From positions 24,218-88,217 of the IMG/VR virus record IMGVR_UViG_3300031576_000021: 64,000 nt of DNA; one strand, written 5' to 3'. The notes beneath the pieces were generated by a model, which was not told the DNA's origin, searched no databases, and worked only from the letters and a program-made list of their open reading frames with translations. This DNA is from a virus. Both the position numbers and the translations under genes were made by a program. Positions within the stretch are counted from its first letter, which is position 1; every line of letters begins with the position of its first letter. Shown one piece after another: positions 1 through 64,000 of this stretch.

Positions 1-1
1 C

Positions 2-235
2 GGGGTGCTGACGCCCCTTCATCATGGTCGACATGACGCGAGACTTCTGGAGCGCCGCAGCCATCTACGGAGACATCGCCACGGCCGATCGCGTGGGCGC
101 GGTAGCGCGTGGTTGCCGCAAGGGTTTGGCGTCGAGTCGGTTGCCGCGATTGCGGACGCAGGCCGTCGGGAGGTTTACGACCTGACAGTAGACGCAGACC
201 ACAACTTCATTGCCGAAGGGCTAGTAGTCTCGAAT
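2..235 (+). other. Intein C-terminal splicing segment inside the endolysin
   Basis: The segment ends VYDLTVDADHNFIAEG...SN, the classical C-terminal intein blocks F and G with terminal Asn, followed by Cys as the first C-extein residue. Insertion lies just after the expected zinc-binding His of the M15 site, so the unspliced enzyme should be inactive. The N-terminal part lies outside the window. Confidence 0.8.
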
Positions 236-409
236 TGTTGGGGCATCGCAATCGATCTCGACCCGGCGAACAATCCGATGGGCACACGTTGGCGCAACGA
301 TGGTAGCATGCTCGATGAGCGAATCATCTCGACGTTCCTGGCGCACGGCTGGTACTGGGGCGACACGTTTCGCGATCCCCAGCACTGGCAGTTCTGTGTC
401 GACTATTAG
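2..409 (+). CDS. Intein-split M15-family endolysin, C-terminal part (truncated by window edge)
   Basis: This is the end of a peptidoglycan peptidase of the M15 family (D-Ala-D-Ala carboxypeptidase / L-Ala-D-Glu endopeptidase type), probably the phage endolysin. The C-extein begins at base 236 with CWGIAIDLDP, which matches the family zinc site SxHxxGxAxD from the residue after its His. DPQHWQF close to the end matches the second metal-ligand region. The reading ends at TAG 407-409. Everything before base 236 is intein. The first ~115 bases read poorly in this frame (Arg-rich), while the frame running from base 12 has GC-rich third positions there, so a frameshift or assembly error inside the intein is likely. 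The lysis role is inferred from family and phage context. Confidence 0.75.
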   Translation, partial: GVLTPLHHGRHDARLLERRSHLRRHRHGRSRGRGSAWLPQGFGVESVAAIADAGRREVYDLTVDADHNFIAEGLVVSNCWGIAIDLDPANNPMGTRWRNDGSMLDERIISTFLAHGWYWGDTFRDPQHWQFCVDY

Positions 410-457
410 GTCGGGTTGACAGCCCCACGTTGCGGTCTGCTATAGGAGGGTTCCGTC

Positions 458-823
458 ATGACGAAGGTCGAGGAAGCGTTGGCCGAGGTGAGGAATGCGC
501 TGGCCGAGTTCGAGCCGCGTCTCGCCGGGCTGCGGGATTTCGAGCGATTGCTCACCGTGGCCGACGATGGGCAGGAAGCAAAGACAGTCATCGGAAGCGC
601 GATCGAGACGTACACCATTCGGATCGCGCGGTTGGCCGATGCCCGGAACACGCTCCAAGCGCTCCTCGCTGACGCGCATCCCAACCCGATTGTCGTGCTG
701 GTCCCCCCGACCGTCCATGCTGTCCTCGCGGGCAACGTGGGGACCGTCGAGGCGGCCTTCAGTCAGTTCCGTCCGCAGACCGAGGCCACCGCCGGATCGG
801 TCGAGTTCGTAGAGCCCGCGTAA
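458..823 (+). CDS. Hypothetical phage protein, helical N-terminal half
   Basis: A 121-residue protein that I do not recognise. A strong ribosome site (TAGGAGGG) sits 8-15 bases before ATG 458. The first ~75 residues are charged and helical with a heptad-like pattern (EEALAEVRNALAEFEPRLAG), suggesting a coiled coil. The C-terminal part is more hydrophobic, rich in Val and Pro. It lies between the endolysin and a small Ig-like protein, so it could belong to lysis or virion decoration. No signal peptide is seen. Confidence 0.7.
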   Translation: MTKVEEALAEVRNALAEFEPRLAGLRDFERLLTVADDGQEAKTVIGSAIETYTIRIARLADARNTLQALLADAHPNPIVVLVPPTVHAVLAGNVGTVEAAFSQFRPQTEATAGSVEFVEPA

Positions 824-842
824 GGGCAAGAAGGAGTAGCGT

Positions 843-1160
843 ATGGCGACACAGATCCCGGTTGGTGGAGTCAAACATTTCCGGTCGGTGTGGCGGGACG
901 CCGCCGGCAACGTGGCCACCGTCGACACCCGGACGAGTCCCGGGCTCGTGACGGTCAGCGACCCCGCGTTGGGGGCGATCGAGAACCTGTCGGCCGATGG
1001 GCTGGAAGGCGACCTGCGTGTGCTCGCGCTGGGGACCGGCCAAGTCTCGATCACGGTCGACGCCGATCTCGGCGATGGTGTCCGCGCGTTGATCGCGCTC
1101 GGCGACTTCGAGGGCGTTCCCGGCGAGGCCGTAGTCGGTACCGTCGAGTTCAGCGGCTAG
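843..1160 (+). CDS. Small beta-rich protein, probably Ig-like
   Basis: A 105-residue protein rich in Val, Thr, Gly and Asp with alternating hydrophobic strands (VATVDTRTSPGLVTVSD, ITVDADLGDGVRALIAL). The pattern suits a single Ig-like or beta-sandwich domain, as in small phage decoration proteins. AAGGAG lies ~6 bases before ATG 843. It is the last gene before a hairpin terminator, so it probably ends the late unit that contains the endolysin. The fold assignment rests on composition only. Confidence 0.65.
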   Translation: MATQIPVGGVKHFRSVWRDAAGNVATVDTRTSPGLVTVSDPALGAIENLSADGLEGDLRVLALGTGQVSITVDADLGDGVRALIALGDFEGVPGEAVVGTVEFSG

Positions 1161-1183
1161 GTCTGCTCCTTCCCCAGCCACGG

Positions 1184-1218
1184 GGCCCCGGATGGACTGA
1201 GCCACCATCCGGGGCCTT
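1184..1218 (+). terminator. Hairpin terminator after the endolysin block
   Basis: A perfect 12 bp inverted repeat (GGCCCCGGATGG at 1184-1195 and CCATCCGGGGCC at 1205-1216) with a 9 base loop, followed by only two T residues before C-rich sequence. It sits 23 bases after a stop codon and 15 bases before a promoter-like sequence, so it probably separates two transcription units. Confidence 0.7.
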
Positions 1219-1230
1219 CCCATCCGCCAC

Positions 1231-1260
1231 TTGACACAAGCCCGAGCATGGGGCTATACG
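1231..1260 (+). promoter_or_regulatory. Promoter of the TTGACACAA family
   Basis: TTGACA at 1231-1236 and TATACG at 1255-1260 are 18 bp apart. The extended -35 (TTGACACAA) recurs elsewhere in the window. ATG 1268 lies 8 bases after the -10 box, so the mRNA may have almost no leader. Confidence 0.7.
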
Positions 1261-1267
1261 GCGCGAC

Positions 1268-1717
1268 ATGCTGACTCCCGAGGGGCTGACCGAGGACATG
1301 CAGGCCGCCATCGAGCGCCCCGGAGCGCCCTGCGTCGTCTGCAAAGCGCCGAACGACGAGGTGGGGCTGTGTCGCGACCCCTACTGCCTGGCGTACGTGC
1401 CGGCCCCATGGCCGGTTGCGCCGCGCGGCTCTCTTTTCCAGCGGTGGCGGATGCGACGACGGGCGCGTCGGGTGGTAGCCGACCTCACGAGCCGCGAAGG
1501 GACCGCCCGGCGGCTGCTCGCAAACACGCTGTCGCGGGTGGCGCTGCTCGTCCTGCTCGGTACGGGAGCATGCAGCACCGACCCATGCGCCGGCAGGTCG
1601 ACGACGCCTGAACGACTCGCCGATGGAAGCTGGAGCATCGAGTGTATCCCGCCCGTCCTTTCTGTGGCATGTGCGATCATCTGGCTCGGCGCTGCTGCTG
1701 GGCTGTGGAAACCATGA
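1268..1717 (+). CDS. Hypothetical membrane protein with N-terminal zinc-type cysteines
   Basis: A 149-residue protein with no recognised family. Residues ~22-40 hold C-x2-C and C-x4-C spacing (CVVCKAPNDEVGLCRDPYC), suggesting a small metal site. Two hydrophobic stretches follow, around LSRVALLVLLGTGAC and at the C-terminus (VACAIIWLGAAAGLW), so it is probably membrane-anchored. It is the first gene after the promoter at 1231 and its stop overlaps the next start (ATGA). No ribosome site is visible, consistent with a very short leader. Confidence 0.6.
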   Translation: MLTPEGLTEDMQAAIERPGAPCVVCKAPNDEVGLCRDPYCLAYVPAPWPVAPRGSLFQRWRMRRRARRVVADLTSREGTARRLLANTLSRVALLVLLGTGACSTDPCAGRSTTPERLADGSWSIECIPPVLSVACAIIWLGAAAGLWKP

Positions 1718-2574
1718 CCGACCTAAAGCAAGACGTGCGTGCCCTAGCCGATGCGTTGGCGATCGCGCGGCCGTTCGCGCTCCTCGATCTCGAAACGACT
1801 GGCACCGATCCGAAAGAGGATCGTATCGTCGAGGTGGCCGTCATCCGGTGCGTCCCCGTCGAGGCCGATGTGCCGGCCGTCGAAACCTACGTGCGGCGCG
1901 TGAACCCCGGTGTGCCGATCCCGGCCGAGGCGAGCGCCATCCACGGCATCACCGATGCCGACGTACGCGACGCGCCGACGTTCGTACAGATCGCGCCGGC
2001 TGTCCGCGGCATGCTCACCGGAGCCGATTTCGCGGGGTTCAATCTACTCAGATTCGACCTGCCACTCCTCGCGGCCGAGTTCGAGCGGGTCGGTATGCAG
2101 TTCGACCCACACCTCTCCGGCCGGCGCGTGATCGATGTGCAGCGGCTCTACCACCTAATGCATCCTCGCGATTTGTGCGCCGCGCGGCGCACCTATCTCG
2201 ACGAAGATGCGGCCGACGCGCATGGCGCGCTCGCCGATGCGTCGGCGACGGGCCGGGTGCTCCTCGCCCAGCTGATCTATCATCGCGAGGAATTCGCCGA
2301 GGGGGGTGCTTTCCTGCCGCGCGATCTCGATGCGCTCAATACGCTCAGCCGTGGCGCGCAGGCGAATTGGCTGGACCCCGAGGGCGCGCTCGTTTGGAGC
2401 ACGGCCGGCGAGGTGGTGTTCACGTTCGGCAAGCACAAGGGGAAGACGCTGCGCGAGGTGGCGCAGACGACGGACTATCTGTCGTGGATCGTGCGGGAGC
2501 GGGTGAAGAACCGCGTGGTGCAGCAGGTCGCGAGTTCGGCGCTCGGTGGGGTGTTCCCCTGTCGGCCGACGTAG
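1714..2574 (+). CDS. DnaQ-like 3'-5' exonuclease (DEDDh) with C-terminal FGKHKGK domain
   Basis: A 286-residue predicted 3'-5' exonuclease. Exo I is LLDLETTG (near residue 25, supplying D and E), Exo II is NLLRFDLPLL, and Exo III is AHGALADASAT with the His-Asp pair of the DEDDh class. The C-terminus has VVFTFGKHKGKTLREVA, resembling the small DUF3820-type domain found fused to phage exonucleases. ATG 1714 overlaps the upstream stop (ATGA) and gives a start just before the exonuclease domain. It could proofread for a polymerase encoded outside the window, or process recombination ends. Confidence 0.88.
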   Translation: MTDLKQDVRALADALAIARPFALLDLETTGTDPKEDRIVEVAVIRCVPVEADVPAVETYVRRVNPGVPIPAEASAIHGITDADVRDAPTFVQIAPAVRGMLTGADFAGFNLLRFDLPLLAAEFERVGMQFDPHLSGRRVIDVQRLYHLMHPRDLCAARRTYLDEDAADAHGALADASATGRVLLAQLIYHREEFAEGGAFLPRDLDALNTLSRGAQANWLDPEGALVWSTAGEVVFTFGKHKGKTLREVAQTTDYLSWIVRERVKNRVVQQVASSALGGVFPCRPT

Positions 2575-2576
2575 CC

Positions 2577-3296
2577 ATGCGCCTGTGCATCATCACCTGC
2601 ATGCGGGACGCGCTGCCGTTCCTGCCGCTCTACCGGGAGCAGCTACGGCGGTGGACGCTCCAGCCGGCGGTGATCGTGGTCGGAGAGAACGGCTCGGACG
2701 ATGGGACGCGCGCCTGGCTCGACCGCTGGGCGATCGACGACGACGCCCGCGTGGATGCGTTCTCGTTTGACCCGCCACCTGGACCGAAGCTGGAGCGCGT
2801 GGCCACGGCCGAGCGCGCGGCGCACATGGCGCGCGTCTGGAACACCTGCCTGGAACGCGCCCTGGAGCACGACTGGACGCATGCCGTCGTGATGTCCATC
2901 CAGAAGTATGCCCCGGCGTCGGTGATTGCGCGGCTGGCGGCCCTAGATCGAGACATCGTAGCGCCCCTGATCATGTTCCCCATGGGCGCGACGCGGATCT
3001 TCTACGATACGTGGTGCTTCCAGGCGCTCGACGGCACGCGTTTCTCCGCGCATGAACCGAGCGGCGATTCCGTGGAGGAAGTCGCGGGCGTCGGTGGCTG
3101 CTATCTGGTGCGCCGCGCCGTCTATGAAGCGGGCTGTCGGTTGGCGCCGACCGATGGCACGTTCTGCGAGTCGGTGGCGTTCTGCGAGCAGGCACGGGCG
3201 CGAGGATTCCAGGTCTGGGTGGATCGGCGGGAGCCGACCGCCTGGGCGTACTGGACGCCGGGGCCCTATCGCGCCAGGCTGGCTACGGATGGATGA
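2577..3296 (+). CDS. Glycosyltransferase-like protein (GT-A type)
   Basis: A 239-residue protein starting MRLCIITCMRDALPFLPLY and continuing VVGENGSDDGTRAWLDRW, the nucleotide-sugar-binding opening of GT-A (family 2-like) glycosyltransferases. Later segments (IVAPLIMFP, EEVAGVGGCYLVRRAV) fit this fold. In a phage it may glycosylate modified DNA bases or a surface component; the sequence does not say which. It begins 2 bases after the exonuclease stop and overlaps the next gene by 8 bases. Confidence 0.7.
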   Translation: MRLCIITCMRDALPFLPLYREQLRRWTLQPAVIVVGENGSDDGTRAWLDRWAIDDDARVDAFSFDPPPGPKLERVATAERAAHMARVWNTCLERALEHDWTHAVVMSIQKYAPASVIARLAALDRDIVAPLIMFPMGATRIFYDTWCFQALDGTRFSAHEPSGDSVEEVAGVGGCYLVRRAVYEAGCRLAPTDGTFCESVAFCEQARARGFQVWVDRREPTAWAYWTPGPYRARLATDG

Positions 3297-3507
3297 CAAG
3301 TACGAAGTCCCTGGCCTGGCCCGTGCGCTCCGCGAGACAAAAGGCGGCGCGCTGATCGTCGAAGTCACGGCCGACGACGGCGGCACCGAGGAGCTGTGCA
3401 TCCCGCAGAGCCAGGTCCACGAAAACTCCGAAGTCTGGAAGCCCGGCGACGAGGGCACGCTCGTCGTGACGGGGTGGCTAGCGAGGCAACGCGAATGGAT
3501 GGAATGA
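3289..3507 (+). CDS. Small conserved phage protein (GDEGTLVVTGWLA motif)
   Basis: A 72-residue acidic protein. Its C-terminal segment, PGDEGTLVVTGWLARQREW, resembles a short motif I associate with small phage DNA-metabolism proteins, often near helicases, but I cannot name the family. It starts at ATG 3289 inside the glycosyltransferase end. The frame stays open after its TGA (see the next entry). Confidence 0.65.
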   Translation: MDDKYEVPGLARALRETKGGALIVEVTADDGGTEELCIPQSQVHENSEVWKPGDEGTLVVTGWLARQREWME

Positions 3508-3516
3508 GGGGCTAAG

Positions 3517-3783
3517 ATACGGCAAGAACGGGTCGAAGCGATCATTGAGGCCGAGACCGTCGGATTGCGCGACCGCGTGATCGTCCGACTCGCCGAGGAG
3601 TTTCCGGACGTACGGTGGAGCTCGGCGGTTGGGCATCCGCCGATGGTGCGGGTCCAGCACAGCGGGCCGCCATTGCTCATGCCGGAGCGTGGCGACGAGC
3701 ACCCGCGGGTGGACAGATCAAAGCTGTCGATCACGTGGTCGTTGGAGCAGGTGACGGGCACGTGGAACGAAGACGATACATGA
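3517..3783 (+). CDS. Hypothetical protein without a canonical start
   Basis: The frame is open from the TGA at 3505-3507 to TGA 3781-3783 with coding-like composition (RQERVEAIIEAETVGLRDR, VIVRLAEEFPDVRW). No ATG or GTG precedes the coding-looking part. A GAGGGG ribosome-like site lies 5 bases before ATA 3517, and TTG 3565 is the first standard alternative start but has no ribosome site. Translation may start at a rare codon, or follow readthrough of the preceding TGA, since both genes share a frame. Function unknown. Confidence 0.45.
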   Translation: MRQERVEAIIEAETVGLRDRVIVRLAEEFPDVRWSSAVGHPPMVRVQHSGPPLLMPERGDEHPRVDRSKLSITWSLEQVTGTWNEDDT

Positions 3784-3824
3784 GACGTCGTGCCCGACCT
3801 GCCCGCCCCCTCAAAAGGCATCAC

Positions 3825-3853
3825 TTGACACAATCTCGCTAACAGGCTAAAAG
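3825..3853 (+). promoter_or_regulatory. Promoter of the TTGACACAA family
   Basis: TTGACA 3825-3830, 17 bp spacer, TAAAAG 3848-3853, in the shared layout TTGACACAAT...GGCTAAAAGG. ATG 3861 lies 8 bases after the -10 box. It sits in a 77 base gap between genes. Confidence 0.7.
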
Positions 3854-3860
3854 GTGGGGC

Positions 3861-4040
3861 ATGGCAAACCGCAATCTCGATCCGATGACCGCCGACTCCG
3901 ACCGCGACTATCTGGACGCGATCGGTCATCCGGCAGACGCGCATCGCCCGGGGACACGCGAGCCGCGCGGCTGTCGTGCCCCCCTCCCCTGCGAGTGCTG
4001 GACGTGCGATCCGCGGGAGGATGACGATGTCACCTTCTGA
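3861..4040 (+). CDS. Small Cys-containing protein
   Basis: A 59-residue protein read from ATG 3861 to TGA 4038-4040. It is acidic, and the C-terminal half has C-x6-C-x-C-x2-C (CRAPLPCECWTC), suggesting a metal site. AAGGTGGGG precedes the start by one base. It overlaps the next gene by 14 bases. No family is recognised. Confidence 0.55.
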   Translation: MANRNLDPMTADSDRDYLDAIGHPADAHRPGTREPRGCRAPLPCECWTCDPREDDDVTF

Positions 4041-4479
4041 GGCGTTGCCCGCGCACCCTCGCCAGCCCGATCCGACGCGAGCGCATTGTCGGAACGGCGA
4101 AGAGCAGTGCCACGGCTGCGCCTGCTGCGTGAAGGCGGCGAGCGTCGGGCTCATGCGCCTCCTCTGGCGGTGCTGCTGTTGTGGCGTGTCGGCGACGACG
4201 GTCCGCCAGCGCGAAGGCCACACGTACTGTAGCGGCGACTGTTTCCAGACGGCGACGGTCGTGGCCGGCGGCACGGTGTACTACCGCGACTGCGTCATCA
4301 CGTACGAGCCGAAGCCGATCCCGACGACGTCGTGCGACTTCGGCTGGGCACACGACGACTACGACGGCGCGCCGATCGACTCGGAAGATGGCTACGCGGC
4401 CGATAGCCGGTCCGGGTACGCCGGGTCGGTCGCCGCGTGCAAGGCCGAGATCGACGCGATGCACGAGGCGTCGTCATGA
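4027..4479 (+). CDS. Cys-rich protein with zinc-finger-like clusters
   Basis: A 150-residue protein. Residues ~25-75 contain many cysteines (CHGCACC, CCCCG, YCSGDCF), resembling treble-clef or DksA-like zinc ribbons. The C-terminal half is acidic. ATG 4027 is preceded at 6 bases by CGGGAGG, whereas ATG 4021 directly abuts that site and is less likely. The stop overlaps the next start (ATGA). Probably a small nucleic-acid-binding or regulatory protein; no family assigned. Confidence 0.6.
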   Translation: MSPSEALPAHPRQPDPTRAHCRNGEEQCHGCACCVKAASVGLMRLLWRCCCCGVSATTVRQREGHTYCSGDCFQTATVVAGGTVYYRDCVITYEPKPIPTTSCDFGWAHDDYDGAPIDSEDGYAADSRSGYAGSVAACKAEIDAMHEASS

Positions 4480-4586
4480 GGGCCACTCGCAGGGGGCTCG
4501 TGATCGCCGCATTGTTCGGGCTGGGCTGCGGCCACGTCCTGAGTCGCGTGCTCGATCAGGTGGCACGCTATCTCGGGACGCCATGA
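4476..4586 (+). CDS. Tiny membrane peptide
   Basis: A 36-residue peptide with basic N-terminus and a hydrophobic stretch (GLVIAALFGLGCGHVL), so a single membrane segment or signal-like sequence. It is joined by ATGA overlaps on both sides, which supports it being translated. Confidence 0.5.
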   Translation: MRATRRGLVIAALFGLGCGHVLSRVLDQVARYLGTP

Positions 4587-4876
4587 GCCGCGCGGCGCAA
4601 GGGGGTGTGATGGACGACCAGGAAGACAAGCGGGACGCGGCACTCCGGGCCGTACTCCTGTTCTACGAAGCACCCTACTGGTCGGACAGCATCCAGAACC
4701 CGACGACAGCAATTCATCACCGCATCGCGGCCCAGCTCGTCGTCGAGAACGCCGATCAGGTGGCGACCTATCTCGTCGAGCACATGACTCCCGGCACGAT
4801 CCGTGTGGCCTGCGTCGATGGCACGCTCGCGGTCCTGGCGCCAGACGGGACGGGGCTGCGGCTGGTGCAGGCATGA
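4583..4876 (+). CDS. Hypothetical small protein
   Basis: A 97-residue protein of unknown function. ATG 4583 overlaps the upstream stop (ATGA); an internal ATG 4610 has an AAGGGGG site 5 bases upstream and could be the true start. The middle is helical (IHHRIAAQLVVENADQVATY) and the C-terminus beta-rich (RVACVDGTLAVLAPDG). Its stop overlaps the helicase start. Confidence 0.6.
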   Translation: MSRAAQGGVMDDQEDKRDAALRAVLLFYEAPYWSDSIQNPTTAIHHRIAAQLVVENADQVATYLVEHMTPGTIRVACVDGTLAVLAPDGTGLRLVQA

Positions 4877-6891
4877 TCCTGCACCGCGAAGAGGCGACCT
4901 GGGTGGCCGACTCCTCGTTCGAGGAGAAGGACGTGGTCAAGGCGGCGCGGTTCCGCTGGGACCCAGCGAAACGTCGCTGGTGGACGGATCAGCTGGACCG
5001 CGCGGCGCTCCTCGCGGCGTACGCCGACGACGACTGCCGGTCTGAGCTGACCGCGCGGCGCGAAGCGATGGAAGCGGCGAAGGCGGCGAGTCGGGCGACT
5101 GATGCGGCGATCGACCTGCCCTGTCCCGATGGGCTCGCCTACCTGCCCTTCCAGCGGGCGGGCATCGCGTACCTGCTGGAACGGCCGGCGGCGCTCCTCG
5201 CGGACGAAATGGGGCTCGGGAAGACGGTCGAAATTCTCGGCGTCATCAACGCGGACAGCGCCGCGCGGCGCAACCTCGTAGTCTGCCCCGCGCATCTGCG
5301 GCTCAACTGGCAGCGCGAGGCCGAGCGGTGGCTGGTCCGCCCGACGCGCATCCTCGTCGCGACCGCGGCCTCATGGCCGGCGGATGTCGAGCCCGACGAT
5401 CGGGATGTCCTCGTGATCGGGCACTACGAGACGTGCGTGAAGCACGCCGCCACGATGCAAGCGATCGACTGGCATGTCGTGGCGATTGATGAAACCCACT
5501 ACATCAAGAATCCAAAGGCGAAGCGCTCGATGGCCGTGTACGGCATCCCGGCGCGGCGCCGCATTCTGGCGACCGGCACACCGATCGTGAACCGGCCGAA
5601 AGAATTGTGGCCGCTGCTCAACCAGCTCGACCCGACGGGGTGGCCCAAGTTTTTCTCGTTTGCGATGCGCTACTGCGCGGCGACGCAGAACCGTTGGGGC
5701 TGGGATTTCTCCGGCGCATCAAACCTCGACGAGCTACAGGACCGGCTGCGCGAGACGATTATGGTCCGTCGGCTGAAGCGTGACGTGCTGACTGAGTTGC
5801 CGGCGAAGACGCGGCAGATCATCGAGCTACCCGTCAACGGCTGCGCCAAGGCGGTTGCCAAGGAACGGGCGGCGCTCGCCAAGCTGCTCAAGTCGGACGA
5901 TCCATACGCGGCGGCCGTCAACGCGCTCGACGATGGGCCCGGCGCGCTGTTCACCGAGATGGCGGCGATTCGGCACGCGACGGCCATCGCCAAGGTGCCG
6001 GCCGTGATCGAGCATGTGATCGACGCGCTCGATTCACACGCCAAGGTGGTTTTGTTTTGCCATCACCATGATGTCGCTGATGCGTTGGTCGCGGGACTCG
6101 CGGCGTTCAAGGCCATCCGGGCGACCGGCCAGGACAGCGTCGAGGAGCGCCAGGCGGCGGTCAACGTCTTCCAGTCGGATGTGAATGTGCGCGTCATCGT
6201 GTGCAGCCTGTACGGCGCGGGCACGGGATTCACCCTCACGGCCGCCAACCTCGTCGTCTTCGCGGAGTTGGACTGGGTGCCCGGCACGATCACGCAAGCC
6301 GAGGATCGGCTCCACCGGATCGGCCAGACGGGCAACGTGCTCGTGCATCATCTCGTGATCGACGGCACGCTCGACTGCCGGCTGGCGCGGGTGCTGGTGA
6401 GCAAGCAAAAGATCGCCGACGCGGCGCTCGACAACCCGCACGACGACCGGGTGGCGTTGGCCGAAGAGGCGGCGCGCGCGGCCATCGTGGCGGCCGAGAA
6501 GCGCGACGGTGCCCGCCTAACCACCGAGCAGCGCGAGGCCACCCTAGGCCCCCTGCCCGACTGCCCGGAGGGCCGCTACGCGCTCCCAAGCGCCACCGGC
6601 GCCAACGATCTCGACTTCTACCGGGTGGATCGGCCGACGGAGGGGCAGTGGGCCGGGCGGGTGTTCGTGACCCGCGTCCTCGGCGGGCACTCGACGCTCG
6701 ACCCCGCGCTCCGTGTCCCCCGCTGGGCAGTGCGCAGCGTGCTGGAGCGGATCGTGGCAGCTGGCCCGCGCGAGGCGGCGATGCGCTACGGGCAGGAGCT
6801 GGGACACTGCGGGCGCTGTGGACGCTCGCTCACGGACGATCAGAGTCGCACGATCGGCCTAGGGGCGACGTGCGCAGCAGCGTGGAGGTGA
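4873..6891 (+). CDS. SNF2-family DNA helicase/translocase with C-terminal zinc motif
   Basis: A 672-residue superfamily 2 ATPase of the SWI/SNF type. Walker A is DEMGLGKT (residues ~111-118), motif II is DETH (~205), motif III is ATGTPIVNRP, motif V is GAGTGFTLT, and motif VI is EDRLHRIGQ (~477). The C-terminal ~25 residues carry C-x2-C...C (CGRCGRSLTD...GLGATCAAAW), a short zinc motif common at the ends of phage proteins. Family members translocate on duplex DNA and remodel replication or recombination intermediates. It shares an ATGA overlap upstream and is 3 bases from the next gene. A second SNF2 helicase lies at 10445. Confidence 0.9.
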   Translation: MILHREEATWVADSSFEEKDVVKAARFRWDPAKRRWWTDQLDRAALLAAYADDDCRSELTARREAMEAAKAASRATDAAIDLPCPDGLAYLPFQRAGIAYLLERPAALLADEMGLGKTVEILGVINADSAARRNLVVCPAHLRLNWQREAERWLVRPTRILVATAASWPADVEPDDRDVLVIGHYETCVKHAATMQAIDWHVVAIDETHYIKNPKAKRSMAVYGIPARRRILATGTPIVNRPKELWPLLNQLDPTGWPKFFSFAMRYCAATQNRWGWDFSGASNLDELQDRLRETIMVRRLKRDVLTELPAKTRQIIELPVNGCAKAVAKERAALAKLLKSDDPYAAAVNALDDGPGALFTEMAAIRHATAIAKVPAVIEHVIDALDSHAKVVLFCHHHDVADALVAGLAAFKAIRATGQDSVEERQAAVNVFQSDVNVRVIVCSLYGAGTGFTLTAANLVVFAELDWVPGTITQAEDRLHRIGQTGNVLVHHLVIDGTLDCRLARVLVSKQKIADAALDNPHDDRVALAEEAARAAIVAAEKRDGARLTTEQREATLGPLPDCPEGRYALPSATGANDLDFYRVDRPTEGQWAGRVFVTRVLGGHSTLDPALRVPRWAVRSVLERIVAAGPREAAMRYGQELGHCGRCGRSLTDDQSRTIGLGATCAAAWR

Positions 6892-6894
6892 ATC

Positions 6895-7188
6895 ATGATC
6901 GACTACAGCCGGGTGCGTGTGGACATTCGCGAAGCCGTCTTGCGCTACATCAACGACGGGTGGCAGCCCGGTGGCTTCCTCACGGCGGTGCTGAGTAACA
7001 ATCTGCGCGACGCCTTCGGGCGCGCGGACGCAGAAAACTTCGCCACGCTCGGCGACCTCGTCGGCTGGCTCTACAACCACGCGCCGAGTCCCTGCTGGGG
7101 CTCGCCGGAAAAAGTGGCGGCGTGGCTGGCTCAAGAGCCGTCGTATGTCGCGGGGGGGATGCCGGTGATCACCTGGGACGGCGTGTGA
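6895..7188 (+). CDS. Conserved phage small protein (GGFLTAVLSN type)
   Basis: A 97-residue protein with motifs PGGFLTAVLSNNLRDAFGRA and LYNHAPSPCWGSPEKVAAWL, a conserved phage family that I recognise by pattern but cannot name functionally. It starts ATC-ATG after the helicase stop. Probably part of the early replication operon. Confidence 0.7.
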   Translation: MIDYSRVRVDIREAVLRYINDGWQPGGFLTAVLSNNLRDAFGRADAENFATLGDLVGWLYNHAPSPCWGSPEKVAAWLAQEPSYVAGGMPVITWDGV

Positions 7189-7370
7189 TGACCGGCTATC
7201 TCCACAGCGAGGAGCGGGACTTAGGAGCGTATCCGATCGGACAGCGCACATACTGGCGCATCGTGCAGCGATGGACGCGGCGCGCGTACTGGCACGGGGT
7301 CATCGTCGGGTCGCTCGCAACGACGATGGCGGTGCTCGTGCTCCTCGTGCTCGCGGTCTGGGTGGATTGA
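7188..7370 (+). CDS. Small membrane protein
   Basis: A 60-residue protein with a polar, aromatic N-terminal half and one clear C-terminal membrane helix (GVIVGSLATTMAVLVLLVLA). It starts one base inside the upstream stop and its own TGA overlaps the next ATG (TGATG). Function unknown. Confidence 0.6.
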   Translation: MTGYLHSEERDLGAYPIGQRTYWRIVQRWTRRAYWHGVIVGSLATTMAVLVLLVLAVWVD

Positions 7371-7633
7371 TGGACTACGATCGAGAGGATCGGTGGGCGA
7401 GTCGCGGCGTCGCGGTGGCGACGCTCCACGGGACGCGGTTCTTCCTGACGGCCACCGGCTGCGGTACGGACGTGCCCGACAACGCCAAGGTCTTCCGCTC
7501 GCTGGCGGACGCGCAGCAGGCGTGCGACGCGGCGAACATCGACCCGGCCTGGGGCGAGCTGCGCGGGAAGTGGGAGGCCCTCATCCCGTACCTGGCGTTC
7601 CCACTTGACGACGCCCCCCGTTCGGGCGCATGA
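7370..7633 (+). CDS. Hypothetical small protein
   Basis: An 87-residue protein with beta-rich centre (VAVATLHGTRFFLTATG) and a helical C-terminal half that ends LAFPLDDAPRSGA. It is coupled by TGATG to the gene before and ATGA to the replication gene after. No family recognised. Confidence 0.6.
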   Translation: MDYDREDRWASRGVAVATLHGTRFFLTATGCGTDVPDNAKVFRSLADAQQACDAANIDPAWGELRGKWEALIPYLAFPLDDAPRSGA

Positions 7634-8691
7634 CGGCCACCTACAAAAGAAAGGGGCCGCCCCCGGGGGAGGGAGCGACCCCAACGCCTACAAAACGAAA
7701 GGCCGTAGGTGTTGGGGTAGCACCAGATGCGCTGCGCGTCAACCCTCCCGCACCGTGGGCGGTGGAAGGGTGTGGGTGCATGCGGAACGACAAACGGCTG
7801 CGAGTCGAGAGGTTGCTCCGACTCTACCGTCGACATGCGGGTGGCTGGCGCGGGTACTCGACCGCCAGCCAGGCGACGTTGGCCCGGAGGCTCGGGGTAT
7901 CCCGCCGGACGATCCGACGGCTCACCACCACACTTTCAGAGGCGTCTGCCGTGACCGTAACGCGGCGCGGCAAGATGCTCTCAAACCAGGTGGAAGTGAT
8001 GGGACAATTCCAGGCCAAAGTGATGGGACAATTGTCCCCGGAGCGAACTCTTACGCTGAGCGGTGGCCATGCCAAGCAGTGCAACGGGGTAGTAGTATCG
8101 AACAACAGAAGTGCGCCATGCGGCGCACGTTGGGGGGGACGGATGCCACCACGACCGATCGGAAACGCGATCCGGGCCGCAGAGTCGGCAGCAAAGGGCC
8201 GTGTCGAGGCCACCCGTGCCGCTGGAGGCACGAGCCGGGCGATAGCGGCCACCTGGGAGCGGGCCTGCCGGGCGGCCTTCCCTGACGCGCCCTTGCGGGT
8301 TCTGGTGACCGGGAAGGACCTGAAGCAGGCGAAGGGGCTGCTGGCTGAGTACGGCACGACGGCGCTTGGGCTGGTCGAGTGGGGGGTGACGCAGTGGGCC
8401 GTGTTGCGGGGCCTGGGGGCCTGGTGGGCACGGGGGCTATCCCCGACGCCGACGTGGGCTGAATTTTACCGGTACCGGGAGGCGATCGCTGCCCACATGG
8501 GAGCCGCGCGGCTCCCCGTCGATCCGGTGCAGGCGGGGTACGAGGCCGAGTACGAGCGGAGCAACGAGCGGCGTATCTGTGCCCTGCTGTTGCGCGACCC
8601 TACCCTGACGCCGGAGCATCGGGCCGAAGTAGAGCGCAGGGCGGCGGGATGTGGGATGACGCCGGCCGTCTCGAAAGCGATCGGTTGGTGA
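7630..8691 (+). CDS. O-like replication protein with helix-turn-helix
   Basis: A 353-residue protein. Residues ~75-110 form a winged helix-turn-helix (QATLARRLGVSRRTIRRL), as in phage replication initiators of the lambda O type and Rep-like proteins. A low-complexity linker follows, then a helical C-terminal domain. Two direct repeats and a palindrome lie inside the coding sequence just after the HTH, which recalls lambda, where the origin iterons sit within O. A DnaC-like loader is encoded 240 bases downstream, consistent with an initiator-loader pair. The initiator role is inferred. Confidence 0.65.
   Translation: MTATYKRKGPPPGEGATPTPTKRKAVGVGVAPDALRVNPPAPWAVEGCGCMRNDKRLRVERLLRLYRRHAGGWRGYSTASQATLARRLGVSRRTIRRLTTTLSEASAVTVTRRGKMLSNQVEVMGQFQAKVMGQLSPERTLTLSGGHAKQCNGVVVSNNRSAPCGARWGGRMPPRPIGNAIRAAESAAKGRVEATRAAGGTSRAIAATWERACRAAFPDAPLRVLVTGKDLKQAKGLLAEYGTTALGLVEWGVTQWAVLRGLGAWWARGLSPTPTWAEFYRYREAIAAHMGAARLPVDPVQAGYEAEYERSNERRICALLLRDPTLTPEHRAEVERRAAGCGMTPAVSKAIGW
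7994..8038 (+). repeat. Direct repeat pair and palindrome inside the replication gene (candidate origin)
   Basis: AAGTGATGGGACAATT occurs at 7994-8009 and 8018-8033, 24 bp apart, so they lie in codon phase. The second copy runs into the perfect 14 bp palindrome GGGACAATTGTCCC at 8025-8038. The repeats are more AT-rich than surrounding sequence. Position within an initiator-like gene suggests iterons. Confidence 0.5.
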
Positions 8692-8870
8692 TGATAATCA
8701 CCGAGCGCGGCTACTGCGTCCGCGACGACTGCCACCATCAGCCCTGGTGGCATGAACCGTCGGGCATGGATCGCGCGACCGGGATACCGACGTCGTGTGG
8801 CAAGTGTGAGCTGTGTCCGTGCGTCGAGTACGTGGAGGAGACCCAACCACGATCGGATGGTTTGTGCTGA
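8691..8870 (+). CDS. Small zinc-type protein
   Basis: A 59-residue protein with C-x4-C, His pair and C-x2-C-x2-C-x-C (CGKCELCPC) spacing, which suggests one or two metal sites. It starts at ATG 8691 in a TGATG overlap with the replication gene. Function unknown. Confidence 0.55.
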   Translation: MIITERGYCVRDDCHHQPWWHEPSGMDRATGIPTSCGKCELCPCVEYVEETQPRSDGLC

Positions 8871-8931
8871 TCGGCTTCCAGGCGTCCGATGGTAGTTTGA
8901 CTATGCGAGCTAACCAACATCCGGGGGACCG

Positions 8932-9579
8932 ATGGGGTGCGAAGACGGGGACTGCGTGCGGGGGTGTCATCGGGGGTTCGTCTTTGAGCGTCGCGAGGAT
9001 GGGTCGCGCTACACGACGCGCTGCCCGGAATGGAGGCCCCGCGTTGCTGTCGATACGACGGGGCTCGGCGCGCTGCGTGCCAGGACCTTCGAGACCTACC
9101 ACCCGCAGACGCCTAGCCAGCGGAACGCGCTCGCGACGGTACGCTCGGCGACGACGGCCGGCACGGGACTCGTGCTCTCTGGACCGCCGGGCGTCGGTAA
9201 GACGCACCTCGTCGCGGCGGCAACCGCATGTGCGCCGCGCGGCGCACTCTTCCGGCGGGTGGCCGACGTGATCGATACGTTGCGGGCAGCCGAGATGGCA
9301 GACGATGGGGACCGGCGCGCGGCCCTGCGTGAGGTGATGGCCGCGCCATTCCTCGCGCTCGACGATCTCGGCGCGGAGCGACCGACACCGTTCGGGCTCG
9401 AACGGCTCTGCCTGCTCCTCGACAATCGCGTGAACGAAGCGCGGCAGACGTTCGTGACGACAAACTATGCAGCGAAGGATCTGGCGGCGACACTCAGTGG
9501 GGTGGCGGGCGCGCGGCTCGTGTCGCGGCTGCGGGCCGTCGGGGCGTGGGTGATGATCGATGGCCCAGACGGGCGGTGA
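8932..9579 (+). CDS. DnaC/IstB-like helicase-loader ATPase
   Basis: A 215-residue AAA+ protein. Walker A is GPPGVGKTHL (residues ~84-93), Walker B is FLALDDLGAE (~140), sensor 1 is TTNY, and RLVSRLR near the end is the arginine-finger region. The N-terminus has three cysteines (CEDGDCVRGC, later RCPEW) that may bind zinc, as in DnaC-type loaders. GGGGGACC precedes ATG 8932. It probably loads the replicative helicase at the phage origin together with the protein at 7630. Confidence 0.85.
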   Translation: MGCEDGDCVRGCHRGFVFERREDGSRYTTRCPEWRPRVAVDTTGLGALRARTFETYHPQTPSQRNALATVRSATTAGTGLVLSGPPGVGKTHLVAAATACAPRGALFRRVADVIDTLRAAEMADDGDRRAALREVMAAPFLALDDLGAERPTPFGLERLCLLLDNRVNEARQTFVTTNYAAKDLAATLSGVAGARLVSRLRAVGAWVMIDGPDGR

Positions 9580-9804
9580 CACCTGCCTCGAAGCGAAAGC
9601 GAACAGTCAGGCGACACTGGGCCGCGCGGCGCAACGTGGGTAGCTGAGCATCTGGCCGGCGGCGACTTCAGGGTCTGGGTTGATGGGTTGCACATCATCG
9701 TCCGCTGTCTGGAGTGCAAAGCCGAAGTGCTGGTGCCGCCCGACGTACTGGCGGCGTGGCCGGAGGATGTGACGGTAGATGTCCATGGGCACTGGAACGA
9801 TTGA
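9580..9804 (+). CDS. Hypothetical protein continuing in frame after the loader stop
   Basis: The frame stays open from the loader TGA (9577-9579) to TGA 9802-9804 and looks coding in its second half (FRVWVDGLHIIVRCLECKAE, VTVDVHGHWND) with C-x2-C. There is no ATG or GTG start; CTG 9583 and TTG 9688 are the only options. Either a non-standard start or TGA readthrough would be needed, so expression is uncertain. Confidence 0.4.
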   Translation, partial: HLPRSESEQSGDTGPRGATWVAEHLAGGDFRVWVDGLHIIVRCLECKAEVLVPPDVLAAWPEDVTVDVHGHWND

Positions 9805-9825
9805 CCGCGCACGGGAGGTGGCAGC

Positions 9826-10032
9826 GTGAAAATCCACGGCATTGAGTATTCGCAGGAGGATCTAGATCGCATGGCCGGCGACTGCGTGACGCGGGTCGGC
9901 AACACGATCGAGGATGTGCTCGGGAAGATTGGGCACCTCGGGCCGGCATTCACGATCCGGGTGGCGCGAGGAATCCTGCGTGTGGCGCTCGTGCGTACTG
10001 TGCCACTGTGCCGCGGAGCGAAGGCAAGCTGA
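9826..10032 (+). CDS. Hypothetical small protein
   Basis: A 68-residue protein starting at GTG 9826 with GGGAGGTGG as ribosome site. The N-terminal half (IEYSQEDLDRMAGDCV) looks helical; the C-terminal part is basic and hydrophobic. Function unknown. Confidence 0.55.
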   Translation: MKIHGIEYSQEDLDRMAGDCVTRVGNTIEDVLGKIGHLGPAFTIRVARGILRVALVRTVPLCRGAKAS

Positions 10033-10094
10033 GTCTATGGATGTTCGCGGCGCTGTGCCTACGCTCACTGCCCGCGGAGAGGGAACATTAAACC

Positions 10095-10448
10095 ATGGCG
10101 ATTGACCGGCTCGTCGCCGATCTCTCGCGGCTGCGCATCCGCTACCAGACGGAGCGCGAGCTACAGGAAGCGCTCGCTGAGGCGTTGCTCGAAGAAGGCT
10201 GGCCGGTCGAAGAGGAGCACGTCATCGCCGCCGGCCGCGTCGACCTCTGGTGCGACGGCATCGCCATCGAGATCAAATGCAAGGGGAGCCACGGCGAGGT
10301 GCTCCGCCAGGTGCATCGGTACGCCAGCGATCCGGCCGTGACCGGCGTGATCCTCGTGACCGACAAGCTCCAGCATGCGCGCGGCTACCCGGCGACGATG
10401 GCCGAGAAGCCGGTGCGGGTCGTGTGCCTCCTGGGCGGGATGCGATGA
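10095..10448 (+). CDS. PD-(D/E)XK-like nuclease domain protein
   Basis: A 117-residue protein. VIAAGRVDLWCDGIAIEIKC supplies the Asp and the E-x-K of a PD-(D/E)XK nuclease core, followed by a helix (EVLRQVHRYA) and strand (GVILVTDK). The length suits a stand-alone VRR-like or restriction-type nuclease domain. ATGA overlap with the helicase downstream suggests joint action on DNA ends or branches. Catalytic assignment is by motif only. Confidence 0.65.
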   Translation: MAIDRLVADLSRLRIRYQTERELQEALAEALLEEGWPVEEEHVIAAGRVDLWCDGIAIEIKCKGSHGEVLRQVHRYASDPAVTGVILVTDKLQHARGYPATMAEKPVRVVCLLGGMR

Positions 10449-13400
10449 GTGGGACAACTATAGGACAGATGGCGGATAACTGTCGGCCCGACGGTGCGCT
10501 TACCTACGTCGCCGGGAGCTGGGAAGTTACGGCACCGCCGCACATCCTGCAACGCCTGAAACGGGTGTTCGCCGGCATTCACGAGCGGAACATCCACATT
10601 GCCCGGCTCTCCGACACGCCGGCCGTCGCGTACGATCTGCAATGGTTCTTGCAGCGCCATCCGCTGACCATCTCGCGGGAGAACAGCGCCCGGTTGACGC
10701 AGCGGGCGGCGGCCTACGCGCAGCGGCAAGAGGACGTGCAGGCCATCCTCACGCACGGGCCACGCGAGACGTTCCCGCTAGCGTTGCCGCCACGGGACTA
10801 CCAGCGCGTCGCGGCCGAGCTGGTGCTGCGCACGGGTGGGTTACTCCTCAGTGACGACGTTGGCATTGGCAAAACGGCGGTGGGCATCTGTCTGCTTGTG
10901 CAGAAGGTTGCGCGGCCTGCTCTTGTGGTGACGCTCACGCACCTAACGCTCCAGTGGGCCGCTGAGATTCGGAAGTTCGCGCCACAGCTGCGCACGCACA
11001 TCGTGCGACGCGGGACGCCATATCGCATGGCCGATGCGCGTGGCGAGCCGGACGTCGTGATCATGAACTACCACAAACTCGCCGGATGGGCGGGAGCGCT
11101 GGCGCCCGTCATGCGCGCGATCGTGTTCGATGAAGTGCAAGAACTGCGGACGGGGGAGAACGCGAATGGCAACCCAGTCCAGAAGTACGTTGCGGCCAAA
11201 CAGATCGCGCTGCGGTGTGCGTATCGGCTCGGACTGAGTGTTGGTCCGCGCAGCGTCGTGGAATTGCGTGGTGGACCGTTCGGGGACGGGTGGGTGGGCT
11301 CCATCGAGGATGCCTGGGGTCTGGCTCGCGACGCGGCACCGCACTTCAAATGGCGTACTGGAGGCTACGAGCTACTGACGGAGGTCGCGGCAGAATCGCG
11401 TGGATGGGACGATGCGCGCGGCGTCTTTTGCTGGAAACCCGTACGGACATTCATTCGGCATTTATGCGATCGTGGTGTGCGCGAAGTGCAGTGTGGTGGG
11501 CAGCGCTTAACGTTGACGGACGACCACGCAATCTATCGCGCAACGCAAGCCGGCTTCGAGTCTGTGAGGGCGGACGCACTCGCCCCTGGGGATATTGTGC
11601 CGGTCGACACGGGGGGCGGGTGGACGTCGGGCATGCATGAGCAGCCATTTGACGTGACGGCGCTGCACGTCGACCGCGCGCAGATCAATGTCAACCTGTC
11701 GCGTGTCTCGCGACGCGTCGTGGGCATGCGTCCTTGGGAATGGCGGAATTGCCACACGGAGGCGACGTACGGCCCGCGGCTGCCGCTGCGGGTCTACCGG
11801 CAGCATCGTGAGCGATTCCCGGTAGTCGGGCCGGTCTATGTCGGTCGTGGTCGTGCAGCGGCGTTGCCTGCTGCCCTCCGACTGAGCGACATGGCATATG
11901 TCTTGGGATTTTATCTCGGGGACGGCTGGGTGAGCGGGCCGCGCGTATGCTTTGCGGTCGAGCAGGCTCGCGTCGCGGACTTCACGGAGCGGCTGGAGGC
12001 GTTGCCATTCGGATTGCGTCCCAAGGTGCGCACGATGCGTGGCGCGTCGGTGGAAATTCGCTGCACGCACGTACTCCTTGCTGAAGTGCTTCGGCAGGTC
12101 GTGCCCGGCCGCTGCTATGACAAGGCCATTCCGGCGGAATGGATCATGACGTGGCCGGAAGCGGCGCGACGCGAGTTGGCGCGTGGGTTGGTTGATTCGG
12201 ATGGCCATGTGTCGCGACCCGGACGGCGGTGGGGCGCAGCCTACTCCACGACGTCATCCATCCTAGCCATGGGGTTCATGACGCTGCTGCGCAGCCTCGG
12301 CGTTCGGCCCGGCCTGCATGTGCGCATTCCCATGGATGGAGGAGTGATCGATGGTCGACAGATTCGCGGGCGCCGCGTGAGCTACCAGGTGTATTGGAGT
12401 TGGGCCGCGTTTGTCGGTGCGCATGGCCGATACGTCGGGCATCGTTACCGGCACGGCTCGCGGCTGACGTTTAACGAAGCGCGCGTCTCGGGATCGCACA
12501 GTGTGCCGCCACCGCGGTACGTCTATGACCTGGAAATGGATGGGCACCCGTCGTTCGTTGCGAACGGGTTGCTTGTGCACAATTCGGCCACCCCATTCTA
12601 CAACTACGGCGGCGAGCTGTGGAACGTCTTGAACGTCCTACAGCCGGGCTGCCTCGGCTCACGCCTGGAGTTCGACATCGCCTACACGACGCGCGTCGGC
12701 AACGGCAAGACGGCGATCCGCGAGCCGCGCGCCTTCGGCACGTTCCTCCGCAGCGAGGGGATCATGCTCCGGCGCACGCGCGAAGACGTCGGCCGCGAGC
12801 TGCCGCCCGTGATTCGCATCCCGCACGTCATCGAGGCCGATGCGTCGGTCCTCGACAAGATCAAGACCAGTGCGGCCGAGCTGGCGCGAATCATTCTGGG
12901 AGCGAGCGAGCAATTCCGTGGGCAGAAGATGCAAGCAGCGGAGGAACTGTCGAGCCAGCTACGACAGCATACGGGGCTGGCAAAGGCCCCCTTTGTGGCT
13001 GCCTTCGTCCGCATGCTGGTCGAGCAGGGCGAGCAAGTCGTGCTCTTTGGATGGCACCATGCCTGCTACAGTCTCTGGCGAGAATTACTCACGCCGTGCG
13101 GCGTGGTCTTCTACACGGGAGCGCAGTCCGTCCCGCAGAGGGAAGAGGCCCGCAAGACGTTTCTCGACGGCACGGCCAAAGTGCTGGTCATGTCGCTGCG
13201 GGCTGGCGCTGGTCTCGACGGATTGCAAGGTGCCTGCCGCACGGTCGTCTTCGGCGAGCTGGACTGGAGCCCGGGGGCCATGGAGCAGTGCCTCTCGGGA
13301 GATACCGAGATCCTGACGCCAGACGGATTCCGTGGACCGGACGACATCTCCGTCGGCGATCTGGTCTGTGGCTTCGAGCCAAGCACCGGCTCGATGCGAT

Positions 13401-14728
13401 GGGTGCCGGCGCAGGCTAAGACCGACCGGCAGCGCGGACCAACGGAGCGCATGTACGCAACCGCCACCGAAAAGATCGACGTCCGCGTAACCGAAGACCA
13501 CCAGATGTTGGTACGACGACAGCAGCGCACAACGCACGGGGTGCGCCGGTCCACATGGGCATTCTCGACCGCCCGTGACGTTGCCAACAGGCACCGTCGA
13601 TATATCCCGACCTGTGGACAGCAAAACGCGGCCGGCGTGCCGTTAACAGCACATGAACTCCGGCTGATTGGGTGGTTCCTGTCTGACGGCAACCTGAATC
13701 TCCATTCACGCACGCTCACAATTTATCAGGCCGCCCACCAGCCGTGGAACGCTAACATCATCGACACGCTGGACGGATGTGGCCTTAAGTGGTCGCGATT
13801 CCAACGAACCAGCCCGAAAGGGACGTTGATGAACTGGTACATGGTGCCGCGCGGGACGTTGAGGCCCTGGTCACGACGAGACACGATCACGATGCGCGAC
13901 ATGCTGGCCGATGGGGCAACCTATACCACGATCGCTGCGGCGCTCGGGCGTTCGGCTGCGGCGATTGGAAAGAAGGCAAGGCGCGTGGATTCCTGGCATC
14001 GTGGCGCAGAGCGCGTGGGCCGTGGCTGGGATCATCTGGGCGAATATCTCGACAAAGATTTGAGCCCCAGACTTGAGTTGGCGACCTCTGAGCAGTTGGA
14101 GCACCTCATCGAAGGGATACATCTCGGAGATGGGAGCAAGAACGACAAGCACGTGCGGCGGATCTACAGCATCAACAAGCGATTCCTTGACCGCCTCCAG
14201 TCGCTCTGCGTGCGACGCGGGCTCTCGGCGCATATCTCTCCTCCGCGCGGTGGCGGCAAACCAATCTATACGATCTTCATTTCACGCAGCGCAGATGCCG
14301 TGCTCCCGCGCGGCGTAAAGCCAAATGCATTCGGGATCGTATCCAGCAGTCCCAGTGAGCGAGTCTGGTGCGTGACGAACGCTCTTGGCACGCTGGTTAC
14401 ACGGCGCCACGGAAAGGTCGCGATCGTCGGCAACTGTGTGGGGCGTGTGCATCGTGATGGGCAGGCCGAACCCGTACGGGCGTTCTTCCTCTACGCCGAA
14501 ACCGGGTCCGATCCGATCATGATCGACGTGCTCGGCGTCAAGCGGCAGCAGATCGAGAACGTGCGGGACCCCGACGCCGATTTCATCGAGAAGCTAGAGG
14601 TGTCGGGCGACCACGTCCGGCGGCTGGCCGAGGCGTATCTGGCGGGACTTGACACAAGGGCCGCAATAGGCCATAACGGACCCAAAGCGGCGCCACGGAG
14701 CGCCATGGTGGCTGCACGGAAGGTATGA
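10445..14728 (+). CDS. SNF2-type helicase split by two inteins
   Basis: A 1427-codon gene whose exteins form a ~596-residue SNF2/superfamily 2 helicase. Walker A is SDDVGIGKT (~137-145), motif II is VFDEVQE (~226). Motif III (GLSATPFYN) is interrupted after Leu by intein 1, and motif VI ([12 protein letters not shown]) is interrupted before Cys by intein 2. ATG 10445 overlaps the nuclease stop. The C-terminal tail ([14 protein letters not shown]) is basic. Both inteins must be removed before ATP hydrolysis is possible. The promoter at 14649 lies in the last codons. Confidence 0.9.
11237..12583 (+). other. Intein 1 of helicase with LAGLIDADG endonuclease
   Basis: A 449-residue intein. It begins at Ser ([13 protein letters not shown]) and ends [19 protein letters not shown], followed by Ser of the extein SATPF. 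Two LAGLIDADG-type motifs are visible: [14 protein letters not shown] and [12 protein letters not shown]. The block B region is LTDDHAIY. An N-terminal Ser in place of the usual Cys is a known variant. Confidence 0.88.
13289..14434 (+). other. Intein 2 of helicase with LAGLIDADG endonuclease and HTH
   Basis: A 382-residue intein starting [14 protein letters not shown] and ending GKVAIVGN before Cys. LAGLIDADG-type motifs are [13 protein letters not shown] and [13 protein letters not shown]. Between them lies a helix-turn-helix-like stretch ([20 protein letters not shown]). Block B is VTEDHQMLV. The penultimate residue is Gly instead of the typical His. Confidence 0.88.
14649..14678 (+). promoter_or_regulatory. 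Promoter of the TTGACACAA family
   Basis: TTGACA 14649-14654 and a weak -10 (ATAACG 14673-14678) at 18 bp, in the layout TTGACACAAG...AGGCCATAACG. It lies inside the helicase 3' end, upstream of ATG 14725. Confidence 0.55.
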
Positions 14729-15183
14729 GTGTTCTCAATCGGTGGGCAAACGCGGTGCTGCGCGAGAGTGTGGCCCGCGTCATAGCGCGCCAGGAGGGCC
14801 GCATGATACGGGAAGCACAGGACGAAGATTCTCGGCGCGCACAGCTAGTGGCGCTGGTCGATCAGGCCGGCGACTTGCTGCGGGCCAAGGGCGAGGCCGA
14901 GCGGCACTACAACGATGCGCGGAGCGAGATCGCATCGCTTCTGGGGCTGCTCGATCTGACCGAGATCGAAGGCGAGCGGTTCGCCGCCAGCATGAAAGAG
15001 AAGATCGAGCACTACATCGACCCGGTGGCGTTCATCGCCGAGACGACGCAGAAGGTGCAGCGCCAGTGCTTGGCAGTCGTGATGGTCAAGGCGAGGGAGG
15101 CGCTTGGTCCCGAGCGGTACTCCGCATTGGAGCGGAGCCGCGAGGGGCGGCCGTCGTTGCGGGTGACGGAGCGGAAGCTATGA
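14725..15183 (+). CDS. Coiled-coil protein sharing its N-terminus with the next gene
   Basis: A 152-residue helical protein of unknown function. The first residues, [15 protein letters not shown], closely match the start of the downstream pentapeptide-repeat protein ([15 protein letters not shown]), also at DNA level. The rest is a charged helix ([20 protein letters not shown]). Its stop overlaps the next start (ATGA). The shared leader suggests a common docking or targeting peptide. Confidence 0.65.
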
Positions 15184-15851
15184 AAATTCTCAATCGGTGG
15201 ACCCAGGCCGTGCTACGCGAGAGTGCGGCTGATACGCTCCGTGACGCAGTGCTGGAGGCGGTGGCGTGCGGCGCGGACCTCGGCGACGCGGACCTCCGCG
15301 ACGCGGACCTCGGCGGCGCGGACCTCCGCGGCGCGGACCTCGGCGGCGCGGACCTCGGCGGCGCGGACCTCGGCGGCGCGAACCTCGGCGGCGCGGACCT
15401 CGGCGGCGCGGACCTCCGCGGCGCGAACCTCCGCGGCGCGAACCTCCGCGGCGCGGACCTCCGCGGCGCGGACCTCGGCGACGCGAACCTCCGCGGCGCG
15501 GACCTCGGCGACGCGAACCACTCCGCGCCGCTCCGCATGGCGCGGAACGATTTATGGGCCGTACTCGACGCGGCCCCGAACGAAGTGGCGGGGCTCCTCG
15601 CCGCGGTGGAGGAGGGGCGGGTCAATGGATCTACCTACGAAGGGGACTGCGCGTGCTTACTCGGGACGATCGGCAACGTTCGTGGCTGCCGCTACGATGT
15701 ACTCGGCATTCTGCCGGACAGCAGCCGGCCCGCCGAACGCTGGTTCCTGTCGCTCACGCCCGGTCACACGCCAGAAATCTCGGTGTACGCTGCCCTTACG
15801 GCCGCATGGATCAAGGAATGGCGGCTGCGACACACGGAGAGTGCTGGATGA
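15180..15851 (+). CDS. Pentapeptide-repeat protein
   Basis: A 223-residue protein. After the shared LNRWxxAVLRES leader, residues ~32-113 are tandem A(D/N)LxG pentapeptides, predicted to form a right-handed quadrilateral helix. The C-terminal domain ([32 protein letters not shown]) resembles the conserved tail of other phage pentapeptide proteins. Some family members mimic DNA and inhibit gyrase; whether this one does is unknown. Confidence 0.8.
15274..15519 (+). repeat. 15 bp tandem repeats encoding pentapeptides
   Basis: About 16 near-identical 15-mers of the type GCGGACCTCGGCGGC or GCGGACCTCCGCGGC. The low divergence at DNA level suggests recent expansion by slippage or unequal recombination. 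Confidence 0.85.
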
Positions 15852-16042
15852 TCATGACGACGTTGTCACAGACGGCGGTGGCTGCCGTCGGCGACCTCGA
15901 CCTGACGACCCGCGATGTCGTCGAGGAGTTGATCGCCGACGCAGACGACGGAGGAGCGCTCCTCGCGGAGCTAGAGGATCTACGCGGGCAGCTGGCGAAG
16001 TCGGTGGAAGCCCTCGACGTGCTGCTGCGGGAGTTCGCATGA
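15848..16042 (+). CDS. Small helical protein
   Basis: A 64-residue protein with a coiled-coil-like C-terminal half ([20 protein letters not shown]). ATGA overlap upstream and ATGA-type overlap downstream. Function unknown. Confidence 0.6.
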
Positions 16043-17016
16043 CGCTCGCGACGTCCGTCGCGGCCCAACCGCGTCAAGAGCTGGCCGAGGCCGAACGGGG
16101 TGTGGCGATCATCGAGCTGCGCTCGATCGATGTCCAGGCGGAAGCGGCCTTCCTCAAAGAGTTGCAGGCATTCGTGCAGGTCGTCATGCGCGAGGGGACC
16201 GACTACGGCGTTATCCCGGGCACGAAGAAGAAGTCGCTGTGGAGTGCCGGGGCCGACAAGCTGATTCAGGTCTATCACATGGCGCCGAAGTACGAGGAGA
16301 TGGCGTCAGCCGAGCGTTGGCCTGCCGGGACCGACAACGGCTTCATCATGTACCGCTTCCGCTGCGACCTCTACGATCTCCAGAGCGGCCTCTATCTCGG
16401 CACGGGGTTCGGCGCGTGCAATTCGATGGAGGAGAAATACCGCTGGCGACGCGGCTACCCGAAGTGTCCGAAGTGCAGCAAACCAGCGATCGTTTGGTCG
16501 CAGCGTGACAGCAATTACTGGTGCCACTACGAGCAAGGCGGATGCCGGCGGTCGTTCGACAAGGACGATGGCGTGATCCTCGCGCAGCTACCCGTCTGGG
16601 ATGAGAACGACGACGTTGCCGGGTTGCAGAACACGATCTACAAGATGTCGGCCAAGCGGGCGAAGGTGGCGGCGGTGCAGTCGCGGACCCGATCCAGCGG
16701 CCTCTTCGACGAGCGCGGCGACCACGGCGACGAGCCGCGTGGGCGTGGCGATCTCCGCGACGGCGACCCAGGTGTGGACGCTGGCGGCGACGAGGGGAAG
16801 CCGCCTCCCGAGGGGAGTGTTCCGTCCGATGGGGAGATGCTGAACGATGCCGAGCGCCAGGAAATCAACCGTGGCCTTGGAGCCGCGCGGCTCACATTGC
16901 GCCATCTGATCGACTTCCTCGGGCCTCATGGCGTCGAGAGCATCGGGAATGGTATCCCTCGGCGGCTCAAGCCGGCGATCGAGCAATGGATGCACGACCA
17001 TACCGAGAAACGATGA
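16039..17016 (+). CDS. Conserved phage protein (MREGTDYGVIPGT family) with zinc ribbon
   Basis: A 325-residue protein. The N-terminal motif VVMREGTDYGVIPGTKK followed by SLWSAGADKLIQVY is a widespread phage pattern without a firm function. A CPKC...C...C zinc ribbon lies near residues 140-175. The C-terminal part has an acidic Gly/Asp/Pro linker and a helical tail. Its position before RecA, resolvases and SSB suggests a role in single-strand annealing or recombination; this is inference. Confidence 0.7.
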   Translation: MTLATSVAAQPRQELAEAERGVAIIELRSIDVQAEAAFLKELQAFVQVVMREGTDYGVIPGTKKKSLWSAGADKLIQVYHMAPKYEEMASAERWPAGTDNGFIMYRFRCDLYDLQSGLYLGTGFGACNSMEEKYRWRRGYPKCPKCSKPAIVWSQRDSNYWCHYEQGGCRRSFDKDDGVILAQLPVWDENDDVAGLQNTIYKMSAKRAKVAAVQSRTRSSGLFDERGDHGDEPRGRGDLRDGDPGVDAGGDEGKPPPEGSVPSDGEMLNDAERQEINRGLGAARLTLRHLIDFLGPHGVESIGNGIPRRLKPAIEQWMHDHTEKR

Positions 17017-17075
17017 CGTGCCGGCGTCGGCACGGCCGGGGGCTTCCGCTTACACCCGCCCCACCGCGAACCGGA

Positions 17076-17105
17076 GGCGGGCTGGCGACGGATCGCTAGC
17101 CCGCC
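17076..17105 (+). promoter_or_regulatory. Strong hairpin before the next gene
   Basis: GGCGGGCT (17076-17083) pairs with AGCCCGCC (17098-17105), with an inner GCGA/TCGC pairing. No T-run follows. It lies 12 bases before ATG 17118 in a 101 base gap, so it may be a weak terminator or translational control element. Confidence 0.45.
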
Positions 17106-17117
17106 CCTGGGGATGAC

Positions 17118-17633
17118 ATGACAGACGAGCGACGACGACAGTATCAAGCCGCCTACTATCAGCGGACGAAGACGAAGCGCCGGGCGGCATGGCTCCATCG
17201 CTACCAGACGGACCCCACGTTTCGGAAGCGGCACCAGAAGTCCGCGCGGCTGCATAGCCGGCTCGTGACGTCGTTGCGGAAGCTGGAGCCCAAGCCGGAA
17301 CGCCCGACCGGCCGAACGCGGGCCTTGCCGCGTGTGGTCACGATCGACGGACGGCAAGTGCGGGTCTACACGGTGGGCGACATCGCCGTACTCGTGAACC
17401 GCGGCGTGAAGGCGGTCCGGTTCTGGGTGACGCAGGGTTCGTTACCCGCGCCAGCTTACCGGGACAAGGGCCGCGGCTGGTTTCTGTTTAGCGAGGCGCA
17501 GCGGGGCGTGATCGAGCGGGCGGCAACCGAGAGTGGAATCGGCGCGCTGCGCGGGGCCAACCCGTTCGCGCCGGAGACCCGTTCGGCGCTCGCGCAGTTC
17601 TTCGCGCTCGCACGCAAGCGGTGGCCAGCATGA
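17118..17633 (+). CDS. MerR/excisionase-like DNA-binding protein
   Basis: A 171-residue protein. The N-terminal ~60 residues are very basic (RRRQYQAAYYQRTKTKRR). Residues ~90-135 contain a MerR/Xis-type helix-turn-helix (VYTVGDIAVLVNRGVKAVRF, ending in a wing). It probably regulates transcription or recombination. A hairpin sits directly upstream. Confidence 0.65.
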   Translation: MTDERRRQYQAAYYQRTKTKRRAAWLHRYQTDPTFRKRHQKSARLHSRLVTSLRKLEPKPERPTGRTRALPRVVTIDGRQVRVYTVGDIAVLVNRGVKAVRFWVTQGSLPAPAYRDKGRGWFLFSEAQRGVIERAATESGIGALRGANPFAPETRSALAQFFALARKRWPA

Positions 17634-17827
17634 GCGCGCGTCGCCGCCGTATCGGTAGCCGGCCGTATCACATGGCCGACAAGATCAGCGAGGACGGCCG
17701 CGTGTCGGCAGTCTGCTTCACGTCGCGCCGGGCAATCAACCTGAAGCTCGCCTATTGGACGAATCGGTGGGAAGCGGTGACGTGCAAGAAATGCCTGGCG
17801 CTGCGCCCTAGGGAGGGAACCATATGA
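17630..17827 (+). CDS. Small basic protein with C-x2-C
   Basis: A 65-residue protein, Arg-rich at the N-terminus, ending AVTCKKCLALRP. ATG 17630 overlaps the upstream stop; a GTG nine bases earlier is possible. Function unknown. Confidence 0.55.
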   Translation: MSARRRRIGSRPYHMADKISEDGRVSAVCFTSRRAINLKLAYWTNRWEAVTCKKCLALRPREGTI

Positions 17828-17967
17828 CGCTACTCGTGGCCTGTATTATTTCCGCTGGATTCACCATCCCGATCGGCTGGCGCTTCGTGCGGGTGGATGT
17901 CAGCCCCGCAGATCGTGGGAGGCTCGAAGCGGCAAGGGGGAGTGAATGGCCGAACCAGAGATCGTGA
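17824..17967 (+). CDS. Tiny membrane protein
   Basis: A 47-residue peptide from ATG 17824 (ATGA overlap) with an N-terminal membrane helix (LLVACIISAGFTIPIGW) and polar tail. It overlaps the next gene by 22 bases. Confidence 0.5.
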   Translation: MTLLVACIISAGFTIPIGWRFVRVDVSPADRGRLEAARGSEWPNQRS

Positions 17968-18329
17968 CTATCCGTGGGTTGGTGATGCCGGAGATCCTCG
18001 ATCTCGGGGAGCAGCTGATTACCGTCCGAGCGTTGCCGACCAACGTGGCCCGCGCGACGGTGGGGATCGACTACACGTTGACCGTGAAGACGGGCGCCAG
18101 CGAAGACGTGGCCGGTGGGGTGCAGTTCATGAAGGTGAGCCACTCGCTACACGTCCAGTGCTTGCCCGAGGAGGAGCCGCTCGTACGGAAGGCCGCCTCG
18201 GAGTACCTCGCGCGGGTGTGTGCGGCCGAGCGCGACGCGATCGTGGCCGAGTACGGGCTCCCGGCACCGGGACGACCAATAGCGGAACGGTCGCCGGAGA
18301 CCGATGGCGCGCAAGCCAAAGTCGGCTAA
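17946..18329 (+). CDS. Hypothetical protein before RecA
   Basis: A 127-residue protein, beta-rich in the middle (TVGIDYTLTVKTG) with a helical C-terminal part. AAGGGGGAG precedes ATG 17946. It overlaps the RecA gene by 26 bases, so translation is likely coupled. No family recognised. Confidence 0.6.
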   Translation: MAEPEIVTIRGLVMPEILDLGEQLITVRALPTNVARATVGIDYTLTVKTGASEDVAGGVQFMKVSHSLHVQCLPEEEPLVRKAASEYLARVCAAERDAIVAEYGLPAPGRPIAERSPETDGAQAKVG

Positions 18330-19503
18330 GGCGAAAGCCGAGAAAGCGCCCAAGGCGCCCAAAGCGAAGAAGCCGAAGAAGGTTGCTGCCGTCGCGGGCG
18401 AGACGATCGCCGACGTGGTCGTTGATCTGGAAGAGAAGCACGGGCCGAATCTCTTGATCCCGGCGTCGAAGATCGGGTCGCTGCGTCGGCATCCGACGGG
18501 CATCTTCGCACTCGACCTGGCGCTCGCGGGTGGATTCGCACAGGGGCGGTACTCGCTGATCTGGGGTCGGAAGGGCGGCGGCAAGACGACGTTGCTGCTC
18601 AAGCTGGTTGCCGAGTATCAGCGACGCTGCGGACTCTGTCTCCGAATAGACGAACGATGCGCTTGCAAGGGCGGCCCGCGCAAGCCGCGGATCTGGTGGG
18701 GCGACATCGAACGGGCCTGGGATAGTGACTGGGCGGTGGCGTGCGGCGTTCAGCTGATCCATCCCGACGGCGACGACTGGGTGCACATCACCCGACCCGA
18801 CTACGCCGAGCAGGCAATCGATATCGCCCATGCGGTCATGCGCGTGCCCGAGGTGGGGATCGGCGTCATCGATTCGCTGGCGCAGATGAATCCGACGGCC
18901 GAGGTCGAAGAGTCGGCCATGCAGCAGTTCCAGGCGTTGAAGGCACGCACGATCAGCCGGCTCTTGACGAAGGTGTCGTCGGCGCTGAACCAACGCGGGC
19001 GGACGTGCGAGATTGCGCCATCGTTCTTCTGTATCAATCAGATGCGTGAGAAGCTGAGTGCGGGCCGGACCATCGAGATCCGGCCGGGGGGCCACTACCA
19101 AACCTTCGCCGCAAGCACGGTGCTACGCATCCGGCCACGGGTCGGCGAGCAGACGGCGGCCTACGAATGGGAGACCGAGAAGCCGAAGGAGCTGACGGCG
19201 CCGTCGCGGGTCGTGACGGCGTTCCTGGTCGAGGAGTCGAAGGTGTCACCGCCACGGATTCACGGCGAGTACGCCATGTTTCTGCGTGGGGAGCGGCAGG
19301 GACAGACCGACGATCTTGGGACCGTGATCGAGCAAGCCTACCGCTATGGGCTGATCCCGCGGGACGGCACGAAAATCCCGCTCCATGACCAAACGTTCGG
19401 CACGCGGGAGGAATTGTCCGCGCACTGGTTGCAGAATCCGGCAGACTTCGCTACAGCCCGCGAGCAGGTGATCGCCCTCGCCAATGGGCCGGCACGAGTA
19501 TGA
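18304..19503 (+). CDS. RecA/UvsX-like recombinase
   Basis: A 399-residue RecA-type ATPase. After a Lys/Ala-rich N-terminal tail, Walker A is GRKGGGKTTL (~residue 90) and Walker B is GIGVIDSLAQM (~187). A Cys-rich insertion (CGLCLRIDERCACKGG) follows the first helix, which is unusual and may bind zinc. HYQTFAASTVLRIRP matches the L2/core region of phage RecA proteins. It should form filaments on single-stranded DNA for recombination-dependent replication. Confidence 0.85.
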   Translation: MARKPKSAKAKAEKAPKAPKAKKPKKVAAVAGETIADVVVDLEEKHGPNLLIPASKIGSLRRHPTGIFALDLALAGGFAQGRYSLIWGRKGGGKTTLLLKLVAEYQRRCGLCLRIDERCACKGGPRKPRIWWGDIERAWDSDWAVACGVQLIHPDGDDWVHITRPDYAEQAIDIAHAVMRVPEVGIGVIDSLAQMNPTAEVEESAMQQFQALKARTISRLLTKVSSALNQRGRTCEIAPSFFCINQMREKLSAGRTIEIRPGGHYQTFAASTVLRIRPRVGEQTAAYEWETEKPKELTAPSRVVTAFLVEESKVSPPRIHGEYAMFLRGERQGQTDDLGTVIEQAYRYGLIPRDGTKIPLHDQTFGTREELSAHWLQNPADFATAREQVIALANGPARV

Positions 19504-19523
19504 GGGCGAAGTGAGGGACGGGC

Positions 19524-19871
19524 GTGCGATGGAAGGTGGGCGAACGGGCGAGCATCCCGCGACGCATGACGCGGGAAGGGCGGCAGTGGCGCGACTGCCT
19601 ACTCACGCTGGTCCGGGCGTATCAGGAATGGGACGGTACGCCGACGACGGAGCCGTCGGTCGAGATCGATCCGGGCAGTACCAGCGCCGAGATCGTCCGC
19701 AAGCGGCTGCAACGCTTCGTCGACTACCATCCCGACGTGCTGCGCGGCTGGAAGATTCGCACGGCGAATCGGGCTCGTGGAAACGGGCAGTACCTGTTCG
19801 TCTGGCTGCGGAGGGCTCGTGGTAGCGGCGTCAAAGATCAGCCGGAGGCACGAGGAGCGGGTCGCTCGTGA
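19524..19871 (+). CDS. Hypothetical basic protein
   Basis: A 115-residue protein starting at GTG 19524 with GAGGGACGG upstream. It is rich in Arg and Trp (RQWRDCLLTLVRAYQEWDGT, LRGWKIRTANRARGNGQYLF), suggesting nucleic-acid contact. It overlaps the resolvase candidate downstream by 53 bases. Confidence 0.5.
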   Translation: MRWKVGERASIPRRMTREGRQWRDCLLTLVRAYQEWDGTPTTEPSVEIDPGSTSAEIVRKRLQRFVDYHPDVLRGWKIRTANRARGNGQYLFVWLRRARGSGVKDQPEARGAGRS

Positions 19872-20274
19872 GGTTGGGGGTCGCCGGCAGCCGGGGAGTG
19901 GCAACCGCTCCGGGTTCGAGGGCGACATCCGGACCGAGCGGTGGCTGATCGAGCACAAGTACACGACAACGGCGAGCTTTCGAGTGACTCCCGCCCTGCT
20001 CGCGAAGATCGAAGGCGAGGCGAGCCTGCGGTACCCGCCGCTCCAGCCGGCCGTCATCGTCGCCTATGTGCGCCGCGCGGCGCCCATCTATCCGATCGCC
20101 CGGTGGTGGCTCTGTCGAGCGTGTGACGTTGCGGACCCTCCATCGAGGGTGGTGGAAGTCATTGAAGGATGGGTAGTCACGCTCAGCGGCCTGTTGGAGT
20201 TACGGCGGGCGGGGCGCATGGTGGTTCTTCCCGACCAGCGGTGGGTGGCCATGCCCTTCGAGATGACATGCTAG
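19819..20274 (+). CDS. Holliday-junction-resolvase-like PD-(D/E)XK nuclease
   Basis: A 151-residue protein from GTG 19819 with GGAGGG upstream. The pattern SKISRRHEERVAREVGGRRQ, then GDIRTERWLIEHKYT gives the conserved Glu, Asp and E-x-K of Hjc-like and phage PD-(D/E)XK endonucleases. The C-terminal region has a CRAC pair. Family enzymes cleave branched DNA. It stands directly after RecA, which fits a recombination module. Confidence 0.7.
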   Translation: MVAASKISRRHEERVAREVGGRRQPGSGNRSGFEGDIRTERWLIEHKYTTTASFRVTPALLAKIEGEASLRYPPLQPAVIVAYVRRAAPIYPIARWWLCRACDVADPPSRVVEVIEGWVVTLSGLLELRRAGRMVVLPDQRWVAMPFEMTC

Positions 20275-21092
20275 CCAGCGCGCTCAGTCGTCGCGGCCAG
20301 ATGCCCGGCCGCGCCAGCCAAGAGCGGCTCCGCGCGGCGCCGCGTATCCGCAGCGTCGGCAGCGGCGCGCTGTCCGAGGCGTTGACCAAGGCCCTCATCC
20401 TAGAGGAGCCGGACCGGATCGCCTCGAAGCGGATGCACGCGAGCATGCTCGCGGACCTGTGCACGCGCGAGCGAGTGCTGGTGAAGCAGCACGACGTGCA
20501 TCCGACCAAGGTCTACCCGGCGTCACTGCGGGTGCGCTTCGATCTTGGGACGTTCGCCCATGACGTGGTCCGCAACAGCTATCTCGCGGACCAGCTGTGG
20601 GGCGACTGGCGCTGTCTCGCCTGTGGCTGGATGGCCGAAGGCTATCGACCCAGCGCGGAGCATGGCGATCACCGCTGTACGAGCGACGTCTGGCGGTACA
20701 TCGAACGCGAGGTCGAGCGCGATGGCGTGGTCGGGCATCTCGACGCCATGGAGCACGATCGCCTGCTCGGACCCGGCGTGACCGAGATCAAGACCATGGA
20801 GAGCGCCCGATTCCAGCACGGCGCGTTGCCGCTGAAGGAGCACACGATCGTGCTGCAAGTGTATCTCTGGCTGACCGGCTTCCGTTGGGGGCGGCTCCTC
20901 TACGTGAGCACGGGAATCGAGAAGGTCTCGCCGTTTAAGGACTACGTGTTCCGGTACGATTTGCGCACCGCGCGGCGCATCGCGCAGATCGCGGCCGAGG
21001 AGTCTGCTGGCGGGAAGCGGGCGTGTCGGACCGCAACCGACGCGCGGGCGCTTGCCTGTCCCGTACGGCGGCCATGCTGGGAGGGGTCATGA
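20268..21092 (+). CDS. Cas4/RecB-like PD-(D/E)XK exonuclease
   Basis: A 274-residue protein. FDLGTFAHDVV, VVGHLDAM and GVTEIKTM provide the His, Asp and E-x-K motifs of RecB-type nucleases. Cysteines at CLACGW and near the end (C-x9-C-x5-C, CRTATDARALACPVRRPC) resemble the Fe-S arrangement of Cas4/AddB-like enzymes. It probably resects DNA ends for RecA. It overlaps the flanking genes by short ATG-TAG and ATGA junctions. Confidence 0.7.
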   Translation: MLASALSRRGQMPGRASQERLRAAPRIRSVGSGALSEALTKALILEEPDRIASKRMHASMLADLCTRERVLVKQHDVHPTKVYPASLRVRFDLGTFAHDVVRNSYLADQLWGDWRCLACGWMAEGYRPSAEHGDHRCTSDVWRYIEREVERDGVVGHLDAMEHDRLLGPGVTEIKTMESARFQHGALPLKEHTIVLQVYLWLTGFRWGRLLYVSTGIEKVSPFKDYVFRYDLRTARRIAQIAAEESAGGKRACRTATDARALACPVRRPCWEGS

Positions 21093-21652
21093 GGCGAGTA
21101 GCTACCCGGGTGGCACGACCGGAACCTGGGATGGGCGTCGGGATCGACCTCTCGTTTGCGCGTAGCGCGATAGCATGGCGCCGCGATGGAAAGGTCGAAT
21201 GCCCAGTCTTCCTGACGCAGGTCAGCGACTGTGCATCGGAGCGCGAGAAAGCGGAGCGACTCTACGAGATCACGTCGTGGGTGACGCGCACGGTGCGTGA
21301 GATCAATCCGGCGTGGATCGCGCTGGAAAACTACGCCTACGCGGGCCCGAAGCTGGTGCCGCTCGCGGAGTTGGGTGGTGCGGTGAAGCACGAGTTGCTC
21401 CGTATCCTCGGCATGGCGGTGATTCCTGTGCCGGTCACGACGGCGCGTCTGCTCGTCTTCGGCAAAGGGAACCTGAAGAAACCGGACGTCGTAAGGCTGG
21501 CACGCGATGCCGAGCCACGACTGCGCCAGGGTGGCGACGACGAGTGCGACGCCTGGGTGGTGCTCCGCGCCGTTGAGCGTGCCTACGAAATCACCACGGC
21601 ACAGGAGCCCGAGAAGCGGCTGTACGCAAGCGCCGTACGGCTCCTTGGATGA
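21089..21652 (+). CDS. RuvC-like nuclease
   Basis: A 187-residue protein with an RNase H-type fold. GVGIDLSFARSAIAW provides the first Asp, IALENYAYAG the Glu, and GGDDECDAWVVLRA the terminal acidic pair, as in RuvC and related resolvases. The basic loop KGNLKKPDVVRLA resembles RuvC substrate-binding. ATG 21089 overlaps the upstream stop and follows GGAGGGG. Together with the gene at 19819, two resolvase-type nucleases sit in one module. Confidence 0.75.
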   Translation: MRRVATRVARPEPGMGVGIDLSFARSAIAWRRDGKVECPVFLTQVSDCASEREKAERLYEITSWVTRTVREINPAWIALENYAYAGPKLVPLAELGGAVKHELLRILGMAVIPVPVTTARLLVFGKGNLKKPDVVRLARDAEPRLRQGGDDECDAWVVLRAVERAYEITTAQEPEKRLYASAVRLLG

Positions 21653-21930
21653 GGGGACGGATCAACGTGCTCGTGCTAAGCGGTACGGTTGGCGACGGAC
21701 CTTTTCAAAGCGAGATCCCCGACGAGACCGTGTTCCGCATGGATCAGGCCACCGACGCGCCCGCCGACCCGATCTTGAGCCTCTCAATCGTTGGGCGTGG
21801 TCCCCAAGCCGCGTACGCGCAGGAGCGGCTCAAGCGTGGCTCGCAGGTCGTGGTGCAGGGGCAGTTGATTCCATGGTATGGCGGGACGGTCGCGGTCGTA
21901 GCAGAGCGCATCAAGCTCGTAACCGGCTGA
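21649..21930 (+). CDS. ssb: Single-stranded DNA-binding protein (OB fold), short form
   Basis: A 93-residue SSB-like protein. INVLVLSGTVGDGPF, LSLSIVGRGPQAAYAQERLK and GSQVVVQGQLIPW are the strands of the SSB OB fold. It lacks the acidic C-terminal tail that bacterial SSB uses to recruit partners. The start overlaps the RuvC-like stop (ATGA). Confidence 0.75.
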   Translation: MRGRINVLVLSGTVGDGPFQSEIPDETVFRMDQATDAPADPILSLSIVGRGPQAAYAQERLKRGSQVVVQGQLIPWYGGTVAVVAERIKLVTG

Positions 21931-21950
21931 CAAGCCGATAGGGGGGTGGC

Positions 21951-22700
21951 ATGGGCTCAGACATCGGGACGCGGTTCGGCAAGCAGATTCAGCTGGCGCT
22001 GGAGTTCTGCTCGGGGGAGAAGACGCCGAAGACGGCACGCGCCGAGATCGTCAGGCTGGTGCAAGGGCTGCGGGATGCCGGAGAGTGCTCGCGCTACTTG
22101 CAAGGCGGGATCTTCGGGCGGGTCCGCGACGGCAAGTTGTGGCTCGGCCGGGACAACGAAGATCAGACATTCGGCGAGTGGGTCGAGGAGCAGTTCGGCA
22201 TCCAGCGCAAGACGGCGGCACATTACATCGTGATGTACGAGCGTGCTACGCTGCTCGGGCTGGGACCCGACAAGATCGACACGCTGGGATGGACGAAGGC
22301 CCGCGCCGTCCTGCGCATCGCCACTCGCGAGAGCCTGGATGCGTGGCTGGACCGTGCCGAGAAGAAGACACAGAAAGAGCTGGAGCACGAGGTGTCCGAC
22401 GCGCGAAAGTCTCGGCGCGCGACCCCATCAGATGACGCGCCCGCACGGCTCGATGTGCTGAAGTTCATGGTCACGGCCGATGAGCGTCAGAATATCGAAG
22501 GATGCGTCGAGACGGCGTGCGACACGCTGCGGGCCGGACAATCTGGTATCGTCTTCGCTCGTGGCACAGCGCTGAACGCGATTTGCAGCGAATGGACATT
22601 GAGTCGCATGGACGCGGAGCGAAGTCTCCAGTGGTTCGTCGAGCAAGTCGAGCGACGGTTCGGGGTCGAGATCACGGTGCGTGAGCGGAAGACGGGGTGA
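21951..22700 (+). CDS. DNA-binding-like protein with central HTH
   Basis: A 249-residue protein. The central part (FGEWVEEQFGIQRKTAAHYI) resembles the helix-turn-helix of DUF3102/KfrA-like phage and plasmid proteins. A strong AGGGGGG site precedes ATG 21951. The C-terminal half is alpha-helical. It may act in regulation or segregation; function not established. Confidence 0.6.
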   Translation: MGSDIGTRFGKQIQLALEFCSGEKTPKTARAEIVRLVQGLRDAGECSRYLQGGIFGRVRDGKLWLGRDNEDQTFGEWVEEQFGIQRKTAAHYIVMYERATLLGLGPDKIDTLGWTKARAVLRIATRESLDAWLDRAEKKTQKELEHEVSDARKSRRATPSDDAPARLDVLKFMVTADERQNIEGCVETACDTLRAGQSGIVFARGTALNAICSEWTLSRMDAERSLQWFVEQVERRFGVEITVRERKTG

Positions 22701-22703
22701 TGC

Positions 22704-23189
22704 ATGCCGGTAGGCGACTGGAAGATTGATGTGGAGCTAGTGCTCGACCGACTGACGATCGAGCGCATCCGGACGCATCGGCAGACGGCCGTGATCGTCG
22801 ACGAGAGTGTCGAGATCGCGGCCGAGACGTACGTGCGATTCATCGAATCACGCGACATGGATGCGGCCACTATCGAGTGCGCCGTGGCCTATGTGCAGCC
22901 GATCCCTGGCGTCGGCAAGATGGCGTGCGTCGCGACGAAGCATCACAAGATCCTCATGCCGTGGGAGTGCCAGTTCCTGTACGTGATCTGGGGGGCCCCG
23001 GGCCAGGCGGACCCGAGCCAGATCAACGGCTCGCACGAGCCGACCGTCGGGCAGCTTGCCGCACTCGCGTTTGGCCTTGAAGCCAAAGCGCGGTTTGAGC
23101 GGACGCACGATCTCGCCAAGGCCCTGCAACAGGGCCAGCACGTCGTCGGCGCGACACGTGTCCCGCCTGGGAACGGCCGGAGGCAGTGA
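22704..23189 (+). CDS. Hypothetical protein
   Basis: A 161-residue protein, beta-rich in the centre (CAVAYVQPIPGVGKMACVAT, QFLYVIWGAPG). No motif is recognised. It starts 4 bases after the preceding stop and ends close to a small downstream gene. Confidence 0.6.
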   Translation: MPVGDWKIDVELVLDRLTIERIRTHRQTAVIVDESVEIAAETYVRFIESRDMDAATIECAVAYVQPIPGVGKMACVATKHHKILMPWECQFLYVIWGAPGQADPSQINGSHEPTVGQLAALAFGLEAKARFERTHDLAKALQQGQHVVGATRVPPGNGRRQ

Positions 23190-23191
23190 CG

Positions 23192-23353
23192 ATGATCACG
23201 CCGCCGCCCGTGCGTCGGATTCGCCCCAGGCCGATGGCACGTCTGGTGGCCAGAGAGGAGCCAATAAGCAGGCTTCAGCCCGATCGGTCTTCGACATGCC
23301 GTGCGATATCAACGCGGCAGCTACGCAAGGTGATGGAGATTCCGCGGCAATGA
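23192..23353 (+). CDS. Small Arg/Pro-rich protein
   Basis: A 53-residue basic peptide (PPPVRRIRPRPMARLVARE) from ATG 23192, with GGAGG 7 bases upstream. Its TGA overlaps the methyltransferase ATG (ATGA), which supports both starts. Confidence 0.45.
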   Translation: MITPPPVRRIRPRPMARLVAREEPISRLQPDRSSTCRAISTRQLRKVMEIPRQ

Positions 23354-24588
23354 CGACGACATGGCAGAGTCGAATTGTCGAGCACGGCGAGGTCGATCCG
23401 CGTCTGCTCATTCCGCATCCGAAGAACTGGAAGATTCACCCAGCGTTCCAGCGGGCGGTCATGGGCGATGCGCTTAGTGAAGTAGGGTGGTTGCAAACGG
23501 TTGTGGTGAATCGCCCGACGGGAAACATCATCGATGGGCACATGCGCGTGCAGCTCGCGATCGAAGGTGGAGAGCCAACAATCCCTGTCACCTACGTGGA
23601 CCTGTCCGCACATGACGAAGCCAAGGCCCTGGCGCTCTTCGATCCAGTCGGCGCGCTCGCTCGCGAACACAACCCGATCATGGAGGAACTGATCAGGCAG
23701 GTGGATACGGATAGCATCAACATTCGGCGGATGCTCGATGCGTATGGACAACCAGCCCTGAAGGCGGGACAGACAGACCCCGATGATGTCCCAACGGCCA
23801 CCCGGCGCATCGTGCAGCCCGGGGACGTGTGGCAACTTGGCGAGCACCTCCTCTTGTGTGGGTCGTGTGAACAGTTGGGCTCCGTCGTCCCACCCGAGAC
23901 TGCCACGCTTCTCGTGACCGATCCTCCCTATGGCGTGTCATATGGCGACAAGAATGCGTTCTTGAATGCGATTGCCCCGGGCAATCGCATTCAAGAGCCC
24001 ATCGAAGGAGACCATCAGACACCTGATGAGATGAGTGTGCTCTGGCGTGCCACGTTCGGCGCCATTCGCTGTCTGCTGGCACCTGGGGCGGCCTATTATG
24101 TCACGGGTCCGCAGGGCGGCGATCTCCTCCTCCTCCTCCTCCTCCTCCTCCTCCTCGCACTTCGCGACTCCGGCTTTCCGCTGCGGCATATGCTGGTGTG
24201 GGTCAAGAACGGGCATGTCTTGGGTCGTAGCGACTACCACTACCAGCATGAGCCGATTCTCTACGGATGGGTCGACGGAGGGGCGCATCACGCAGTCGCG
24301 GATCGTTCAGAGACGTCCACATGGTTCATTCCCAAACCGCAGGTCTCCGAGCTTCACCCGACGATGAAGCCCGTGGCCTTGTGGGCACGGGCCATCCAGA
24401 ATAGCAGCGATGAGGGTGGGACGATCGTTGATCCGTTTCTCGGGAGCGGCACGGCCTTCATTGCGGCTGAGCAAACTCACCGACGATGTGTCGGTGCCGA
24501 GATCAGTCCGGTGTACTGCGATGTGAGCATTCAGCGCTGGCAGTCATTCACCGGCCAGGTGGCGACGAGGGTAGCCCATGGCGGATGA
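23350..24588 (+). CDS. DNA methyltransferase with N-terminal ParB-like domain
   Basis: A 412-residue N4-cytosine/N6-adenine DNA methyltransferase. The N-terminal ~120 residues form a ParB/sulfiredoxin-like domain (LLIPHPKNWKIHP, GNIIDGHMRVQLA). The catalytic motif DPPYG is near residue 190 and the AdoMet motif VDPFLGSGT near 360. Phage enzymes of this type protect DNA from host restriction or mark origins. Two oddities lie within it: a 35 bp palindrome and eleven consecutive CTC codons. Confidence 0.9.
   Translation: MTTTWQSRIVEHGEVDPRLLIPHPKNWKIHPAFQRAVMGDALSEVGWLQTVVVNRPTGNIIDGHMRVQLAIEGGEPTIPVTYVDLSAHDEAKALALFDPVGALAREHNPIMEELIRQVDTDSINIRRMLDAYGQPALKAGQTDPDDVPTATRRIVQPGDVWQLGEHLLLCGSCEQLGSVVPPETATLLVTDPPYGVSYGDKNAFLNAIAPGNRIQEPIEGDHQTPDEMSVLWRATFGAIRCLLAPGAAYYVTGPQGGDLLLLLLLLLLLALRDSGFPLRHMLVWVKNGHVLGRSDYHYQHEPILYGWVDGGAHHAVADRSETSTWFIPKPQVSELHPTMKPVALWARAIQNSSDEGGTIVDPFLGSGTAFIAAEQTHRRCVGAEISPVYCDVSIQRWQSFTGQVATRVAHGG
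23961..23995 (+). repeat. 35 bp palindrome inside the methyltransferase gene
   Basis: CTTGAATGCGATTGCCC (23961-23977) is followed, after one C, by its exact reverse complement (23979-23995). It encodes LNAIAPGNRIQ within a normal part of the enzyme. Such a perfect hairpin could stall ribosomes or polymerase, or form a cruciform. Confidence 0.8.
24124..24156 (+). repeat. (CTC)11 microsatellite encoding poly-Leu
   Basis: Eleven perfect CTC triplets in frame within the methyltransferase, between DPPYG and VDPFLGSGT. Length change by slippage would alter the protein by whole leucines. Confidence 0.85.
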
Positions 24589-25159
24589 TGCAGTCCGTGC
24601 AATCCCCCGCATCCTGCCGCTCGACTGGGACCCGCAGCGTCGACCAGAGGGTGGCGGACGGCCCCCGCGTCTGACAGAGGGGGTAGCGCAGGCCCTCTAC
24701 AAAGGGCTTGTCTTCGGCTTGCCGCATCCCATTGCCGCAAGTCAGGCGCACATCCATCCCGACACATTCCAGACCTGGCTGCGACGTGGGCGAATCGAGC
24801 AGGCTGATCCCACAAGCGCCTATGGCTGTTTCTATCTCGCAATGCAGCAAGCGAAGCGCGAGTGCGAAGCGGAACTCATCGGACGTATTCGCGTGGCCGG
24901 CATCCGGCATTGGACGGCGAACGCCTGGCTATTGGAGCGGAAATGGCCGGAGCGCTGGGGCCGGCACTTCCGTGTCGAGGCGGATCGTGGGGGCATCACC
25001 GTGGGGCAGGTCGCTCCGCTGGGCGAGCAAGTGCGAGCGTTGCGCAAGGAGCGCGGGCAGTTCCTTTCGGTCGTCGAGCGGGCGATGGCGTTGCTGACGG
25101 ACCAGCGGGCGGACGTGACGGCAGAAGGGGAGTTGACACAAGAGACGGTAACGGGGTAA
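24578..25159 (+). CDS. Terminase-small-subunit-like HTH protein
   Basis: A 193-residue protein. GGRPPRLTEGVAQALYKGLV and AAASQAHIHPDTFQTWLRRG form a homeodomain-like HTH, followed by YLAMQQAKRECEAELIGRIR and NAWLLERKWPERWGR, a pattern common in small terminase-like phage proteins. It is 26 kb away from the large subunit, so it may instead be a DNA-binding regulator. It overlaps the methyltransferase end. Confidence 0.65.
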   Translation: MADDAVRAIPRILPLDWDPQRRPEGGGRPPRLTEGVAQALYKGLVFGLPHPIAASQAHIHPDTFQTWLRRGRIEQADPTSAYGCFYLAMQQAKRECEAELIGRIRVAGIRHWTANAWLLERKWPERWGRHFRVEADRGGITVGQVAPLGEQVRALRKERGQFLSVVERAMALLTDQRADVTAEGELTQETVTG

Positions 25160-25162
25160 AGT
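25133..25162 (+). promoter_or_regulatory. Promoter of the TTGACACAA family
   Basis: TTGACA 25133-25138 and TAAAGT 25157-25162, 18 bp apart, at the end of the preceding gene and 18 bases before ATG 25180. Confidence 0.65.
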
Positions 25163-25179
25163 ATGGCCCTGGGGGCGTG

Positions 25180-25494
25180 ATGGCGAGTCGATGTCAGTAT
25201 TGCCGCGGCGAGATCATCTTCGCGCGGACGAAAGCAGGGAAGGCGCTACCGATCGACCTCCATCCGTTGCCACGCGAAGCCGTCCCGCCCGCATACCGTT
25301 GGCAGATCGAGGTCCGCGGGCATGTGCGACGCGATCCCACCGGCACGCGGCCGACGGTCCTCGTGTCGCACTTCACGGTGTGTCCCGTGCGCCTGAAGCC
25401 GGAGACGCTGGCGCGTCTGTTGAGTGGCCGATGCTTGCCGAGCGGGCGAAGCGCCACGGAGGGACGGCATGGCACTGAGAACGCCCGAGCGTGA
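25180..25494 (+). CDS. Zinc-binding phage protein, paralogue of 28362
   Basis: A 104-residue protein. CQYCRGEIIFARTKAGKALPID at the start and VLVSHFTVCP later give a C-x2-C...H...C metal site, a pattern frequent in small phage proteins. The gene at 28362 has the same layout (CRYCPAQIIW, YVVHFATCP), so they are probably paralogues. A GGGGGCG site precedes ATG 25180. Confidence 0.65.
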   Translation: MASRCQYCRGEIIFARTKAGKALPIDLHPLPREAVPPAYRWQIEVRGHVRRDPTGTRPTVLVSHFTVCPVRLKPETLARLLSGRCLPSGRSATEGRHGTENARA

Positions 25495-25705
25495 ATCGTC
25501 TGGAAGCGCGGCACTTACGAAGCGACGACGGGGCTCGATGGACTGGTGCGTCGTCGAAGGCTCCACGATGCACTGCTGCCGCTGTGGCGCACGCAAGGAC
25601 CTGAGCGACTACAACGGGAAAGAGATGCACGTCTTCCTGCTGTTCCTGAAGGCGCACGAGGAGGAGCATCGGCGCTGCCGGCCCAGAGAGGCGGGTGCGG
25701 CATGA
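25469..25705 (+). CDS. Small zinc-finger-like protein
   Basis: A 78-residue protein from ATG 25469 with GGAGGGA upstream. Its core is HCCRCGARKDLSDYNGKEMH, then KAHEEEHRRC, resembling a zinc finger with C-x2-C and His/Cys ligands. It overlaps both neighbours. Confidence 0.6.
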   Translation: MALRTPERESSGSAALTKRRRGSMDWCVVEGSTMHCCRCGARKDLSDYNGKEMHVFLLFLKAHEEEHRRCRPREAGAA

Positions 25706-26628
25706 CACGTGGGCAGCAAATCGTTGCGGGCTTCCGCGACTACTCGGACCCCGAGTTGCAGATACAACTCGCGCAGAAGATCGACGAGGCGCTCGCCGTC
25801 ACGGCCGTGTCGGTGAGTCACTACTGCTACCTGCCCCACTGCGGCTACATCTGCCCCAAGCATCGCGTGGTGCGCCAGTACGAGACCGTGCCGACCCCGC
25901 TCTCTGCGCTGCACCTCCCGACATGCAACGTCAACGGCTGCGGCGAGGTCCTGCTGTCGCTGTGTGCGTGTGACGACAAGGAGAATCGCGCCGAGATTGA
26001 TCGCCTTGGGGCTGCCAGCCGCGAGGCCACTATACGCGCCGACCGTCTGGCCGAGCTGCTCTATCTCGAATCCAATGAGCGCGTGCTGGTGATGAAACGC
26101 CTACAGAATGCGGAAGCGGCGGCCCGGTGCTATCCGGGAGGCCCGGACGAGGTAGCGGATACGATCGACTCCCGCCGCGCCAAGCTCCCCGCGGGCCATT
26201 TGCCGTGCGGAGGGTGCGGCGGTCCGCACCGTTTTGATACGACGGTGCCGAGCGCAGCATGGAACGCCGTCATTCGGGCGGCCGGGCTCTCGGACTTCCT
26301 CTGCACAACCTGCATCGTCGAGCATTTCGTCACCGCCGGCATCAGCTTCACCGCCCAGCTATGGAGTACCGAGCCGGACTTCTACGGCGTGCCGATCGAA
26401 GTGCGTGTGCGCGGGGAAGTGGCGCAGACGGCAGCGTTGGTGTCAGAAGAGAATACTGCACTGCGGTACGAGCGGAGCCAGCTTGTCGAGGAGCGCGACC
26501 GTCTGCGCTTCGCGGTGATTCAGACGCTAGGCGACGCACATCAGCTTGGGGAAGTATCGGATCGCTCCATCAAGTACTGCTCGGACGCCATCGCGAAGAA
26601 GCCGGCCGAGCCGACGGGAGGCGCATGA
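25702..26628 (+). CDS. Phage protein with several Cys clusters
   Basis: A 308-residue protein. The N-terminal region has YLPHCGYICPKH and CNVNGCGEVLLSLC clusters. The segment LPCGGCGGPHRFDTTVPSAA..WN..FLCTTC..EHF resembles a zinc-binding module of other phage proteins. The C-terminal part is a coiled coil (VSEENTALRYERSQLVEERD). Probably nucleic-acid associated; no function assigned. ATGA coupling to the ATPase downstream. Confidence 0.6.
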   Translation: MTRGQQIVAGFRDYSDPELQIQLAQKIDEALAVTAVSVSHYCYLPHCGYICPKHRVVRQYETVPTPLSALHLPTCNVNGCGEVLLSLCACDDKENRAEIDRLGAASREATIRADRLAELLYLESNERVLVMKRLQNAEAAARCYPGGPDEVADTIDSRRAKLPAGHLPCGGCGGPHRFDTTVPSAAWNAVIRAAGLSDFLCTTCIVEHFVTAGISFTAQLWSTEPDFYGVPIEVRVRGEVAQTAALVSEENTALRYERSQLVEERDRLRFAVIQTLGDAHQLGEVSDRSIKYCSDAIAKKPAEPTGGA

Positions 26629-28304
26629 TCCACCTCGGCGCCGGGTTCCCGATCAATCTCGATCGCCTCATCAGCACGCGGCTCCTCGTCCAAGCGTCGA
26701 GTGGCGGCGGTAAGTCGTGGTGCCTCCGGCGCATCCTTGAGCAGACCCATGGGCATGTGCAGCAACTCGTGATCGATCCCGAGGGTGAGTTCGCGTCGCT
26801 CCGTGAGCGCTTCGACTATGTGCTGGCGTCCCCGAAGGGCGGCGACACGGCAGCGGACCCACGGACGGCCGCGTTGTTGGCCGAGCGGCTCCTTGAGCTG
26901 CGCGTCTCGGCGATCCTCGATCTCTACGACATGATGCCACGGGATCGCCCGGTCTTCGTACAGCGGTTCCTCGTGGCCATCATCGAAGCCGACCGGAAGC
27001 TCTGGCACCCGGCACTCATCCTCCTCGACGAAGCACATGTGTTCGCGCCCGAGAAGGGTGACGCGGTGAGCGCCGACGCCGTCGCCGCGCTCATGTCCCG
27101 TGGGCGCAAGCGCGGATTCTGCGGCGGGCTCGCCACCCAACGGCTCTCGTCGCTCTCGAAGGACGCCGCCGCGCAGTGCCAGAACGTGCTGATCGGCCGT
27201 ACGACACTGGACACGGACATGAAGCGCGCGGCCTATTCCCTCGGCTTCACGGGCAAGCACAATGCGCAGCAGCTTCGTGACCTGGACGACGGGGAGTTCT
27301 TCGCCTACGGGCCCGCGCTCTCGCGCGCTGTGACGAAGGTGCGGGTAGGGCCCGTGCTGACGACGCACCCGAAGGCAGGCGGGAAGCAGGCGTTCAAGCC
27401 GCCGCCGCCGACCGCGCAAGTCAAGGCGCTCCTCCCCCAGCTCGCCGACCTCCCCGCCGAGGCCGAGGCCCGCGAGAAATCGGTAGCCGATCTGAAGGCC
27501 GAGCTAGCGCAGGCACGGCGGGAGATAGCCGCGGCCAAGCGGGCGCAGCCGACGCAACCCGTAGCGAAGGCCGAGCGGGTCGAGGTGCCCGTGGTGCTGC
27601 CTGCCGCCGTGAAGGCGCTCACGGCGGCCTGCGCCCAGCTCGAACGTGCCGCTGCGAAGCTCGCGCAGCACGGCGAAACCATACGTGAGGATGGGCAGCG
27701 GGCGATGAGCGAAGGGAGCGCGATTCGCGTGGCTTTGATGAAAGCCACCCCGGCGCCGTCCCGCGCAGGTACGCCGCCGCCAGCTGTGCGAGTGGTGCCC
27801 CCTGCGCGACAACATGCCGTATCGCCCGGCAACGGAGACGCGCGCCTCGGTGGCGGCGAGCGTATCGTCCTCGTGGCTGTTGCGCAGTACACGCCCTCCA
27901 ATGGAGGCGCCACCCGTGAGCAGGTGAGCGTCCTCACCGGCTACAAGCGATCGACGCGGGACGCCTATCTGAAACGGCTCGGTACTCGTGGCTTCGTCGA
28001 GGTCGGCATCGATCGGGTGCTCGCCACCGACTCCGGGTTTGCCGTGCTCGGCAACGACTACACGCCACTCCCGATCGGCAATGCCCTGCGCGCCTACTGG
28101 CTGGCCCGGCTGCCCGAAGGCGAGCGGCGGTGCCTCGAAGCGCTGCCAGACCACCCGGTGGCCATTGAGCGCGAGGCCGTCGGCGACGTGACCGGGTACA
28201 AGCGCAGTACGCGCGATGCGTACCTCGGCCGGCTCGCGGCACGGCGACTCGTGGAGCCGGTTGGGCGCGGGCAGGTACGCGCCTGCGCGGAGCTGTTCGG
28301 ATGA
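26625..28304 (+). CDS. HerA/FtsK-like ATPase with duplicated C-terminal HTH
   Basis: A 559-residue protein. The N-terminal ATPase has Walker A ASSGGGKSW (~24-32), Walker B ALILLDEAHVFAP (~130) and the arginine-finger region MSRGRKRGF, typical of HerA/DUF87 DNA-pumping ATPases. A coiled-coil and Pro-rich linker (residues ~260-400) leads to two copies of a winged-helix motif (VLTGYKRSTRDAYLKRL and DVTGYKRSTRDAYLGRL). HerA proteins usually partner with a NurA nuclease or act in DNA transfer; a duplicated DNA-binding tail is unusual. Confidence 0.8.
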   Translation: MIHLGAGFPINLDRLISTRLLVQASSGGGKSWCLRRILEQTHGHVQQLVIDPEGEFASLRERFDYVLASPKGGDTAADPRTAALLAERLLELRVSAILDLYDMMPRDRPVFVQRFLVAIIEADRKLWHPALILLDEAHVFAPEKGDAVSADAVAALMSRGRKRGFCGGLATQRLSSLSKDAAAQCQNVLIGRTTLDTDMKRAAYSLGFTGKHNAQQLRDLDDGEFFAYGPALSRAVTKVRVGPVLTTHPKAGGKQAFKPPPPTAQVKALLPQLADLPAEAEAREKSVADLKAELAQARREIAAAKRAQPTQPVAKAERVEVPVVLPAAVKALTAACAQLERAAAKLAQHGETIREDGQRAMSEGSAIRVALMKATPAPSRAGTPPPAVRVVPPARQHAVSPGNGDARLGGGERIVLVAVAQYTPSNGGATREQVSVLTGYKRSTRDAYLKRLGTRGFVEVGIDRVLATDSGFAVLGNDYTPLPIGNALRAYWLARLPEGERRCLEALPDHPVAIEREAVGDVTGYKRSTRDAYLGRLAARRLVEPVGRGQVRACAELFG

Positions 28305-28361
28305 GCGTGGGGTGGAGCATCCGCGGCGTCCGTGGTAGAGCGACCAGTGGAGGGGATGCGG

Positions 28362-28721
28362 ATGGCGGATGGACGGGAGGGCGCAAGCAATGACCGGGTA
28401 CGGGGTCCATGTCGCTACTGCCCGGCACAAATCATCTGGGGGTTCCACAAGCCGACGCGGCGGATGCTACTGTTCGACCAGGAACTGTTCTGGCGCCGCG
28501 AGGTGCAGCCACGACGGCGGTGGTACCTCCTGCCCGATGCGCGTGGCTTCCGGGCGTACCTGGAGCACGAGGTGCCGGCCGGGAGCGACGTCAACCTCGA
28601 TCGGGTCTATGTCGTCCACTTCGCGACCTGTCCCGGCCGCCGGCAGCAAAGCACTGAGCACCTGGAAGATGCCGTGCTGGCCCGCTACGAGGAGTATCGT
28701 CGGATGATGGTGACTCCATGA
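28362..28721 (+). CDS. Zinc-binding phage protein, paralogue of 25180
   Basis: A 119-residue protein starting at ATG 28362, 6 bases after GGAGGGG. CRYCPAQIIWGFHKPTRR and YVVHFATCPGRR match the C-x2-C...H...C layout of the protein at 25180. The C-terminal tail is helical. Function unknown. Confidence 0.65.
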   Translation: MADGREGASNDRVRGPCRYCPAQIIWGFHKPTRRMLLFDQELFWRREVQPRRRWYLLPDARGFRAYLEHEVPAGSDVNLDRVYVVHFATCPGRRQQSTEHLEDAVLARYEEYRRMMVTP

Positions 28722-28780
28722 GCGTGATCCTGTGCGTGGCGGTAGTGACGGCTGCGGCCGTGTGGTGGGCAGCGCGATGA
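28718..28780 (+). CDS. 20-residue membrane peptide
   Basis: MSVILCVAVVTAAAVWWAAR, entirely hydrophobic with a basic end, joined by ATGA overlaps on both sides. Short, so existence is inferred from the coupling. Confidence 0.35.
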   Translation: MSVILCVAVVTAAAVWWAAR

Positions 28781-28956
28781 TCCTGGCTAAGCGCGAGACC
28801 ACGATGGGCATGGGCGTCACATGCGGACTCAAGTCGGTTGGCGAGGGGCGCGTCTATGACGTCGCGCCATTGGTATCTGGTATTCAGCACGCCGCGCGGC
28901 ATCCTGCGGTACGCTGGGTCGATCACGCAGGCGAACCGAGCCGTGCTCGAGCGTAA
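28777..28956 (+). CDS. Hypothetical small protein upstream of the insertion
   Basis: A 59-residue protein from ATG 28777 (ATGA overlap) to TAA 28954-28956. It ends 23 bases before the mobile element, so the element inserted between genes. Function unknown. Confidence 0.45.
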   Translation: MILAKRETTMGMGVTCGLKSVGEGRVYDVAPLVSGIQHAARHPAVRWVDHAGEPSRARA

Positions 28957-28979
28957 GCGCAGCCTCACGCTCCACGTCT

Positions 28980-29013
28980 GGTGCTGTCCTAATTCGGCGT
29001 GAAGTGTCCTAGT
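28980..29013. repeat. Left outer end of the mobile element
   Basis: GGTGCTGTCCTAATTCGG followed by a second TGTCCTAG. A further end-like copy, GGTGCTGTCCTACTTAGGAC, lies inside at 29158-29177; it matches the right end better over ~30 bp, so the left side seems duplicated. The 29014-29192 stretch has no clear gene. Confidence 0.75.
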
Positions 29014-29192
29014 ATGCGCGCCCATCGGCATGGACCCGATGGGCGACATCTCGGCGGAGCTGCTGACGGCCGACCAGATTGAGCCGGCGGGACTATCGGC
29101 AGACTTTCACGGGGTCTTTAGACGCCTCTCCTTATCACGCCATTCCGGGAAGCCAGGGGTGCTGTCCTACTTAGGACACTCCCGCATCGAAA

Positions 29193-30158
29193 TTAGGACA
29201 GTCCCCCCTTGATGACCCGCAAGTGGTTCGGGCGCGGTCCTCGCGGCCCGCGGAAGCTCCCCCGCCGCTCGCCCTTCGCCTGCGCGGCGGTGGACCCTGC
29301 CGGGATCGGCGCGGGCGCAGTCGGCTCCGGTGCCTCGAACGCGGCGTGCAGTAGCTCGGCGATCGACCACACGTGATCCGTCAGGCCCGCCTCCATGGCG
29401 GGAGTACACCGCAGCGTCTCGTGGACGCGGCAGAAGTTGAAGTGGGCGACGAACAGCCCCACGGCTGCTTCCAGGTTCCGCAGCCGCTTCGAATGCGAGA
29501 TGGTCAACCGGGCGAAGCGCTTGAGCGACACGCGCACCGACAGATTCAGCCGCTCGCTGTAGGACGTGCTGATTTCCCCCCAGGCCGGATCGCCCAACAC
29601 GGCAGTCTTGGTCACGCGACTGATCTTGCCGGGCGAGTAGCGCAACGCGGCCTGCTGCGCCTGGGGCACCGTGTAGTCCTTGTCCACGGTGCCGAAATCC
29701 ACGTCGGCGCCGAAGTGCCGCGAGATGGCCTCGGGGTAGCCGTTCCATGCGTCGGTGCTGATCTGCGGACGGCCCAGCACCCGCAACCGGAGGTCCTGCG
29801 CGAACGCGTCGGCGTTGTCGCCCGTGCGCTTCCCGACCCGGTACGAGAGAATGAGCTTGGACACCGCGTCCATGGCGAGAAAGACGTACTGGTCGCCGTA
29901 CTCCCTCGGGTCGTCCTGCCGAAGCCGGCGCTGCTTCTTCTGCACGAACGTCCATAGCTCGTCGGCCTGGATGAGCGTCGCGCGCACGTCCCGCACGCGG
30001 GCATCGTGCAGCCGGGCGCACGCTTCGCCCACCGTGACGCCCAGCCGCATGATCGTGTCCCGGTGGACATCGAGCAGCCGCTCGGCCGCCCGAATGCTCA
30101 CGCCGTCCACGAGGGCTGCGGCGACTTGGGCTTTCTTCTCAAATGGCAGCGTGTGCAT
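29193..30158 (-). CDS. IS1-family-like DDE transposase
   Basis: A 321-residue transposase. After a helix-turn-helix region (VSIRAAERLLDVHRDTIMRL), QADELWTFVQKKQ carries the first catalytic Asp, STDAWNGYPEAI the second, and the region NLEAAVGLFVAHFNFCRVHE carries the Glu helix, all typical of IS1-like single-ORF transposases. The chosen start (ATG at 30158) lies just downstream of palindromic operators. Its TAA stop is built from one of the TTAGGACA motifs near the element end. Confidence 0.88.
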   Translation of the reverse strand: MHTLPFEKKAQVAAALVDGVSIRAAERLLDVHRDTIMRLGVTVGEACARLHDARVRDVRATLIQADELWTFVQKKQRRLRQDDPREYGDQYVFLAMDAVSKLILSYRVGKRTGDNADAFAQDLRLRVLGRPQISTDAWNGYPEAISRHFGADVDFGTVDKDYTVPQAQQAALRYSPGKISRVTKTAVLGDPAWGEISTSYSERLNLSVRVSLKRFARLTISHSKRLRNLEAAVGLFVAHFNFCRVHETLRCTPAMEAGLTDHVWSIAELLHAAFEAPEPTAPAPIPAGSTAAQAKGERRGSFRGPRGPRPNHLRVIKGGLS

Positions 30159-30165
30159 GGGGACA

Positions 30166-30227
30166 TTTGTAGCTACAAACGCGCCACAAGTCAAGGGGTG
30201 GACTTCACGCCCATTTGTCGCTACAAA
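30166..30227. promoter_or_regulatory. Two palindromic operators between divergent genes
   Basis: TTTGTAGCTACAAA (30166-30179) is a perfect palindrome and TTTGTCGCTACAAA (30214-30227) a near copy, 48 bp apart. They lie between the transposase start (30158, minus) and the ribbon-helix-helix start (30234, plus), as expected for autoregulation. Confidence 0.7.
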
Positions 30228-30233
30228 CGGTTC

Positions 30234-30407
30234 ATGCCACGTCGCAAGGTCAAGGCCGAACGTAAGGAAGCGGTTGTCCGGTTGCGGGTGACGGAGGAAC
30301 AGCGCCGCATGTTGTTCGCGGCAGCCCAGCACGCCGGGTTGGAGTTGAGCGCCTGGTTGCGTTCACTTGGGTTGCGGGAGGCCCGCCGAATCGAATCGTC
30401 CGCGTAG
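30234..30407 (+). CDS. Ribbon-helix-helix protein, probable regulator of the transposase
   Basis: A 57-residue basic protein. VVRLRVTEEQRRMLFAAAQH followed by GLELSAWLRSLGLREARR matches the strand-helix-helix layout of CopG/MobC/Arc-like DNA-binding proteins. It starts 7 bases after an operator-like palindrome and is divergent from the transposase. It probably represses transposition; this is inferred from layout. Confidence 0.7.
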   Translation: MPRRKVKAERKEAVVRLRVTEEQRRMLFAAAQHAGLELSAWLRSLGLREARRIESSA

Positions 30408-30558
30408 GGGGGGGGCTTGCGGTCAAGGCTCGTGCGGATTAGGTGGCAGGGTCGCCGCCTGAAACCCTAAGCGCTTGGCTGACTTGGGTGCGTCTTGGGT
30501 ATGGCCTTGATCGCGGGAACGCGATAGGTAGGCCAAAGAGGGAAGAGAAGAGCCCCTT

Positions 30559-30653
30559 GGCGGCGAGGTGTGTGAGCCAGGTTGAAACAGTCGGACTCAA
30601 AATCCGGTGAGCGCTTACCCGCTCCGTCCGTTCGAATCGGACCCTCGCCGCCA
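30559..30653 (+). tRNA. tRNA-Leu (anticodon CAA)
   Basis: A 95 base cloverleaf. Acceptor GGCGGCG pairs with CGCCGCC. The anticodon stem TCGGA/TCCGG holds the loop CTCAAAA with anticodon CAA (30598-30600). A long variable arm (GAGCG/CGCTC) marks class II Leu, and the T arm is GTCCG-TTCGAAT-CGGAC. CCA is not encoded. It lies inside the mobile element, which is unusual. Confidence 0.9.
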
Positions 30654-30737
30654 AGGCGCTTTTCTCTCGGTACGTGCCCCTTCTGCCCCTGCGCCAGCAT
30701 GTGCTGCGTGCAAGCTGGCAGCGCGTGCTAGCTATCG

Positions 30738-30767
30738 CATCTATTGGCCTGTTGCCGTCCTTGTGTC
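30738..30767 (-). promoter_or_regulatory. TTGACACAA-type promoter, minus strand
   Basis: On the minus strand TTGACA (30767-30762) and a weak AATAGA (30743-30738) are 18 bp apart, with TTGACACAAG...CAACAGGCC matching the family. It points toward the tRNA and the transposase. Confidence 0.45.
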
Positions 30768-30857
30768 AAGCTGCGCTTGACTAGCCCGCGACCAACGGTC
30801 GCGCATGCTTGTTCGTGTTCCAACGCATTTCCCTAGGCTTAGCGGCGACCGTTCAAC

Positions 30858-30974
30858 TTAGGACACTGGTTCATTCGACTTAGGACAGATAGCCCCTAAT
30901 TCGGACAGCGTCAAGCCAGGCACCCGTTTGGGGCATTGGGGGGGGCTTGATCAATTGCGGTGCTTGATTAATTG
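30858..30974. repeat. TTAGGACA motif cluster and AT-rich direct repeat
   Basis: TTAGGACA occurs at 30858 and 30880, with a variant (TTCGGACA) at 30900. They resemble the element ends and may be transposase sites or an older end. Next, GCTTGATCAATTG (30945-30957) and GCTTGATTAATTG (30962-30974) form a 12/13 direct repeat. Confidence 0.6.
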
Positions 30975-31014
30975 TTAAGGGCCCCATATGTAGGGGGGGC
31001 AGGCCGCAGGGGCA

Positions 31015-31350
31015 CTAGGGGGTCCAGGGAGGGGCCGTGGGGAAGTTGTAGGATTCGTAGCTCTGAGAGGCCGGATATTCCCCGACGATGCGTACTTTCG
31101 CGGCATGGCGCGATGCGGCCTCAAGCGATCGCGCCACACTCGCGTCGCGCCTCGTGCCATCCAGCTCGATGAAGAACATGTACGTTTCCGGCTGCCCGTG
31201 AACCGGCCTGGAGATGATCACGGAGGAGCTGCGTCTCGACGTCAAGCTCGCCCTGGTGGGCCATGATCGCGGCAGGATCAACGGGCCGCGCGGGGAATCG
31301 GTGCGTCGGATGAACACGACATCGACAGCTCGACGACGACAACCTCAACG
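31015..31350 (-). pseudogene. Remnant of a pheA-like prephenate dehydratase C-terminus (ACT domain)
   Basis: On the minus strand the frame reads VVFIRRTDSP...ISRPVHGQPETYMFFIEL then DGTRRDASVARSLEA...VRIVGEYP. This matches the regulatory ACT domain at the end of prephenate dehydratase, including the conserved ESRP-like, FFIEL and LGSYP-like segments. The N-terminal catalytic part is missing and the middle is disturbed. The 30975-31551 stretch holds no other gene. It is probably host DNA captured by the element. Confidence 0.6.
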
Positions 31351-31541
31351 GAGGACATATCTGGACGATTGCCGAGCTGGCGGACGCGGCCCTGACTGCG
31401 TCCGACGCCGACGCCGCTCCCCACGCCAGATCAGCAGACGTTCCCCGGCATGAGCGCGGCACAGGCGAAGAACGATCCGAAGGGCGTCACGTTGCGGCGG
31501 CTCCGCCTCACGATAATAAGGGGCGGGCGGAAATGAAGACA

Positions 31542-31573
31542 CGACGCGCGAGTGTCCTACTTAGGACAGCACC
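31542..31573. repeat. Right end of the mobile element
   Basis: It includes the 16 bp near-palindrome TGTCCTACTTAGGACA at 31553-31568 and ends TTAGGACAGCACC. Read inward on the minus strand it matches the internal left copy at 29158 over about 30 bp. Confidence 0.8.
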
Positions 31574-31596
31574 CCACGTCTATGGGGACGTGCGGT

Positions 31597-31851
31597 ATGG
31601 GTGACGACCAGCTCCTCTATCGCGGACTCGGCGAGCGTCACGACGAGACGCACGAGTTCATCCGCAAGCGGATCGAGCTGGGGCTGTCCGTGGAAGGAGC
31701 CGCGCGGCGCATGGGACTATCGCCCGATGTTGTCGAGGCACTCGAAGCGGGCAATCTCGTGTGCCGGGACGCGGACGGCTGGAAGCGGGTCCTGGCCCTG
31801 CTCGACGATCCCGAGGCCGAAGACTTGACACAAGACGAGAGAACCGGCTAG
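31597..31851 (+). CDS. Small HTH protein
   Basis: An 84-residue protein. FIRKRIELGLSVEGAARRMG and LSPDVVEALEAG form an XRE-like helix-turn-helix. ATG 31582 in the same frame is an alternative start. It begins just after the mobile element and its 3' end contains a TTGACACAA promoter. Confidence 0.65.
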   Translation: MGDDQLLYRGLGERHDETHEFIRKRIELGLSVEGAARRMGLSPDVVEALEAGNLVCRDADGWKRVLALLDDPEAEDLTQDERTG

Positions 31852-31854
31852 AGG
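31825..31854 (+). promoter_or_regulatory. Promoter of the TTGACACAA family
   Basis: TTGACA 31825-31830 and TAGAGG 31849-31854 with an 18 bp spacer, inside the HTH gene end. ATG 31862 lies 8 bases downstream. Confidence 0.6.
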
Positions 31855-31861
31855 GCAGCCC

Positions 31862-32548
31862 ATGGGGTTCCTCTACATCGCGTCGCACGGCGAGGGTGAC
31901 GAGCGGGAGTTCATCGGCGCGGTCGATCCCGTGACGCAAGAGTGGATGCCCTTTCTGGCCGAGACCGAGGATGACCTGGTGACACTGCGCGAGTATGCGC
32001 GGGCGTTTGCCGACCAGACCGGCGTGCGGGTGCTGCTCCGACGGTTCGAGACCGCCGCCGAGGAAATGATCGAGCCGTCGGGAGGGCATGATGGCGGAAG
32101 AGACGAGTCCGAAGCGCGGCCGGAAGCTGGTGAAGAATCGGCTACTGGCGCAGATCGACAAGGTGATGCGGGTCCTGGGCGAGATGACGCCGGAGGAGCT
32201 GGCGTTGGCGAAGCCGCACCTGGAGAAGGAGTACCCAGCACTGTTCCGGTAGTATGCCGCATGGCCCCACTGGATCATCTTTGCGGGTGCGGCCACACCG
32301 CCGATCATCACATGTGGGCAACGGGATTCGGCCCATGTCTCACCGATCGTTACGAGCATCTGGGGGTTGAGCGGTCGTGCGTTTTCTTCGACGGTTGCAA
32401 ACTGACCATCGCGTGTGTGATCGCCGTCGTGCATGAGCCCGGTGATTTGCCGGCCTTCATGACCGGCACCGCCGACGTGCTTCGGCATCCGTGCGGCCAT
32501 GTTGCCCGAGGAGAGCGATGCCCTGGCGAGGTCGAGGTGCCAGTATGA
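31862..32548 (+). CDS. Hypothetical protein, open through an overlapping gene
   Basis: A 228-codon frame. Residues 1-75 (FLYIASHGEGDEREFIGAVD) and ~134-228 (LCGCGHTADHHMWATGFGPC, C-x-C-x2-H...HH...C metal-type pattern) look coding. The centre (about 32091-32255) is low-complexity Gly/Ala/Asp/Glu with AT-rich third positions, and there another frame encodes a convincing small protein. Internal ATG 32261 could start the C-terminal zinc part as a separate 95-residue protein. Confidence 0.5.
   Translation: MGFLYIASHGEGDEREFIGAVDPVTQEWMPFLAETEDDLVTLREYARAFADQTGVRVLLRRFETAAEEMIEPSGGHDGGRDESEARPEAGEESATGADRQGDAGPGRDDAGGAGVGEAAPGEGVPSTVPVVCRMAPLDHLCGCGHTADHHMWATGFGPCLTDRYEHLGVERSCVFFDGCKLTIACVIAVVHEPGDLPAFMTGTADVLRHPCGHVARGERCPGEVEVPV
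32091..32252 (+). CDS. Small helical protein nested in another frame
   Basis: A 53-residue protein (KRGRKLVKNRLLAQIDKVMR, MTPEELALAKPHLEKEYPAL) with GGGAGGGC 3-10 bases upstream of ATG 32091. Its codons have GC-rich third positions, unlike the overlapping frame, so this is the better reading of this stretch. Confidence 0.6.
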   Translation: MAEETSPKRGRKLVKNRLLAQIDKVMRVLGEMTPEELALAKPHLEKEYPALFR

Positions 32549-32904
32549 CCGGCGCAGCGGCAGCGGCCCTGCTCGGGCTGGAAGCGGCGTACGTCGAGGC
32601 GATGGTGTCCCGCGACGCCGTGGCGTTGTGCGCGGCGGTGCCGGCCGCGTTCCGGGCGAAGGCTAAAGCAGCGCATCCGGATGCTGGCGGTACGGCGGGC
32701 GAGATGCGGCGCTTGATCGAGGCGCGCGACGTCCTGCTCGAATGGCGCCCGCGCCGGCCGATCCTTCGGCCGATCAAAGTCAACGTGACCGAGGGCATGG
32801 CGATGCCGGTGGAGATGCGCGAGGCGCTTCACCGGGGATTCGTCGATGCGTGGGGCGAATACAAACGGACAGGACAACGGTCGAGAGTGACCGTGCGATG
32901 GTAA
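32545..32904 (+). CDS. J-domain-like small protein
   Basis: A 119-residue protein. AKAKAAHPDAGGTAGEMRRL with the HPD tripeptide, followed by IEARDVLLEW, resembles the end of helix II, loop and helix III of a DnaJ domain. Phage J-like proteins may recruit host Hsp70. ATGA overlap upstream. Confidence 0.5.
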   Translation: MTGAAAAALLGLEAAYVEAMVSRDAVALCAAVPAAFRAKAKAAHPDAGGTAGEMRRLIEARDVLLEWRPRRPILRPIKVNVTEGMAMPVEMREALHRGFVDAWGEYKRTGQRSRVTVRW

Positions 32905-32914
32905 GGAGGGTCGG

Positions 32915-33193
32915 ATGAAGCCGAGACTGTATCTTCACGTGGTGTTCGATGCAGCGCAGAAGCTGTGGCAAGTGAAGCGGGCGAATCGGTCGCGGATGGC
33001 GCGTGCCGAGCGGGGCGCGATGCCCATCCGGCAGGAGCCGACGAAGTCCCTAGTGCTCGCGTGGGCGCGGATCTACGGCCGTGAGTGTTGGGACGTGCAT
33101 CAGCAGCCCGTGCAGCTGGTCATTCACAATCGTAACGGTCGTTTCCAGCCGGATGCGACCTATGGGGCCGACCCCAGGAAGAGCAAGGGCTGA
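32915..33193 (+). CDS. DUF2188-like protein
   Basis: A 92-residue protein. LWQVKRANRSR, SLVLAWARIYGRE and VQLVIHNRNGRFQPDATYG follow the DUF2188 pattern (Trp-x-Val start, helix, strand-IH-x2-DG, TYG end). Function of that family is unknown. AAGGAGGG precedes ATG 32915. Confidence 0.65.
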   Translation: MKPRLYLHVVFDAAQKLWQVKRANRSRMARAERGAMPIRQEPTKSLVLAWARIYGRECWDVHQQPVQLVIHNRNGRFQPDATYGADPRKSKG

Positions 33194-33765
33194 TGCTCGC
33201 CATCCTCGACAAGATCGCGGAGCTACGGCGCCGGCTCGTGTCGGAGGTATGGATCGAACGGGCAGCGGTAGCCCTCGCCGAATCGTACTTGGCCGAAATG
33301 GCCGAGATCGCCGAGGTCGACGAGCAGCACCACAAGCTGGCGTGGGCCGAGCTACGGAACGTCGAGCGGGTGCTCGAAGGCAGTCAGACGGACCGGCAGG
33401 CCGAAGTCACAGGGAGTGCACCGGCCTACGGCCCCGGCTATACGCGCCCGTACCCGCCCGTCGTGGCGGAGAGGCTACTGACCGAGCTGGCGAAGCATCG
33501 GCGACTGTACGAAATGGAGCGCGGCGCGCGAGTCGACATGGAAAAGAAGGTGGCCGCAGTCGAAGCCACGATCCAGGCGCGCGTAGCGGAGGCGACGAAG
33601 ACGATTCACGCGGCGATCGGCGCGTGCGAACTGCGCCTCGATGCGACGCAGGCGGCGCTCGCGAAGTCGCTGGCGGCTCACGAATACGCGGTGCATCTCA
33701 AGACTTGTCGCCTAGCCCGAACCAAGCGGGGTCCGTGCAGCTGCGGACTGGCGGAACTGCTGTGA
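33193..33765 (+). CDS. Helical coiled-coil protein with C-terminal Cys motif
   Basis: A 190-residue protein, mostly alpha-helical (DKIAELRRRLVSEVWIERAA; VDMEKKVAAVEATIQARVAE), ending with a Cys cluster (C-x8-C-x-C: CRLARTKRGPCSCG). It overlaps the previous stop by TGATG and the next start by GTGA. Confidence 0.6.
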   Translation: MLAILDKIAELRRRLVSEVWIERAAVALAESYLAEMAEIAEVDEQHHKLAWAELRNVERVLEGSQTDRQAEVTGSAPAYGPGYTRPYPPVVAERLLTELAKHRRLYEMERGARVDMEKKVAAVEATIQARVAEATKTIHAAIGACELRLDATQAALAKSLAAHEYAVHLKTCRLARTKRGPCSCGLAELL

Positions 33766-34151
33766 GCCAAGCCGACCTCTTCGACACGCCGAGCAAGAGC
33801 CCGCTCACTCGGTACATGCAGGGGGCACCGCCGGTTCGCTCTGTCGAGGCCACTCAGAAGGCGCTGGGCGCAATGGATCGGCACGTGTCGGAAGAATGGC
33901 GGCAGGCGGCGTTGACGGCCCTGCGCCTCGTCGCTTGGCGGCTCGACGAGTTCACGACCGACGACGTCCAGGGGCAGATGCGCCGCGCGGCTCCTCCCGG
34001 GGACCCCCGGGCCTGGGGGATCGTCATGCAGGAGGCAGCCCGCCGTGGCTGGATCACGCGCACCGAACGGGTCCGCGCCAGCCAGCAGACGGCGAACCAC
34101 GGGCGGCACAAGCAGGTCTGGCTGAGCCGGATCGTGCAGCACGATGCGTGA
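33762..34151 (+). CDS. Winged-helix-like protein
   Basis: A 129-residue protein from GTG 33762 (GTGA overlap). WRLDEFTTDDVQGQM, GIVMQEAARRGWITRTE and HKQVWLSRI fit the helices and wing of a winged-helix domain, as in small phage regulators. Function not known. Confidence 0.55.
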   Translation: MSQADLFDTPSKSPLTRYMQGAPPVRSVEATQKALGAMDRHVSEEWRQAALTALRLVAWRLDEFTTDDVQGQMRRAAPPGDPRAWGIVMQEAARRGWITRTERVRASQQTANHGRHKQVWLSRIVQHDA

Positions 34152-34190
34152 AGTGGGTGCACTCACGATAAGGCACCAACGGCGACGCTC

Positions 34191-34427
34191 GTGAGCTGGT
34201 TGCCGGTGGTGCATATGGTGGCGGAACTGAAAGAGTGGATCTTCCCGCCGCAGCTGGCGGATGATCCGCAGCACCGCGCGGCGTTTCTTACCGAAGAAGC
34301 CGATCGGATACGAGCCGAGGCTGGCGATCGTACCAAGTCTCCTGACGAACGCGACCGGCTGACGCAGTTGTGCGTGAAGTTCTACGAGCGGGCGCGGTCG
34401 TTGCGGTTGAGCACTGAAGAGAGATGA
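34191..34427 (+). CDS. Hypothetical helical protein
   Basis: A 78-residue protein from GTG 34191 (ATG 34215 is an alternative). The C-terminal half is charged and helical (ADRIRAEAGDRTKSPDERDR). Its stop overlaps the next start. Confidence 0.5.
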   Translation: MSWLPVVHMVAELKEWIFPPQLADDPQHRAAFLTEEADRIRAEAGDRTKSPDERDRLTQLCVKFYERARSLRLSTEER

Positions 34428-34861
34428 CCGCCTCGCGACAGACCGAGTGGGAGCACACGCTGGCGTGGATCGCCCAGCATACGGGGCCCGCCCATACTGT
34501 GCGGTGGGGGTTTGAAGGGACGGGACGGCTGCGGTGCCGGTGCGGACGCACCACAATGACGCCGCTTACCGGACTCACACGACGCGGCTGGTGGGAGCGT
34601 GGCGCCGGTGCCGTGATTCTTGTCTTCCTGAGCTGGGCCACGGGCGCCGTCTTCATGTGGCTGGCGACCTCTCTCCCCGGATGGTCCCCGCGGGCGATGC
34701 CCGCCACGGTGGCGATGCCGGCTTGTCCGGAGGAGGGCAACATGATGTGGCCTGCGAACAACCTTCAGCGCATTGAGACGCCGGCAACAGAGACGCTCCT
34801 CTCGTCCCCGCCATCTACTGCCCCATTGATCCCCGATCCGTGTGAGGGCGATCTTGGCTGA
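34424..34861 (+). CDS. Membrane protein with Cys motif
   Basis: A 145-residue protein. CRCGRTTMTP near residue 40 is followed by one membrane helix (GAVILVFLSWATGAVFMWLA) and a Pro/Thr-rich tail. ATGA overlap upstream and TGATG downstream. Function unknown. Confidence 0.55.
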   Translation: MTASRQTEWEHTLAWIAQHTGPAHTVRWGFEGTGRLRCRCGRTTMTPLTGLTRRGWWERGAGAVILVFLSWATGAVFMWLATSLPGWSPRAMPATVAMPACPEEGNMMWPANNLQRIETPATETLLSSPPSTAPLIPDPCEGDLG

Positions 34862-35031
34862 TGGACGTGGTGGGGCTACTACTGTTGATCGCGGTCGGCT
34901 TCGCGCTTGGTGCGCTGCTATCGACCTTTGGGTTTCAAGCTATCCATAAGCACGGGCACTACGGCCACACGCGCTGCGCGGAGTGTAGCCGGAGAGGTGG
35001 ACCCAGAAGAGCGAAAGGGGAACGGTCATGA
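34861..35031 (+). CDS. Tiny membrane protein
   Basis: A 56-residue protein with an N-terminal membrane helix (VVGLLLLIAVGFALGALLST) and a basic tail that contains HTRCAECSRR. It is coupled by TGATG and ATGA to its neighbours. Confidence 0.5.
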   Translation: MDVVGLLLLIAVGFALGALLSTFGFQAIHKHGHYGHTRCAECSRRGGPRRAKGERS

Positions 35032-36956
35032 CGAACAAGCGGTGGACAGTGGAGCGGTGGACAGTAGTCGAAGTGCTCGTGGTGGTGCTGACCGTGGCCG
35101 CAGTCTGTCTCTTGCTCGGACGCTCGGCGTTTGCGGCCACACGCCTTGTCGACGGCGCCTGCGCTACCTCGGGGTCAGGGGCGGGCCGTGTCTGCGGAAC
35201 GGCAGGACCCTTCCGCACGATCGCCGAGGGCGTGCTTGCCATGCAGCCAGGCGACACCCTGGCGATGCGCGGGGCGCACGACGGCTTCGACGGCGTGTAC
35301 TACGAACCCGTCACGCTGCGCGGCGGCGGCCTCCCTGGGAAGGCGCTGGTCTGTACCGCTGCCCAGCGCTGCCTCATCACGAGCTGCGCGCCGCCGGACT
35401 GCCCGACGGCCGAGCACGCCACGGTGCGCGTCATGGAGTCGCTCACGGAATGGGCGCCCTATCCGGGCTTCCCAGGCGCCTACGGCCAAGCGACTACGGT
35501 TGCCACGGATCTCGACGCGAACGACGTGCGCGACTCCCGCGCGGGTGATCCCCGGATGGTCATGCAGCGGAGCGGCGACACCTTCGTCCCGCTCGCCTAC
35601 GCGGGGGACGGAATGATCCCTGGCGACGGCCGCTGGTCGTTCACGGCCGATGGGACGCATGTCGTCACGGTCAACCCGATCGGTGACGCCCCGATCGCCG
35701 ATGTGTTCGTGCCACGCTACAGCTACGGCGTGCTGCTCGGGGCACCGTCCGCGCATGTCACGCTGCGGAACTTTACCGTCCAGGGGCCGCGACATGTCGG
35801 CATCCAGTCCTATGCAAGCCCCCCTGGCATGACCGGGCTCGTGATCGAGGACGTGACGGTGCAGTTCTTTCCCCGCCACGGCATCCGCACGACGAACGGG
35901 GCCATCGCGCCCGTGATCCGACGCGTCCGCGTCGAGCAGGGCTGCCGCGGCCTGTCCTGGGCGCTCTCGACGGGCGATGGCTGCTTCGGCTACCGGCTGT
36001 TCTCGATCCACGGTGGGCAGGTGACGGAGAACTACGCTGGCCATCTTGGGAGCGCCGGCCGTATCCGGCTCTCGAACCCGACGAACCCGACCGGCTCGCC
36101 CTGGCCCTGTCCCTGGTGCGATCTGCCGTGGAACACGACCGGCGCGACGGAAGTCTCGACGACGGGCGTCGCCTTCAACGTGAAGCAAACGGGTTTGGTC
36201 GGTGCCGACGGCGTCTCGGCGCTCTCGGAGACGCTCGTCGAGGGCAACCGCGTCGAGGATATTTCCTTCGCCGCGTTCTCGATCGACACGGCGTTCGGTG
36301 TGCGCGTGCGCGGCAACGTGATCTTTCGCGCCCGCATGGGGATGACGCAGGACGTGTTCACGCCGAGCGGGCAGTGGCAGCAGGCGTACGACAATACCTA
36401 CGAGTGGAGCCAGATCGAAGATGCCGAGATCGGGTTCAGCGTACAGGACACGCCGGTTCCTGCCGGCCATCGGCTTGCGCAATTCGGTCCTGACAATCTG
36501 TTCATCCGCACGGGGACGCCCTGGCGGCCGTTGCCGAGCGGCGTCCTCGTCGTCGGCGAAAACCGGGTGCAGGACGGTCCGGCCACCACGTCGAGTACAT
36601 CGTCCAGCACGAGCACGAGCAGTACGAGCCTCCCACCAACGACCACGAGCAGTAGCTCCTCGTCGTCCAGTAGCACGTCAACCAGCAGCTCGTCTTCTTC
36701 GACGAGTAGCAGTAGCTCGTCGTCCTCGTCGAGCACCAGTAGCAGCACCAGCTCGACGGCTCCCCCGACCACGTTGCCGCCGACAACCACCACGCTTCAG
36801 CCCACGCCCACGACGACGCTGCCCTGTCGCACACTGAATCAGCGGTGCACCAAGGACGGCCCGGATCGCCTCTGCTGCGCTACGACCCTCAAGGGTGTGC
36901 CGCTGGAGTGCCGCGGACGGGCGCTGACCGCGACGTGCCACAAGGTGCAATCATAA
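35028..36956 (+). CDS. Exported beta-helix protein with Ser/Thr linker and C-terminal Cys domain
   Basis: A 642-residue predicted exported protein. The signal sequence or anchor is VVEVLVVVLTVAAVCLLLG (before AFAA). Residues ~40-500 hold repeated strand-turn units (HVTLRNFTVQG, GLVIEDVTVQFF, LVEGNRVEDISF, GVRVRGNVIF), typical of right-handed beta-helices such as pectate lyases and depolymerases. A Ser/Thr linker of ~75 residues follows, then a Cys-rich tail with CRTLNQRC and RLCC. Polysaccharide cleavage or binding is likely. A signal peptide is unexpected for a phage tailspike. Confidence 0.75.
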   Translation: MTNKRWTVERWTVVEVLVVVLTVAAVCLLLGRSAFAATRLVDGACATSGSGAGRVCGTAGPFRTIAEGVLAMQPGDTLAMRGAHDGFDGVYYEPVTLRGGGLPGKALVCTAAQRCLITSCAPPDCPTAEHATVRVMESLTEWAPYPGFPGAYGQATTVATDLDANDVRDSRAGDPRMVMQRSGDTFVPLAYAGDGMIPGDGRWSFTADGTHVVTVNPIGDAPIADVFVPRYSYGVLLGAPSAHVTLRNFTVQGPRHVGIQSYASPPGMTGLVIEDVTVQFFPRHGIRTTNGAIAPVIRRVRVEQGCRGLSWALSTGDGCFGYRLFSIHGGQVTENYAGHLGSAGRIRLSNPTNPTGSPWPCPWCDLPWNTTGATEVSTTGVAFNVKQTGLVGADGVSALSETLVEGNRVEDISFAAFSIDTAFGVRVRGNVIFRARMGMTQDVFTPSGQWQQAYDNTYEWSQIEDAEIGFSVQDTPVPAGHRLAQFGPDNLFIRTGTPWRPLPSGVLVVGENRVQDGPATTSSTSSSTSTSSTSLPPTTTSSSSSSSSSTSTSSSSSSTSSSSSSSSSSTSSSTSSTAPPTTLPPTTTTLQPTPTTTLPCRTLNQRCTKDGPDRLCCATTLKGVPLECRGRALTATCHKVQS

Positions 36957-36985
36957 TCGGCTTCGACAGAGGCAGGCGGCCCAGC

Positions 36986-37141
36986 ATGCCCACTAAACCC
37001 AAACGCGAGTGTCCGAGCCCTCGTGCCGATGCCGAGCGTGGGATTCACTGTGAACACTGGTACGACGGCGATTCGTGCTGCCGTTGTCACGCGCCGGCGA
37101 TGACTGACCAGGAAAAGCGCGCGCAGGGCATGGTGGAATGA
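36986..37141 (+). CDS. Small zinc-type protein
   Basis: A 51-residue protein. CEHWYDGDSCCRCHAP gives C-x8-CC-x-C-H spacing, a likely metal site. ATG 36986 is in an otherwise short gap; the stop overlaps the next start (ATGA). Confidence 0.5.
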   Translation: MPTKPKRECPSPRADAERGIHCEHWYDGDSCCRCHAPAMTDQEKRAQGMVE

Positions 37142-37845
37142 CCCCCAACGAACAAGAACGCCTCCTCGCCATCCTCGAAGGGCGGGAGGTGGGAAGAATC
37201 TGTCCAATATGTGAAGGCGGAAGATCGACTTCACGTCCATGCTCCAATTGTAAGGGTGTCGGTCGCGTCCGTACGCAGCCCGAGGGGCGGATTGAGGAAG
37301 CGGCGGCAACACTGCATCGCGCTCGGGATTCCTGGCAGCACGACGCGAAAATCTACGCGGAGAACGCGGCCAAGAATGCAGCCGAACGCGACACGGCCCT
37401 GGCTCGTGCAGAGTGGGCAGAAGCGCGCGTGAGCGAATTGGTGACGACGCTGGACACGTACGTCGGCACGCCATGTGAGCAGATACGCCACCGTGAGCAG
37501 GTCGAAGCCTACGAGCAGCAAGGAGCGAAGCTGGCGGAGATGTCCATAGCAGGCTACCAAATGTCAGCAGAGCTGGAACACTACCGGCAAGAGGAATGCC
37601 CACGATTGACACGCGAACGCAACGCGGCTCTGGCCCGTGCGGAGCGGGCGGAAGCGGACAAGACAGCCTGCCTCGAAGCCGTGCGGGCGATGCATCGCGC
37701 GGGAGAGGCCCTCGCCGAAGAACTCCAAGAAGATGACCCATTCATGGCGGAGCAGATTGCTTGGTTCAACACCGCGCTTGACTGCGCCGAAAAAACGATC
37801 AAGGACTTCGATTCCCTATTCCGGAAGCGACCCGGTGGCTGGTAA
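37138..37845 (+). CDS. Coiled-coil protein with DnaJ-type zinc motif
   Basis: A 235-residue protein. CPICEGGRSTSRPCSNCKG near the start resembles one DnaJ CxxCxGxG module. The rest is a long coiled coil with many Ala, Glu and Arg (ERDTALARAEWAEARVSEL; LTRERNAALARAERAEADK). Its TAA overlaps the next ATG. Role unknown. Confidence 0.6.
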   Translation: MTPNEQERLLAILEGREVGRICPICEGGRSTSRPCSNCKGVGRVRTQPEGRIEEAAATLHRARDSWQHDAKIYAENAAKNAAERDTALARAEWAEARVSELVTTLDTYVGTPCEQIRHREQVEAYEQQGAKLAEMSIAGYQMSAELEHYRQEECPRLTRERNAALARAERAEADKTACLEAVRAMHRAGEALAEELQEDDPFMAEQIAWFNTALDCAEKTIKDFDSLFRKRPGGW

Positions 37846-38078
37846 TGGCGGTTGAACGCATAGAGGAGGCCATTACCGGAAAGGCGGGAGGAGCGGTGAC
37901 GGTGCCGGGGCACTCGCTCGCGCCACAATCTCGACAGGTCGAGCGTTTTCTTGTAGAGCGTCTCCATGTCGGGTGGGGGCCCGGCCGGGAAGGATGGGTG
38001 GAAGTTGTTGAGACCGCGGGTGGCCCTCGTCATGCTGAGCGCAATCGGCGTGTGTCAGCGGCCGTTCTATCCCGATAG
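37845..38078 (+). CDS. Hypothetical small protein
   Basis: A 77-residue frame from ATG 37845. The first ~40 codons look coding; the C-terminal part overlaps a better-supported frame (37966-38136), so its true extent is doubtful. Confidence 0.35.
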   Translation: MAVERIEEAITGKAGGAVTVPGHSLAPQSRQVERFLVERLHVGWGPGREGWVEVVETAGGPRHAERNRRVSAAVLSR

Positions 38079-38136
38079 CGTGCCGCTCTCCATGTTTCAG
38101 AGTGGTATGGCCTTTCAGGACGGCCACACGAGGTAA
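37966..38136 (+). CDS. Small phage protein before the membrane block
   Basis: A 56-residue protein read ATG 37966 to TAA 38134-38136, with GC-rich third positions. It includes a hydrophobic stretch (PRVALVMLSAIGVC) and PFYPDSVPLSMFQSGMAFQ. No ribosome site is obvious. It ends 2 bases before the ethylene-receptor-like gene. Confidence 0.45.
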   Translation: MSGGGPAGKDGWKLLRPRVALVMLSAIGVCQRPFYPDSVPLSMFQSGMAFQDGHTR

Positions 38137-38138
38137 TA

Positions 38139-38687
38139 ATGACGCTGTTCAACGGCACTTTGCGCGCCTTCTCTCTCGCCATTCTCTCCGCGGTGATGCT
38201 CGCCCTCGGTATTGCGCTCCTCCAATGGGCACTTGACGTGGGGCCGTGGCGCGAATTGATGCCGCACTACGTGTGCTGGCAAGAGCGCACCGGGCTGATT
38301 TGGACGACCGCTGTGGCGGATTGCGCGATCTGGGTCGCGTACTGGAGCTTTCCGCTACAGATCGCTTGGCTCACGCGGTTCGGCCACCTGCCCTTTCCGG
38401 GGCTCATGTGGATGATCGGCACCTTCGTGATGGCGTGCGGGGCCACTCATGCGATGGATCTGTGGACGATCTGGACGCCGACCTATTATGCCGCGGCCGT
38501 CGTCAAGATGCTCACCGCGATCGTCTCGCTGACGTGCGTCGGTGTCACGGCGGTCGGCATCGGCTCTCTCGGGCGGCAGCGGCCGGAGACCGCGGCGCGG
38601 CTGCGCCGACTCGCAGAACGTGTTCGAGAGGTGGATCCCGATGCGGCGGCGATCCTAGACCAGTTGGCGCGGAGCTTCCATGCCTGA
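38139..38687 (+). CDS. Stand-alone ethylene-receptor-like membrane sensor domain
   Basis: A 182-residue membrane protein with four predicted helices and no kinase. Residues ~41-140 match the three-helix ethylene-binding domain of ETR1 and bacterial sensor kinases: ADCAIWVAYWSFPL (Asp61, Tyr68, Pro72 correspond to ETR1 Asp25, Tyr32, Pro36) and ACGATHAMDLWTIW (Cys100 and His104 correspond to the Cu-ligands Cys65 and His69). The CGATH string equals that of ETR1. The C-terminal tail is a short charged helix. It could sense a ligand, or the fold could be reused for lysis timing; the neighbours are small membrane proteins. Confidence 0.75.
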   Translation: MTLFNGTLRAFSLAILSAVMLALGIALLQWALDVGPWRELMPHYVCWQERTGLIWTTAVADCAIWVAYWSFPLQIAWLTRFGHLPFPGLMWMIGTFVMACGATHAMDLWTIWTPTYYAAAVVKMLTAIVSLTCVGVTAVGIGSLGRQRPETAARLRRLAERVREVDPDAAAILDQLARSFHA

Positions 38688-38967
38688 CGTGACGGCACAG
38701 GATGGCGTCGTGAACGCGCTGCACACGCTCGCGCAGCAGGTCGCCATTATGAACGAACGGCAGATAGCGTCGCAACGGACGCTCGACATGATCGTGCAGG
38801 TTGTGCAGGGGGCGCCCAACATTCCAGGGAGTGGGTTGACGGAACGGCTTGCTCGCGTCGAATCAAGCCAGGGCTACCATTGGTCGTTCGCTGGTGCGTT
38901 CATGACAGCGGTATTCACGCTTGCAGGTGTTCTGGGCGCTTCCCTGCTTGCGGGGCTGGCGCGCTGA
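38680..38967 (+). CDS. Tail-anchored helical membrane protein (XhlA-like layout)
   Basis: A 95-residue protein with an amphipathic N-terminal helix (VVNALHTLAQQVAIMNERQ) and one C-terminal membrane helix (FMTAVFTLAGVLGASLLAGL). This layout resembles XhlA-type haemolysin/lysis accessory proteins. It overlaps the ethylene-receptor-like gene by 8 bases, which suggests a functional link. Confidence 0.55.
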   Translation: MPDVTAQDGVVNALHTLAQQVAIMNERQIASQRTLDMIVQVVQGAPNIPGSGLTERLARVESSQGYHWSFAGAFMTAVFTLAGVLGASLLAGLAR

Positions 38968-39040
38968 TATGTCGCGCGGCCATTCTTCCTCTTGCGAGCG
39001 CATCATTCAGTTGCTCAGCCGAGCATGAGAGGATGGGATG

Positions 39041-39148
39041 ATGAGAGGAAACCTGGATAAAGGCCGCGACCAGAAGGCGCGGGAGATCGCCAAGCAAACA
39101 GCTAAACAGTATCGAGAGGATGGCATTGGCCGAGACATGCGCGCGTGA
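39041..39148 (+). CDS. Small basic peptide
   Basis: A 35-residue peptide (RGNLDKGRDQKAREIAKQTA) with GAGAGGATGGG directly upstream. Its end overlaps the next small gene. Confidence 0.4.
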   Translation: MRGNLDKGRDQKAREIAKQTAKQYREDGIGRDMRA

Positions 39149-39248
39149 CCCCGGGTTCTACGGCGGCACGTTCTGTATCCAGTGTCGCCAGCACTTGCCT
39201 GTTGCTGAGTTCACCTGGCTGGATAGCGACGAGGTCGTGGGCTCATGA
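39120..39248 (+). CDS. Small C-x2-C protein
   Basis: A 42-residue protein from ATG 39120. DPGFYGGTFCIQCRQHLPVA and FTWLDSDEVVGS resemble a small conserved phage zinc-type protein. The stop overlaps the next start (ATGA). Confidence 0.5.
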   Translation: MALAETCARDPGFYGGTFCIQCRQHLPVAEFTWLDSDEVVGS

Positions 39249-40072
39249 TGGACGACGAACAGAGGGGGCAGAGGCGCATCGTCCTGGCCGCGATGCTGTT
39301 CTGCTTCGCGGTGTCCGGGCCGCCGCGAGCCTTCGGGCAAACGTTCGACTGCTCCGAACTGTTGGGGTTCAGCCAGACGGGACAATGGGCGCGCACACCC
39401 GAATTCCTCTCGCGGATCGACGACGCGCGGTGGCAGACGCGGATTGCTCCGTCGAAGCACCTGATAGCCATCGCCGACCCGAACGATTCGATCTGGACGA
39501 TGCAACCGCAATCCCCGTGTGCGAACGGCAGCCTCTCGCCGGATCGGATGATCCTCACCGCGACACTCAACTACTTCGCCACCTCCGACGTAGACGTGGT
39601 AGCGCGGCTCCGCGCGGCCATCGTCACCATCCGACAGCAGCGGCCGAACGCGCGCGCGATCGCCTTGCAGCCCGTCGTCGGCGGGCCGGATGATGCGCTC
39701 TGCGGCTCAGGGACGAGTCGGGTGCGGGCGGCGTGGAATCATCCGTTCCTCGACCGAGCAATCGCGACGGTGCTCGGGGATGCCTTCGACCTCATCGCCG
39801 GGCCGTCCCCGCATGTGCGCACGTGTGCGGACTACTCGGACACGACCGGGCATCTCGACCCGCTGCCGTCGTTCGCGCGTGGGTACGTGGGCGGGTACGT
39901 TGGCGCGTGGTTTGCTGAGCCCCCGGGCACGACGACGTCGACGCTGATGCCAACGCCAACGACGGCGCCGGGCGCGTGCAAGACGTTCGGGCAGGACTGT
40001 TCCGTTATCCCGTGTTGTGCCGGATCGGGATTTTGCACGCCCGTGTCGCCAAGGGACGTTCGGTGTCGGTAA
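39245..40072 (+). CDS. Exported protein with Thr/Pro linker and C-ter Cys domain
   Basis: A 275-residue predicted secreted protein. The signal peptide is RIVLAAMLFCFAVSGPPRAF. The body includes AIVTIRQQRPNARAIALQPV and CADYSDTTGHLDP, which faintly recalls the DxxH block of SGNH hydrolases, but no GDS block is clear. A short Thr/Pro linker precedes a Cys-rich tail (CKTFGQDCSVIPCCAGSGFC) like the tail of the beta-helix protein at 35028. Function uncertain. Confidence 0.65.
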   Translation: MMDDEQRGQRRIVLAAMLFCFAVSGPPRAFGQTFDCSELLGFSQTGQWARTPEFLSRIDDARWQTRIAPSKHLIAIADPNDSIWTMQPQSPCANGSLSPDRMILTATLNYFATSDVDVVARLRAAIVTIRQQRPNARAIALQPVVGGPDDALCGSGTSRVRAAWNHPFLDRAIATVLGDAFDLIAGPSPHVRTCADYSDTTGHLDPLPSFARGYVGGYVGAWFAEPPGTTTSTLMPTPTTAPGACKTFGQDCSVIPCCAGSGFCTPVSPRDVRCR

Positions 40073-40401
40073 ACGTAGGAGTGGCTCGATGGCTCGTCCT
40101 GGCCTGGCTAGCGGGATGCACGATCGTCGTCGTCCGCCCGGACGAGACGCCGATGATTCGCAGCCTCATGCTGGGGAACGGGCACGTCTCGATCTGTAAG
40201 CCGGGCGGCGTGATCATCCGGACTCGCTCGGGGCTCGCCCGGCCGCCCGACGCCGAGACTCCAGTCGGCGCGGACGTGCTCGACGTCTCCGTGGCCGGCG
40301 AGTGCATCGAGATGACCGGCGCCTCGACCTCCGGCAATCTCGTCATCGCGATCGGGTTGATCGTAGCGGCGGCAGCGAGCGTAGTGGCCATCCTAGCGTG
40401 A
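40063..40401 (+). CDS. Probable lipoprotein with C-terminal membrane helix
   Basis: A 112-residue protein from GTG 40063 with AAGGGA upstream (GTG 40081 is an alternative). The N-terminus WLVLAWLAGC is a lipobox. A C-terminal membrane helix follows (LVIAIGLIVAAAASVVAILA). It could be a spanin-like or envelope protein. Confidence 0.55.
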   Translation: MSVNVGVARWLVLAWLAGCTIVVVRPDETPMIRSLMLGNGHVSICKPGGVIIRTRSGLARPPDAETPVGADVLDVSVAGECIEMTGASTSGNLVIAIGLIVAAAASVVAILA

Positions 40402-40419
40402 AATGCGCTAAGACGACAC

Positions 40420-41193
40420 ATGGGGCGCCCCTCGGCCAAACCGAACAGCAGAGAATCTGGCGAGGTGAAGTGCCTGCGGCCGGAGTGCGAGCGCGGGCAG
40501 TATCAACGCGGGCTCTGCAAGAATGACCACGACACCGCGTCCCGCATGGTGCGCCATGGCGATCTCACGTGGGCGGCGCTAGAGGCCGCGGGCAAGGCCC
40601 TCCCGTTCAAGCGGAGCGGGCCCAAGCCGTCGCCCACCCAGAAGTGGTTGCTCGATGGCGTCGACTTCGACGGCTGCGGCCAGAACATGAGGGACGCGGT
40701 CGACGTGGCGGTGGGCGCTGGGATGCCACCCGTCGAGGTGTGGGCCACCGTGCTGCGCGGCTTCTCGAAAGCCGGCGCGTCGAAGTCGATCAGTTGGTCG
40801 CTGGCGCGGCTGCGAGACCGAGGAGTACAGCCCCTCTGTAAGTGCGGGCGCCAGTACGCCGAACACCCGTGCGTCCGGGAGTGCGAGAAGCCGGCTGATC
40901 AGAGGAAACGCGCCCCGGGTTCCGAGGTGAGCCCGCAACCTGCCCAAGTTCGCAAACTGACGCCCGTGCTTGACTCCACGGGCTCCACCACGGCCATCAC
41001 AAACGCGGTGCGGCTCGGCATGCCGCTGGAGGAGGTCATGCGGACGCTCAGGGCGGATCGGCGCGCGATCCTGCGTGCCGTGGAAGCCGTGACACAGGAA
41101 CAGGGCGGCGGCATGCTGAAATGTCGCTGCTCGCTGGAGTACGGTCACGTGCGGGCGTGCCTGCCTCCCAAACAAGCGGCGGCGAAGTGCTGA
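40420..41193 (+). CDS. Zinc-knuckle DNA-binding-like regulator
   Basis: A 257-residue protein. CLRPECERGQYQRGLCKNDH at the N-terminus is Cys-rich. Two C-x-C..H..C knuckles follow: CKCGRQYAEHPC and CRCSLEYGHVRAC. Helical regions between them (MRDAVDVAVGAGMPPVEVWA; AITNAVRLGMPLEEVMRTL) look like HTH units. The same knuckle type occurs in the protein at 54185, so they may be related regulators. Confidence 0.6.
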   Translation: MGRPSAKPNSRESGEVKCLRPECERGQYQRGLCKNDHDTASRMVRHGDLTWAALEAAGKALPFKRSGPKPSPTQKWLLDGVDFDGCGQNMRDAVDVAVGAGMPPVEVWATVLRGFSKAGASKSISWSLARLRDRGVQPLCKCGRQYAEHPCVRECEKPADQRKRAPGSEVSPQPAQVRKLTPVLDSTGSTTAITNAVRLGMPLEEVMRTLRADRRAILRAVEAVTQEQGGGMLKCRCSLEYGHVRACLPPKQAAAKC

Positions 41194-41411
41194 CCGACGC
41201 CCAGATGGCGCGCGTCATTGCGCTGACCCGCACGTTGGAAGTCGCGTGCCCAGACGACGTCGATCTACGTAAGGCGCTGCTCGGCGCGGCGATCCTCGGA
41301 CTCAACCATCTCGTGGACTGCGCCCCGTCATTAGCCGTACGGGCTGCGGCGCTGCTCGATGCCCTCCTCGCCGAGAACGTGGGACTGCGGATTGAACCGC
41401 CGTCCCGATAG
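41187..41411 (+). CDS. Small helical protein
   Basis: A 74-residue protein starting GTG 41187, overlapping the preceding TGA (GTGCTGA). The sequence is helical (MARVIALTRTLEVACPDDVD; LAVRAAALLDALLAENV). Function unknown. Confidence 0.45.
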   Translation: MLTDAQMARVIALTRTLEVACPDDVDLRKALLGAAILGLNHLVDCAPSLAVRAAALLDALLAENVGLRIEPPSR

Positions 41412-41446
41412 CAGTAACCAGTGACTGGAAGAGGAGGAGCGGGCAC

Positions 41447-41857
41447 ATGGCGAAGCAATGGATGAAAGTGGTGGCACTGGTCGCGACGCTCAGCGGATGC
41501 GCGCTGCTCCAGCCGGGCAGAGATCCCGCCGATGCGCAGGCGGCCGGGCTGGACGCCGGCACGCTCGTCTGCGCCGTGCTGATAGGGGAGGCACCCGAGC
41601 TGCGTTCCCAGGTGGAAGCGGCCATCACACGGGCGAGTAAGGTGCTCGCGGCCCCGGACATCACCGGCGCGGCCGTGGTGGAGGCGCTGAGCGAGATTCG
41701 CGATTGGCGGTGGCGGATCTACGCGCAGTCCGCGGTGCGCATACTCTTGCGCCGGATGACTGGGGCCGGGCTCGACGTGACGCTTCCACCGAACTCTCCC
41801 GCAGTAGTCGGGGCCAAGGCATTCTTCACGGCGTGTTCACGGATAGTGGCGGCGTGA
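41447..41857 (+). CDS. Lipoprotein
   Basis: A 136-residue protein with signal peptide and lipobox VALVATLSGC. Strong GAGGAGGAG site upstream. The mature part is helical. Phage lipoproteins may be spanins or superinfection-exclusion proteins; no evidence favours either. Confidence 0.65.
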   Translation: MAKQWMKVVALVATLSGCALLQPGRDPADAQAAGLDAGTLVCAVLIGEAPELRSQVEAAITRASKVLAAPDITGAAVVEALSEIRDWRWRIYAQSAVRILLRRMTGAGLDVTLPPNSPAVVGAKAFFTACSRIVAA

Positions 41858-41933
41858 GGGCTGGGCGCGTCGGCTAGCCGATCAGGCGATCCGAGCCCTG
41901 ACCGACTAAGCCCCGGTTTCTCTAGGCCAACAC

Positions 41934-41954
41934 GAAAAGGAGCCGCGCGGCTCC
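41934..41954 (-). terminator. Rho-independent terminator for the minus-strand gene
   Basis: GGAGCCGCGCGGCTCC (41939-41954) folds into a stem with GCGC loop and is followed on the minus strand by TTTT. It starts right after the stop of the minus gene. Confidence 0.75.
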
Positions 41955-42266
41955 CTACGTCTGCTCGCGAACGGAGAGGCGGACATCCTCTTCGAGCCGG
42001 CGGGCACTCGATGTGATCACGCGGAAGCGGAGCATGTAGTCGACCTCGTCGCTGCCGGCCTGCACCCAGCAGGTGGCAACGGTCCCCGAGACAGAGGGAG
42101 CCGGGCTGGCCTTGACGATGGTGCTGGTGATGACACTATCGTCCCGGCGATCGGTCGCGACGACCTCGATAGGGGCCACCAGGATCTCCCCGGTGGCGAG
42201 GCGGTCCACGAAATCGACATCGATCGGAAACTCTTCCCACGTCTGTTTCGTGATCGGGCCGAGCAT
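41955..42266 (-). CDS. Small phage protein on the minus strand
   Basis: A 103-residue protein and one of few clear minus-strand genes. LGPITKQTWEEFPIDVDFVD, ILVAPIEVVATDR and VDYMLRFRVITSSARRLEED follow a small beta-rich virion protein pattern often found next to tail or decoration genes. ATG at 42266 has AGGGA upstream; an earlier ATG adds 9 residues. A terminator follows directly. Confidence 0.65.
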   Translation of the reverse strand: MLGPITKQTWEEFPIDVDFVDRLATGEILVAPIEVVATDRRDDSVITSTIVKASPAPSVSGTVATCWVQAGSDEVDYMLRFRVITSSARRLEEDVRLSVREQT

Positions 42267-42391
42267 GGGGGTTCCCTGGCATGGGTGTGGCAAGGTTGCA
42301 AGCGTCCTGCGCCGTTGGTATGCGGAGTCAGCCGGAGGAGGTGGAGCGCGTGAGGCATGGTGGATCGTTGGCGTCGGTCCGGTAGCGCGCC

Positions 42392-42853
42392 ATGTTCGCG
42401 CTCGACTACGCCGGGCTCACGACCGCGCGCTACCTCGGCGCGGCGCTTCCCGATGCCGCCGAGACTGCCTTGGCGTGGCGGATCGTCCGGCTCACGTTCG
42501 CAGGCGACGTACTCAGCGCGACCGAGTGGGCCGATGGGGACGACAACCTCGACAACCGCTGGGATCTCCGCGCGACGCTCACCTACGTGGCCAACAGCAA
42601 GCTCAGCTTCGTGATGTTCGGCATTCTCGATATCGTACCCGCGGGGACGCGCCCGGGAACGGCGTTCACCTGCGGCGCGGACGTCGGCGCGTTGAAGCAC
42701 GAGGTGTCGCTCTTCGGCATCGCGCAGCGCCGGCTCTCCAGCGGCTCGCCCGGAGCCAACGAGTACCTGCTGGCGGCGGGCGCGACGGGCCCGCTCACCA
42801 TGGGCAACACCATTGCGGCGGCGCATCAGCCGATCGTGCGGGTGTTCCTCTGA
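42392..42853 (+). CDS. Phage structural-type small protein
   Basis: A 153-residue protein. ALAWRIVRLTFAGDVLSATE and RWDLRATLTYV form a conserved pattern of small phage virion proteins. It has no signal peptide, unlike the genes after it, and no clear ribosome site. The 125 bases before it separate it from the minus gene and should hold divergent control elements, but I see no clear promoter. Confidence 0.55.
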   Translation: MFALDYAGLTTARYLGAALPDAAETALAWRIVRLTFAGDVLSATEWADGDDNLDNRWDLRATLTYVANSKLSFVMFGILDIVPAGTRPGTAFTCGADVGALKHEVSLFGIAQRRLSSGSPGANEYLLAAGATGPLTMGNTIAAAHQPIVRVFL

Positions 42854-43326
42854 AGCGGCTTGCTGCGGCGCTGGTGCTCGCGTTGCTGCCGGCGGTCGTG
42901 CGGGCCGATCTCATCCCCTGTGACCAGCTCGCCGAATGCTACCAGGCATCGATCCCGCTGCGTTCGTCCATGCCCTTCGATGGCACGTTGACGGTGTACC
43001 TAGTGCCGGGATCTGGGTTGCATGCGACTGAGTCGCAGATCCGGATGCCCTTCCTGAACGGGGCGACGCTGGCCAGCCTGGCCTGCCGCATGAGCGACAC
43101 CACCGGGGCACAGACCGTGACGCTGCGGGCGCGGACGGGGGTCTGTACGGCGGCCTTGATCGACAGTGCCTTCGTCTGCCAGGTGGGCGCCGGACAGCAG
43201 CAATGTGATACAGGGGCGCTGGTGCTATCGATCGCTGCCGGGGAATGTCTGGCGTTCCGTTTGCAGAGCACGGGGGCCTTGCCAGGGGACCGATGGATCG
43301 ACTGCTCCTTGGAGCGGATATCATGA
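42850..43326 (+). CDS. Exported Cys-containing protein, apparent CTG start
   Basis: A 158-residue protein with signal peptide LKRLAAALVLALLPAVVRA. The only codon that keeps the basic residues before the hydrophobic core is CTG 42850, which overlaps the previous TGA as CTGA. The mature protein is beta-rich with at least six cysteines (CDQLAEC, CRMSDT, CTAAL, CQVG, CDTG, CLAF). Probably a small virion or surface protein. Confidence 0.5.
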   Translation: MKRLAAALVLALLPAVVRADLIPCDQLAECYQASIPLRSSMPFDGTLTVYLVPGSGLHATESQIRMPFLNGATLASLACRMSDTTGAQTVTLRARTGVCTAALIDSAFVCQVGAGQQQCDTGALVLSIAAGECLAFRLQSTGALPGDRWIDCSLERIS

Positions 43327-43718
43327 GGGCGCTCCTCTTGCTGCTGTGCCTGAGCACCCTCGTACAGGCGCGGTCACTCACGGCCCGCGAGCGCAGCATG
43401 CTCCGCATGCGGGGGGACCCGATCCGCTGCGGCAAGGTGCTCGTGCATGAACTGCTGGCAGCGGGGCCACAGCAGCGCGTCACGTTGCAGCCGGAGCTGC
43501 TCGGCTGCTCGGACATGGTGCTCCCGCGTGGGTATCGGGTGGAGGAGCGAGACGGGCGGAAGACGATTTGGCATGGGACGCAGGTCCTGGCGGTGCTGGT
43601 CGACGGTCCCCGGGACACACGCCCCCCGGACCCCGAGCCGGTGACTGAGCCGGCACGGGACGCCCTACGGGATGCGTTTAGTCGGGCAGGGCTTTCGATG
43701 ATAGTAGTCTCGCAATGA
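43323..43718 (+). CDS. Exported small protein
   Basis: A 131-residue protein with signal peptide MRALLLLLCLSTLVQA. The mature region has RGDPIRCGKVLVHE and a Pro-rich segment (RDTRPPDPEPVTEPA). ATGA overlaps on both sides. Function unknown. Confidence 0.6.
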   Translation: MRALLLLLCLSTLVQARSLTARERSMLRMRGDPIRCGKVLVHELLAAGPQQRVTLQPELLGCSDMVLPRGYRVEERDGRKTIWHGTQVLAVLVDGPRDTRPPDPEPVTEPARDALRDAFSRAGLSMIVVSQ

Positions 43719-43756
43719 TGGTGGCACCGCGCGTGGCGCGGATGAAGGGGTTGGGC

Positions 43757-44644
43757 ATGAAGAATCTACGGTGGATGGTCGTGGTGGCGGTGGCCCTGTG
43801 CGTTGGCGGCAGGGCGCTAGCGGATTCCGGCGACGGCAACCACATCACGGTGCGGAACGGCACGTATGCGTTCACGGGCCTGGTGCTGTCGTCCGAAGGT
43901 GGCACGGGGGCGAACAACACGGCGACAGCTGATCGCTACTTAAAGGGGAACGGGACGAATTTTCTCACGTCGGCCGGCGCGGCCGCGGGGACGGGCACGT
44001 GTACGAACCAGTTTGCTCGGGCGCTGAACTCGGACGCCGCCCCGACCTGTGCGACCGTGTCGTTGACGGCCGATGTGACCGGCCTGCTTCCCTTGGCGAA
44101 CGGCGGCACCGCCAAACTCTTGGTGGCGGCTAACGGGCAGGTGGCGTACTCGGATGCGGATTCACTCGAACTGACGACGAGTGGTACGACGGGGCAATGC
44201 CTGAAGTTCAATAGCGCGGCGGCGCCGACCTGGGGCACGTGTAGCACGGCGCCATCTCCCATCCAGGCGCTCGGCGGCCGAATGGACATCACGACGACGC
44301 AGACGGTCTTTCTGTCGGCGGGTGGCGGGATGGACACGACCGAGGCGATCGTCACCACGCCGTACCCGGCGGCGACGCTTGCGAATCTCCGCTGCAACAA
44401 CACGGCGATTCAGGGGACGGCCAACAATATCGTCATCACGGGGCGCGTGGGCGCGTGCGGCACGCCGGCGGATGGGACACTGACGTGTACGATCACGGGG
44501 ACGACGGGCGCGAACCAATCGTGCAGCGACCTCGTGAACAGTCTGGCGCCCACGGCGGGGCAGTGCGTCTCGCTCAAGGTGGTGACGCCTGCGGCCATGA
44601 CGGCGAATGCCCGCGTGGCGTGTACCTGGCAGATCACGGCCTAA
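43757..44644 (+). CDS. Exported tail-fibre-like protein
   Basis: A 295-residue protein (ATG 43715 in frame is an alternative with an ATGA overlap). It has a signal peptide (MVVVAVALCVGGRALA). SSEGGTGANNTATADRYLKG and GNGTNFLTSAG are typical of phage fibre repeats. Cysteines occur in the second half. A fibre-like body with a Sec signal is unusual. Confidence 0.6.
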   Translation: MKNLRWMVVVAVALCVGGRALADSGDGNHITVRNGTYAFTGLVLSSEGGTGANNTATADRYLKGNGTNFLTSAGAAAGTGTCTNQFARALNSDAAPTCATVSLTADVTGLLPLANGGTAKLLVAANGQVAYSDADSLELTTSGTTGQCLKFNSAAAPTWGTCSTAPSPIQALGGRMDITTTQTVFLSAGGGMDTTEAIVTTPYPAATLANLRCNNTAIQGTANNIVITGRVGACGTPADGTLTCTITGTTGANQSCSDLVNSLAPTAGQCVSLKVVTPAAMTANARVACTWQITA

Positions 44645-44653
44645 GTGATCGGC

Positions 44654-46297
44654 ATGCGGCGAGCGCTTCTCGTTCTGCTGATGAGTCTCCTGGTCGGCGT
44701 GGCCGCCGCCGATCAGGGGACCGCGCCGTTGCAGTTGCGGAACGGGGTGACATCCCAGATCCCCGGCACCGCGAATCAGCAAGGGTGGCTGTGGAACAGC
44801 GCCCTCTCGCAGTACGAGCTGGTGCAGTGGTCGCTGAGTGACTTCCTCGCCGACTTCGGCACGGACCTCGTCATACTACCCCCGGACGTCAACCGCGGTG
44901 GGGGCGAAATCGGTAACGTATCGACCGAGCTAGCCGGGAGCACGGGGGCACCGGCCGGGAGCTGTTCCCCGGGACAAATCCACATCAACCGGAACACGGG
45001 CCTGACGGGCGAGGAGCGACGGCAGCGGGTGTGGATCTGCTGTCATACCGATACGTGGTGCCAGCTCGGCGGGCTGCTCGCGAGTGGCCTGGCGGGAGGG
45101 CAAACGCTCAACGGCGGGACGGCGGCAGCGGATGGGCTGACCCTGGAGCCGTCTACCAGCACGGCCCCGACCACGACGGGCCTCATTACGCTGTGTGCTG
45201 CCAATCGGACGTTGGACGCCAACACGGAAGGCTGTGCGCGGCTGATGCCAGGTACGATCACGCTGACGGGCGCGGTCAATATGGATGGGCTGGTCATTGG
45301 CGGCGCGTCGGCGGTCGTGACGAGCGATGCGAATACCTTGGCGGACATCGCCCCCCTGCGGATGGAGTACACGCATCGAACGACCGGGACGGGATTCAAC
45401 TTCGGGCACTTCGATCGGCCGTATGGGCTCTCGTTGCTGCTCGACAACCAGAACAGCAATGCGACGGGGCCAGCGTACGGGGGGGTGCAGCCGTACCGGG
45501 CGGTGGTCTCGTGCCAGAAATCGGGAGCGGGCACGAACTTCACCGCGACCCCCATCGAGCGCGCGAAAGTCGGCACGATCGGTGTCGGCTGCACCCATGC
45601 GGATTGGTATGTCGGGGGCAACGCCGACATGACGGGGACGAACAACGGGACGATCACGCGCCTCTGGGGGTGGCACGCGAACGCGCCGACGATCGGCACC
45701 GACCGCTACCAGTTCGGCGCGACGGAGCACACGCTAACGGCTGGGGCCGTGCCAGCAGGCGAAGTGATCTGGGGCGGGGAGACAGGCAACCCGGGGCGTT
45801 TTGCCACGATCAACGAGAACGAAGGCCGGTTCTATCCTGGCCCGGAGCAGAGCTGGACGGGCTCGACCAACGGGACGCTCGCGGCGGATACGACGACGCG
45901 ATTTTTCCCGATCAACGGTCGGGCTGTGGTCGACACGGCAGGGGGTGCGGGCAACGGGGCTTCTGCGACTGAGGCAGACCACGACATCGCGGCCCCGTGC
46001 GCGGCGAAGATTCACCGGATGGCGTGCGCCGTCAACGCGGCGCCGACGAGCACGCATTCGCGGACGTTCACGGTCCGTGAAGCGGCGGCCGATACCGCCG
46101 CGCCCGTGGCCTGCACCATCACCGGGACCGCAACGACCTGTTCGTGGTGTGAGACGAGCACGGCCGGCTGCTCCACGACGGGCGCGAAAGAGACCATAGC
46201 GGCCGGAGCAATGCTTACCCTCAAGTCGACGGCGACGGGCACACCGGCGGCGTCGGACGCGAGCTGCGTCATCCACTACACCTGCGACGTGTGGTGA
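44654..46297 (+). CDS. Exported fibre-like protein
   Basis: A 547-residue protein (GTG 44645 in frame is an alternative). The signal peptide is MRRALLVLLMSLLVGVAAA. The body has GGQTLNGGTAAADGLTLEPS, a phage fibre motif, then Gly/Thr/Asn-rich beta-like sequence and several Cys near the end (CSWCETSTAGCS). The start region GTGATCGGCATGCGG also opens the next gene. Confidence 0.6.
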   Translation: MRRALLVLLMSLLVGVAAADQGTAPLQLRNGVTSQIPGTANQQGWLWNSALSQYELVQWSLSDFLADFGTDLVILPPDVNRGGGEIGNVSTELAGSTGAPAGSCSPGQIHINRNTGLTGEERRQRVWICCHTDTWCQLGGLLASGLAGGQTLNGGTAAADGLTLEPSTSTAPTTTGLITLCAANRTLDANTEGCARLMPGTITLTGAVNMDGLVIGGASAVVTSDANTLADIAPLRMEYTHRTTGTGFNFGHFDRPYGLSLLLDNQNSNATGPAYGGVQPYRAVVSCQKSGAGTNFTATPIERAKVGTIGVGCTHADWYVGGNADMTGTNNGTITRLWGWHANAPTIGTDRYQFGATEHTLTAGAVPAGEVIWGGETGNPGRFATINENEGRFYPGPEQSWTGSTNGTLAADTTTRFFPINGRAVVDTAGGAGNGASATEADHDIAAPCAAKIHRMACAVNAAPTSTHSRTFTVREAAADTAAPVACTITGTATTCSWCETSTAGCSTTGAKETIAAGAMLTLKSTATGTPAASDASCVIHYTCDVW

Positions 46298-46302
46298 TCG
46301 GC

Positions 46303-49300
46303 ATGCGGTGGTTGCTCGCCTGCCTCGTACTCTGGTCGCGGCTGGTCGGCGCACAGACCGTGTCGATGATTTCCGACATCGAGACGGCGCGGAATGCGCC
46401 GACGACATCGTTCGAGTTCCGCGAAGCCGGAACGGTGGCCTCGGTGGCGTTGATCCAAGGGGGCCGCTGCTACGATGCGAGCAATGGCGGGGCGGCCACG
46501 TCGTTCAACTGCCTCTCGTTTACGCCGGCTGCCTCGCAAACAACCCATGCCGTTCCTCAAGCGCGCGAAGATGTCGACATTGATCTCAACCTCAACACCG
46601 ACTTCGCGGTCCTGACCTTTGCCTTCCATCCGCAGACTCCGCCCGCGACGGGATCCGTCACGCTGGCCGAATGGGACATGGGGACCACGAACGCTGGCGG
46701 GCAGGCCGGGGGCGTGCTGCTCTGGAATAGCGACCGAACGGTCACGTTGACACTCGGCGGCACGACGATCGGCACCACGGTGCCGCTGCGCGAACGGCAA
46801 TGTACGGGCCTCCCCTTCCAGACGTGTGACGGCACGGCCGGGCAGTGTCCATCGACGTGCGAGACCTGCAACGGGACGACGGGCGCGGGCTGCGCGTGGG
46901 TGTTCTTCGAATTGATCCAGCGGAACACGTTTGGGTTGGGCTCGGAGACCGTCACACTCGACCTGTGGCTGAACGGCGAGCACCTGATCGACGCCGTCTC
47001 GACCGCGTTCTCCATGACCGCCGGGACGAAAATTCGGCGGCCGGTGCTCGGGACCAAGACCACGGTGACTTCGGCGAGTGCAACGTGGCTGGTCGACGCC
47101 GTCCGGATCGGCACGGGCGACGGCACGCTCACGGCGGCCGATGCGCGGCTCGGGTGGGGACCGATCTACACGCTGCATCCGACCGGCCAAGAAGCCGAGA
47201 CGAACATGGCGGCCAACGCGTGTGCGTCGACCGCCGCCTGGACCTGCCTGGACGACTGGACCGGCGGTGCGGCCTACGGCACGGCGGGGAGCGGCACGGG
47301 CGACACCGCGCGGCTCCGCGAAGAGAACGACGTGGGCCTCTTCACCTTCAGCACGGCGACCATCACGAATCCAACGGCCGTCGGCACGGTCGTGGTGGGG
47401 CGCACGAGCACGGACAACTTCACGTTCACGTTCGACCAGGCGGATGCGGAGTGCCCTGGCTGCTCCATCGGCCCGCCGACGGCCAGCGCAACGCTGGATG
47501 ACTCCACGACGCATCTCGCGTGGTTCGTGGAGGCGCGGCGCACCGGCCCCACGGGGCCGTGGACGCAGACGCGGATCGACAACTACGCCAGCCGCTTGCG
47601 CCACCTGACGGAAACCGTCGACAACGCCTTCTTGCGGGTGGGGGCGCTGCTGGCCTACGTCGCGCACTCCAACCCCGATGTGGTGCAACCGTCGAACATC
47701 CCCGACCGGAACGGCGACGGCACGAAGATGGTGTGCGGCATTGCGAACTCGCTTGGGGCGGGCACCTTCTCGTTCGTCTGCAAGACCGATAGCGCCGTCG
47801 CGTGCACCCAAGACGACTACGCGGAATGGGACAGCACGAAGGACAAGCCGCTCGGCGGGTGCGACGGAGACGATACCGTGACGCGCACGTGTACGTTGCG
47901 GCGGGCCGAAGCGAATGGTGGCGCGGGCTACGTCTGCACGGGCACGGCCCCGTTTGCCTGTGGCGACGGGAGTTGTACCGACAACGTCTGCGACAACAAT
48001 CAGGGCGTGTTCTGCGACGACAATTTCGACTGCGATGGCTTGGGGTCGTGTCCGGCGGCCGCGGATGCCGAGTGCGTGCCAACCTGTCCCGAAGCGGACG
48101 GGACGACTAACTACGATCGAACCTGCACGACCGACGCGAATTGCCTCGCCAATGAACGCTGCGCGTCGGTGCATGGGAGCCTGAAGTGCATCGGCGACTG
48201 TCCCGAAACCGGCCTGGCATCGTGGACGCTTCAGCTCTGCGGACAACTCCCGCCGGATACCGTGTGCGCCAGCTTCGCGCAGGGCAGTGAGCGGTTCCCC
48301 GAGTACGTGCTGAACCGCCATGCGCGGGTGCGGCTCGGGAAGCTCCAGGGCGCGGACACGCTCGTGCGCGGGACCGGCCAGTGTACGTGTACGGTCAACG
48401 GCGACTGCCCGGGCGGTGGGACGTGCACGAGTGGCGTGTGCGTCGGGGGGACCGCCTGCACCGACGGAGACAACTGCCCGACAGGCACCTGCGATGCGCC
48501 CGACTGCGACGTCATGGTGTTCGAGGACGGCACGAACGATTCCTCCGATGCCGACCACGATCCGCAGTGTCGGGTAAAGCGGGATTACGCAGGGGCTCCG
48601 TACGTCCTCCCGGCCTGCCAGGCATGGTGCGCGACGGAGACGACTTGCGACGATCACGGCGACTGCACGGCGGTCAACGGGCCGGATGCGCTGTGTCGCG
48701 GAGATATCGTCGGCGGCATCAGTACGAACAACGGCGTGCATGGCACGACGGGGAACGCCTGCCACGTTGTGACCGAGTGCGTCTCGAATATCTGCTGGGA
48801 CGCCGATGCGGACAGCTTGGGAGGGCGCTATCATCTGGGCCTGTGTGGCTGCACCGTGGATACCGAATGCCCCACGGGCCATGTCTGTCGCGACGCCGAT
48901 CTCGGCACCGGGGGCACGCAAGGGATCTGCCGGAAGTCCTGCACGAGTAACCCCGACTGTGGGTCCGGCTCCTGTGTGACTAACGTCTGCCTCGGCACCT
49001 GTTCGTGTCCCTGCTCGGCCAAGATGTGCAGTGAGGGCACGCCGTGCCCGACGATCACCGCGGTGACGGATGCCTTCGGCTGGGTGACGGCACAGACGGG
49101 TGAGTGCATCGCCGGCCGCTGTGCCAACTGCGGCGAGTCGCTCTGCGAACTCGGCCCGACCCAGGCGGTGAAAAACGCGGGGCGGAAGCGCACGCTGGCA
49201 CTCCACCGGGCGGCGATCAAGCTCGTCGAGCAAGAACCGGACGCGACCGATCCCATGCTCGTGTTCGCGACGACGCCGCTGTTGAGTCTGACGCGGCCGA

Positions 49301-49803
49301 ACTGCACCGACACCTTCATTGCCGATGGAGGCGCGCCCGTCGATCAAGGACCGCTGGTATCGCTGATGCTCGGCGGGGGGTTGCCATGGGACGACCGACA
49401 GTTTCTGATCCACAACGCCGCCGTCATGCGCGCCGACACGCGCCTCAAGCATGTCGTCGATCTTCAGGCGATGTACGACCGGGACCGCTCGCGGACGAGT
49501 GCGTGGCATAGTGACAGCACGCATCTCATCCTGCCCGGGGCGGGGTGGTGGGGCGGCAAGCTCGCCGGCTACGTGGGCACGCTCGCGAGCTGCGCCAAGC
49601 GGGCCGGGAACATCGAGACGGTGGTGCAGAAGTATTGCCGGGAGCCAGATGGGGACTGGCAATCCCCGGCCGTGGGATGCACGATCGCGAGCAACTGCAC
49701 GACCGGGAACAAGTGCGAGAATCGCGCCTGTACGACGAACGACGATAACGGGACGACGGGGTGCCCGCTCACGAGCCCGGTGGATTTCTGCAATGTGCCG
49801 TAA
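46303..49803 (+). CDS. Large exported Cys-rich protein with lectin-like N-terminus
   Basis: A 1166-residue protein (GTG 46291 in frame is an alternative). The signal peptide is MRWLLACLVLWSRLVGA. Residues ~20-280 resemble a concanavalin-type jelly-roll. Much of the remainder is Cys-rich with EGF/knottin-like units (CTTDANCLANERC, CTVNGDCPGGGTC, CTVDTECPTGHVC). AWHSDSTHLILPGAGWWGGK near the end recalls the DxxH block of SGNH hydrolases. It may be a secreted adhesin or enzyme. Its C-terminus overlaps a short Cys-rich frame. Confidence 0.6.
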   Translation: MRWLLACLVLWSRLVGAQTVSMISDIETARNAPTTSFEFREAGTVASVALIQGGRCYDASNGGAATSFNCLSFTPAASQTTHAVPQAREDVDIDLNLNTDFAVLTFAFHPQTPPATGSVTLAEWDMGTTNAGGQAGGVLLWNSDRTVTLTLGGTTIGTTVPLRERQCTGLPFQTCDGTAGQCPSTCETCNGTTGAGCAWVFFELIQRNTFGLGSETVTLDLWLNGEHLIDAVSTAFSMTAGTKIRRPVLGTKTTVTSASATWLVDAVRIGTGDGTLTAADARLGWGPIYTLHPTGQEAETNMAANACASTAAWTCLDDWTGGAAYGTAGSGTGDTARLREENDVGLFTFSTATITNPTAVGTVVVGRTSTDNFTFTFDQADAECPGCSIGPPTASATLDDSTTHLAWFVEARRTGPTGPWTQTRIDNYASRLRHLTETVDNAFLRVGALLAYVAHSNPDVVQPSNIPDRNGDGTKMVCGIANSLGAGTFSFVCKTDSAVACTQDDYAEWDSTKDKPLGGCDGDDTVTRTCTLRRAEANGGAGYVCTGTAPFACGDGSCTDNVCDNNQGVFCDDNFDCDGLGSCPAAADAECVPTCPEADGTTNYDRTCTTDANCLANERCASVHGSLKCIGDCPETGLASWTLQLCGQLPPDTVCASFAQGSERFPEYVLNRHARVRLGKLQGADTLVRGTGQCTCTVNGDCPGGGTCTSGVCVGGTACTDGDNCPTGTCDAPDCDVMVFEDGTNDSSDADHDPQCRVKRDYAGAPYVLPACQAWCATETTCDDHGDCTAVNGPDALCRGDIVGGISTNNGVHGTTGNACHVVTECVSNICWDADADSLGGRYHLGLCGCTVDTECPTGHVCRDADLGTGGTQGICRKSCTSNPDCGSGSCVTNVCLGTCSCPCSAKMCSEGTPCPTITAVTDAFGWVTAQTGECIAGRCANCGESLCELGPTQAVKNAGRKRTLALHRAAIKLVEQEPDATDPMLVFATTPLLSLTRPNCTDTFIADGGAPVDQGPLVSLMLGGGLPWDDRQFLIHNAAVMRADTRLKHVVDLQAMYDRDRSRTSAWHSDSTHLILPGAGWWGGKLAGYVGTLASCAKRAGNIETVVQKYCREPDGDWQSPAVGCTIASNCTTGNKCENRACTTNDDNGTTGCPLTSPVDFCNVP

Positions 49804-49888
49804 GGGCGACACGACCACGGACAAGCGCTGCGAGCTGAGCGGGGCGGATGCCTGCCCGGCGAGTGGGGATGCATGCCGGGTAGAATGA
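49793..49888 (+). CDS. Short Cys-rich frame overlapping the large protein
   Basis: A 31-residue frame (MCRKGDTTTDKRCELSGADA...) beginning 11 bases before the upstream stop. Its composition continues the Cys-rich style of the large protein, so it could be a separate peptide or an extension reached by frameshift. Confidence 0.3.
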   Translation: MCRKGDTTTDKRCELSGADACPASGDACRVE

Positions 49889-49904
49889 GGGATGAGGGAA
49901 GGAC

Positions 49905-50060
49905 GTGCTAGCCCTCCTCCTGCGGCGTCTCTCCGCGGTGGTCGCGGCCATCTTGCGCCGGAAGCTCTATGCCCGGCCGCGGAACACCCTGCTCCGCGCC
50001 CGAACGAAGTCGACCCGACTTGTGGCCTATCGGCGCGCAGAGGATATAGATGCAGCGTGA
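49905..50060 (+). CDS. Small basic membrane-type peptide
   Basis: A 51-residue peptide from GTG 49905 with GGGAAGG upstream. It starts VLALLLRRLSAVVAAILRRK, then a basic polar tail. Function unknown. Confidence 0.45.
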   Translation: MLALLLRRLSAVVAAILRRKLYARPRNTLLRARTKSTRLVAYRRAEDIDAA

Positions 50061-50062
50061 GC

Positions 50063-50242
50063 ATGGCTGAAGGTGGCTCGCAGGCGCTCGTCGGGGAACG
50101 CTGGTACCCCTGCGAGATTCTCCGGCCCCCCGGTCCGCACGGGCAGCACTATCTCGTACGGGTCCATGGGCTTGCGCCGCGCGGCTCCATCCACGAGCGG
50201 CCGATCACGCTCAAGCGGCGGGCCTCGCAGGTCAAGCCGTGA
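50063..50242 (+). CDS. Hypothetical small protein
   Basis: A 59-residue protein (ERWYPCEILRPPGPHGQHYL, RVHGLAPRGSIHERP), beta-rich and SH3-like in appearance. It starts 2 bases after a stop; its own TGA overlaps the next GTG. Confidence 0.5.
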   Translation: MAEGGSQALVGERWYPCEILRPPGPHGQHYLVRVHGLAPRGSIHERPITLKRRASQVKP

Positions 50243-50547
50243 TTTTCCAGGCACTGACCGAGCGGCCCCGGCCAGGGCCCCACTGGCGGTACGCGCTCGG
50301 CGAGGCAATCATCGAGGACGTACGGCGGTTGATTACCCGCCAACGCGGGACGGGGGCGCATCAGGACGCGCTCGCCTGGGTGCAGGCTACCGGCTCAGAT
50401 AGCTGGTTCTCGTTCGAGGGGGTCTGTGCGATGCTCAGGGTCGAACCCGACTACATCCGGCGGGGACTGCTCACGCTGGAAGCGAAATACGAGACGCAGG
50501 GCAAGCTGGAGCGGCCGGTCACATGGCGGGTCCGGGGCGCAGCGTAA
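50239..50547 (+). CDS. Conserved small protein before the terminase
   Basis: A 102-residue protein from GTG 50239 (GTGA). WRYALGEAIIEDVRRLI, DALAWVQATGSDSWFSFEGV and CAMLRVEPDYIRRGL form a pattern common just upstream of phage terminase genes, possibly a small-terminase or HTH role. It overlaps the terminase by 25 bases. Confidence 0.6.
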   Translation: MIFQALTERPRPGPHWRYALGEAIIEDVRRLITRQRGTGAHQDALAWVQATGSDSWFSFEGVCAMLRVEPDYIRRGLLTLEAKYETQGKLERPVTWRVRGAA

Positions 50548-53507
50548 CCGCCGAGCAGCTCGTCGAGCTGGCGCAGGAAGTCCCGCTCCGCTTCCGCGAC
50601 GAGTTCTTCGAGACCATGCGTGCCGTCGCGACGGGCGACGTGGTCGAGGTGAAACGCCGGCTGCGGTGGCGCGAAGACCCGGTGCCGATGGAGCAATTCA
50701 TCGTCGACCCGTACTTCCTCGGCATGAAGGGCCAAGCGTACGACGAGATTGTCGCCCTATGCAGCGAGATCGACGTGAGCGAGTGCGAGGAGGTCATCCT
50801 CACGGGCGGATTGGGGTGGGGCAAAAGTTTCGCCTCGGTCATCCTGATGGCGCGGCAGGCGTATCTCTTCAACTGCCTCCGTGATCCCTGGGGCGAGTAC
50901 GAGATGACGCCCGGCTTTCCGATCGTCATCATTCAGCAGAGCGTGACGCGGGCGAAGGCGAAAGACGTCTTGTTTACTGGGCTCGCCGCGCGGCTTCGCA
51001 ACTCGCCATACTTCCAAGAGTGCTGCCTGCCCGATCCGAAGATCGAGAGCGAGCTGAAGTTCCCGAACGGGCTCGTCATCAAGCCAGTGGCATCGGGAGA
51101 CGCCGCCGCGATCGGCGAGAATTGCATCGCGGGCACGGTGGACGAAGTCAACTTCATGCGGCTGGTCGAGCGGTCGGCGCGGTCGCGTGACGGGCAGTCC
51201 TACGATCAGGCCACCGAGAGTTATCGCACGCTCGCCACCCGGCGCCGCAGCCGGTTCGTTAGCTACGGCAAACTGCCCGGCTGGATCGTGCTGGTCTCGT
51301 CCAGCCGGTATCCGAGCGACTTTACCGAGCAGAAGATGACCGAGGCCAAGGACGATCCGCGCATCTTCGTGCGGCGCTATTCCAACTGGGCAACGAAGCG
51401 GCACAAGTTCCAGGCCGAGGAGTTCACGTTCGCGCTGCCGACGGCCACCCAGCGTGGACGCATTCTCGACCCTGGCGAGACGACTGAGCAGCCGACCATT
51501 CAGGTCCCCGAGGATTTTCGCGAGGACTTCCAGAAGTACCCGGAGCAGTCAACGCGCGAGATCGCCGGGTTCCCGACGGAAGCCATCACCCCGTTCATCG
51601 CCCGGCGGGAGCTGCTCGCCGACATGGTGCGTCCCGAGTACCACCACCCGTTCGATGTCGAGTCGGGCACGATGCAAGACGGGATCAAGCTCCTCGTCGC
51701 GCACCTCCACAAGACGGCGCAGCCCCGCGCGTTGCACTTGGACCTGTCGAAGAATCGGGACGCAACCGGGCTGGTGTTCGGCTATGTGCGCAAGGTCGGC
51801 GTGTTTCATCGGACCAGTCTGGAAAGCGCTGCGGCCGAGAAAGCCGGCCGGCAGATCGTGACGGAAGAGACGCCGGATGGCCGGCGGTACGTCGAGCACG
51901 CACCGATCATCGTGATCGAGGGCATGCTGCGGATCACGGCGCCGCCGGGGGACGAGGTGCTGATCGAGGAGGTGTTGCAGCTCGTGTTCGAGATCAAGCG
52001 CCACGTCCCGCTGAAGTGGGTGACAAGCGATCAGTTCCAGAGTCTGCAAGCCCGGCAGATGTGCCGCGCTCGGGGGCTCATCACGGGTGAGGTCTCCGTC
52101 GATACCAGCGTCGAGCCGTACATGAACACGCGCATGGCGATCTACGACCGGCGGTTGGAGACGTACCACTACCCGGTGCTGCTGCGTGAGTTGGCGGCAC
52201 TCGAACGCGTCGACTCGGGCGGCAAGATCATGATCGATCATCCGCGTTGGGCGCTCGATGCTGACGGCAACCGGGTCGCTGGTTGCTTCGCAGGAGACAC
52301 ACGCGTGCGGCTGCTGGACGGTTGCGGCCCCACGTTCCACGATCTGGTCAAGGAATACGGCGACGGGCGTCCGTTCCACGTCTACACCATTCGTGACGGG
52401 AGCGTGTCGGTAGGGGTGGCGCATCACCCGCGGTGGACGAAGTATGCGCCCGTTGTGGAGGTGGAGCTGGACAACGGTCAGTGTATCCGATGCACGCCGG
52501 ATCACCCCTTCATGCTGCGGAATGGCACCTGGAGTGCGGCCGGGGATCTTGAGCCGGGCACGTCGTTGATGCCGCTCTACACCCGCGTGAGCGAGGGCCG
52601 CAGCCGTATGAATGGGTACGAGCTGTACTGCGACCCACGCGATGAGCGTTGGCACTTTACTCACCGCATGGTCGGTCGGTGGAAGTACCCAGATCATGGA
52701 TACACCGGCAACCAGAACGGGGCTGGCGTGATCCATCACAGCAAAGGCAAGCTGAACAACGATCCAGATGCCCTGATCTGGTTTGCGACGCAGGCAGAGC
52801 ACCGCGCTCTGCATGGACGGGAAATGCTTCGCTATCGAGCGAATCCCGAGTTCGAGGCACGGCGGCTCGTCGGTCTCCGGGCTTACAACGACGACCCGGT
52901 CAATCGGCAGGCGCAGGGGGATCGCCTGCGCTTGACTATGGGCCGCCCGGAGGTGCGGGCGAAGCGGGATGCAGCATCGGCGATCACCGGGCGCCGCACT
53001 GGGCCGGAGAACATGCGTCGGTACAACCAGAGTGCGAAGCACCGTCTCATTGCTGCGGAGATCGGGAAGCGAACCATCTGGCACGCCATCGAGGCGCGTC
53101 GGCGCCGGGATGTTACGGCAGATGAGGTGCCGGAGTGCCGGTTGCGGGGAATGACGAACCCGCAAATTGCGGCGGCGCTGCGGTGTTCCATCTCCCTGGT
53201 TGAACGGCGTATCGGACGCCTGCGTGCGGCTGGAGTGGTTATCCCGGCCAGCCCGTACCTGGTACGCAATCACAAGGTTGTGGCTGTGCGTCTCGCTGGA
53301 CTGGCCGATGTGTTCGATCTGACGGTGGATGGCACGGAGAATTTCGCGCTGGCGTCTGGCGTGTTCGTCCACAATTCCAAGGACGTTGCGGACGGCCTGG
53401 CGGGCGTGATCCATACGTTGAGCATGCGCCGCGACAGCTGGCGCCCCAGCGACGCGCCCGGCCGGCGCGACGACATCCACCGCAAGGCCGACATCGCCCG
53501 CCGCTAA
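50523..53507 (+). CDS. terL: Terminase large subunit, split by an HNH intein
   Basis: A 994-codon gene. Exteins form a ~630-residue packaging motor. Walker A is GGLGWGKSF (~96-104), with DEVNFM as the likely Walker B end. The C-terminal nuclease contains LHLDLSKNRDATGLVFGY, with a catalytic Asp, and KDVADGLAG, the final acidic motif. The intein (52284-53375) sits immediately before SKDVADG, so nuclease activity needs splicing. It is located before the portal, as usual. Confidence 0.9.
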   Translation: MAGPGRSVTAEQLVELAQEVPLRFRDEFFETMRAVATGDVVEVKRRLRWREDPVPMEQFIVDPYFLGMKGQAYDEIVALCSEIDVSECEEVILTGGLGWGKSFASVILMARQAYLFNCLRDPWGEYEMTPGFPIVIIQQSVTRAKAKDVLFTGLAARLRNSPYFQECCLPDPKIESELKFPNGLVIKPVASGDAAAIGENCIAGTVDEVNFMRLVERSARSRDGQSYDQATESYRTLATRRRSRFVSYGKLPGWIVLVSSSRYPSDFTEQKMTEAKDDPRIFVRRYSNWATKRHKFQAEEFTFALPTATQRGRILDPGETTEQPTIQVPEDFREDFQKYPEQSTREIAGFPTEAITPFIARRELLADMVRPEYHHPFDVESGTMQDGIKLLVAHLHKTAQPRALHLDLSKNRDATGLVFGYVRKVGVFHRTSLESAAAEKAGRQIVTEETPDGRRYVEHAPIIVIEGMLRITAPPGDEVLIEEVLQLVFEIKRHVPLKWVTSDQFQSLQARQMCRARGLITGEVSVDTSVEPYMNTRMAIYDRRLETYHYPVLLRELAALERVDSGGKIMIDHPRWALDADGNRVAGCFAGDTRVRLLDGCGPTFHDLVKEYGDGRPFHVYTIRDGSVSVGVAHHPRWTKYAPVVEVELDNGQCIRCTPDHPFMLRNGTWSAAGDLEPGTSLMPLYTRVSEGRSRMNGYELYCDPRDERWHFTHRMVGRWKYPDHGYTGNQNGAGVIHHSKGKLNNDPDALIWFATQAEHRALHGREMLRYRANPEFEARRLVGLRAYNDDPVNRQAQGDRLRLTMGRPEVRAKRDAASAITGRRTGPENMRRYNQSAKHRLIAAEIGKRTIWHAIEARRRRDVTADEVPECRLRGMTNPQIAAALRCSISLVERRIGRLRAAGVVIPASPYLVRNHKVVAVRLAGLADVFDLTVDGTENFALASGVFVHNSKDVADGLAGVIHTLSMRRDSWRPSDAPGRRDDIHRKADIARR
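52284..53375 (+). other. Terminase intein with HNH endonuclease and HTH
   Basis: A 364-residue intein. It starts CFAGDTRVRLLDG and ends VFDLTVDGTENFALASG..VHN before Ser. Block B is CTPDHPFML. The endonuclease is HNH-like (VIHHSKGKLNNDPDALIWFA, then QAEHRALHG) rather than LAGLIDADG, followed by a helix-turn-helix (MTNPQIAAALRCSISLVERR). Confidence 0.88.
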
Positions 53508-53535
53508 GGCCCATTTCCCGCCCTTTGGGGGCCTC

Positions 53536-53564
53536 TTGACACAATCCCCTCCATAGGCGAAAAG
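53536..53564 (+). promoter_or_regulatory. Promoter of the TTGACACAA family
   Basis: TTGACA 53536-53541, 17 bp spacer, GAAAAG 53559-53564, in the layout TTGACACAAT...AGGCGAAAAGG. It lies in the 96 base gap after the terminase, 39 bases before ATG 53604. Confidence 0.65.
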
Positions 53565-53603
53565 GTATTCATCAGACCACCGTACGGGCTAAAGGAACGA
53601 CAC

Positions 53604-54188
53604 ATGGGCCGCACAACCAACAAGGGGGGATGCCGAATGAATCAGTGGTTCAACGTAGACAAGGAAGGGCTGGCGAAAGTACTGGAGCGCCGCGGACGCG
53701 GCTTCGCGCTCCTCGAACTTCTGCAAAACGGCTGGGATACGAACGCGACCCGCGTCGAGATGACGCTGACACCGCAGCCTGGCAAGGCGGAAGTACGCGT
53801 CGAGATCCGCGACGACTGCCCGACCGGGTTTAAGAACCTGGAGCACGCCTACACGCTGTTTGCGGAATCGTGCCGCAAGGGCGATTCGACGAAGCGCGGC
53901 CGATTCAACCTCGGCGAGAAGCTGGTCCTGGCGTTGTGCCGGGAAGCCACCATCTCCTCGACGACGGGGTCGGTGGTGTTCTCGCACGATGGGACGCGAC
54001 GACGGCGGAAGGCCGGAGCCACGGCGACCGGCTCGTCGTTCGTTGGCTACATGGCGATGACCCGCGAGCAGCTGGCCGAAGCGCTGACGATCGTCCGGTC
54101 GGTGATCCCGCCGCCGGGGGTCGTGACGGTGCTGGACGTATCGGCTCGGGCGACCGAGTTGCAGACTGCGCCGCGCGGCGCTACGTGA
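53604..54188 (+). CDS. GHKL-type ATPase domain protein
   Basis: A 194-residue protein. LLELLQNGWDTNATRVEM is the N-box, VEIRDDCPTGF the D-x-G region, and GRFNLGEKLVLALC the lid-like segment of GHKL (Hsp90, MutL, histidine-kinase) ATPases. Only the ATPase domain is present. AAAGGA precedes ATG 53604 (ATG 53637 is an alternative). Stand-alone GHKL proteins occur in phage-defence and anti-defence contexts; its role here is unknown. Confidence 0.7.
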   Translation: MGRTTNKGGCRMNQWFNVDKEGLAKVLERRGRGFALLELLQNGWDTNATRVEMTLTPQPGKAEVRVEIRDDCPTGFKNLEHAYTLFAESCRKGDSTKRGRFNLGEKLVLALCREATISSTTGSVVFSHDGTRRRRKAGATATGSSFVGYMAMTREQLAEALTIVRSVIPPPGVVTVLDVSARATELQTAPRGAT

Positions 54189-55231
54189 GCGGTGTGCCAG
54201 TCACGGGCGACGCGAGCGAACACGCGCACGTCCGTGCGGAAGAAGCGGCGATGGCGTACGGGCATGCGCTCGGGATCTGGCGCGAGACGGGCGAGGGGAC
54301 TGACAACGCCTGCGTGCTGTCGCGGTGCGGCGCTCGGGTCCGCGTACTGGCGGGCTACGCCAGAGGCGAGGCGTTGTCCAGACCGTGCCGGCACCCGCGC
54401 GACTACGAAACGACCGGCCCCCCGATCACCGACCACGTCGCCGAGACCCACGCCAAGGAGGCGCGCGAACGCGAGCAGGCCCGGGCTACCCTGGCGGCCC
54501 TCCCCGACGTGCCCCCGCCCGAACGCCGCCGGGTGCCCGCTACGGCCCGCCAGCTCCCAGCCCCTACCGATCCCACGACCCAGCCCCACCCGACGCTTCC
54601 TAGCGCCCCGCTGCGCGATTCGGCCCCTCAAACGAGGGCCCAAAAGACGCAGACCTCCGGGGCTGGGATCGCGGCAGCCCTACTCACCGGCCGTACCGTC
54701 ATGAACGTTGCCCACAGTCTCGGGGTCGGCGAGGATCGGGTACGGGTCATCTCGCGCGAGCTAGAGGCCGCCGGGAAGCTGACTGCCTGCGCGTGCGGGA
54801 AGCCGGTCCGTCATGCTGGCCGGTGCCGCACAAGCGAACGGCCCGAGGCGCCTACTCCCCGAGCCGTTGCCCAGAGTGCGCCGCGCGGCGCAACCGACGC
54901 CGAGATCGACGCGGCGCTGCTGTCGGGAAAATACCGCTCGGCCAAGGAAGTCCAGACCGCGCTGCATGTGCGGTCGTTTCGGTCCCAGGCACGCGCCCGT
55001 GCGCTTGCGGCCGAGGGGCGGTTGCAGCCGTGTGCCTGCGGGCTCCGCTTCGGACACAGCGGGCCGTGTAGTGCCCGGCTCCGCGCGGAGGCCGAGCACG
55101 CGGAGATCCCGCCGGCAGTCTCGGCACTCCCCGGGGCCGCGTCTCGGGGCCGTCCGCCGACCCATACCGTCGAACGCATGGCGTGTGAGCGCTGCGGCGT
55201 CGAGTTCGAGTTCAAAGGCGCATCGGCGTGA
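54185..55231 (+). CDS. Regulator with repeated HTH and zinc-knuckle units; frameshifted end
   Basis: A 348-residue protein from GTG 54185 (GTGA). After a Pro-rich linker two repeats occur: GIAAALLTGRTVMNVAHSL...CACGKPVRHAGRC and EIDAALLSGKYRSAKEVQTA...CACGLRFGHSGPC, each a HTH plus C-x-C...H...C knuckle. The C-terminal MACERCGVEFEFKG begins a zinc ribbon whose other half is in the next frame (55227-55430), so the gene appears to need a +1 shift near its TGA. Confidence 0.6.
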   Translation: MSGVPVTGDASEHAHVRAEEAAMAYGHALGIWRETGEGTDNACVLSRCGARVRVLAGYARGEALSRPCRHPRDYETTGPPITDHVAETHAKEAREREQARATLAALPDVPPPERRRVPATARQLPAPTDPTTQPHPTLPSAPLRDSAPQTRAQKTQTSGAGIAAALLTGRTVMNVAHSLGVGEDRVRVISRELEAAGKLTACACGKPVRHAGRCRTSERPEAPTPRAVAQSAPRGATDAEIDAALLSGKYRSAKEVQTALHVRSFRSQARARALAAEGRLQPCACGLRFGHSGPCSARLRAEAEHAEIPPAVSALPGAASRGRPPTHTVERMACERCGVEFEFKGASA

Positions 55232-55430
55232 GCGGGAAGTACCGAATCGACGGCAGCGGTTCTGTAGTGCCTCGTGCCGAGTGCAGGGGCGGGCGATCCC
55301 TCCCGAGCTGATCCGCCCCGTGACCTGCGGGTGTGGACGGCCCTCCACACACGGCGGCCGGTGCGCCGCGCGGCACAAGCTGGGGTTCGCGCGCCGTATC
55401 GCATGGTTGCGCGACTTGCAGCGACCGTGA
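55227..55430 (+). pseudogene. Out-of-frame continuation of the zinc-knuckle regulator
   Basis: This frame reads EVPNRRQRFCSASCRVQGRA and CGCGRPSTHGGRC, completing the zinc ribbon begun by the preceding gene and adding a third knuckle. No good start is present; GTG 55228 is in another frame. It is either reached by +1 frameshifting at GCG TGA or separated by an indel. Confidence 0.5.
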
Positions 55431-55460
55431 TCTTGCACGGCCGGCATTCCGTGGTATGGC

Positions 55461-57251
55461 GTGGCTCGAGTGGGGCGGTCGAAGGACAGGAACGATGCCC
55501 GGGTCCGGGTCGTGCGGGTACCCGTGGCCGGCTACGCGACGAACAACGCGTTGCTCGGGTCCGGTGACGAGTCTCCGGGCTTCGTACCCGTTCCCGTGAG
55601 CGGGCGCCCGAAACGGTTGCAGCACGTCGAGAAGCGCGAGAGCAAGAAGATCCGCCAGTCGCGTGTCTCCCCCGGTCTGTTCGACAGCAAAATCATTCCG
55701 CCGCCGGTCGACCCAGGGCGCCTCCTAGAGATCGGTCTCGACAACTCGGTCCTACGCCAGTGCGTCGATGCCACCGTAGTCAACATCGATCTGTTCGGCT
55801 GGACGTTGGAGTACGCCGGCCCCGAGGGCCAGGAGGACACGCCAGACTCCAAGCAGGAGAAGGCCCGCTCGGAGACGTTCTTCCTCACCTGCAACCCGAA
55901 GCAGTCGTTCACATCGATCCGCGAGGCCGTGCGGTTCGATCGCGGATTCATGGGGACCGGATACTTCGAGTTCATCCGGGACGACTCCGGCGAGAATCTC
56001 GTCGGCATCGAGCACTTGCCGTCCCGGACGATGCGGATCTGCGAGGAAGATCCCGAGCCCGTGGACATCCAATGGACGATGGTTGGCGCGAACGGCGAGC
56101 TGGTAACCCGCCCGATCGCCATGCGCTTCCGACGCTACGTACAGATCGCCGGCAGCACGCGCGTCTGGTTCAAGGAGCTGGGCGATCCGCGCATCATCAG
56201 TGCGCGTGACGGCCGGGTGTACGAGGCCCTGCCGCCGGAAGAAGAAGCGACCGAAGTGCTCCACATGCGGACCTACTCGGCGACGGAGCCCTACGGCCTG
56301 GTGCGCTGGTTCGGCAATCTGCCCGCGGTGCTCGGCAGTCACCATGCCGACATGACGAACCTGAATTTCTGGAAGCGGTCGGGTATCCCGCAGCTGGCGA
56401 TCGTCGTCTCCGGTGGCGGTGTGACCACGAAGACGCTCGATCGCATCGAGTCGTTCTTCAAGCACGGGCCGGACCCCTCGAAGGCGTTCCACGACGTGTT
56501 GATTATCGAGGCGACGCCTGATCTCGACGATCAGAAGATGGACGAGAAGCCGGCCACCGTGCACGTGCAGCTGAAGCCGCTGCATAACGAGCGCATGACC
56601 GATGCCGTCTTTCCGAAGTACGACGAGGCGAATCGGACCAAGGTACGCTCGTCGGAACGCCTCCCGCCGGTTTTGATCGGGCTCGCCGATGATCACACGT
56701 TCAACAGCACGCTCGGCGCCCGCACCACAGCTGAGGAGCAGGTGTTTCAGCCGGAACGCAGTGGGTTCGACGAAACGATCAACCTGCGCGTGATGCCGTT
56801 GCTGAAGGTGTTCCGGTGGAAGTTCGTCACGAACGGCCCGATGGTGGGCGACGTCGAGGCGTTCACGCAGGCCATGATTCGCTTCAACGAGGTCGGCGCG
56901 ATGACGCCCAACGTGGCGCGGACGATCAGCAACGAGATGCTCGGCACGACGTTTAAGACGATTGAGGAGCCGTGGGGAGACGTGCCGTTTGCGCTGACGG
57001 TTGCGCAGCAGCAGCCGCGTCCGGAGGAGCCAGGCGAGCCGCTCGACAAGGGAAAGCCGGATGAGGTCGCGGTCGAGAAAGGCGATGACGTCGTATCGCT
57101 CGTCGGCCGTGCATTCGGCGGCGACGACGCCGCAGTGGCGGATCTCGGCAAGCAGTTGCAGAAGGCCCTGCGGACGAAGGCCGCTGTTGTGGTCAGTATC
57201 GATCGCGGCAAGACGGTGTTGAAGGGCGGCAAGCGCGCCGTACGGCGATGA
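55461..57251 (+). CDS. Portal protein (PBSX/XkdE type)
   Basis: A 596-residue portal. LLEIGLDNSVLRQCVDATVV, LVGIEHLPSRTMRIC, PYGLVRWFGNLPAVLGSH and SERLPPVLIGL are typical of phage portal proteins of the PBSX family. The C-terminal ~100 residues are charged. GTG 55461 is the start. It forms the dodecameric ring for DNA entry and lies next to the minor head protein. Confidence 0.85.
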   Translation: MARVGRSKDRNDARVRVVRVPVAGYATNNALLGSGDESPGFVPVPVSGRPKRLQHVEKRESKKIRQSRVSPGLFDSKIIPPPVDPGRLLEIGLDNSVLRQCVDATVVNIDLFGWTLEYAGPEGQEDTPDSKQEKARSETFFLTCNPKQSFTSIREAVRFDRGFMGTGYFEFIRDDSGENLVGIEHLPSRTMRICEEDPEPVDIQWTMVGANGELVTRPIAMRFRRYVQIAGSTRVWFKELGDPRIISARDGRVYEALPPEEEATEVLHMRTYSATEPYGLVRWFGNLPAVLGSHHADMTNLNFWKRSGIPQLAIVVSGGGVTTKTLDRIESFFKHGPDPSKAFHDVLIIEATPDLDDQKMDEKPATVHVQLKPLHNERMTDAVFPKYDEANRTKVRSSERLPPVLIGLADDHTFNSTLGARTTAEEQVFQPERSGFDETINLRVMPLLKVFRWKFVTNGPMVGDVEAFTQAMIRFNEVGAMTPNVARTISNEMLGTTFKTIEEPWGDVPFALTVAQQQPRPEEPGEPLDKGKPDEVAVEKGDDVVSLVGRAFGGDDAAVADLGKQLQKALRTKAAVVVSIDRGKTVLKGGKRAVRR

Positions 57252-57595
57252 CGCTGCGCGAGCTGGAGGCGGAGTTCTATCGATACGTCGACGAGCAAGA
57301 CGGCCGCATTCTCTGGAGGCTAGTCGAGACACTCGCGCAGGCGCATGGGGTCATGTTCCTGTGCCCGAAGTGTTACCAGGAGAACGGCGGCGCAGTGGGC
57401 ACGCATCGCGTGATATGTTGGTCGCGCTCGCGTGGCGTCCCGGATGAGGCGCAGCCGAAGCCCGGTCGGTGGCCGCTACTCGGCACCGGGCTCGACGATC
57501 TAACGCTGGACGGTGATCCCCCAGGTACTGCGTCGGTGCTACTCACGAACGGGTGCGGCGCGCATTTCTTCGTCAAGAACGGCGAGGTATGCTGA
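57248..57595 (+). CDS. Small zinc-type head-region protein
   Basis: A 115-residue protein. MFLCPKCYQENGGAVGTHRV, ICWSRSRGVPDEAQPKPGRW and GCGAHFFVKNGEV form a pattern with C-x2-C and His-Cys ligands (DUF6527-like in style). ATGA coupling to the portal stop; its end overlaps the minor head start. Confidence 0.6.
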   Translation: MTLRELEAEFYRYVDEQDGRILWRLVETLAQAHGVMFLCPKCYQENGGAVGTHRVICWSRSRGVPDEAQPKPGRWPLLGTGLDDLTLDGDPPGTASVLLTNGCGAHFFVKNGEVC

Positions 57596-60519
57596 CGCTC
57601 GACGACCTGATCACCGGCTTGATGGCCGATGTGATGAAAGCGCCGCACGGCAACTTCTGTCATCCAGGTCGCCGTGGACTCCGCGGAGGAGCCGGGCCCC
57701 ACACGCCGCACAGTCGGCTCCGCTTCCGCGTCGCGCAGCACCGGGTCGGCATCGGCGGCAGCTTCGCCCCGACCTACCCGGCTACGGTACGGGCGCCCGA
57801 CATCCCCCTCGTGCCGGTCGAGAAAGATCACGCCGAAACCGCCGCAGCCCGGGTCGCACGGCGTTGGGCACGTATCCTCCCGCGCTTGGAGACTCGGATC
57901 GGCGATGGGTTGCGCTCCCTCGAAGCGGCCGTGCTCGCCGCCTGGCGCTCGGTCTACCTGGAGGAGCGGCCGAAGCTCCAGCGGGCGTTGCGTGGCGAGG
58001 CAGCGGGCGCCGACGCGCTCCGCGAGCTGGCCGACGAGCTACTCGCCGCCTACGTCGAGAACCTCGCCGAGCGCCGGATCGTGCCCGTGCTCCGCGAAGC
58101 GGCGAGCCGCACATCGCTCGCCGAGGCGGCGCCGCTCGTGCTGGCCCGGGTGCCGGCCATGTTCGATGCGGCCTTCCAGCCCCTCTGGCAGCGCATCGTC
58201 TCCTTCAGTAGCCTCCGCGAAGCAGAGAAGGCGGCCGAGCCCAGGCCGCGGGTGTCGCCTGGCGCGGAGCTGATTCCTGAGGGTGTAAGTCGCCGGCAAC
58301 GCTACAGGATTCAGACGGCGGGGGATGATCGGGTGTGTTTCCTAGCTGGGACGCCCATCACCATTGAGGGCCGGGCCATCGCATGGGCTGCGAGTAGGAC
58401 GGACGCGGTGAGCCTGCTGTTCCTTGCGGATCGTGTACTGGCCGGGACGCCCGACCACCCGATCTGGAAATGCGGGCACGGCTGGATGCGATTGTCCGAA
58501 TTGCAGCCCGGTGATTGCGTGCAGAGTATCGAACAGCAACCGATCGAGGTGATCGGGCGGGTAGACTTGGTCCTCGTCGATATGCAACACGGACCATCCG
58601 ACCTCGCGCAGTCGCTTGTCCCGTCGGAGATCCTTCGCCGGGTCATGCCAATAGCGGCCGTCTACTTCGAGGGCCAGCTTGAGATCGCAGAAGGCAAAGT
58701 CCAGGGCGAAGCGACCGACCCGATACTCCTGCTCGTAGCGCATGGACAAACGATCGAGCGCCTCGCGGACTTGCCGCTCCGGCCAGGTTTCCAGGTTGGA
58801 GAATCGGTAGCAGGCGACGCTGCAAAATTGGCGGCGCGCGTTCTTGGGTTGCTTGCGGAAGTGTCGCCCACAGCTCCGGCAGGGAACGATCTCGGGTGGC
58901 CGGCGGCATGTCTCGGAGCAGTGGCGATACGGTCCGTTCGTGGCGACCCGGAACATGGACCCGCAGCGCTCGCAGGCACGGCGGACGATGCTGCGTCGCT
59001 TGCAGTCGCTGCATTGTTTGTACCTGGAGAGACTCGACTGACTTATTCGGAATGTCCGCAGACACTTTGGGCACGTGAACGGTCGAGTCTGCCGCATCCC
59101 CTTGAGCGTGCCAGCACAGCCGCGGCTGCACGTCGGGACGGCGGCATGCTTGCGGCGGGCGTTGGGGAACCAGCAGATCTTGCCGCACACTGGGCAGGGG
59201 ACGCCGCGTTGCTCCCGCTTCACCTGCTTGAGCTGGAGCGCGCATGGCCAGCTACACGTCGGAACGGTAGTCGGACGCTGCGGGCGGCCAGGCTGCAACC
59301 AGAACATGTTGCTGCATATCGGGCATGGGACATCGCGTCCCCGTGCATCGCTGCGACGCCTGGGTGGCGTCCAGCCCTGGTCGAGTGGTTTAGCGATGGC
59401 CCTGGCTTTGTCGTCCATAGTGTCGAGGTCGCCCCACATCCTGAGTACCACGCGCTGGGCATTCGCGTACATAATTGCCCGGTCTGCGAGTACATTTCCG
59501 AGTTACGGGGTAGCTTCAAACTCGCCGACGCACTCGCCGCGTTCGATTCGTTCTTGGATGCCGTAGAGGAGGATGTCCTCTCTGACGTGGTGGAGTCGGT
59601 CCCCTTCCCACGCATCGACGATATCGATGGCCTCACGGCTCGCGAGCTGTCCTCTCTCGGCGTTCTCTTGCCCCCGTTCCATCCAAACTGCTTACCTGGC
59701 GACGCGCTCGTAGCGGCCGGCAGCGTTACGGCGACGAGTGAACGGCGGTACAAAGGTGAGTTGCTCGTCGTCCGCACGGCCGGCGGCGAGATGCTCCCCT
59801 GTACCCCAAACCACCCGGTACTCACGCAGCGTGGTTGGGTGGGCGCATGTTTCCTGGTGGAAGGCGACGATCTGCTCCGCTGCGGCATCCCCGAGCGGGT
59901 AGTGGGTGCTGATGACGACGATGAACACGTGCCATCCCGCATCGAAGAGATGGCGCATGCGCCGTTCGTGCCGGGCCGCATGGTGTCCCGTGAAGTGCCA
60001 GTCTCCGCCCCAGACTTCCACGGCGACGGGGGAGGCTCCGAGGTCGCAGTTGTACTGACCGATCGCTTGCTGCGGAATGGTCACCAGGCCATGTGCCGAG
60101 AGCATCGCATGCAGTCTTCTCTCGTGATGGCTCATCCGACCCAATCGCTGGATGGTCTGGGCTTTCCGTCTGAGTTCCTCTTGGCTGGCAACCCGGCCAC
60201 GCACGGCCTCATGGGCCGCCTGCGTAAGGGCCGCACGCTGTTCGGGCGTCGCGTTCGCCATTCGGAGGAACATGCCGTCGGAGCGCCCACGTGGCGCAAT
60301 CCCAGCCTCGATCAAATGCCGGCGGATGACGCCCCTGGAGACGCCATGCTGCTGCGCGAGCGCCTTCTCAGACAGCCTGGGATAGTTGCGGATCAGCTGC
60401 GTGGTATCGAGGTCCAGTCGTTTCATGGGAAGGTCTACAACTGCGAGACCAAGGCCGGCTGGTATGTAGCAAACGGCCTGGTGACGCACAACTGCCGCTG
60501 CGGCATCGTGTTCATCTAG
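57589..60519 (+). CDS. Minor head protein split by two inteins
   Basis: A 976-codon gene. The exteins form a ~328-residue SPP1 gp7/Mu F-like head morphogenesis protein; GDDRV-CPVCEY and PPFHPN-CRCGIVF carry its Cys motif. One intein is inserted before the first Cys (58336-59475), the other before CRCG (59689-60492). The ATG 57589 overlaps the previous stop. Opposite-strand endonuclease genes lie inside both inteins. Confidence 0.85.
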   Translation: MLTLDDLITGLMADVMKAPHGNFCHPGRRGLRGGAGPHTPHSRLRFRVAQHRVGIGGSFAPTYPATVRAPDIPLVPVEKDHAETAAARVARRWARILPRLETRIGDGLRSLEAAVLAAWRSVYLEERPKLQRALRGEAAGADALRELADELLAAYVENLAERRIVPVLREAASRTSLAEAAPLVLARVPAMFDAAFQPLWQRIVSFSSLREAEKAAEPRPRVSPGAELIPEGVSRRQRYRIQTAGDDRVCFLAGTPITIEGRAIAWAASRTDAVSLLFLADRVLAGTPDHPIWKCGHGWMRLSELQPGDCVQSIEQQPIEVIGRVDLVLVDMQHGPSDLAQSLVPSEILRRVMPIAAVYFEGQLEIAEGKVQGEATDPILLLVAHGQTIERLADLPLRPGFQVGESVAGDAAKLAARVLGLLAEVSPTAPAGNDLGWPAACLGAVAIRSVRGDPEHGPAALAGTADDAASLAVAALFVPGETRLTYSECPQTLWARERSSLPHPLERASTAAAARRDGGMLAAGVGEPADLAAHWAGDAALLPLHLLELERAWPATRRNGSRTLRAARLQPEHVAAYRAWDIASPCIAATPGWRPALVEWFSDGPGFVVHSVEVAPHPEYHALGIRVHNCPVCEYISELRGSFKLADALAAFDSFLDAVEEDVLSDVVESVPFPRIDDIDGLTARELSSLGVLLPPFHPNCLPGDALVAAGSVTATSERRYKGELLVVRTAGGEMLPCTPNHPVLTQRGWVGACFLVEGDDLLRCGIPERVVGADDDDEHVPSRIEEMAHAPFVPGRMVSREVPVSAPDFHGDGGGSEVAVVLTDRLLRNGHQAMCREHRMQSSLVMAHPTQSLDGLGFPSEFLLAGNPATHGLMGRLRKGRTLFGRRVRHSEEHAVGAPTWRNPSLDQMPADDAPGDAMLLRERLLRQPGIVADQLRGIEVQSFHGKVYNCETKAGWYVANGLVTHNCRCGIVFI
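58336..59475 (+). other. Minor head intein A, endonuclease encoded antisense
   Basis: A 380-residue intein. It starts CFLAGTPITIEG, has block B-like VLAGTPDHPIW, and ends VHSVEVAPHPEYHALGIRVHN before Cys. Between the splicing blocks no sense-strand endonuclease motif is visible. The same DNA encodes a zinc-finger Vsr-like nuclease on the minus strand. Sense splicing parts amount to about 80 N-terminal and 40 C-terminal residues. Confidence 0.85.
58342..59418 (-). CDS. Antisense zinc-finger Vsr/DUF559-like homing endonuclease
   Basis: A ~358-residue protein from ATG at 59418 (59472 is the furthest start). Five C-x2-C finger units follow each other (CPICSNMFW, CPVCGKICWF, CPKCLRTFR, CERCGSMFR, CRSCGRHFR), then a PD-(D/E)XK core: GRFALDFAFCDLKLALEVDG, RYWHDPAKDLRRDKRLREVG and WSVLHIDEDQV, as in Vsr and DUF559 endonucleases. 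Codons pair in register with the sense intein. Its TAG lies opposite intein codon 3. Confidence 0.8.
   Translation of the reverse strand: MDDKARAIAKPLDQGWTPPRRRSDARGRDVPCPICSNMFWLQPGRPQRPTTVPTCSWPCALQLKQVKREQRGVPCPVCGKICWFPNARRKHAAVPTCSRGCAGTLKGMRQTRPFTCPKCLRTFRISQSSLSRYKQCSDCKRRSIVRRACERCGSMFRVATNGPYRHCSETCRRPPEIVPCRSCGRHFRKQPKNARRQFCSVACYRFSNLETWPERQVREALDRLSMRYEQEYRVGRFALDFAFCDLKLALEVDGRYWHDPAKDLRRDKRLREVGWSVLHIDEDQVYPPDHLDRLLFDTLHAITGLQFGQSHPAVPAFPDRVVGRPGQYTIRKEQQAHRVRPTRSPCDGPALNGDGRPS
59689..60492 (+). other. Minor head intein B, endonuclease encoded antisense
   Basis: A 268-residue intein. It starts CLPGDALVAAGSVTATSERR, has block B CTPNHPVLTQRGW, and ends VYNCETKAGWYVANG..THN before Cys. 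The middle has APDFHGDGGGSEVAVV, a string I also associate with other phage Hint/intein proteins; opposite it lies the nuclease active site of the minus-strand gene. Confidence 0.85.
59692..60426 (-). CDS. Antisense HTH-Vsr-like homing endonuclease
   Basis: A 244-residue protein from ATG at 60426. LSEKALAQQHGVSRGVIRRH is a helix-turn-helix. MSHHERRLHAMLSAHGL, NCDLGASPVAVEVWGGDWHF and ERRMRHLFDAGWHVFIVV match the helix, Asp/Glu active site and R-x3-L-x3-GW segment of Vsr/DUF559-like nucleases. The TAA stop lies opposite intein codon 2. No clear ribosome site. Confidence 0.75.
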   Translation of the reverse strand: MKRLDLDTTQLIRNYPRLSEKALAQQHGVSRGVIRRHLIEAGIAPRGRSDGMFLRMANATPEQRAALTQAAHEAVRGRVASQEELRRKAQTIQRLGRMSHHERRLHAMLSAHGLVTIPQQAIGQYNCDLGASPVAVEVWGGDWHFTGHHAARHERRMRHLFDAGWHVFIVVISTHYPLGDAAAEQIVAFHQETCAHPTTLREYRVVWGTGEHLAAGRADDEQLTFVPPFTRRRNAAGRYERVAR

Positions 60520-60590
60520 CCGACCTGGCTAACCGACCTGCGTAACCGATACGGTTCGTCCTACGTCGTCGGCGCGTCATACCTCCAGCC

Positions 60591-61307
60591 GTGGGGCAGC
60601 TGCGCTCCCTATCCACCAGAAAGGCCGAGGCCGCTGCGGCGGGGATCGAGGCCGAGCTACGGTTGCGCATCACGCCCGGTGGGGTGATCGCGCCCGCGCC
60701 GTCGACTGTCTTTTCGCGGCACGACGTGGTCTCGAAGCGCGAAGCGCCCGAGCTACGTATCGGCTGGTGGGAGGTCTACGGGCCACAAGATCTCGACACG
60801 CACGGCGAGTTCATGCGGGCTGAAGAGGTTCGCAAGATGGGGCACTCGTTCATCGGGCGCCTCGTGTTGAAGGGCCATTTCGGGATCGACGTCGACCATG
60901 ATCGCAAGCCCGGCCGGGCCGTCCCCGTCGAGAGCTTCATCGCTCGTCCCGGCGATCCGGACTTCACGCCGTTCTGGTGGGTGCTCGGTATTCATTTCCT
61001 CGACGTCCGGCTGTGGGACTCGGTGCGGAAGGGCGAGCACGCATCGTTGTCGTTCCAGGGCCGTGTCATGCTGAATGAGGTCGACATGCTGGTCGACGCA
61101 GCAACGACGAAGGTCGGCAGCACGACGATGGTGGCCGACCACACCCACTCGTTCGAGGTCCAACTCGACGACACAGGTAGCGTCATCGGTGGCCGCACGT
61201 CGACCGAGCAGGGCCACTCACATCCCATCACGGAGAACGTCCGGACGGGGATGGTCAACGGCCACCGGCACGGGTTCGCCCTGCCGCGCTTCGTGGAGGC
61301 AGCATGA
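60591..61307 (+). CDS. Prohead protease-like protein (XkdF type)
   Basis: A 238-residue protein. VYGPQDLDTHGEFMRAEEVR, DVDHDRKPGRAVPVESFIAR and FWWVLGIHFLDVRLWDSVRK match the XkdF putative protease of PBSX-like phages. The C-terminal part has a His-rich stretch (HTHSFEV, GHSHPITE, GHRHGF). GTG 60591 is the start. The 71 base gap before it has a partial direct repeat (CCGACCTG...TAACCGA). It overlaps the next gene (ATGA). Confidence 0.75.
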   Translation: MGQLRSLSTRKAEAAAAGIEAELRLRITPGGVIAPAPSTVFSRHDVVSKREAPELRIGWWEVYGPQDLDTHGEFMRAEEVRKMGHSFIGRLVLKGHFGIDVDHDRKPGRAVPVESFIARPGDPDFTPFWWVLGIHFLDVRLWDSVRKGEHASLSFQGRVMLNEVDMLVDAATTKVGSTTMVADHTHSFEVQLDDTGSVIGGRTSTEQGHSHPITENVRTGMVNGHRHGFALPRFVEAA

Positions 61308-62611
61308 AGCAGCTCCGGCGCGTAATCGAGCTGAGCGGGGCGCAGGTGGATTTCGTCAGCGTAGTGAAGCGCGGGGCCAATCGGCGTCCGACGATCACGA
61401 TGAAGGACGACGAGCCGGACACCCAGTCGTCGATGGTGAAGCGGCTCAAGTCCGGCATCGCGATGTTCAAGCAGATGCTCGGCGCCATCGCGCCCGACGA
61501 GGTCGAAGGCGAGGCAGCCGGCCGGATCGTGCAGCAACTGATCGTCTCGAAGGCAGCCTACGAGCGCACCGCTGCCGAGCAGTGGGCGAAGGAGCACGGG
61601 TTCCGCGCCGACGTGACCAGCGAAACCGATGTCGCCTACCGCCTGGAGCAATTCGATGCCGGCGATGCCATCGGCGACTTGGTATCGGCGTCCGATGAGG
61701 AGCGCGAGGCGGCCGAGTTCCCCGATGGGATCGGGGCCGTCGTGTGCGATGGGCACCGCAAGGCGGGCCGCACCGTAGCCACGCGCGAGGCGACCAAGGG
61801 ATTCGGACCCGGCTCGCCGTTCGATTTTACGTCGTTCGACGCAGCGCTTGCCGACGTCACGTTGATGACCGGCGGCACGGCGTCCATGTCTCAGTCGTGC
61901 TCGATGCTCGAAATGGTCGTGATGAACGTGCTGAATAGCCCAGACGTCACGGACAAGAAGGCGGCGGTCAGCGACGTGCTGGATCAGTTCGCGGCGCATA
62001 TTCGTCGGCTGATCGGCGGCATCCCGGCCGACGCCCTGAAGACGGAACACACGCGGGCGCAGCTGGGGCTCGCAGTGGCCATGCTCGAAGACGATCGGAT
62101 CGACGATGCCCGGGACGCGCTGACGCGCCTCGCCGGCAAGCAGGAGGATGGAATGACCAAGGACCAGGAGCAGAAGATCGACACGCTTGCCGAGGCGGTG
62201 AACGGACTCGTGACGGTCCTGAAGGCCGAGCGCGAGGAGAAGATCGCCGTCGAGGCTGCGCGCGTCAAGGCCGAAGCGGACCGGATCGAGGCGGAGCGCA
62301 AGAAGACCGAAACGCCTCCGGCACTCGCGCCCGAAGTCGAGGCGCGGCTGGCGGCGGTCGAGACGGCGGTCAAGCCGCTCGAAGGGATCGAAGAGCGGAT
62401 CGCGACGAAGGTCGCGGAGTCGATCACGCCGAAGGTGCAGCAGCTGGAGACCCGGGTGAAGTCGCAGGAGGCGCGCCCGCGGCAGCGACTCGGTATCGCC
62501 GAGACGACGAAGTCGCCCGAGGATCACGCCAGCGCAGCGAACGGCCAGGGTGGGATCTTCGACAGTGCCTTCCCGCCGGAGTTCGCTGCGGGTACGGCAA
62601 CCGCCGAGTAA
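61304..62611 (+). CDS. Scaffold-like head assembly protein
   Basis: A 435-residue protein. The N-terminus (VIELSGAQVDFVSVVKRGAN) resembles the start of XkdF/protease-associated proteins. The C-terminal ~180 residues are a charged coiled coil (DTLAEAVNGLVTVLKAEREE; RVKAEADRIEAERKK). It lies between the protease and the capsid gene, the usual scaffold position. Confidence 0.65.
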   Translation: MKQLRRVIELSGAQVDFVSVVKRGANRRPTITMKDDEPDTQSSMVKRLKSGIAMFKQMLGAIAPDEVEGEAAGRIVQQLIVSKAAYERTAAEQWAKEHGFRADVTSETDVAYRLEQFDAGDAIGDLVSASDEEREAAEFPDGIGAVVCDGHRKAGRTVATREATKGFGPGSPFDFTSFDAALADVTLMTGGTASMSQSCSMLEMVVMNVLNSPDVTDKKAAVSDVLDQFAAHIRRLIGGIPADALKTEHTRAQLGLAVAMLEDDRIDDARDALTRLAGKQEDGMTKDQEQKIDTLAEAVNGLVTVLKAEREEKIAVEAARVKAEADRIEAERKKTETPPALAPEVEARLAAVETAVKPLEGIEERIATKVAESITPKVQQLETRVKSQEARPRQRLGIAETTKSPEDHASAANGQGGIFDSAFPPEFAAGTATAE

Positions 62612-62654
62612 TCGAGCAAGCCACAGCGGACAGGATGAGGAGGAGGAGACGATC

Positions 62655-63566
62655 ATGAATCGAAGACTGGTGACCCGCGAAAAGGCGGATCTGACGCTCG
62701 CCGATCTGGCGAGTGGTGGCTTGCTCACGCCCGAGCAGTCCAGCGAGTTTTTTCGGCAGCTGATCATCCAGCCCACGCTGCTTCAGTTGGCCCGGGTCGT
62801 GCCGATGTCGAAGCCGAAGCGCGAGGTGAACAAGATCGGCTTCGGGGCTCGCGTGCTGCACGCCGCTCCGGCACAGGTCGTGGGCACCTACCTCGCGGTG
62901 GGGAGCCGCACGGCGCCGACAATGGGCAAGGTGACGCTCGACGCCAAGGAGAAGATCGCCGAGCTGCATCTGCCGTACGACGTCCTCGAAGACAACATCG
63001 AGGGCAAGTCGATGGCGGACACCTGTGTGGCCATGCTGGCGGAGGCAGTGTCGCGGGACATCGAAGAGAGCGGGCTGCTGGGCGACACCGCCAGCGGCGA
63101 CGCCGATCTCGCCGTGCACGACGGCGTGCTCAAGCTGACCACCTCGAACGTCGTCAACGCGGGCGGCGCGCCGATCAGCTCGGACATCTTCAAGCGCTGC
63201 ATCAAGGCGATGCCGGATCAGTTCCTCCGGAACCGGAACGCCATGCGGTTCCTGGTGTCGGTCGACAACGAGACCGAGTACCGGGACACGCAGGCGCAGC
63301 GGGCGACCGCGCTCGGCGATCAGATGTTGACCGGGACGAGCCCGGCCTTCGCCTACGGTGTGCCGGTCGATGGGGCATCCATGATGCCCGCCGCGAACGC
63401 GATCTTCACGAATCCGAAGAACGTGCTGTTCGGCTTCCATCGGGAAGTGTCGATGGAGTTCGACAAGGACATCCGGGCGCGCGTGTGGATCGTCGTGCTC
63501 ACGCTGCGGATGGACGTGAAGATCGAGGAAGAGATCGCAGTCGTCAAGGTCACGAACCTCGGGTAA
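62655..63566 (+). CDS. Major capsid protein, HK97 fold
   Basis: A 303-residue protein with very strong AGGAGGAGG upstream. LASGGLLTPEQSSEFFRQLI, VGTYLAVGSRTAPTMGKVTL, PYDVLEDNIEGKSMADTCVA and AIFTNPKNVLFGFHREVSME match HK97-type capsid proteins of PBSX-like phages (N-arm, E-loop, P-domain). High expression is expected. Confidence 0.82.
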   Translation: MNRRLVTREKADLTLADLASGGLLTPEQSSEFFRQLIIQPTLLQLARVVPMSKPKREVNKIGFGARVLHAAPAQVVGTYLAVGSRTAPTMGKVTLDAKEKIAELHLPYDVLEDNIEGKSMADTCVAMLAEAVSRDIEESGLLGDTASGDADLAVHDGVLKLTTSNVVNAGGAPISSDIFKRCIKAMPDQFLRNRNAMRFLVSVDNETEYRDTQAQRATALGDQMLTGTSPAFAYGVPVDGASMMPAANAIFTNPKNVLFGFHREVSMEFDKDIRARVWIVVLTLRMDVKIEEEIAVVKVTNLG

Positions 63567-63602
63567 TCCGAGTGGAGACCGGGTGATGGGATAGGCCGGG
63601 TG

Positions 63603-63623
63603 GGGAACGTGGCGCACGTTCCC
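63603..63623 (+). terminator. Hairpin after the capsid gene
   Basis: GGGAACGT (63603-63610) and ACGTTCCC (63616-63623) form an 8 bp stem with a 5 base loop. No T-run follows, so it may reduce rather than end transcription. Confidence 0.5.
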
Positions 63624-63665
63624 TGACCCCGGCGCATGGCGAGTAGAACGCGAAAGGGACACGGG

Positions 63666-63983
63666 ATGACACACACGGCAACACTGGTAAACGGCGAACG
63701 GTATCAGGTGCGGGCCCCGAGTGGCTGGCTCACCTTCCTCAAAGGGGTGGCCCAGACAGTCGCGAGCGACGACGTCGAGATGCTCAAGAGCATCCGGACG
63801 CTCGACAAGAAGGGCAACGACGTGCCGGCGTTCAAGATCACCAGGCATGTCGATTCCGCAGGTGACGAAGTGCAGCCTGCGCCGACGGCCACCGCTCTCG
63901 TGACCGAAGACGATCAAGACGATCTGCCGGAGGATTTGGCTCCGGCGGTGCCCAGGCCACAGGCGCCGGAAGCAACGGAGTAG
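63666..63983 (+). CDS. Small head/decoration-type protein
   Basis: A 105-residue protein from ATG 63666 with AAAGGG upstream. The core (WLTFLKGVAQTVASDDVEML, VPAFKITRHV) and an acidic Pro-rich tail suggest a head completion or decoration protein. Its assignment rests on the position after the capsid gene. Confidence 0.6.
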   Translation: MTHTATLVNGERYQVRAPSGWLTFLKGVAQTVASDDVEMLKSIRTLDKKGNDVPAFKITRHVDSAGDEVQPAPTATALVTEDDQDDLPEDLAPAVPRPQAPEATE

Positions 63984-63995
63984 GAGGAGGGGACG

Positions 63996-64000
63996 ATGAG
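63996..64000 (+). CDS. Start of a truncated gene
   Basis: ATG 63996 follows a strong AGGAGGAGGGG site at the window edge. Only the first codon is visible. Confidence 0.5.

Follow-up and report, generated by a model that had tools for sequence, protein, structure and literature searches.

Background

Canonical large inteins carry an in-frame LAGLIDADG or HNH endonuclease between the blocks of a Hint splicing domain. The EDxHD (Vsr-like) homing endonuclease family, to which I-Bth0305I belongs (PDB 3r3p; PMC3943268), was described as group I intron-encoded, while Vsr-like endonuclease genes also appear to occur between the halves of split inteins in 'fractured genes' (Dassa et al. 2009). Homing endonuclease genes on the strand opposite to their mobile element are known from nuclear rDNA group I introns (I-DsqI, PMC9548176), and a homing gene hidden in another frame of an insertion was reported for the out-of-frame HNH insertion in phage methylases (ShiLan domain, PMC11855218). 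In the ambigrammatic narnaviruses, a codon-aligned reverse frame is kept open by synonymous removal of reverse-strand stops (PMC6884476).

The stretch of phage DNA analyzed here (hereafter, the window) consisted of 64,000 nucleotides, representing positions 24,218 to 88,217 of the IMG/VR virus record IMGVR_UViG_3300031576_000021. In its minor head gene, and in about a hundred relatives, inteins were found to carry an endonuclease gene on the opposite DNA strand, codon-aligned with the intein. A literature search, which did not extend to every relevant work, revealed no prior description of antisense endonucleases in inteins.

Architecture of the locus

The initial annotation had proposed two inteins in the minor head protein, each with a homing endonuclease gene in exact codon register on the minus strand, and this could be confirmed. 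The sense ORF and both minus ORFs exist and are codon-aligned. The stop codons of the minus ORFs and their internal ATG starts were located as annotated, each start lying opposite a His near splicing block F. The features are listed in Table 1. The spliced extein of the window alone gave no Pfam hit, and the MuF assignment of the host gene therefore rests on its position after the portal gene and on homologues, in which the inteins sit in MuF/head morphogenesis genes. A search of the phage's own genome for PF05551, which was the wrong family, found nothing.

Table 1. Features of the minor head gene, its two inteins, and the antisense genes, in window coordinates
Feature	Position	Strand	Remarks
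Portal gene	55461-57251		PF04860
Phage minor head (MuF / SPP1 gp7-like) gene interrupted by two inteins	57553-60519	+	988 aa; exact start codon uncertain
Intein A	58336-59475	+	380 aa; C262 to N641; His-Asn followed by extein Cys
Minus ORF in intein A	58342-59472	-	
Antisense homing endonuclease A (putative)	58342-59418	-	358 aa from ATG at 59418
Probable non-conserved run-on of endonuclease A	about 58342-58520	-	
Five C4 zinc fingers of endonuclease A	58810-59325	-	20 cysteines invariant in three distant homologues
EDxHD/Vsr-type nuclease core of endonuclease A	58519-58791	-	LEVDGxYWHxPxKD
Stop codon of endonuclease A ORF	58342-58344	-	opposite intein codon 3 (Leu CTA)
Intein B	59689-60492	+	268 aa; C713 to N980; His-Asn followed by extein Cys
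Minus ORF in intein B	59692-60489	-	
Antisense homing endonuclease B (putative)	59692-60426	-	244 aa from ATG at 60426
Helix-turn-helix DNA-binding region of endonuclease B	60307-60405	-	predicted helices 8-14, 20-27, 31-40
EDxHD-type nuclease core of endonuclease B	59911-60129	-	conserved D128, E137, H144
ATG start of endonuclease B	60424-60426	-	opposite the His of sense FHGKVYN (block F)
Stop codon of endonuclease B	59692-59694	-	opposite intein codon 2 (Leu TTA), the position found in most homologues

Both inteins showed N-terminal and C-terminal splicing blocks, namely Cys1 and TPDHP with VHN before the extein Cys in intein A, and Cys1 and TPNHP with THN before the extein Cys in intein B. 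Intein B matched PF14890 (1.2e-5), as did 44/44 homologues, while the matches to TIGR01445/TIGR01443 were weak. Intein A was not recognized by single-sequence Pfam or NCBIfam models; however, a 14-member sense profile matched solved inteins, the best at 1.5e-14. No endonuclease match was found in the sense frame of either intein. In contrast, the first helicase intein of the same window has a sense-strand LAGLIDADG domain, and the terminase intein looks as if it has a sense-strand HNH.

Profile searches of the minus-strand protein of intein A revealed matches to DUF559 (4e-8), PDB 3r3p I-Bth0305I (9e-8), and TIGR00632 vsr (1.3e-5). The minus protein of intein B matched, on its own, REase_MTES_1575 (1e-4) and, as a 60-member profile, 3hrl (4.5e-6) and 3r3p (5e-5). 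The 20 paired cysteines of the five fingers of A were invariant in two relatives at 34-36% identity, and LEVDGxYWH was invariant in three members. Among 60 B-type members, D128 and E137 were invariant and H144 was conserved in at least 90%, and HTH families could be identified in homologues. The conserved sense motif APDFHGDG is the mirror of the nuclease active site AVEVWGGDWH. AlphaFold gave a confident nuclease (pLDDT 93.6), for which the best PDB match was I-Bth0305I. The model of sense B showed a predicted Hint fold with Foldseek hits to GyrA/RecA/RadA inteins, in which the Hint halves were mostly at 86-98 and the insert, predicted to be disordered, was at about 29-37.

Conservation of both frames among homologues

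A single-sequence scan of viral contigs with the A nuclease found nothing, whereas a motif scan followed by a three-member profile succeeded; a ten-member B alignment was too diverse to scan with. Both frames were open in 90 of 94 distinct B-type homologues and in 18 distinct A-type homologues. In the 18 intein-embedded A-type genes, 0 opposite-frame stops were present in 4199 codons, compared to 193 in 4618 codons of other, mostly free-standing relatives. In the B-type elements, 464 forbidden codons were expected from extein usage and 0 were seen. Homologous inteins with a broken minus frame and an open sense insert, which would count against the initial annotation, were limited to two cases (locus L102, and locus L110 with its duplicate L111), and these look like ordinary decay of a homing gene. 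In most A-type relatives, the nuclease stops about 57-79 codons after intein Cys1, so the last ~59 residues of the window's A protein are probably run-on in GC-rich DNA, which refines the initial annotation.

The substitution patterns were decisive. In 13 disjoint B pairs, substitutions at sense codon positions 1/2/3 numbered 794/553/1811 in the N-extein, 705/193/422 in the insert core (position 1 exceeding position 3 in 13/13), 144/27/156 in the overlap with blocks A/B, and 60/27/117 in the C-terminal blocks. Thus, changes within the insert sit at the third codon position of the nuclease, those in the exteins at the sense third position, and the tail overlapping splicing blocks A/B shows both constraints. 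In A-type elements, substitutions at nuclease positions 1/2/3 numbered 827/675/1154, with the same outcome in 9/9 disjoint pairs, and nuclease identity exceeded sense identity in 171/171 pairs. Intein B of the window also showed the higher nuclease identity against 89/89 homologues. These are position counts and not phylogenetic codon models, and the counts across homologues are not corrected for phylogeny beyond the use of disjoint pairs.

In many B-type relatives, the antisense gene is self-contained, with an extended -10 opposite block G, a Shine-Dalgarno and ATG opposite block F, and a stop opposite intein codon 2. Codon usage at these signals was biased, the His codon being CAT in 67/70 compared to 43% in exteins, and the Leu codon CTC in 44/58 compared to 18%. 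The -10 was at a fixed position in 48/72 loci and was better than synonymous resampling overall; however, the result was uneven, with 29 of 72 loci reaching P<0.05 individually. The B copy of the window lacks a clear Shine-Dalgarno or -10, as does A, and a consensus sigma-70 scan of the window insert found no promoter.

The intein-nuclease unit was observed at different insertion sites in the same gene and in other host genes (dCMP deaminase, prohead protease). A third, LAGLIDADG-like case was found in Gordonia phages, where the inteins were identical over 275 codons while the exteins differed at 75-87 sites. This case rests on three records with identical inteins, one weak PDB match, and one PHROG profile match.

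Interpretation

With high confidence, each insertion is best explained as a mobile intein whose homing endonuclease is a separate gene on the opposite strand. Sense translation would produce the head protein with a Hint splicing domain, the halves of which are joined by a long, probably disordered linker, and the intein would excise itself. Minus-strand transcription would produce an EDxHD (Vsr-like) nuclease with zinc-finger (A) or HTH (B) DNA-binding domains, which would cut the intein-less head gene at the insertion site, and repair would copy the intein in. The codon-aligned register lets the nuclease keep its protein while the other strand stays open by synonymous avoidance of TTA, CTA, and TCA. 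The architecture, the nuclease homology, and purifying selection on both strands in the expected segments are evident from sequence, while antisense expression, splicing, cleavage, and homing are inferred. The view of the initial annotation that this is a distinct class is supported as an architecture, since it recurs with three nuclease types (zinc-finger EDxHD, HTH EDxHD, and LAGLIDADG-like). It is likely, although less certain, that these elements represent a widespread class of ambigrammatic inteins, arisen at least twice and probably three times, in which the endonuclease is a complete antisense gene and, in the commonest type, its promoter element, Shine-Dalgarno, start, and stop codons are written on the back of the splicing motifs, so that splicing and homing functions constrain opposite strands of the same bases.

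It is unlikely that the antisense frames are relics of formerly active homing genes, kept open mainly because the sense frame must stay open. The few copies with nuclease stops and an open sense frame, and the lack of obvious antisense promoters in the window copies, could fit such a view. However, changes concentrate at nuclease third positions even between close pairs, active-site residues are invariant or nearly so across the 60 B-type members, and the zinc-finger cysteines are invariant. It is also improbable that the nuclease genes are free-standing homing genes that landed inside an already existing intein, or inside the head gene, without being functionally part of the intein. Free-standing relatives of both families exist, including many zinc-finger relatives, and this is a likely origin; moreover, A-type nucleases are usually nested between the splicing blocks. 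Nevertheless, the B-type nuclease shares its start, ribosome-binding, and stop signals with splicing motifs, and the unit recurs in different genes and sites, so the two travel together. Although long antisense frames without homology do occur in this window, such as the 643-aa frame opposite the terminase gene and its intein, which had no family match and was rejected as a gene, a chance by-product of GC-rich, codon-aligned coding with accidental nuclease resemblance is refuted by the substitution patterns and the conservation in genomes of about 37-45% GC, where other frames hold 20-55 stops; the significant nuclease matches also speak against it.

The locus shows how a mini-intein could regain mobility by capturing a nuclease gene backwards, as only the codon-aligned register lets all reverse-strand stops be removed by synonymous change (PMC6884476). 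It also implies that inteins now classed as lacking endonucleases, or as having unexplained long linkers, may hide one on the other strand, and surveys that read only the sense strand would miss them. It further offers new EDxHD nucleases with modular zinc-finger or HTH DNA recognition, and natural examples for studying the evolution of overlapping genes.

Comparison with known systems

The inteins described here share with canonical large inteins the Hint splicing domain with blocks A, B, F, and G, Cys1 and the C-terminal His-Asn, insertion in conserved phage genes, and presumed homing; however, the endonuclease is not part of the intein polypeptide but a separate gene on the opposite strand, and the sense linker is predicted to be disordered. 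The nuclease core resembles that of I-Bth0305I by sequence, profile, and fold, together with tethered DNA-binding modules, but is encoded antisense to an intein. The split inteins with intervening Vsr-like genes would share the nuclease superfamily and a nuclease gene separate from the splicing polypeptide at an intein locus, whereas the inteins here are contiguous within a single uninterrupted sense ORF and the nuclease is codon-aligned antisense to them. The I-DsqI system likewise has a functional homing endonuclease encoded on the strand opposite to its mobile element, but the rDNA group I intron has no protein-coding frame to preserve, so no dual coding arises. The ShiLan insertion also stays open in the host frame, although its HNH nuclease is not antisense, lying apparently in the third frame of the same strand, and no splicing domain was found. 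The ambigrammatic narnaviruses share the codon-aligned open reverse frame, but they are RNA viruses and no function was described for the reverse frame in that paper (PMC6884476).

Coding content of the minor-head gene and its opposite strand

The minor-head gene of the window consisted of a single 988-aa frame containing two inteins, A and B, and a codon-aligned minus-strand frame was located opposite each of them. The minus-strand protein opposite intein A matched DUF559 (4e-8), the Vsr model (1.3e-5), and the solved homing endonuclease I-Bth0305I (PDB 3r3p, 9e-8). It contained five C4 zinc fingers, whose 20 cysteines were invariant in two relatives at 34-36% identity. The B protein alone matched REase_MTES_1575 only weakly; however, a 60-member profile matched 3hrl (4.5e-6) and 3r3p (5e-5), and 40 of the 60 members matched MTES_1575. 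No endonuclease match could be obtained for the sense inserts. The PHROG profile phrog_15127, labelled "head protein", matched the window protein at residues 712-848, over intein B, so that profile contains intein and mirror-nuclease sequence and can mislabel genes.

Two further genes of the window also carried, or appeared to carry, inteins, with endonuclease-like sequence on the sense strand. The gene upstream of the portal gene, apparently the terminase large subunit, carried an intein (PF14890, 5e-13) whose insert looks like an in-frame sense-strand HNH endonuclease with HTH, while a 643-aa antisense frame opposite had no family match. The SNF2-like helicase gene appeared to carry two inteins, the first with a sense-strand LAGLIDADG domain (PF14528, 5e-12) and the second with LAGLIDADG-like motifs recognized by eye.

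Coordinates of the intein-related features in the window and in two homologous loci
Feature	Sequence	Coordinates	Strand
Minor-head gene	Window	57553-60519	+
Intein A	Window	58336-59475	+
Intein B	Window	59689-60492	+
Apparent terminase large subunit gene with intein	Window	50523-53507	+
SNF2-like helicase gene, apparently with two inteins	Window	10250-14728	+
B-type nuclease annotated as its own gene	L013 (Acinetobacter phage P1068)	2405-3298	+
Gene annotated "putative head morphogenesis protein"	L020 (Virus Rctr197k)	2165-3517	+

Homologous loci and open frames

The tblastn search using the B protein revealed 120 phage records (Jerseyvirus, Kagunavirus, Gordonia, Pseudomonas, Vibrio, and others), with up to 36% identity over 99% of the query for the best enterobacterial hits, on the strand opposite to genes called head morphogenesis. 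Scans of IMG/VR and GTDB provided about 100 further loci, and individual loci are designated here by L numbers. Among 94 distinct B-type nucleases, 90 had the nuclease open and not one stop in the opposite aligned frame, although the other frames carried many. Based on extein codon usage, 464 forbidden Leu/Ser codons were expected. In two of the exceptions, L013 and L024, the nuclease was open and the opposite frame was broken (free-standing or remnant). In L013 the nuclease abutted the end of a short head gene and the opposite frame had 8 stops; it may be free-standing or the remnant of an intein that lost its sense frame. In the other two, L102 and L110, the nuclease frame contained a stop while the sense frame was open; this was also observed in L111, a duplicate of L110, and these are likely decaying homing genes. 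L073, set aside as a near-duplicate, was broken in both frames. One head gene, in the sense ORF of L023, appeared to hold two B-type inteins, with two TPNHP and DFHGDG stretches.

For type A, 18 distinct embedded loci had 0 opposite stops in 4199 codons, compared to 212 and 147 in the other two antisense frames, while 33 other relatives had 193 in 4618 codons (218 and 197 in the other two). L144 and L179, from one contig of 37% GC, had 0 opposite stops against 41 and 55 in other frames. L149/L171, representing one contig, carried both A and B types in one head gene, similar to the window.

Substitution patterns

The selected strand was assessed by counting differences at each codon position, although these counts are not phylogenetic models. 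In 13 disjoint B-type pairs, the differences at sense codon positions 1/2/3 were 794/553/1811 in the N-exteins and 336/260/626 in the C-exteins, but 705/193/422 in the insert core, where sense position 1, corresponding to nuclease position 3, led in 13 of 13 pairs. Where the nuclease tail overlaps blocks A/B, the counts were 144/27/156, as expected if both frames are constrained, and in the C-terminal blocks they were 60/27/117. For type A, the counts at nuclease positions 1/2/3 were 827/675/1154, with position 3 leading in 9 of 9 disjoint pairs, and nuclease identity was above sense identity in 171 of 171 pairs. Moreover, for the window's own B protein, nuclease identity exceeded sense identity against all 89 homologues.

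Expression signals of the B-type antisense gene

The start codon was located opposite the His of the block F motif HVYNLE, which was encoded by CAT in 67 of 70 His compared to 43% in exteins. The Leu of that motif was CTC in 44 of 58 compared to 18%, giving GAG of a Shine-Dalgarno 5' of ATG. The stop was opposite intein codon 2 in most loci. An extended -10 (TGnTATAAT-like) was observed opposite block G at one fixed position in 48 of 72 loci. Against synonymous resampling, 29 of 72 loci had P<0.05 and the combined Fisher statistic was 392 on 144 df; however, the loci are not independent. The window copies lacked clear versions of the -10 and Shine-Dalgarno.

Structure prediction

AF2 prediction using the homologue alignment modelled the B nuclease at a pLDDT of 93.6 and a pTM of 0.78, and the best PDB match of the model was I-Bth0305I, with a probability of 1.00 and a target TM of 0.62-0.63. 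The sense B intein was modelled with confident Hint halves and an insert of pLDDT about 29-37, and the model matched solved inteins. The type A sense profile also matched solved inteins, the best at 1.5e-14.

Mobility and proposed mechanism

The same intein-nuclease type was present at two different sites of the Kagunavirus head gene (L003 and L004), in a dCMP deaminase (L020), and in a prohead protease (L036/L002). L020 is annotated as a head morphogenesis protein, but its exteins are a dCMP deaminase (PF00383, 2e-15), and the label probably comes from intein homology. A third nuclease type was observed in Gordonia phages Lennon, Nordenberg, and Thing3 (L022, L156, and L157), in which an intein at the MuF site carries a LAGLIDADG-like antisense frame (phrog_5046, 3.6e-15; I-MsoI, 6e-4). 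This intein was identical over 275 codons while the exteins differed at 75-87 sites. Keitabear shares nearly the same exteins as Lennon but has a B-type intein at that site. This fits recent transfer by homing or recombination. The best reading, inferred here without demonstration of transcription, translation, splicing, or cutting, is that sense translation and self-splicing give the head protein, while antisense expression gives the nuclease that would cut the empty site.

Comparison with known systems

No account of antisense endonucleases in inteins was found in the literature examined, which did not extend to a 2025 preprint on actinobacteriophage inteins with "non-canonical architecture" that may cover the Gordonia cases. 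Head-gene inteins of Jerseyvirus have been annotated previously (PMC8425127), as well as in the Snoke and fEg-Eco06 records, and some records list the antisense frame as a hypothetical protein. Related arrangements are also known, and we therefore do not regard this one as categorically new. Antisense homing genes are known in rDNA group I introns (PMC9548176), an out-of-frame HNH is known in a phage methylase insertion (PMC11855218), and codon-aligned reverse frames are known in narnaviruses (PMC6884476).
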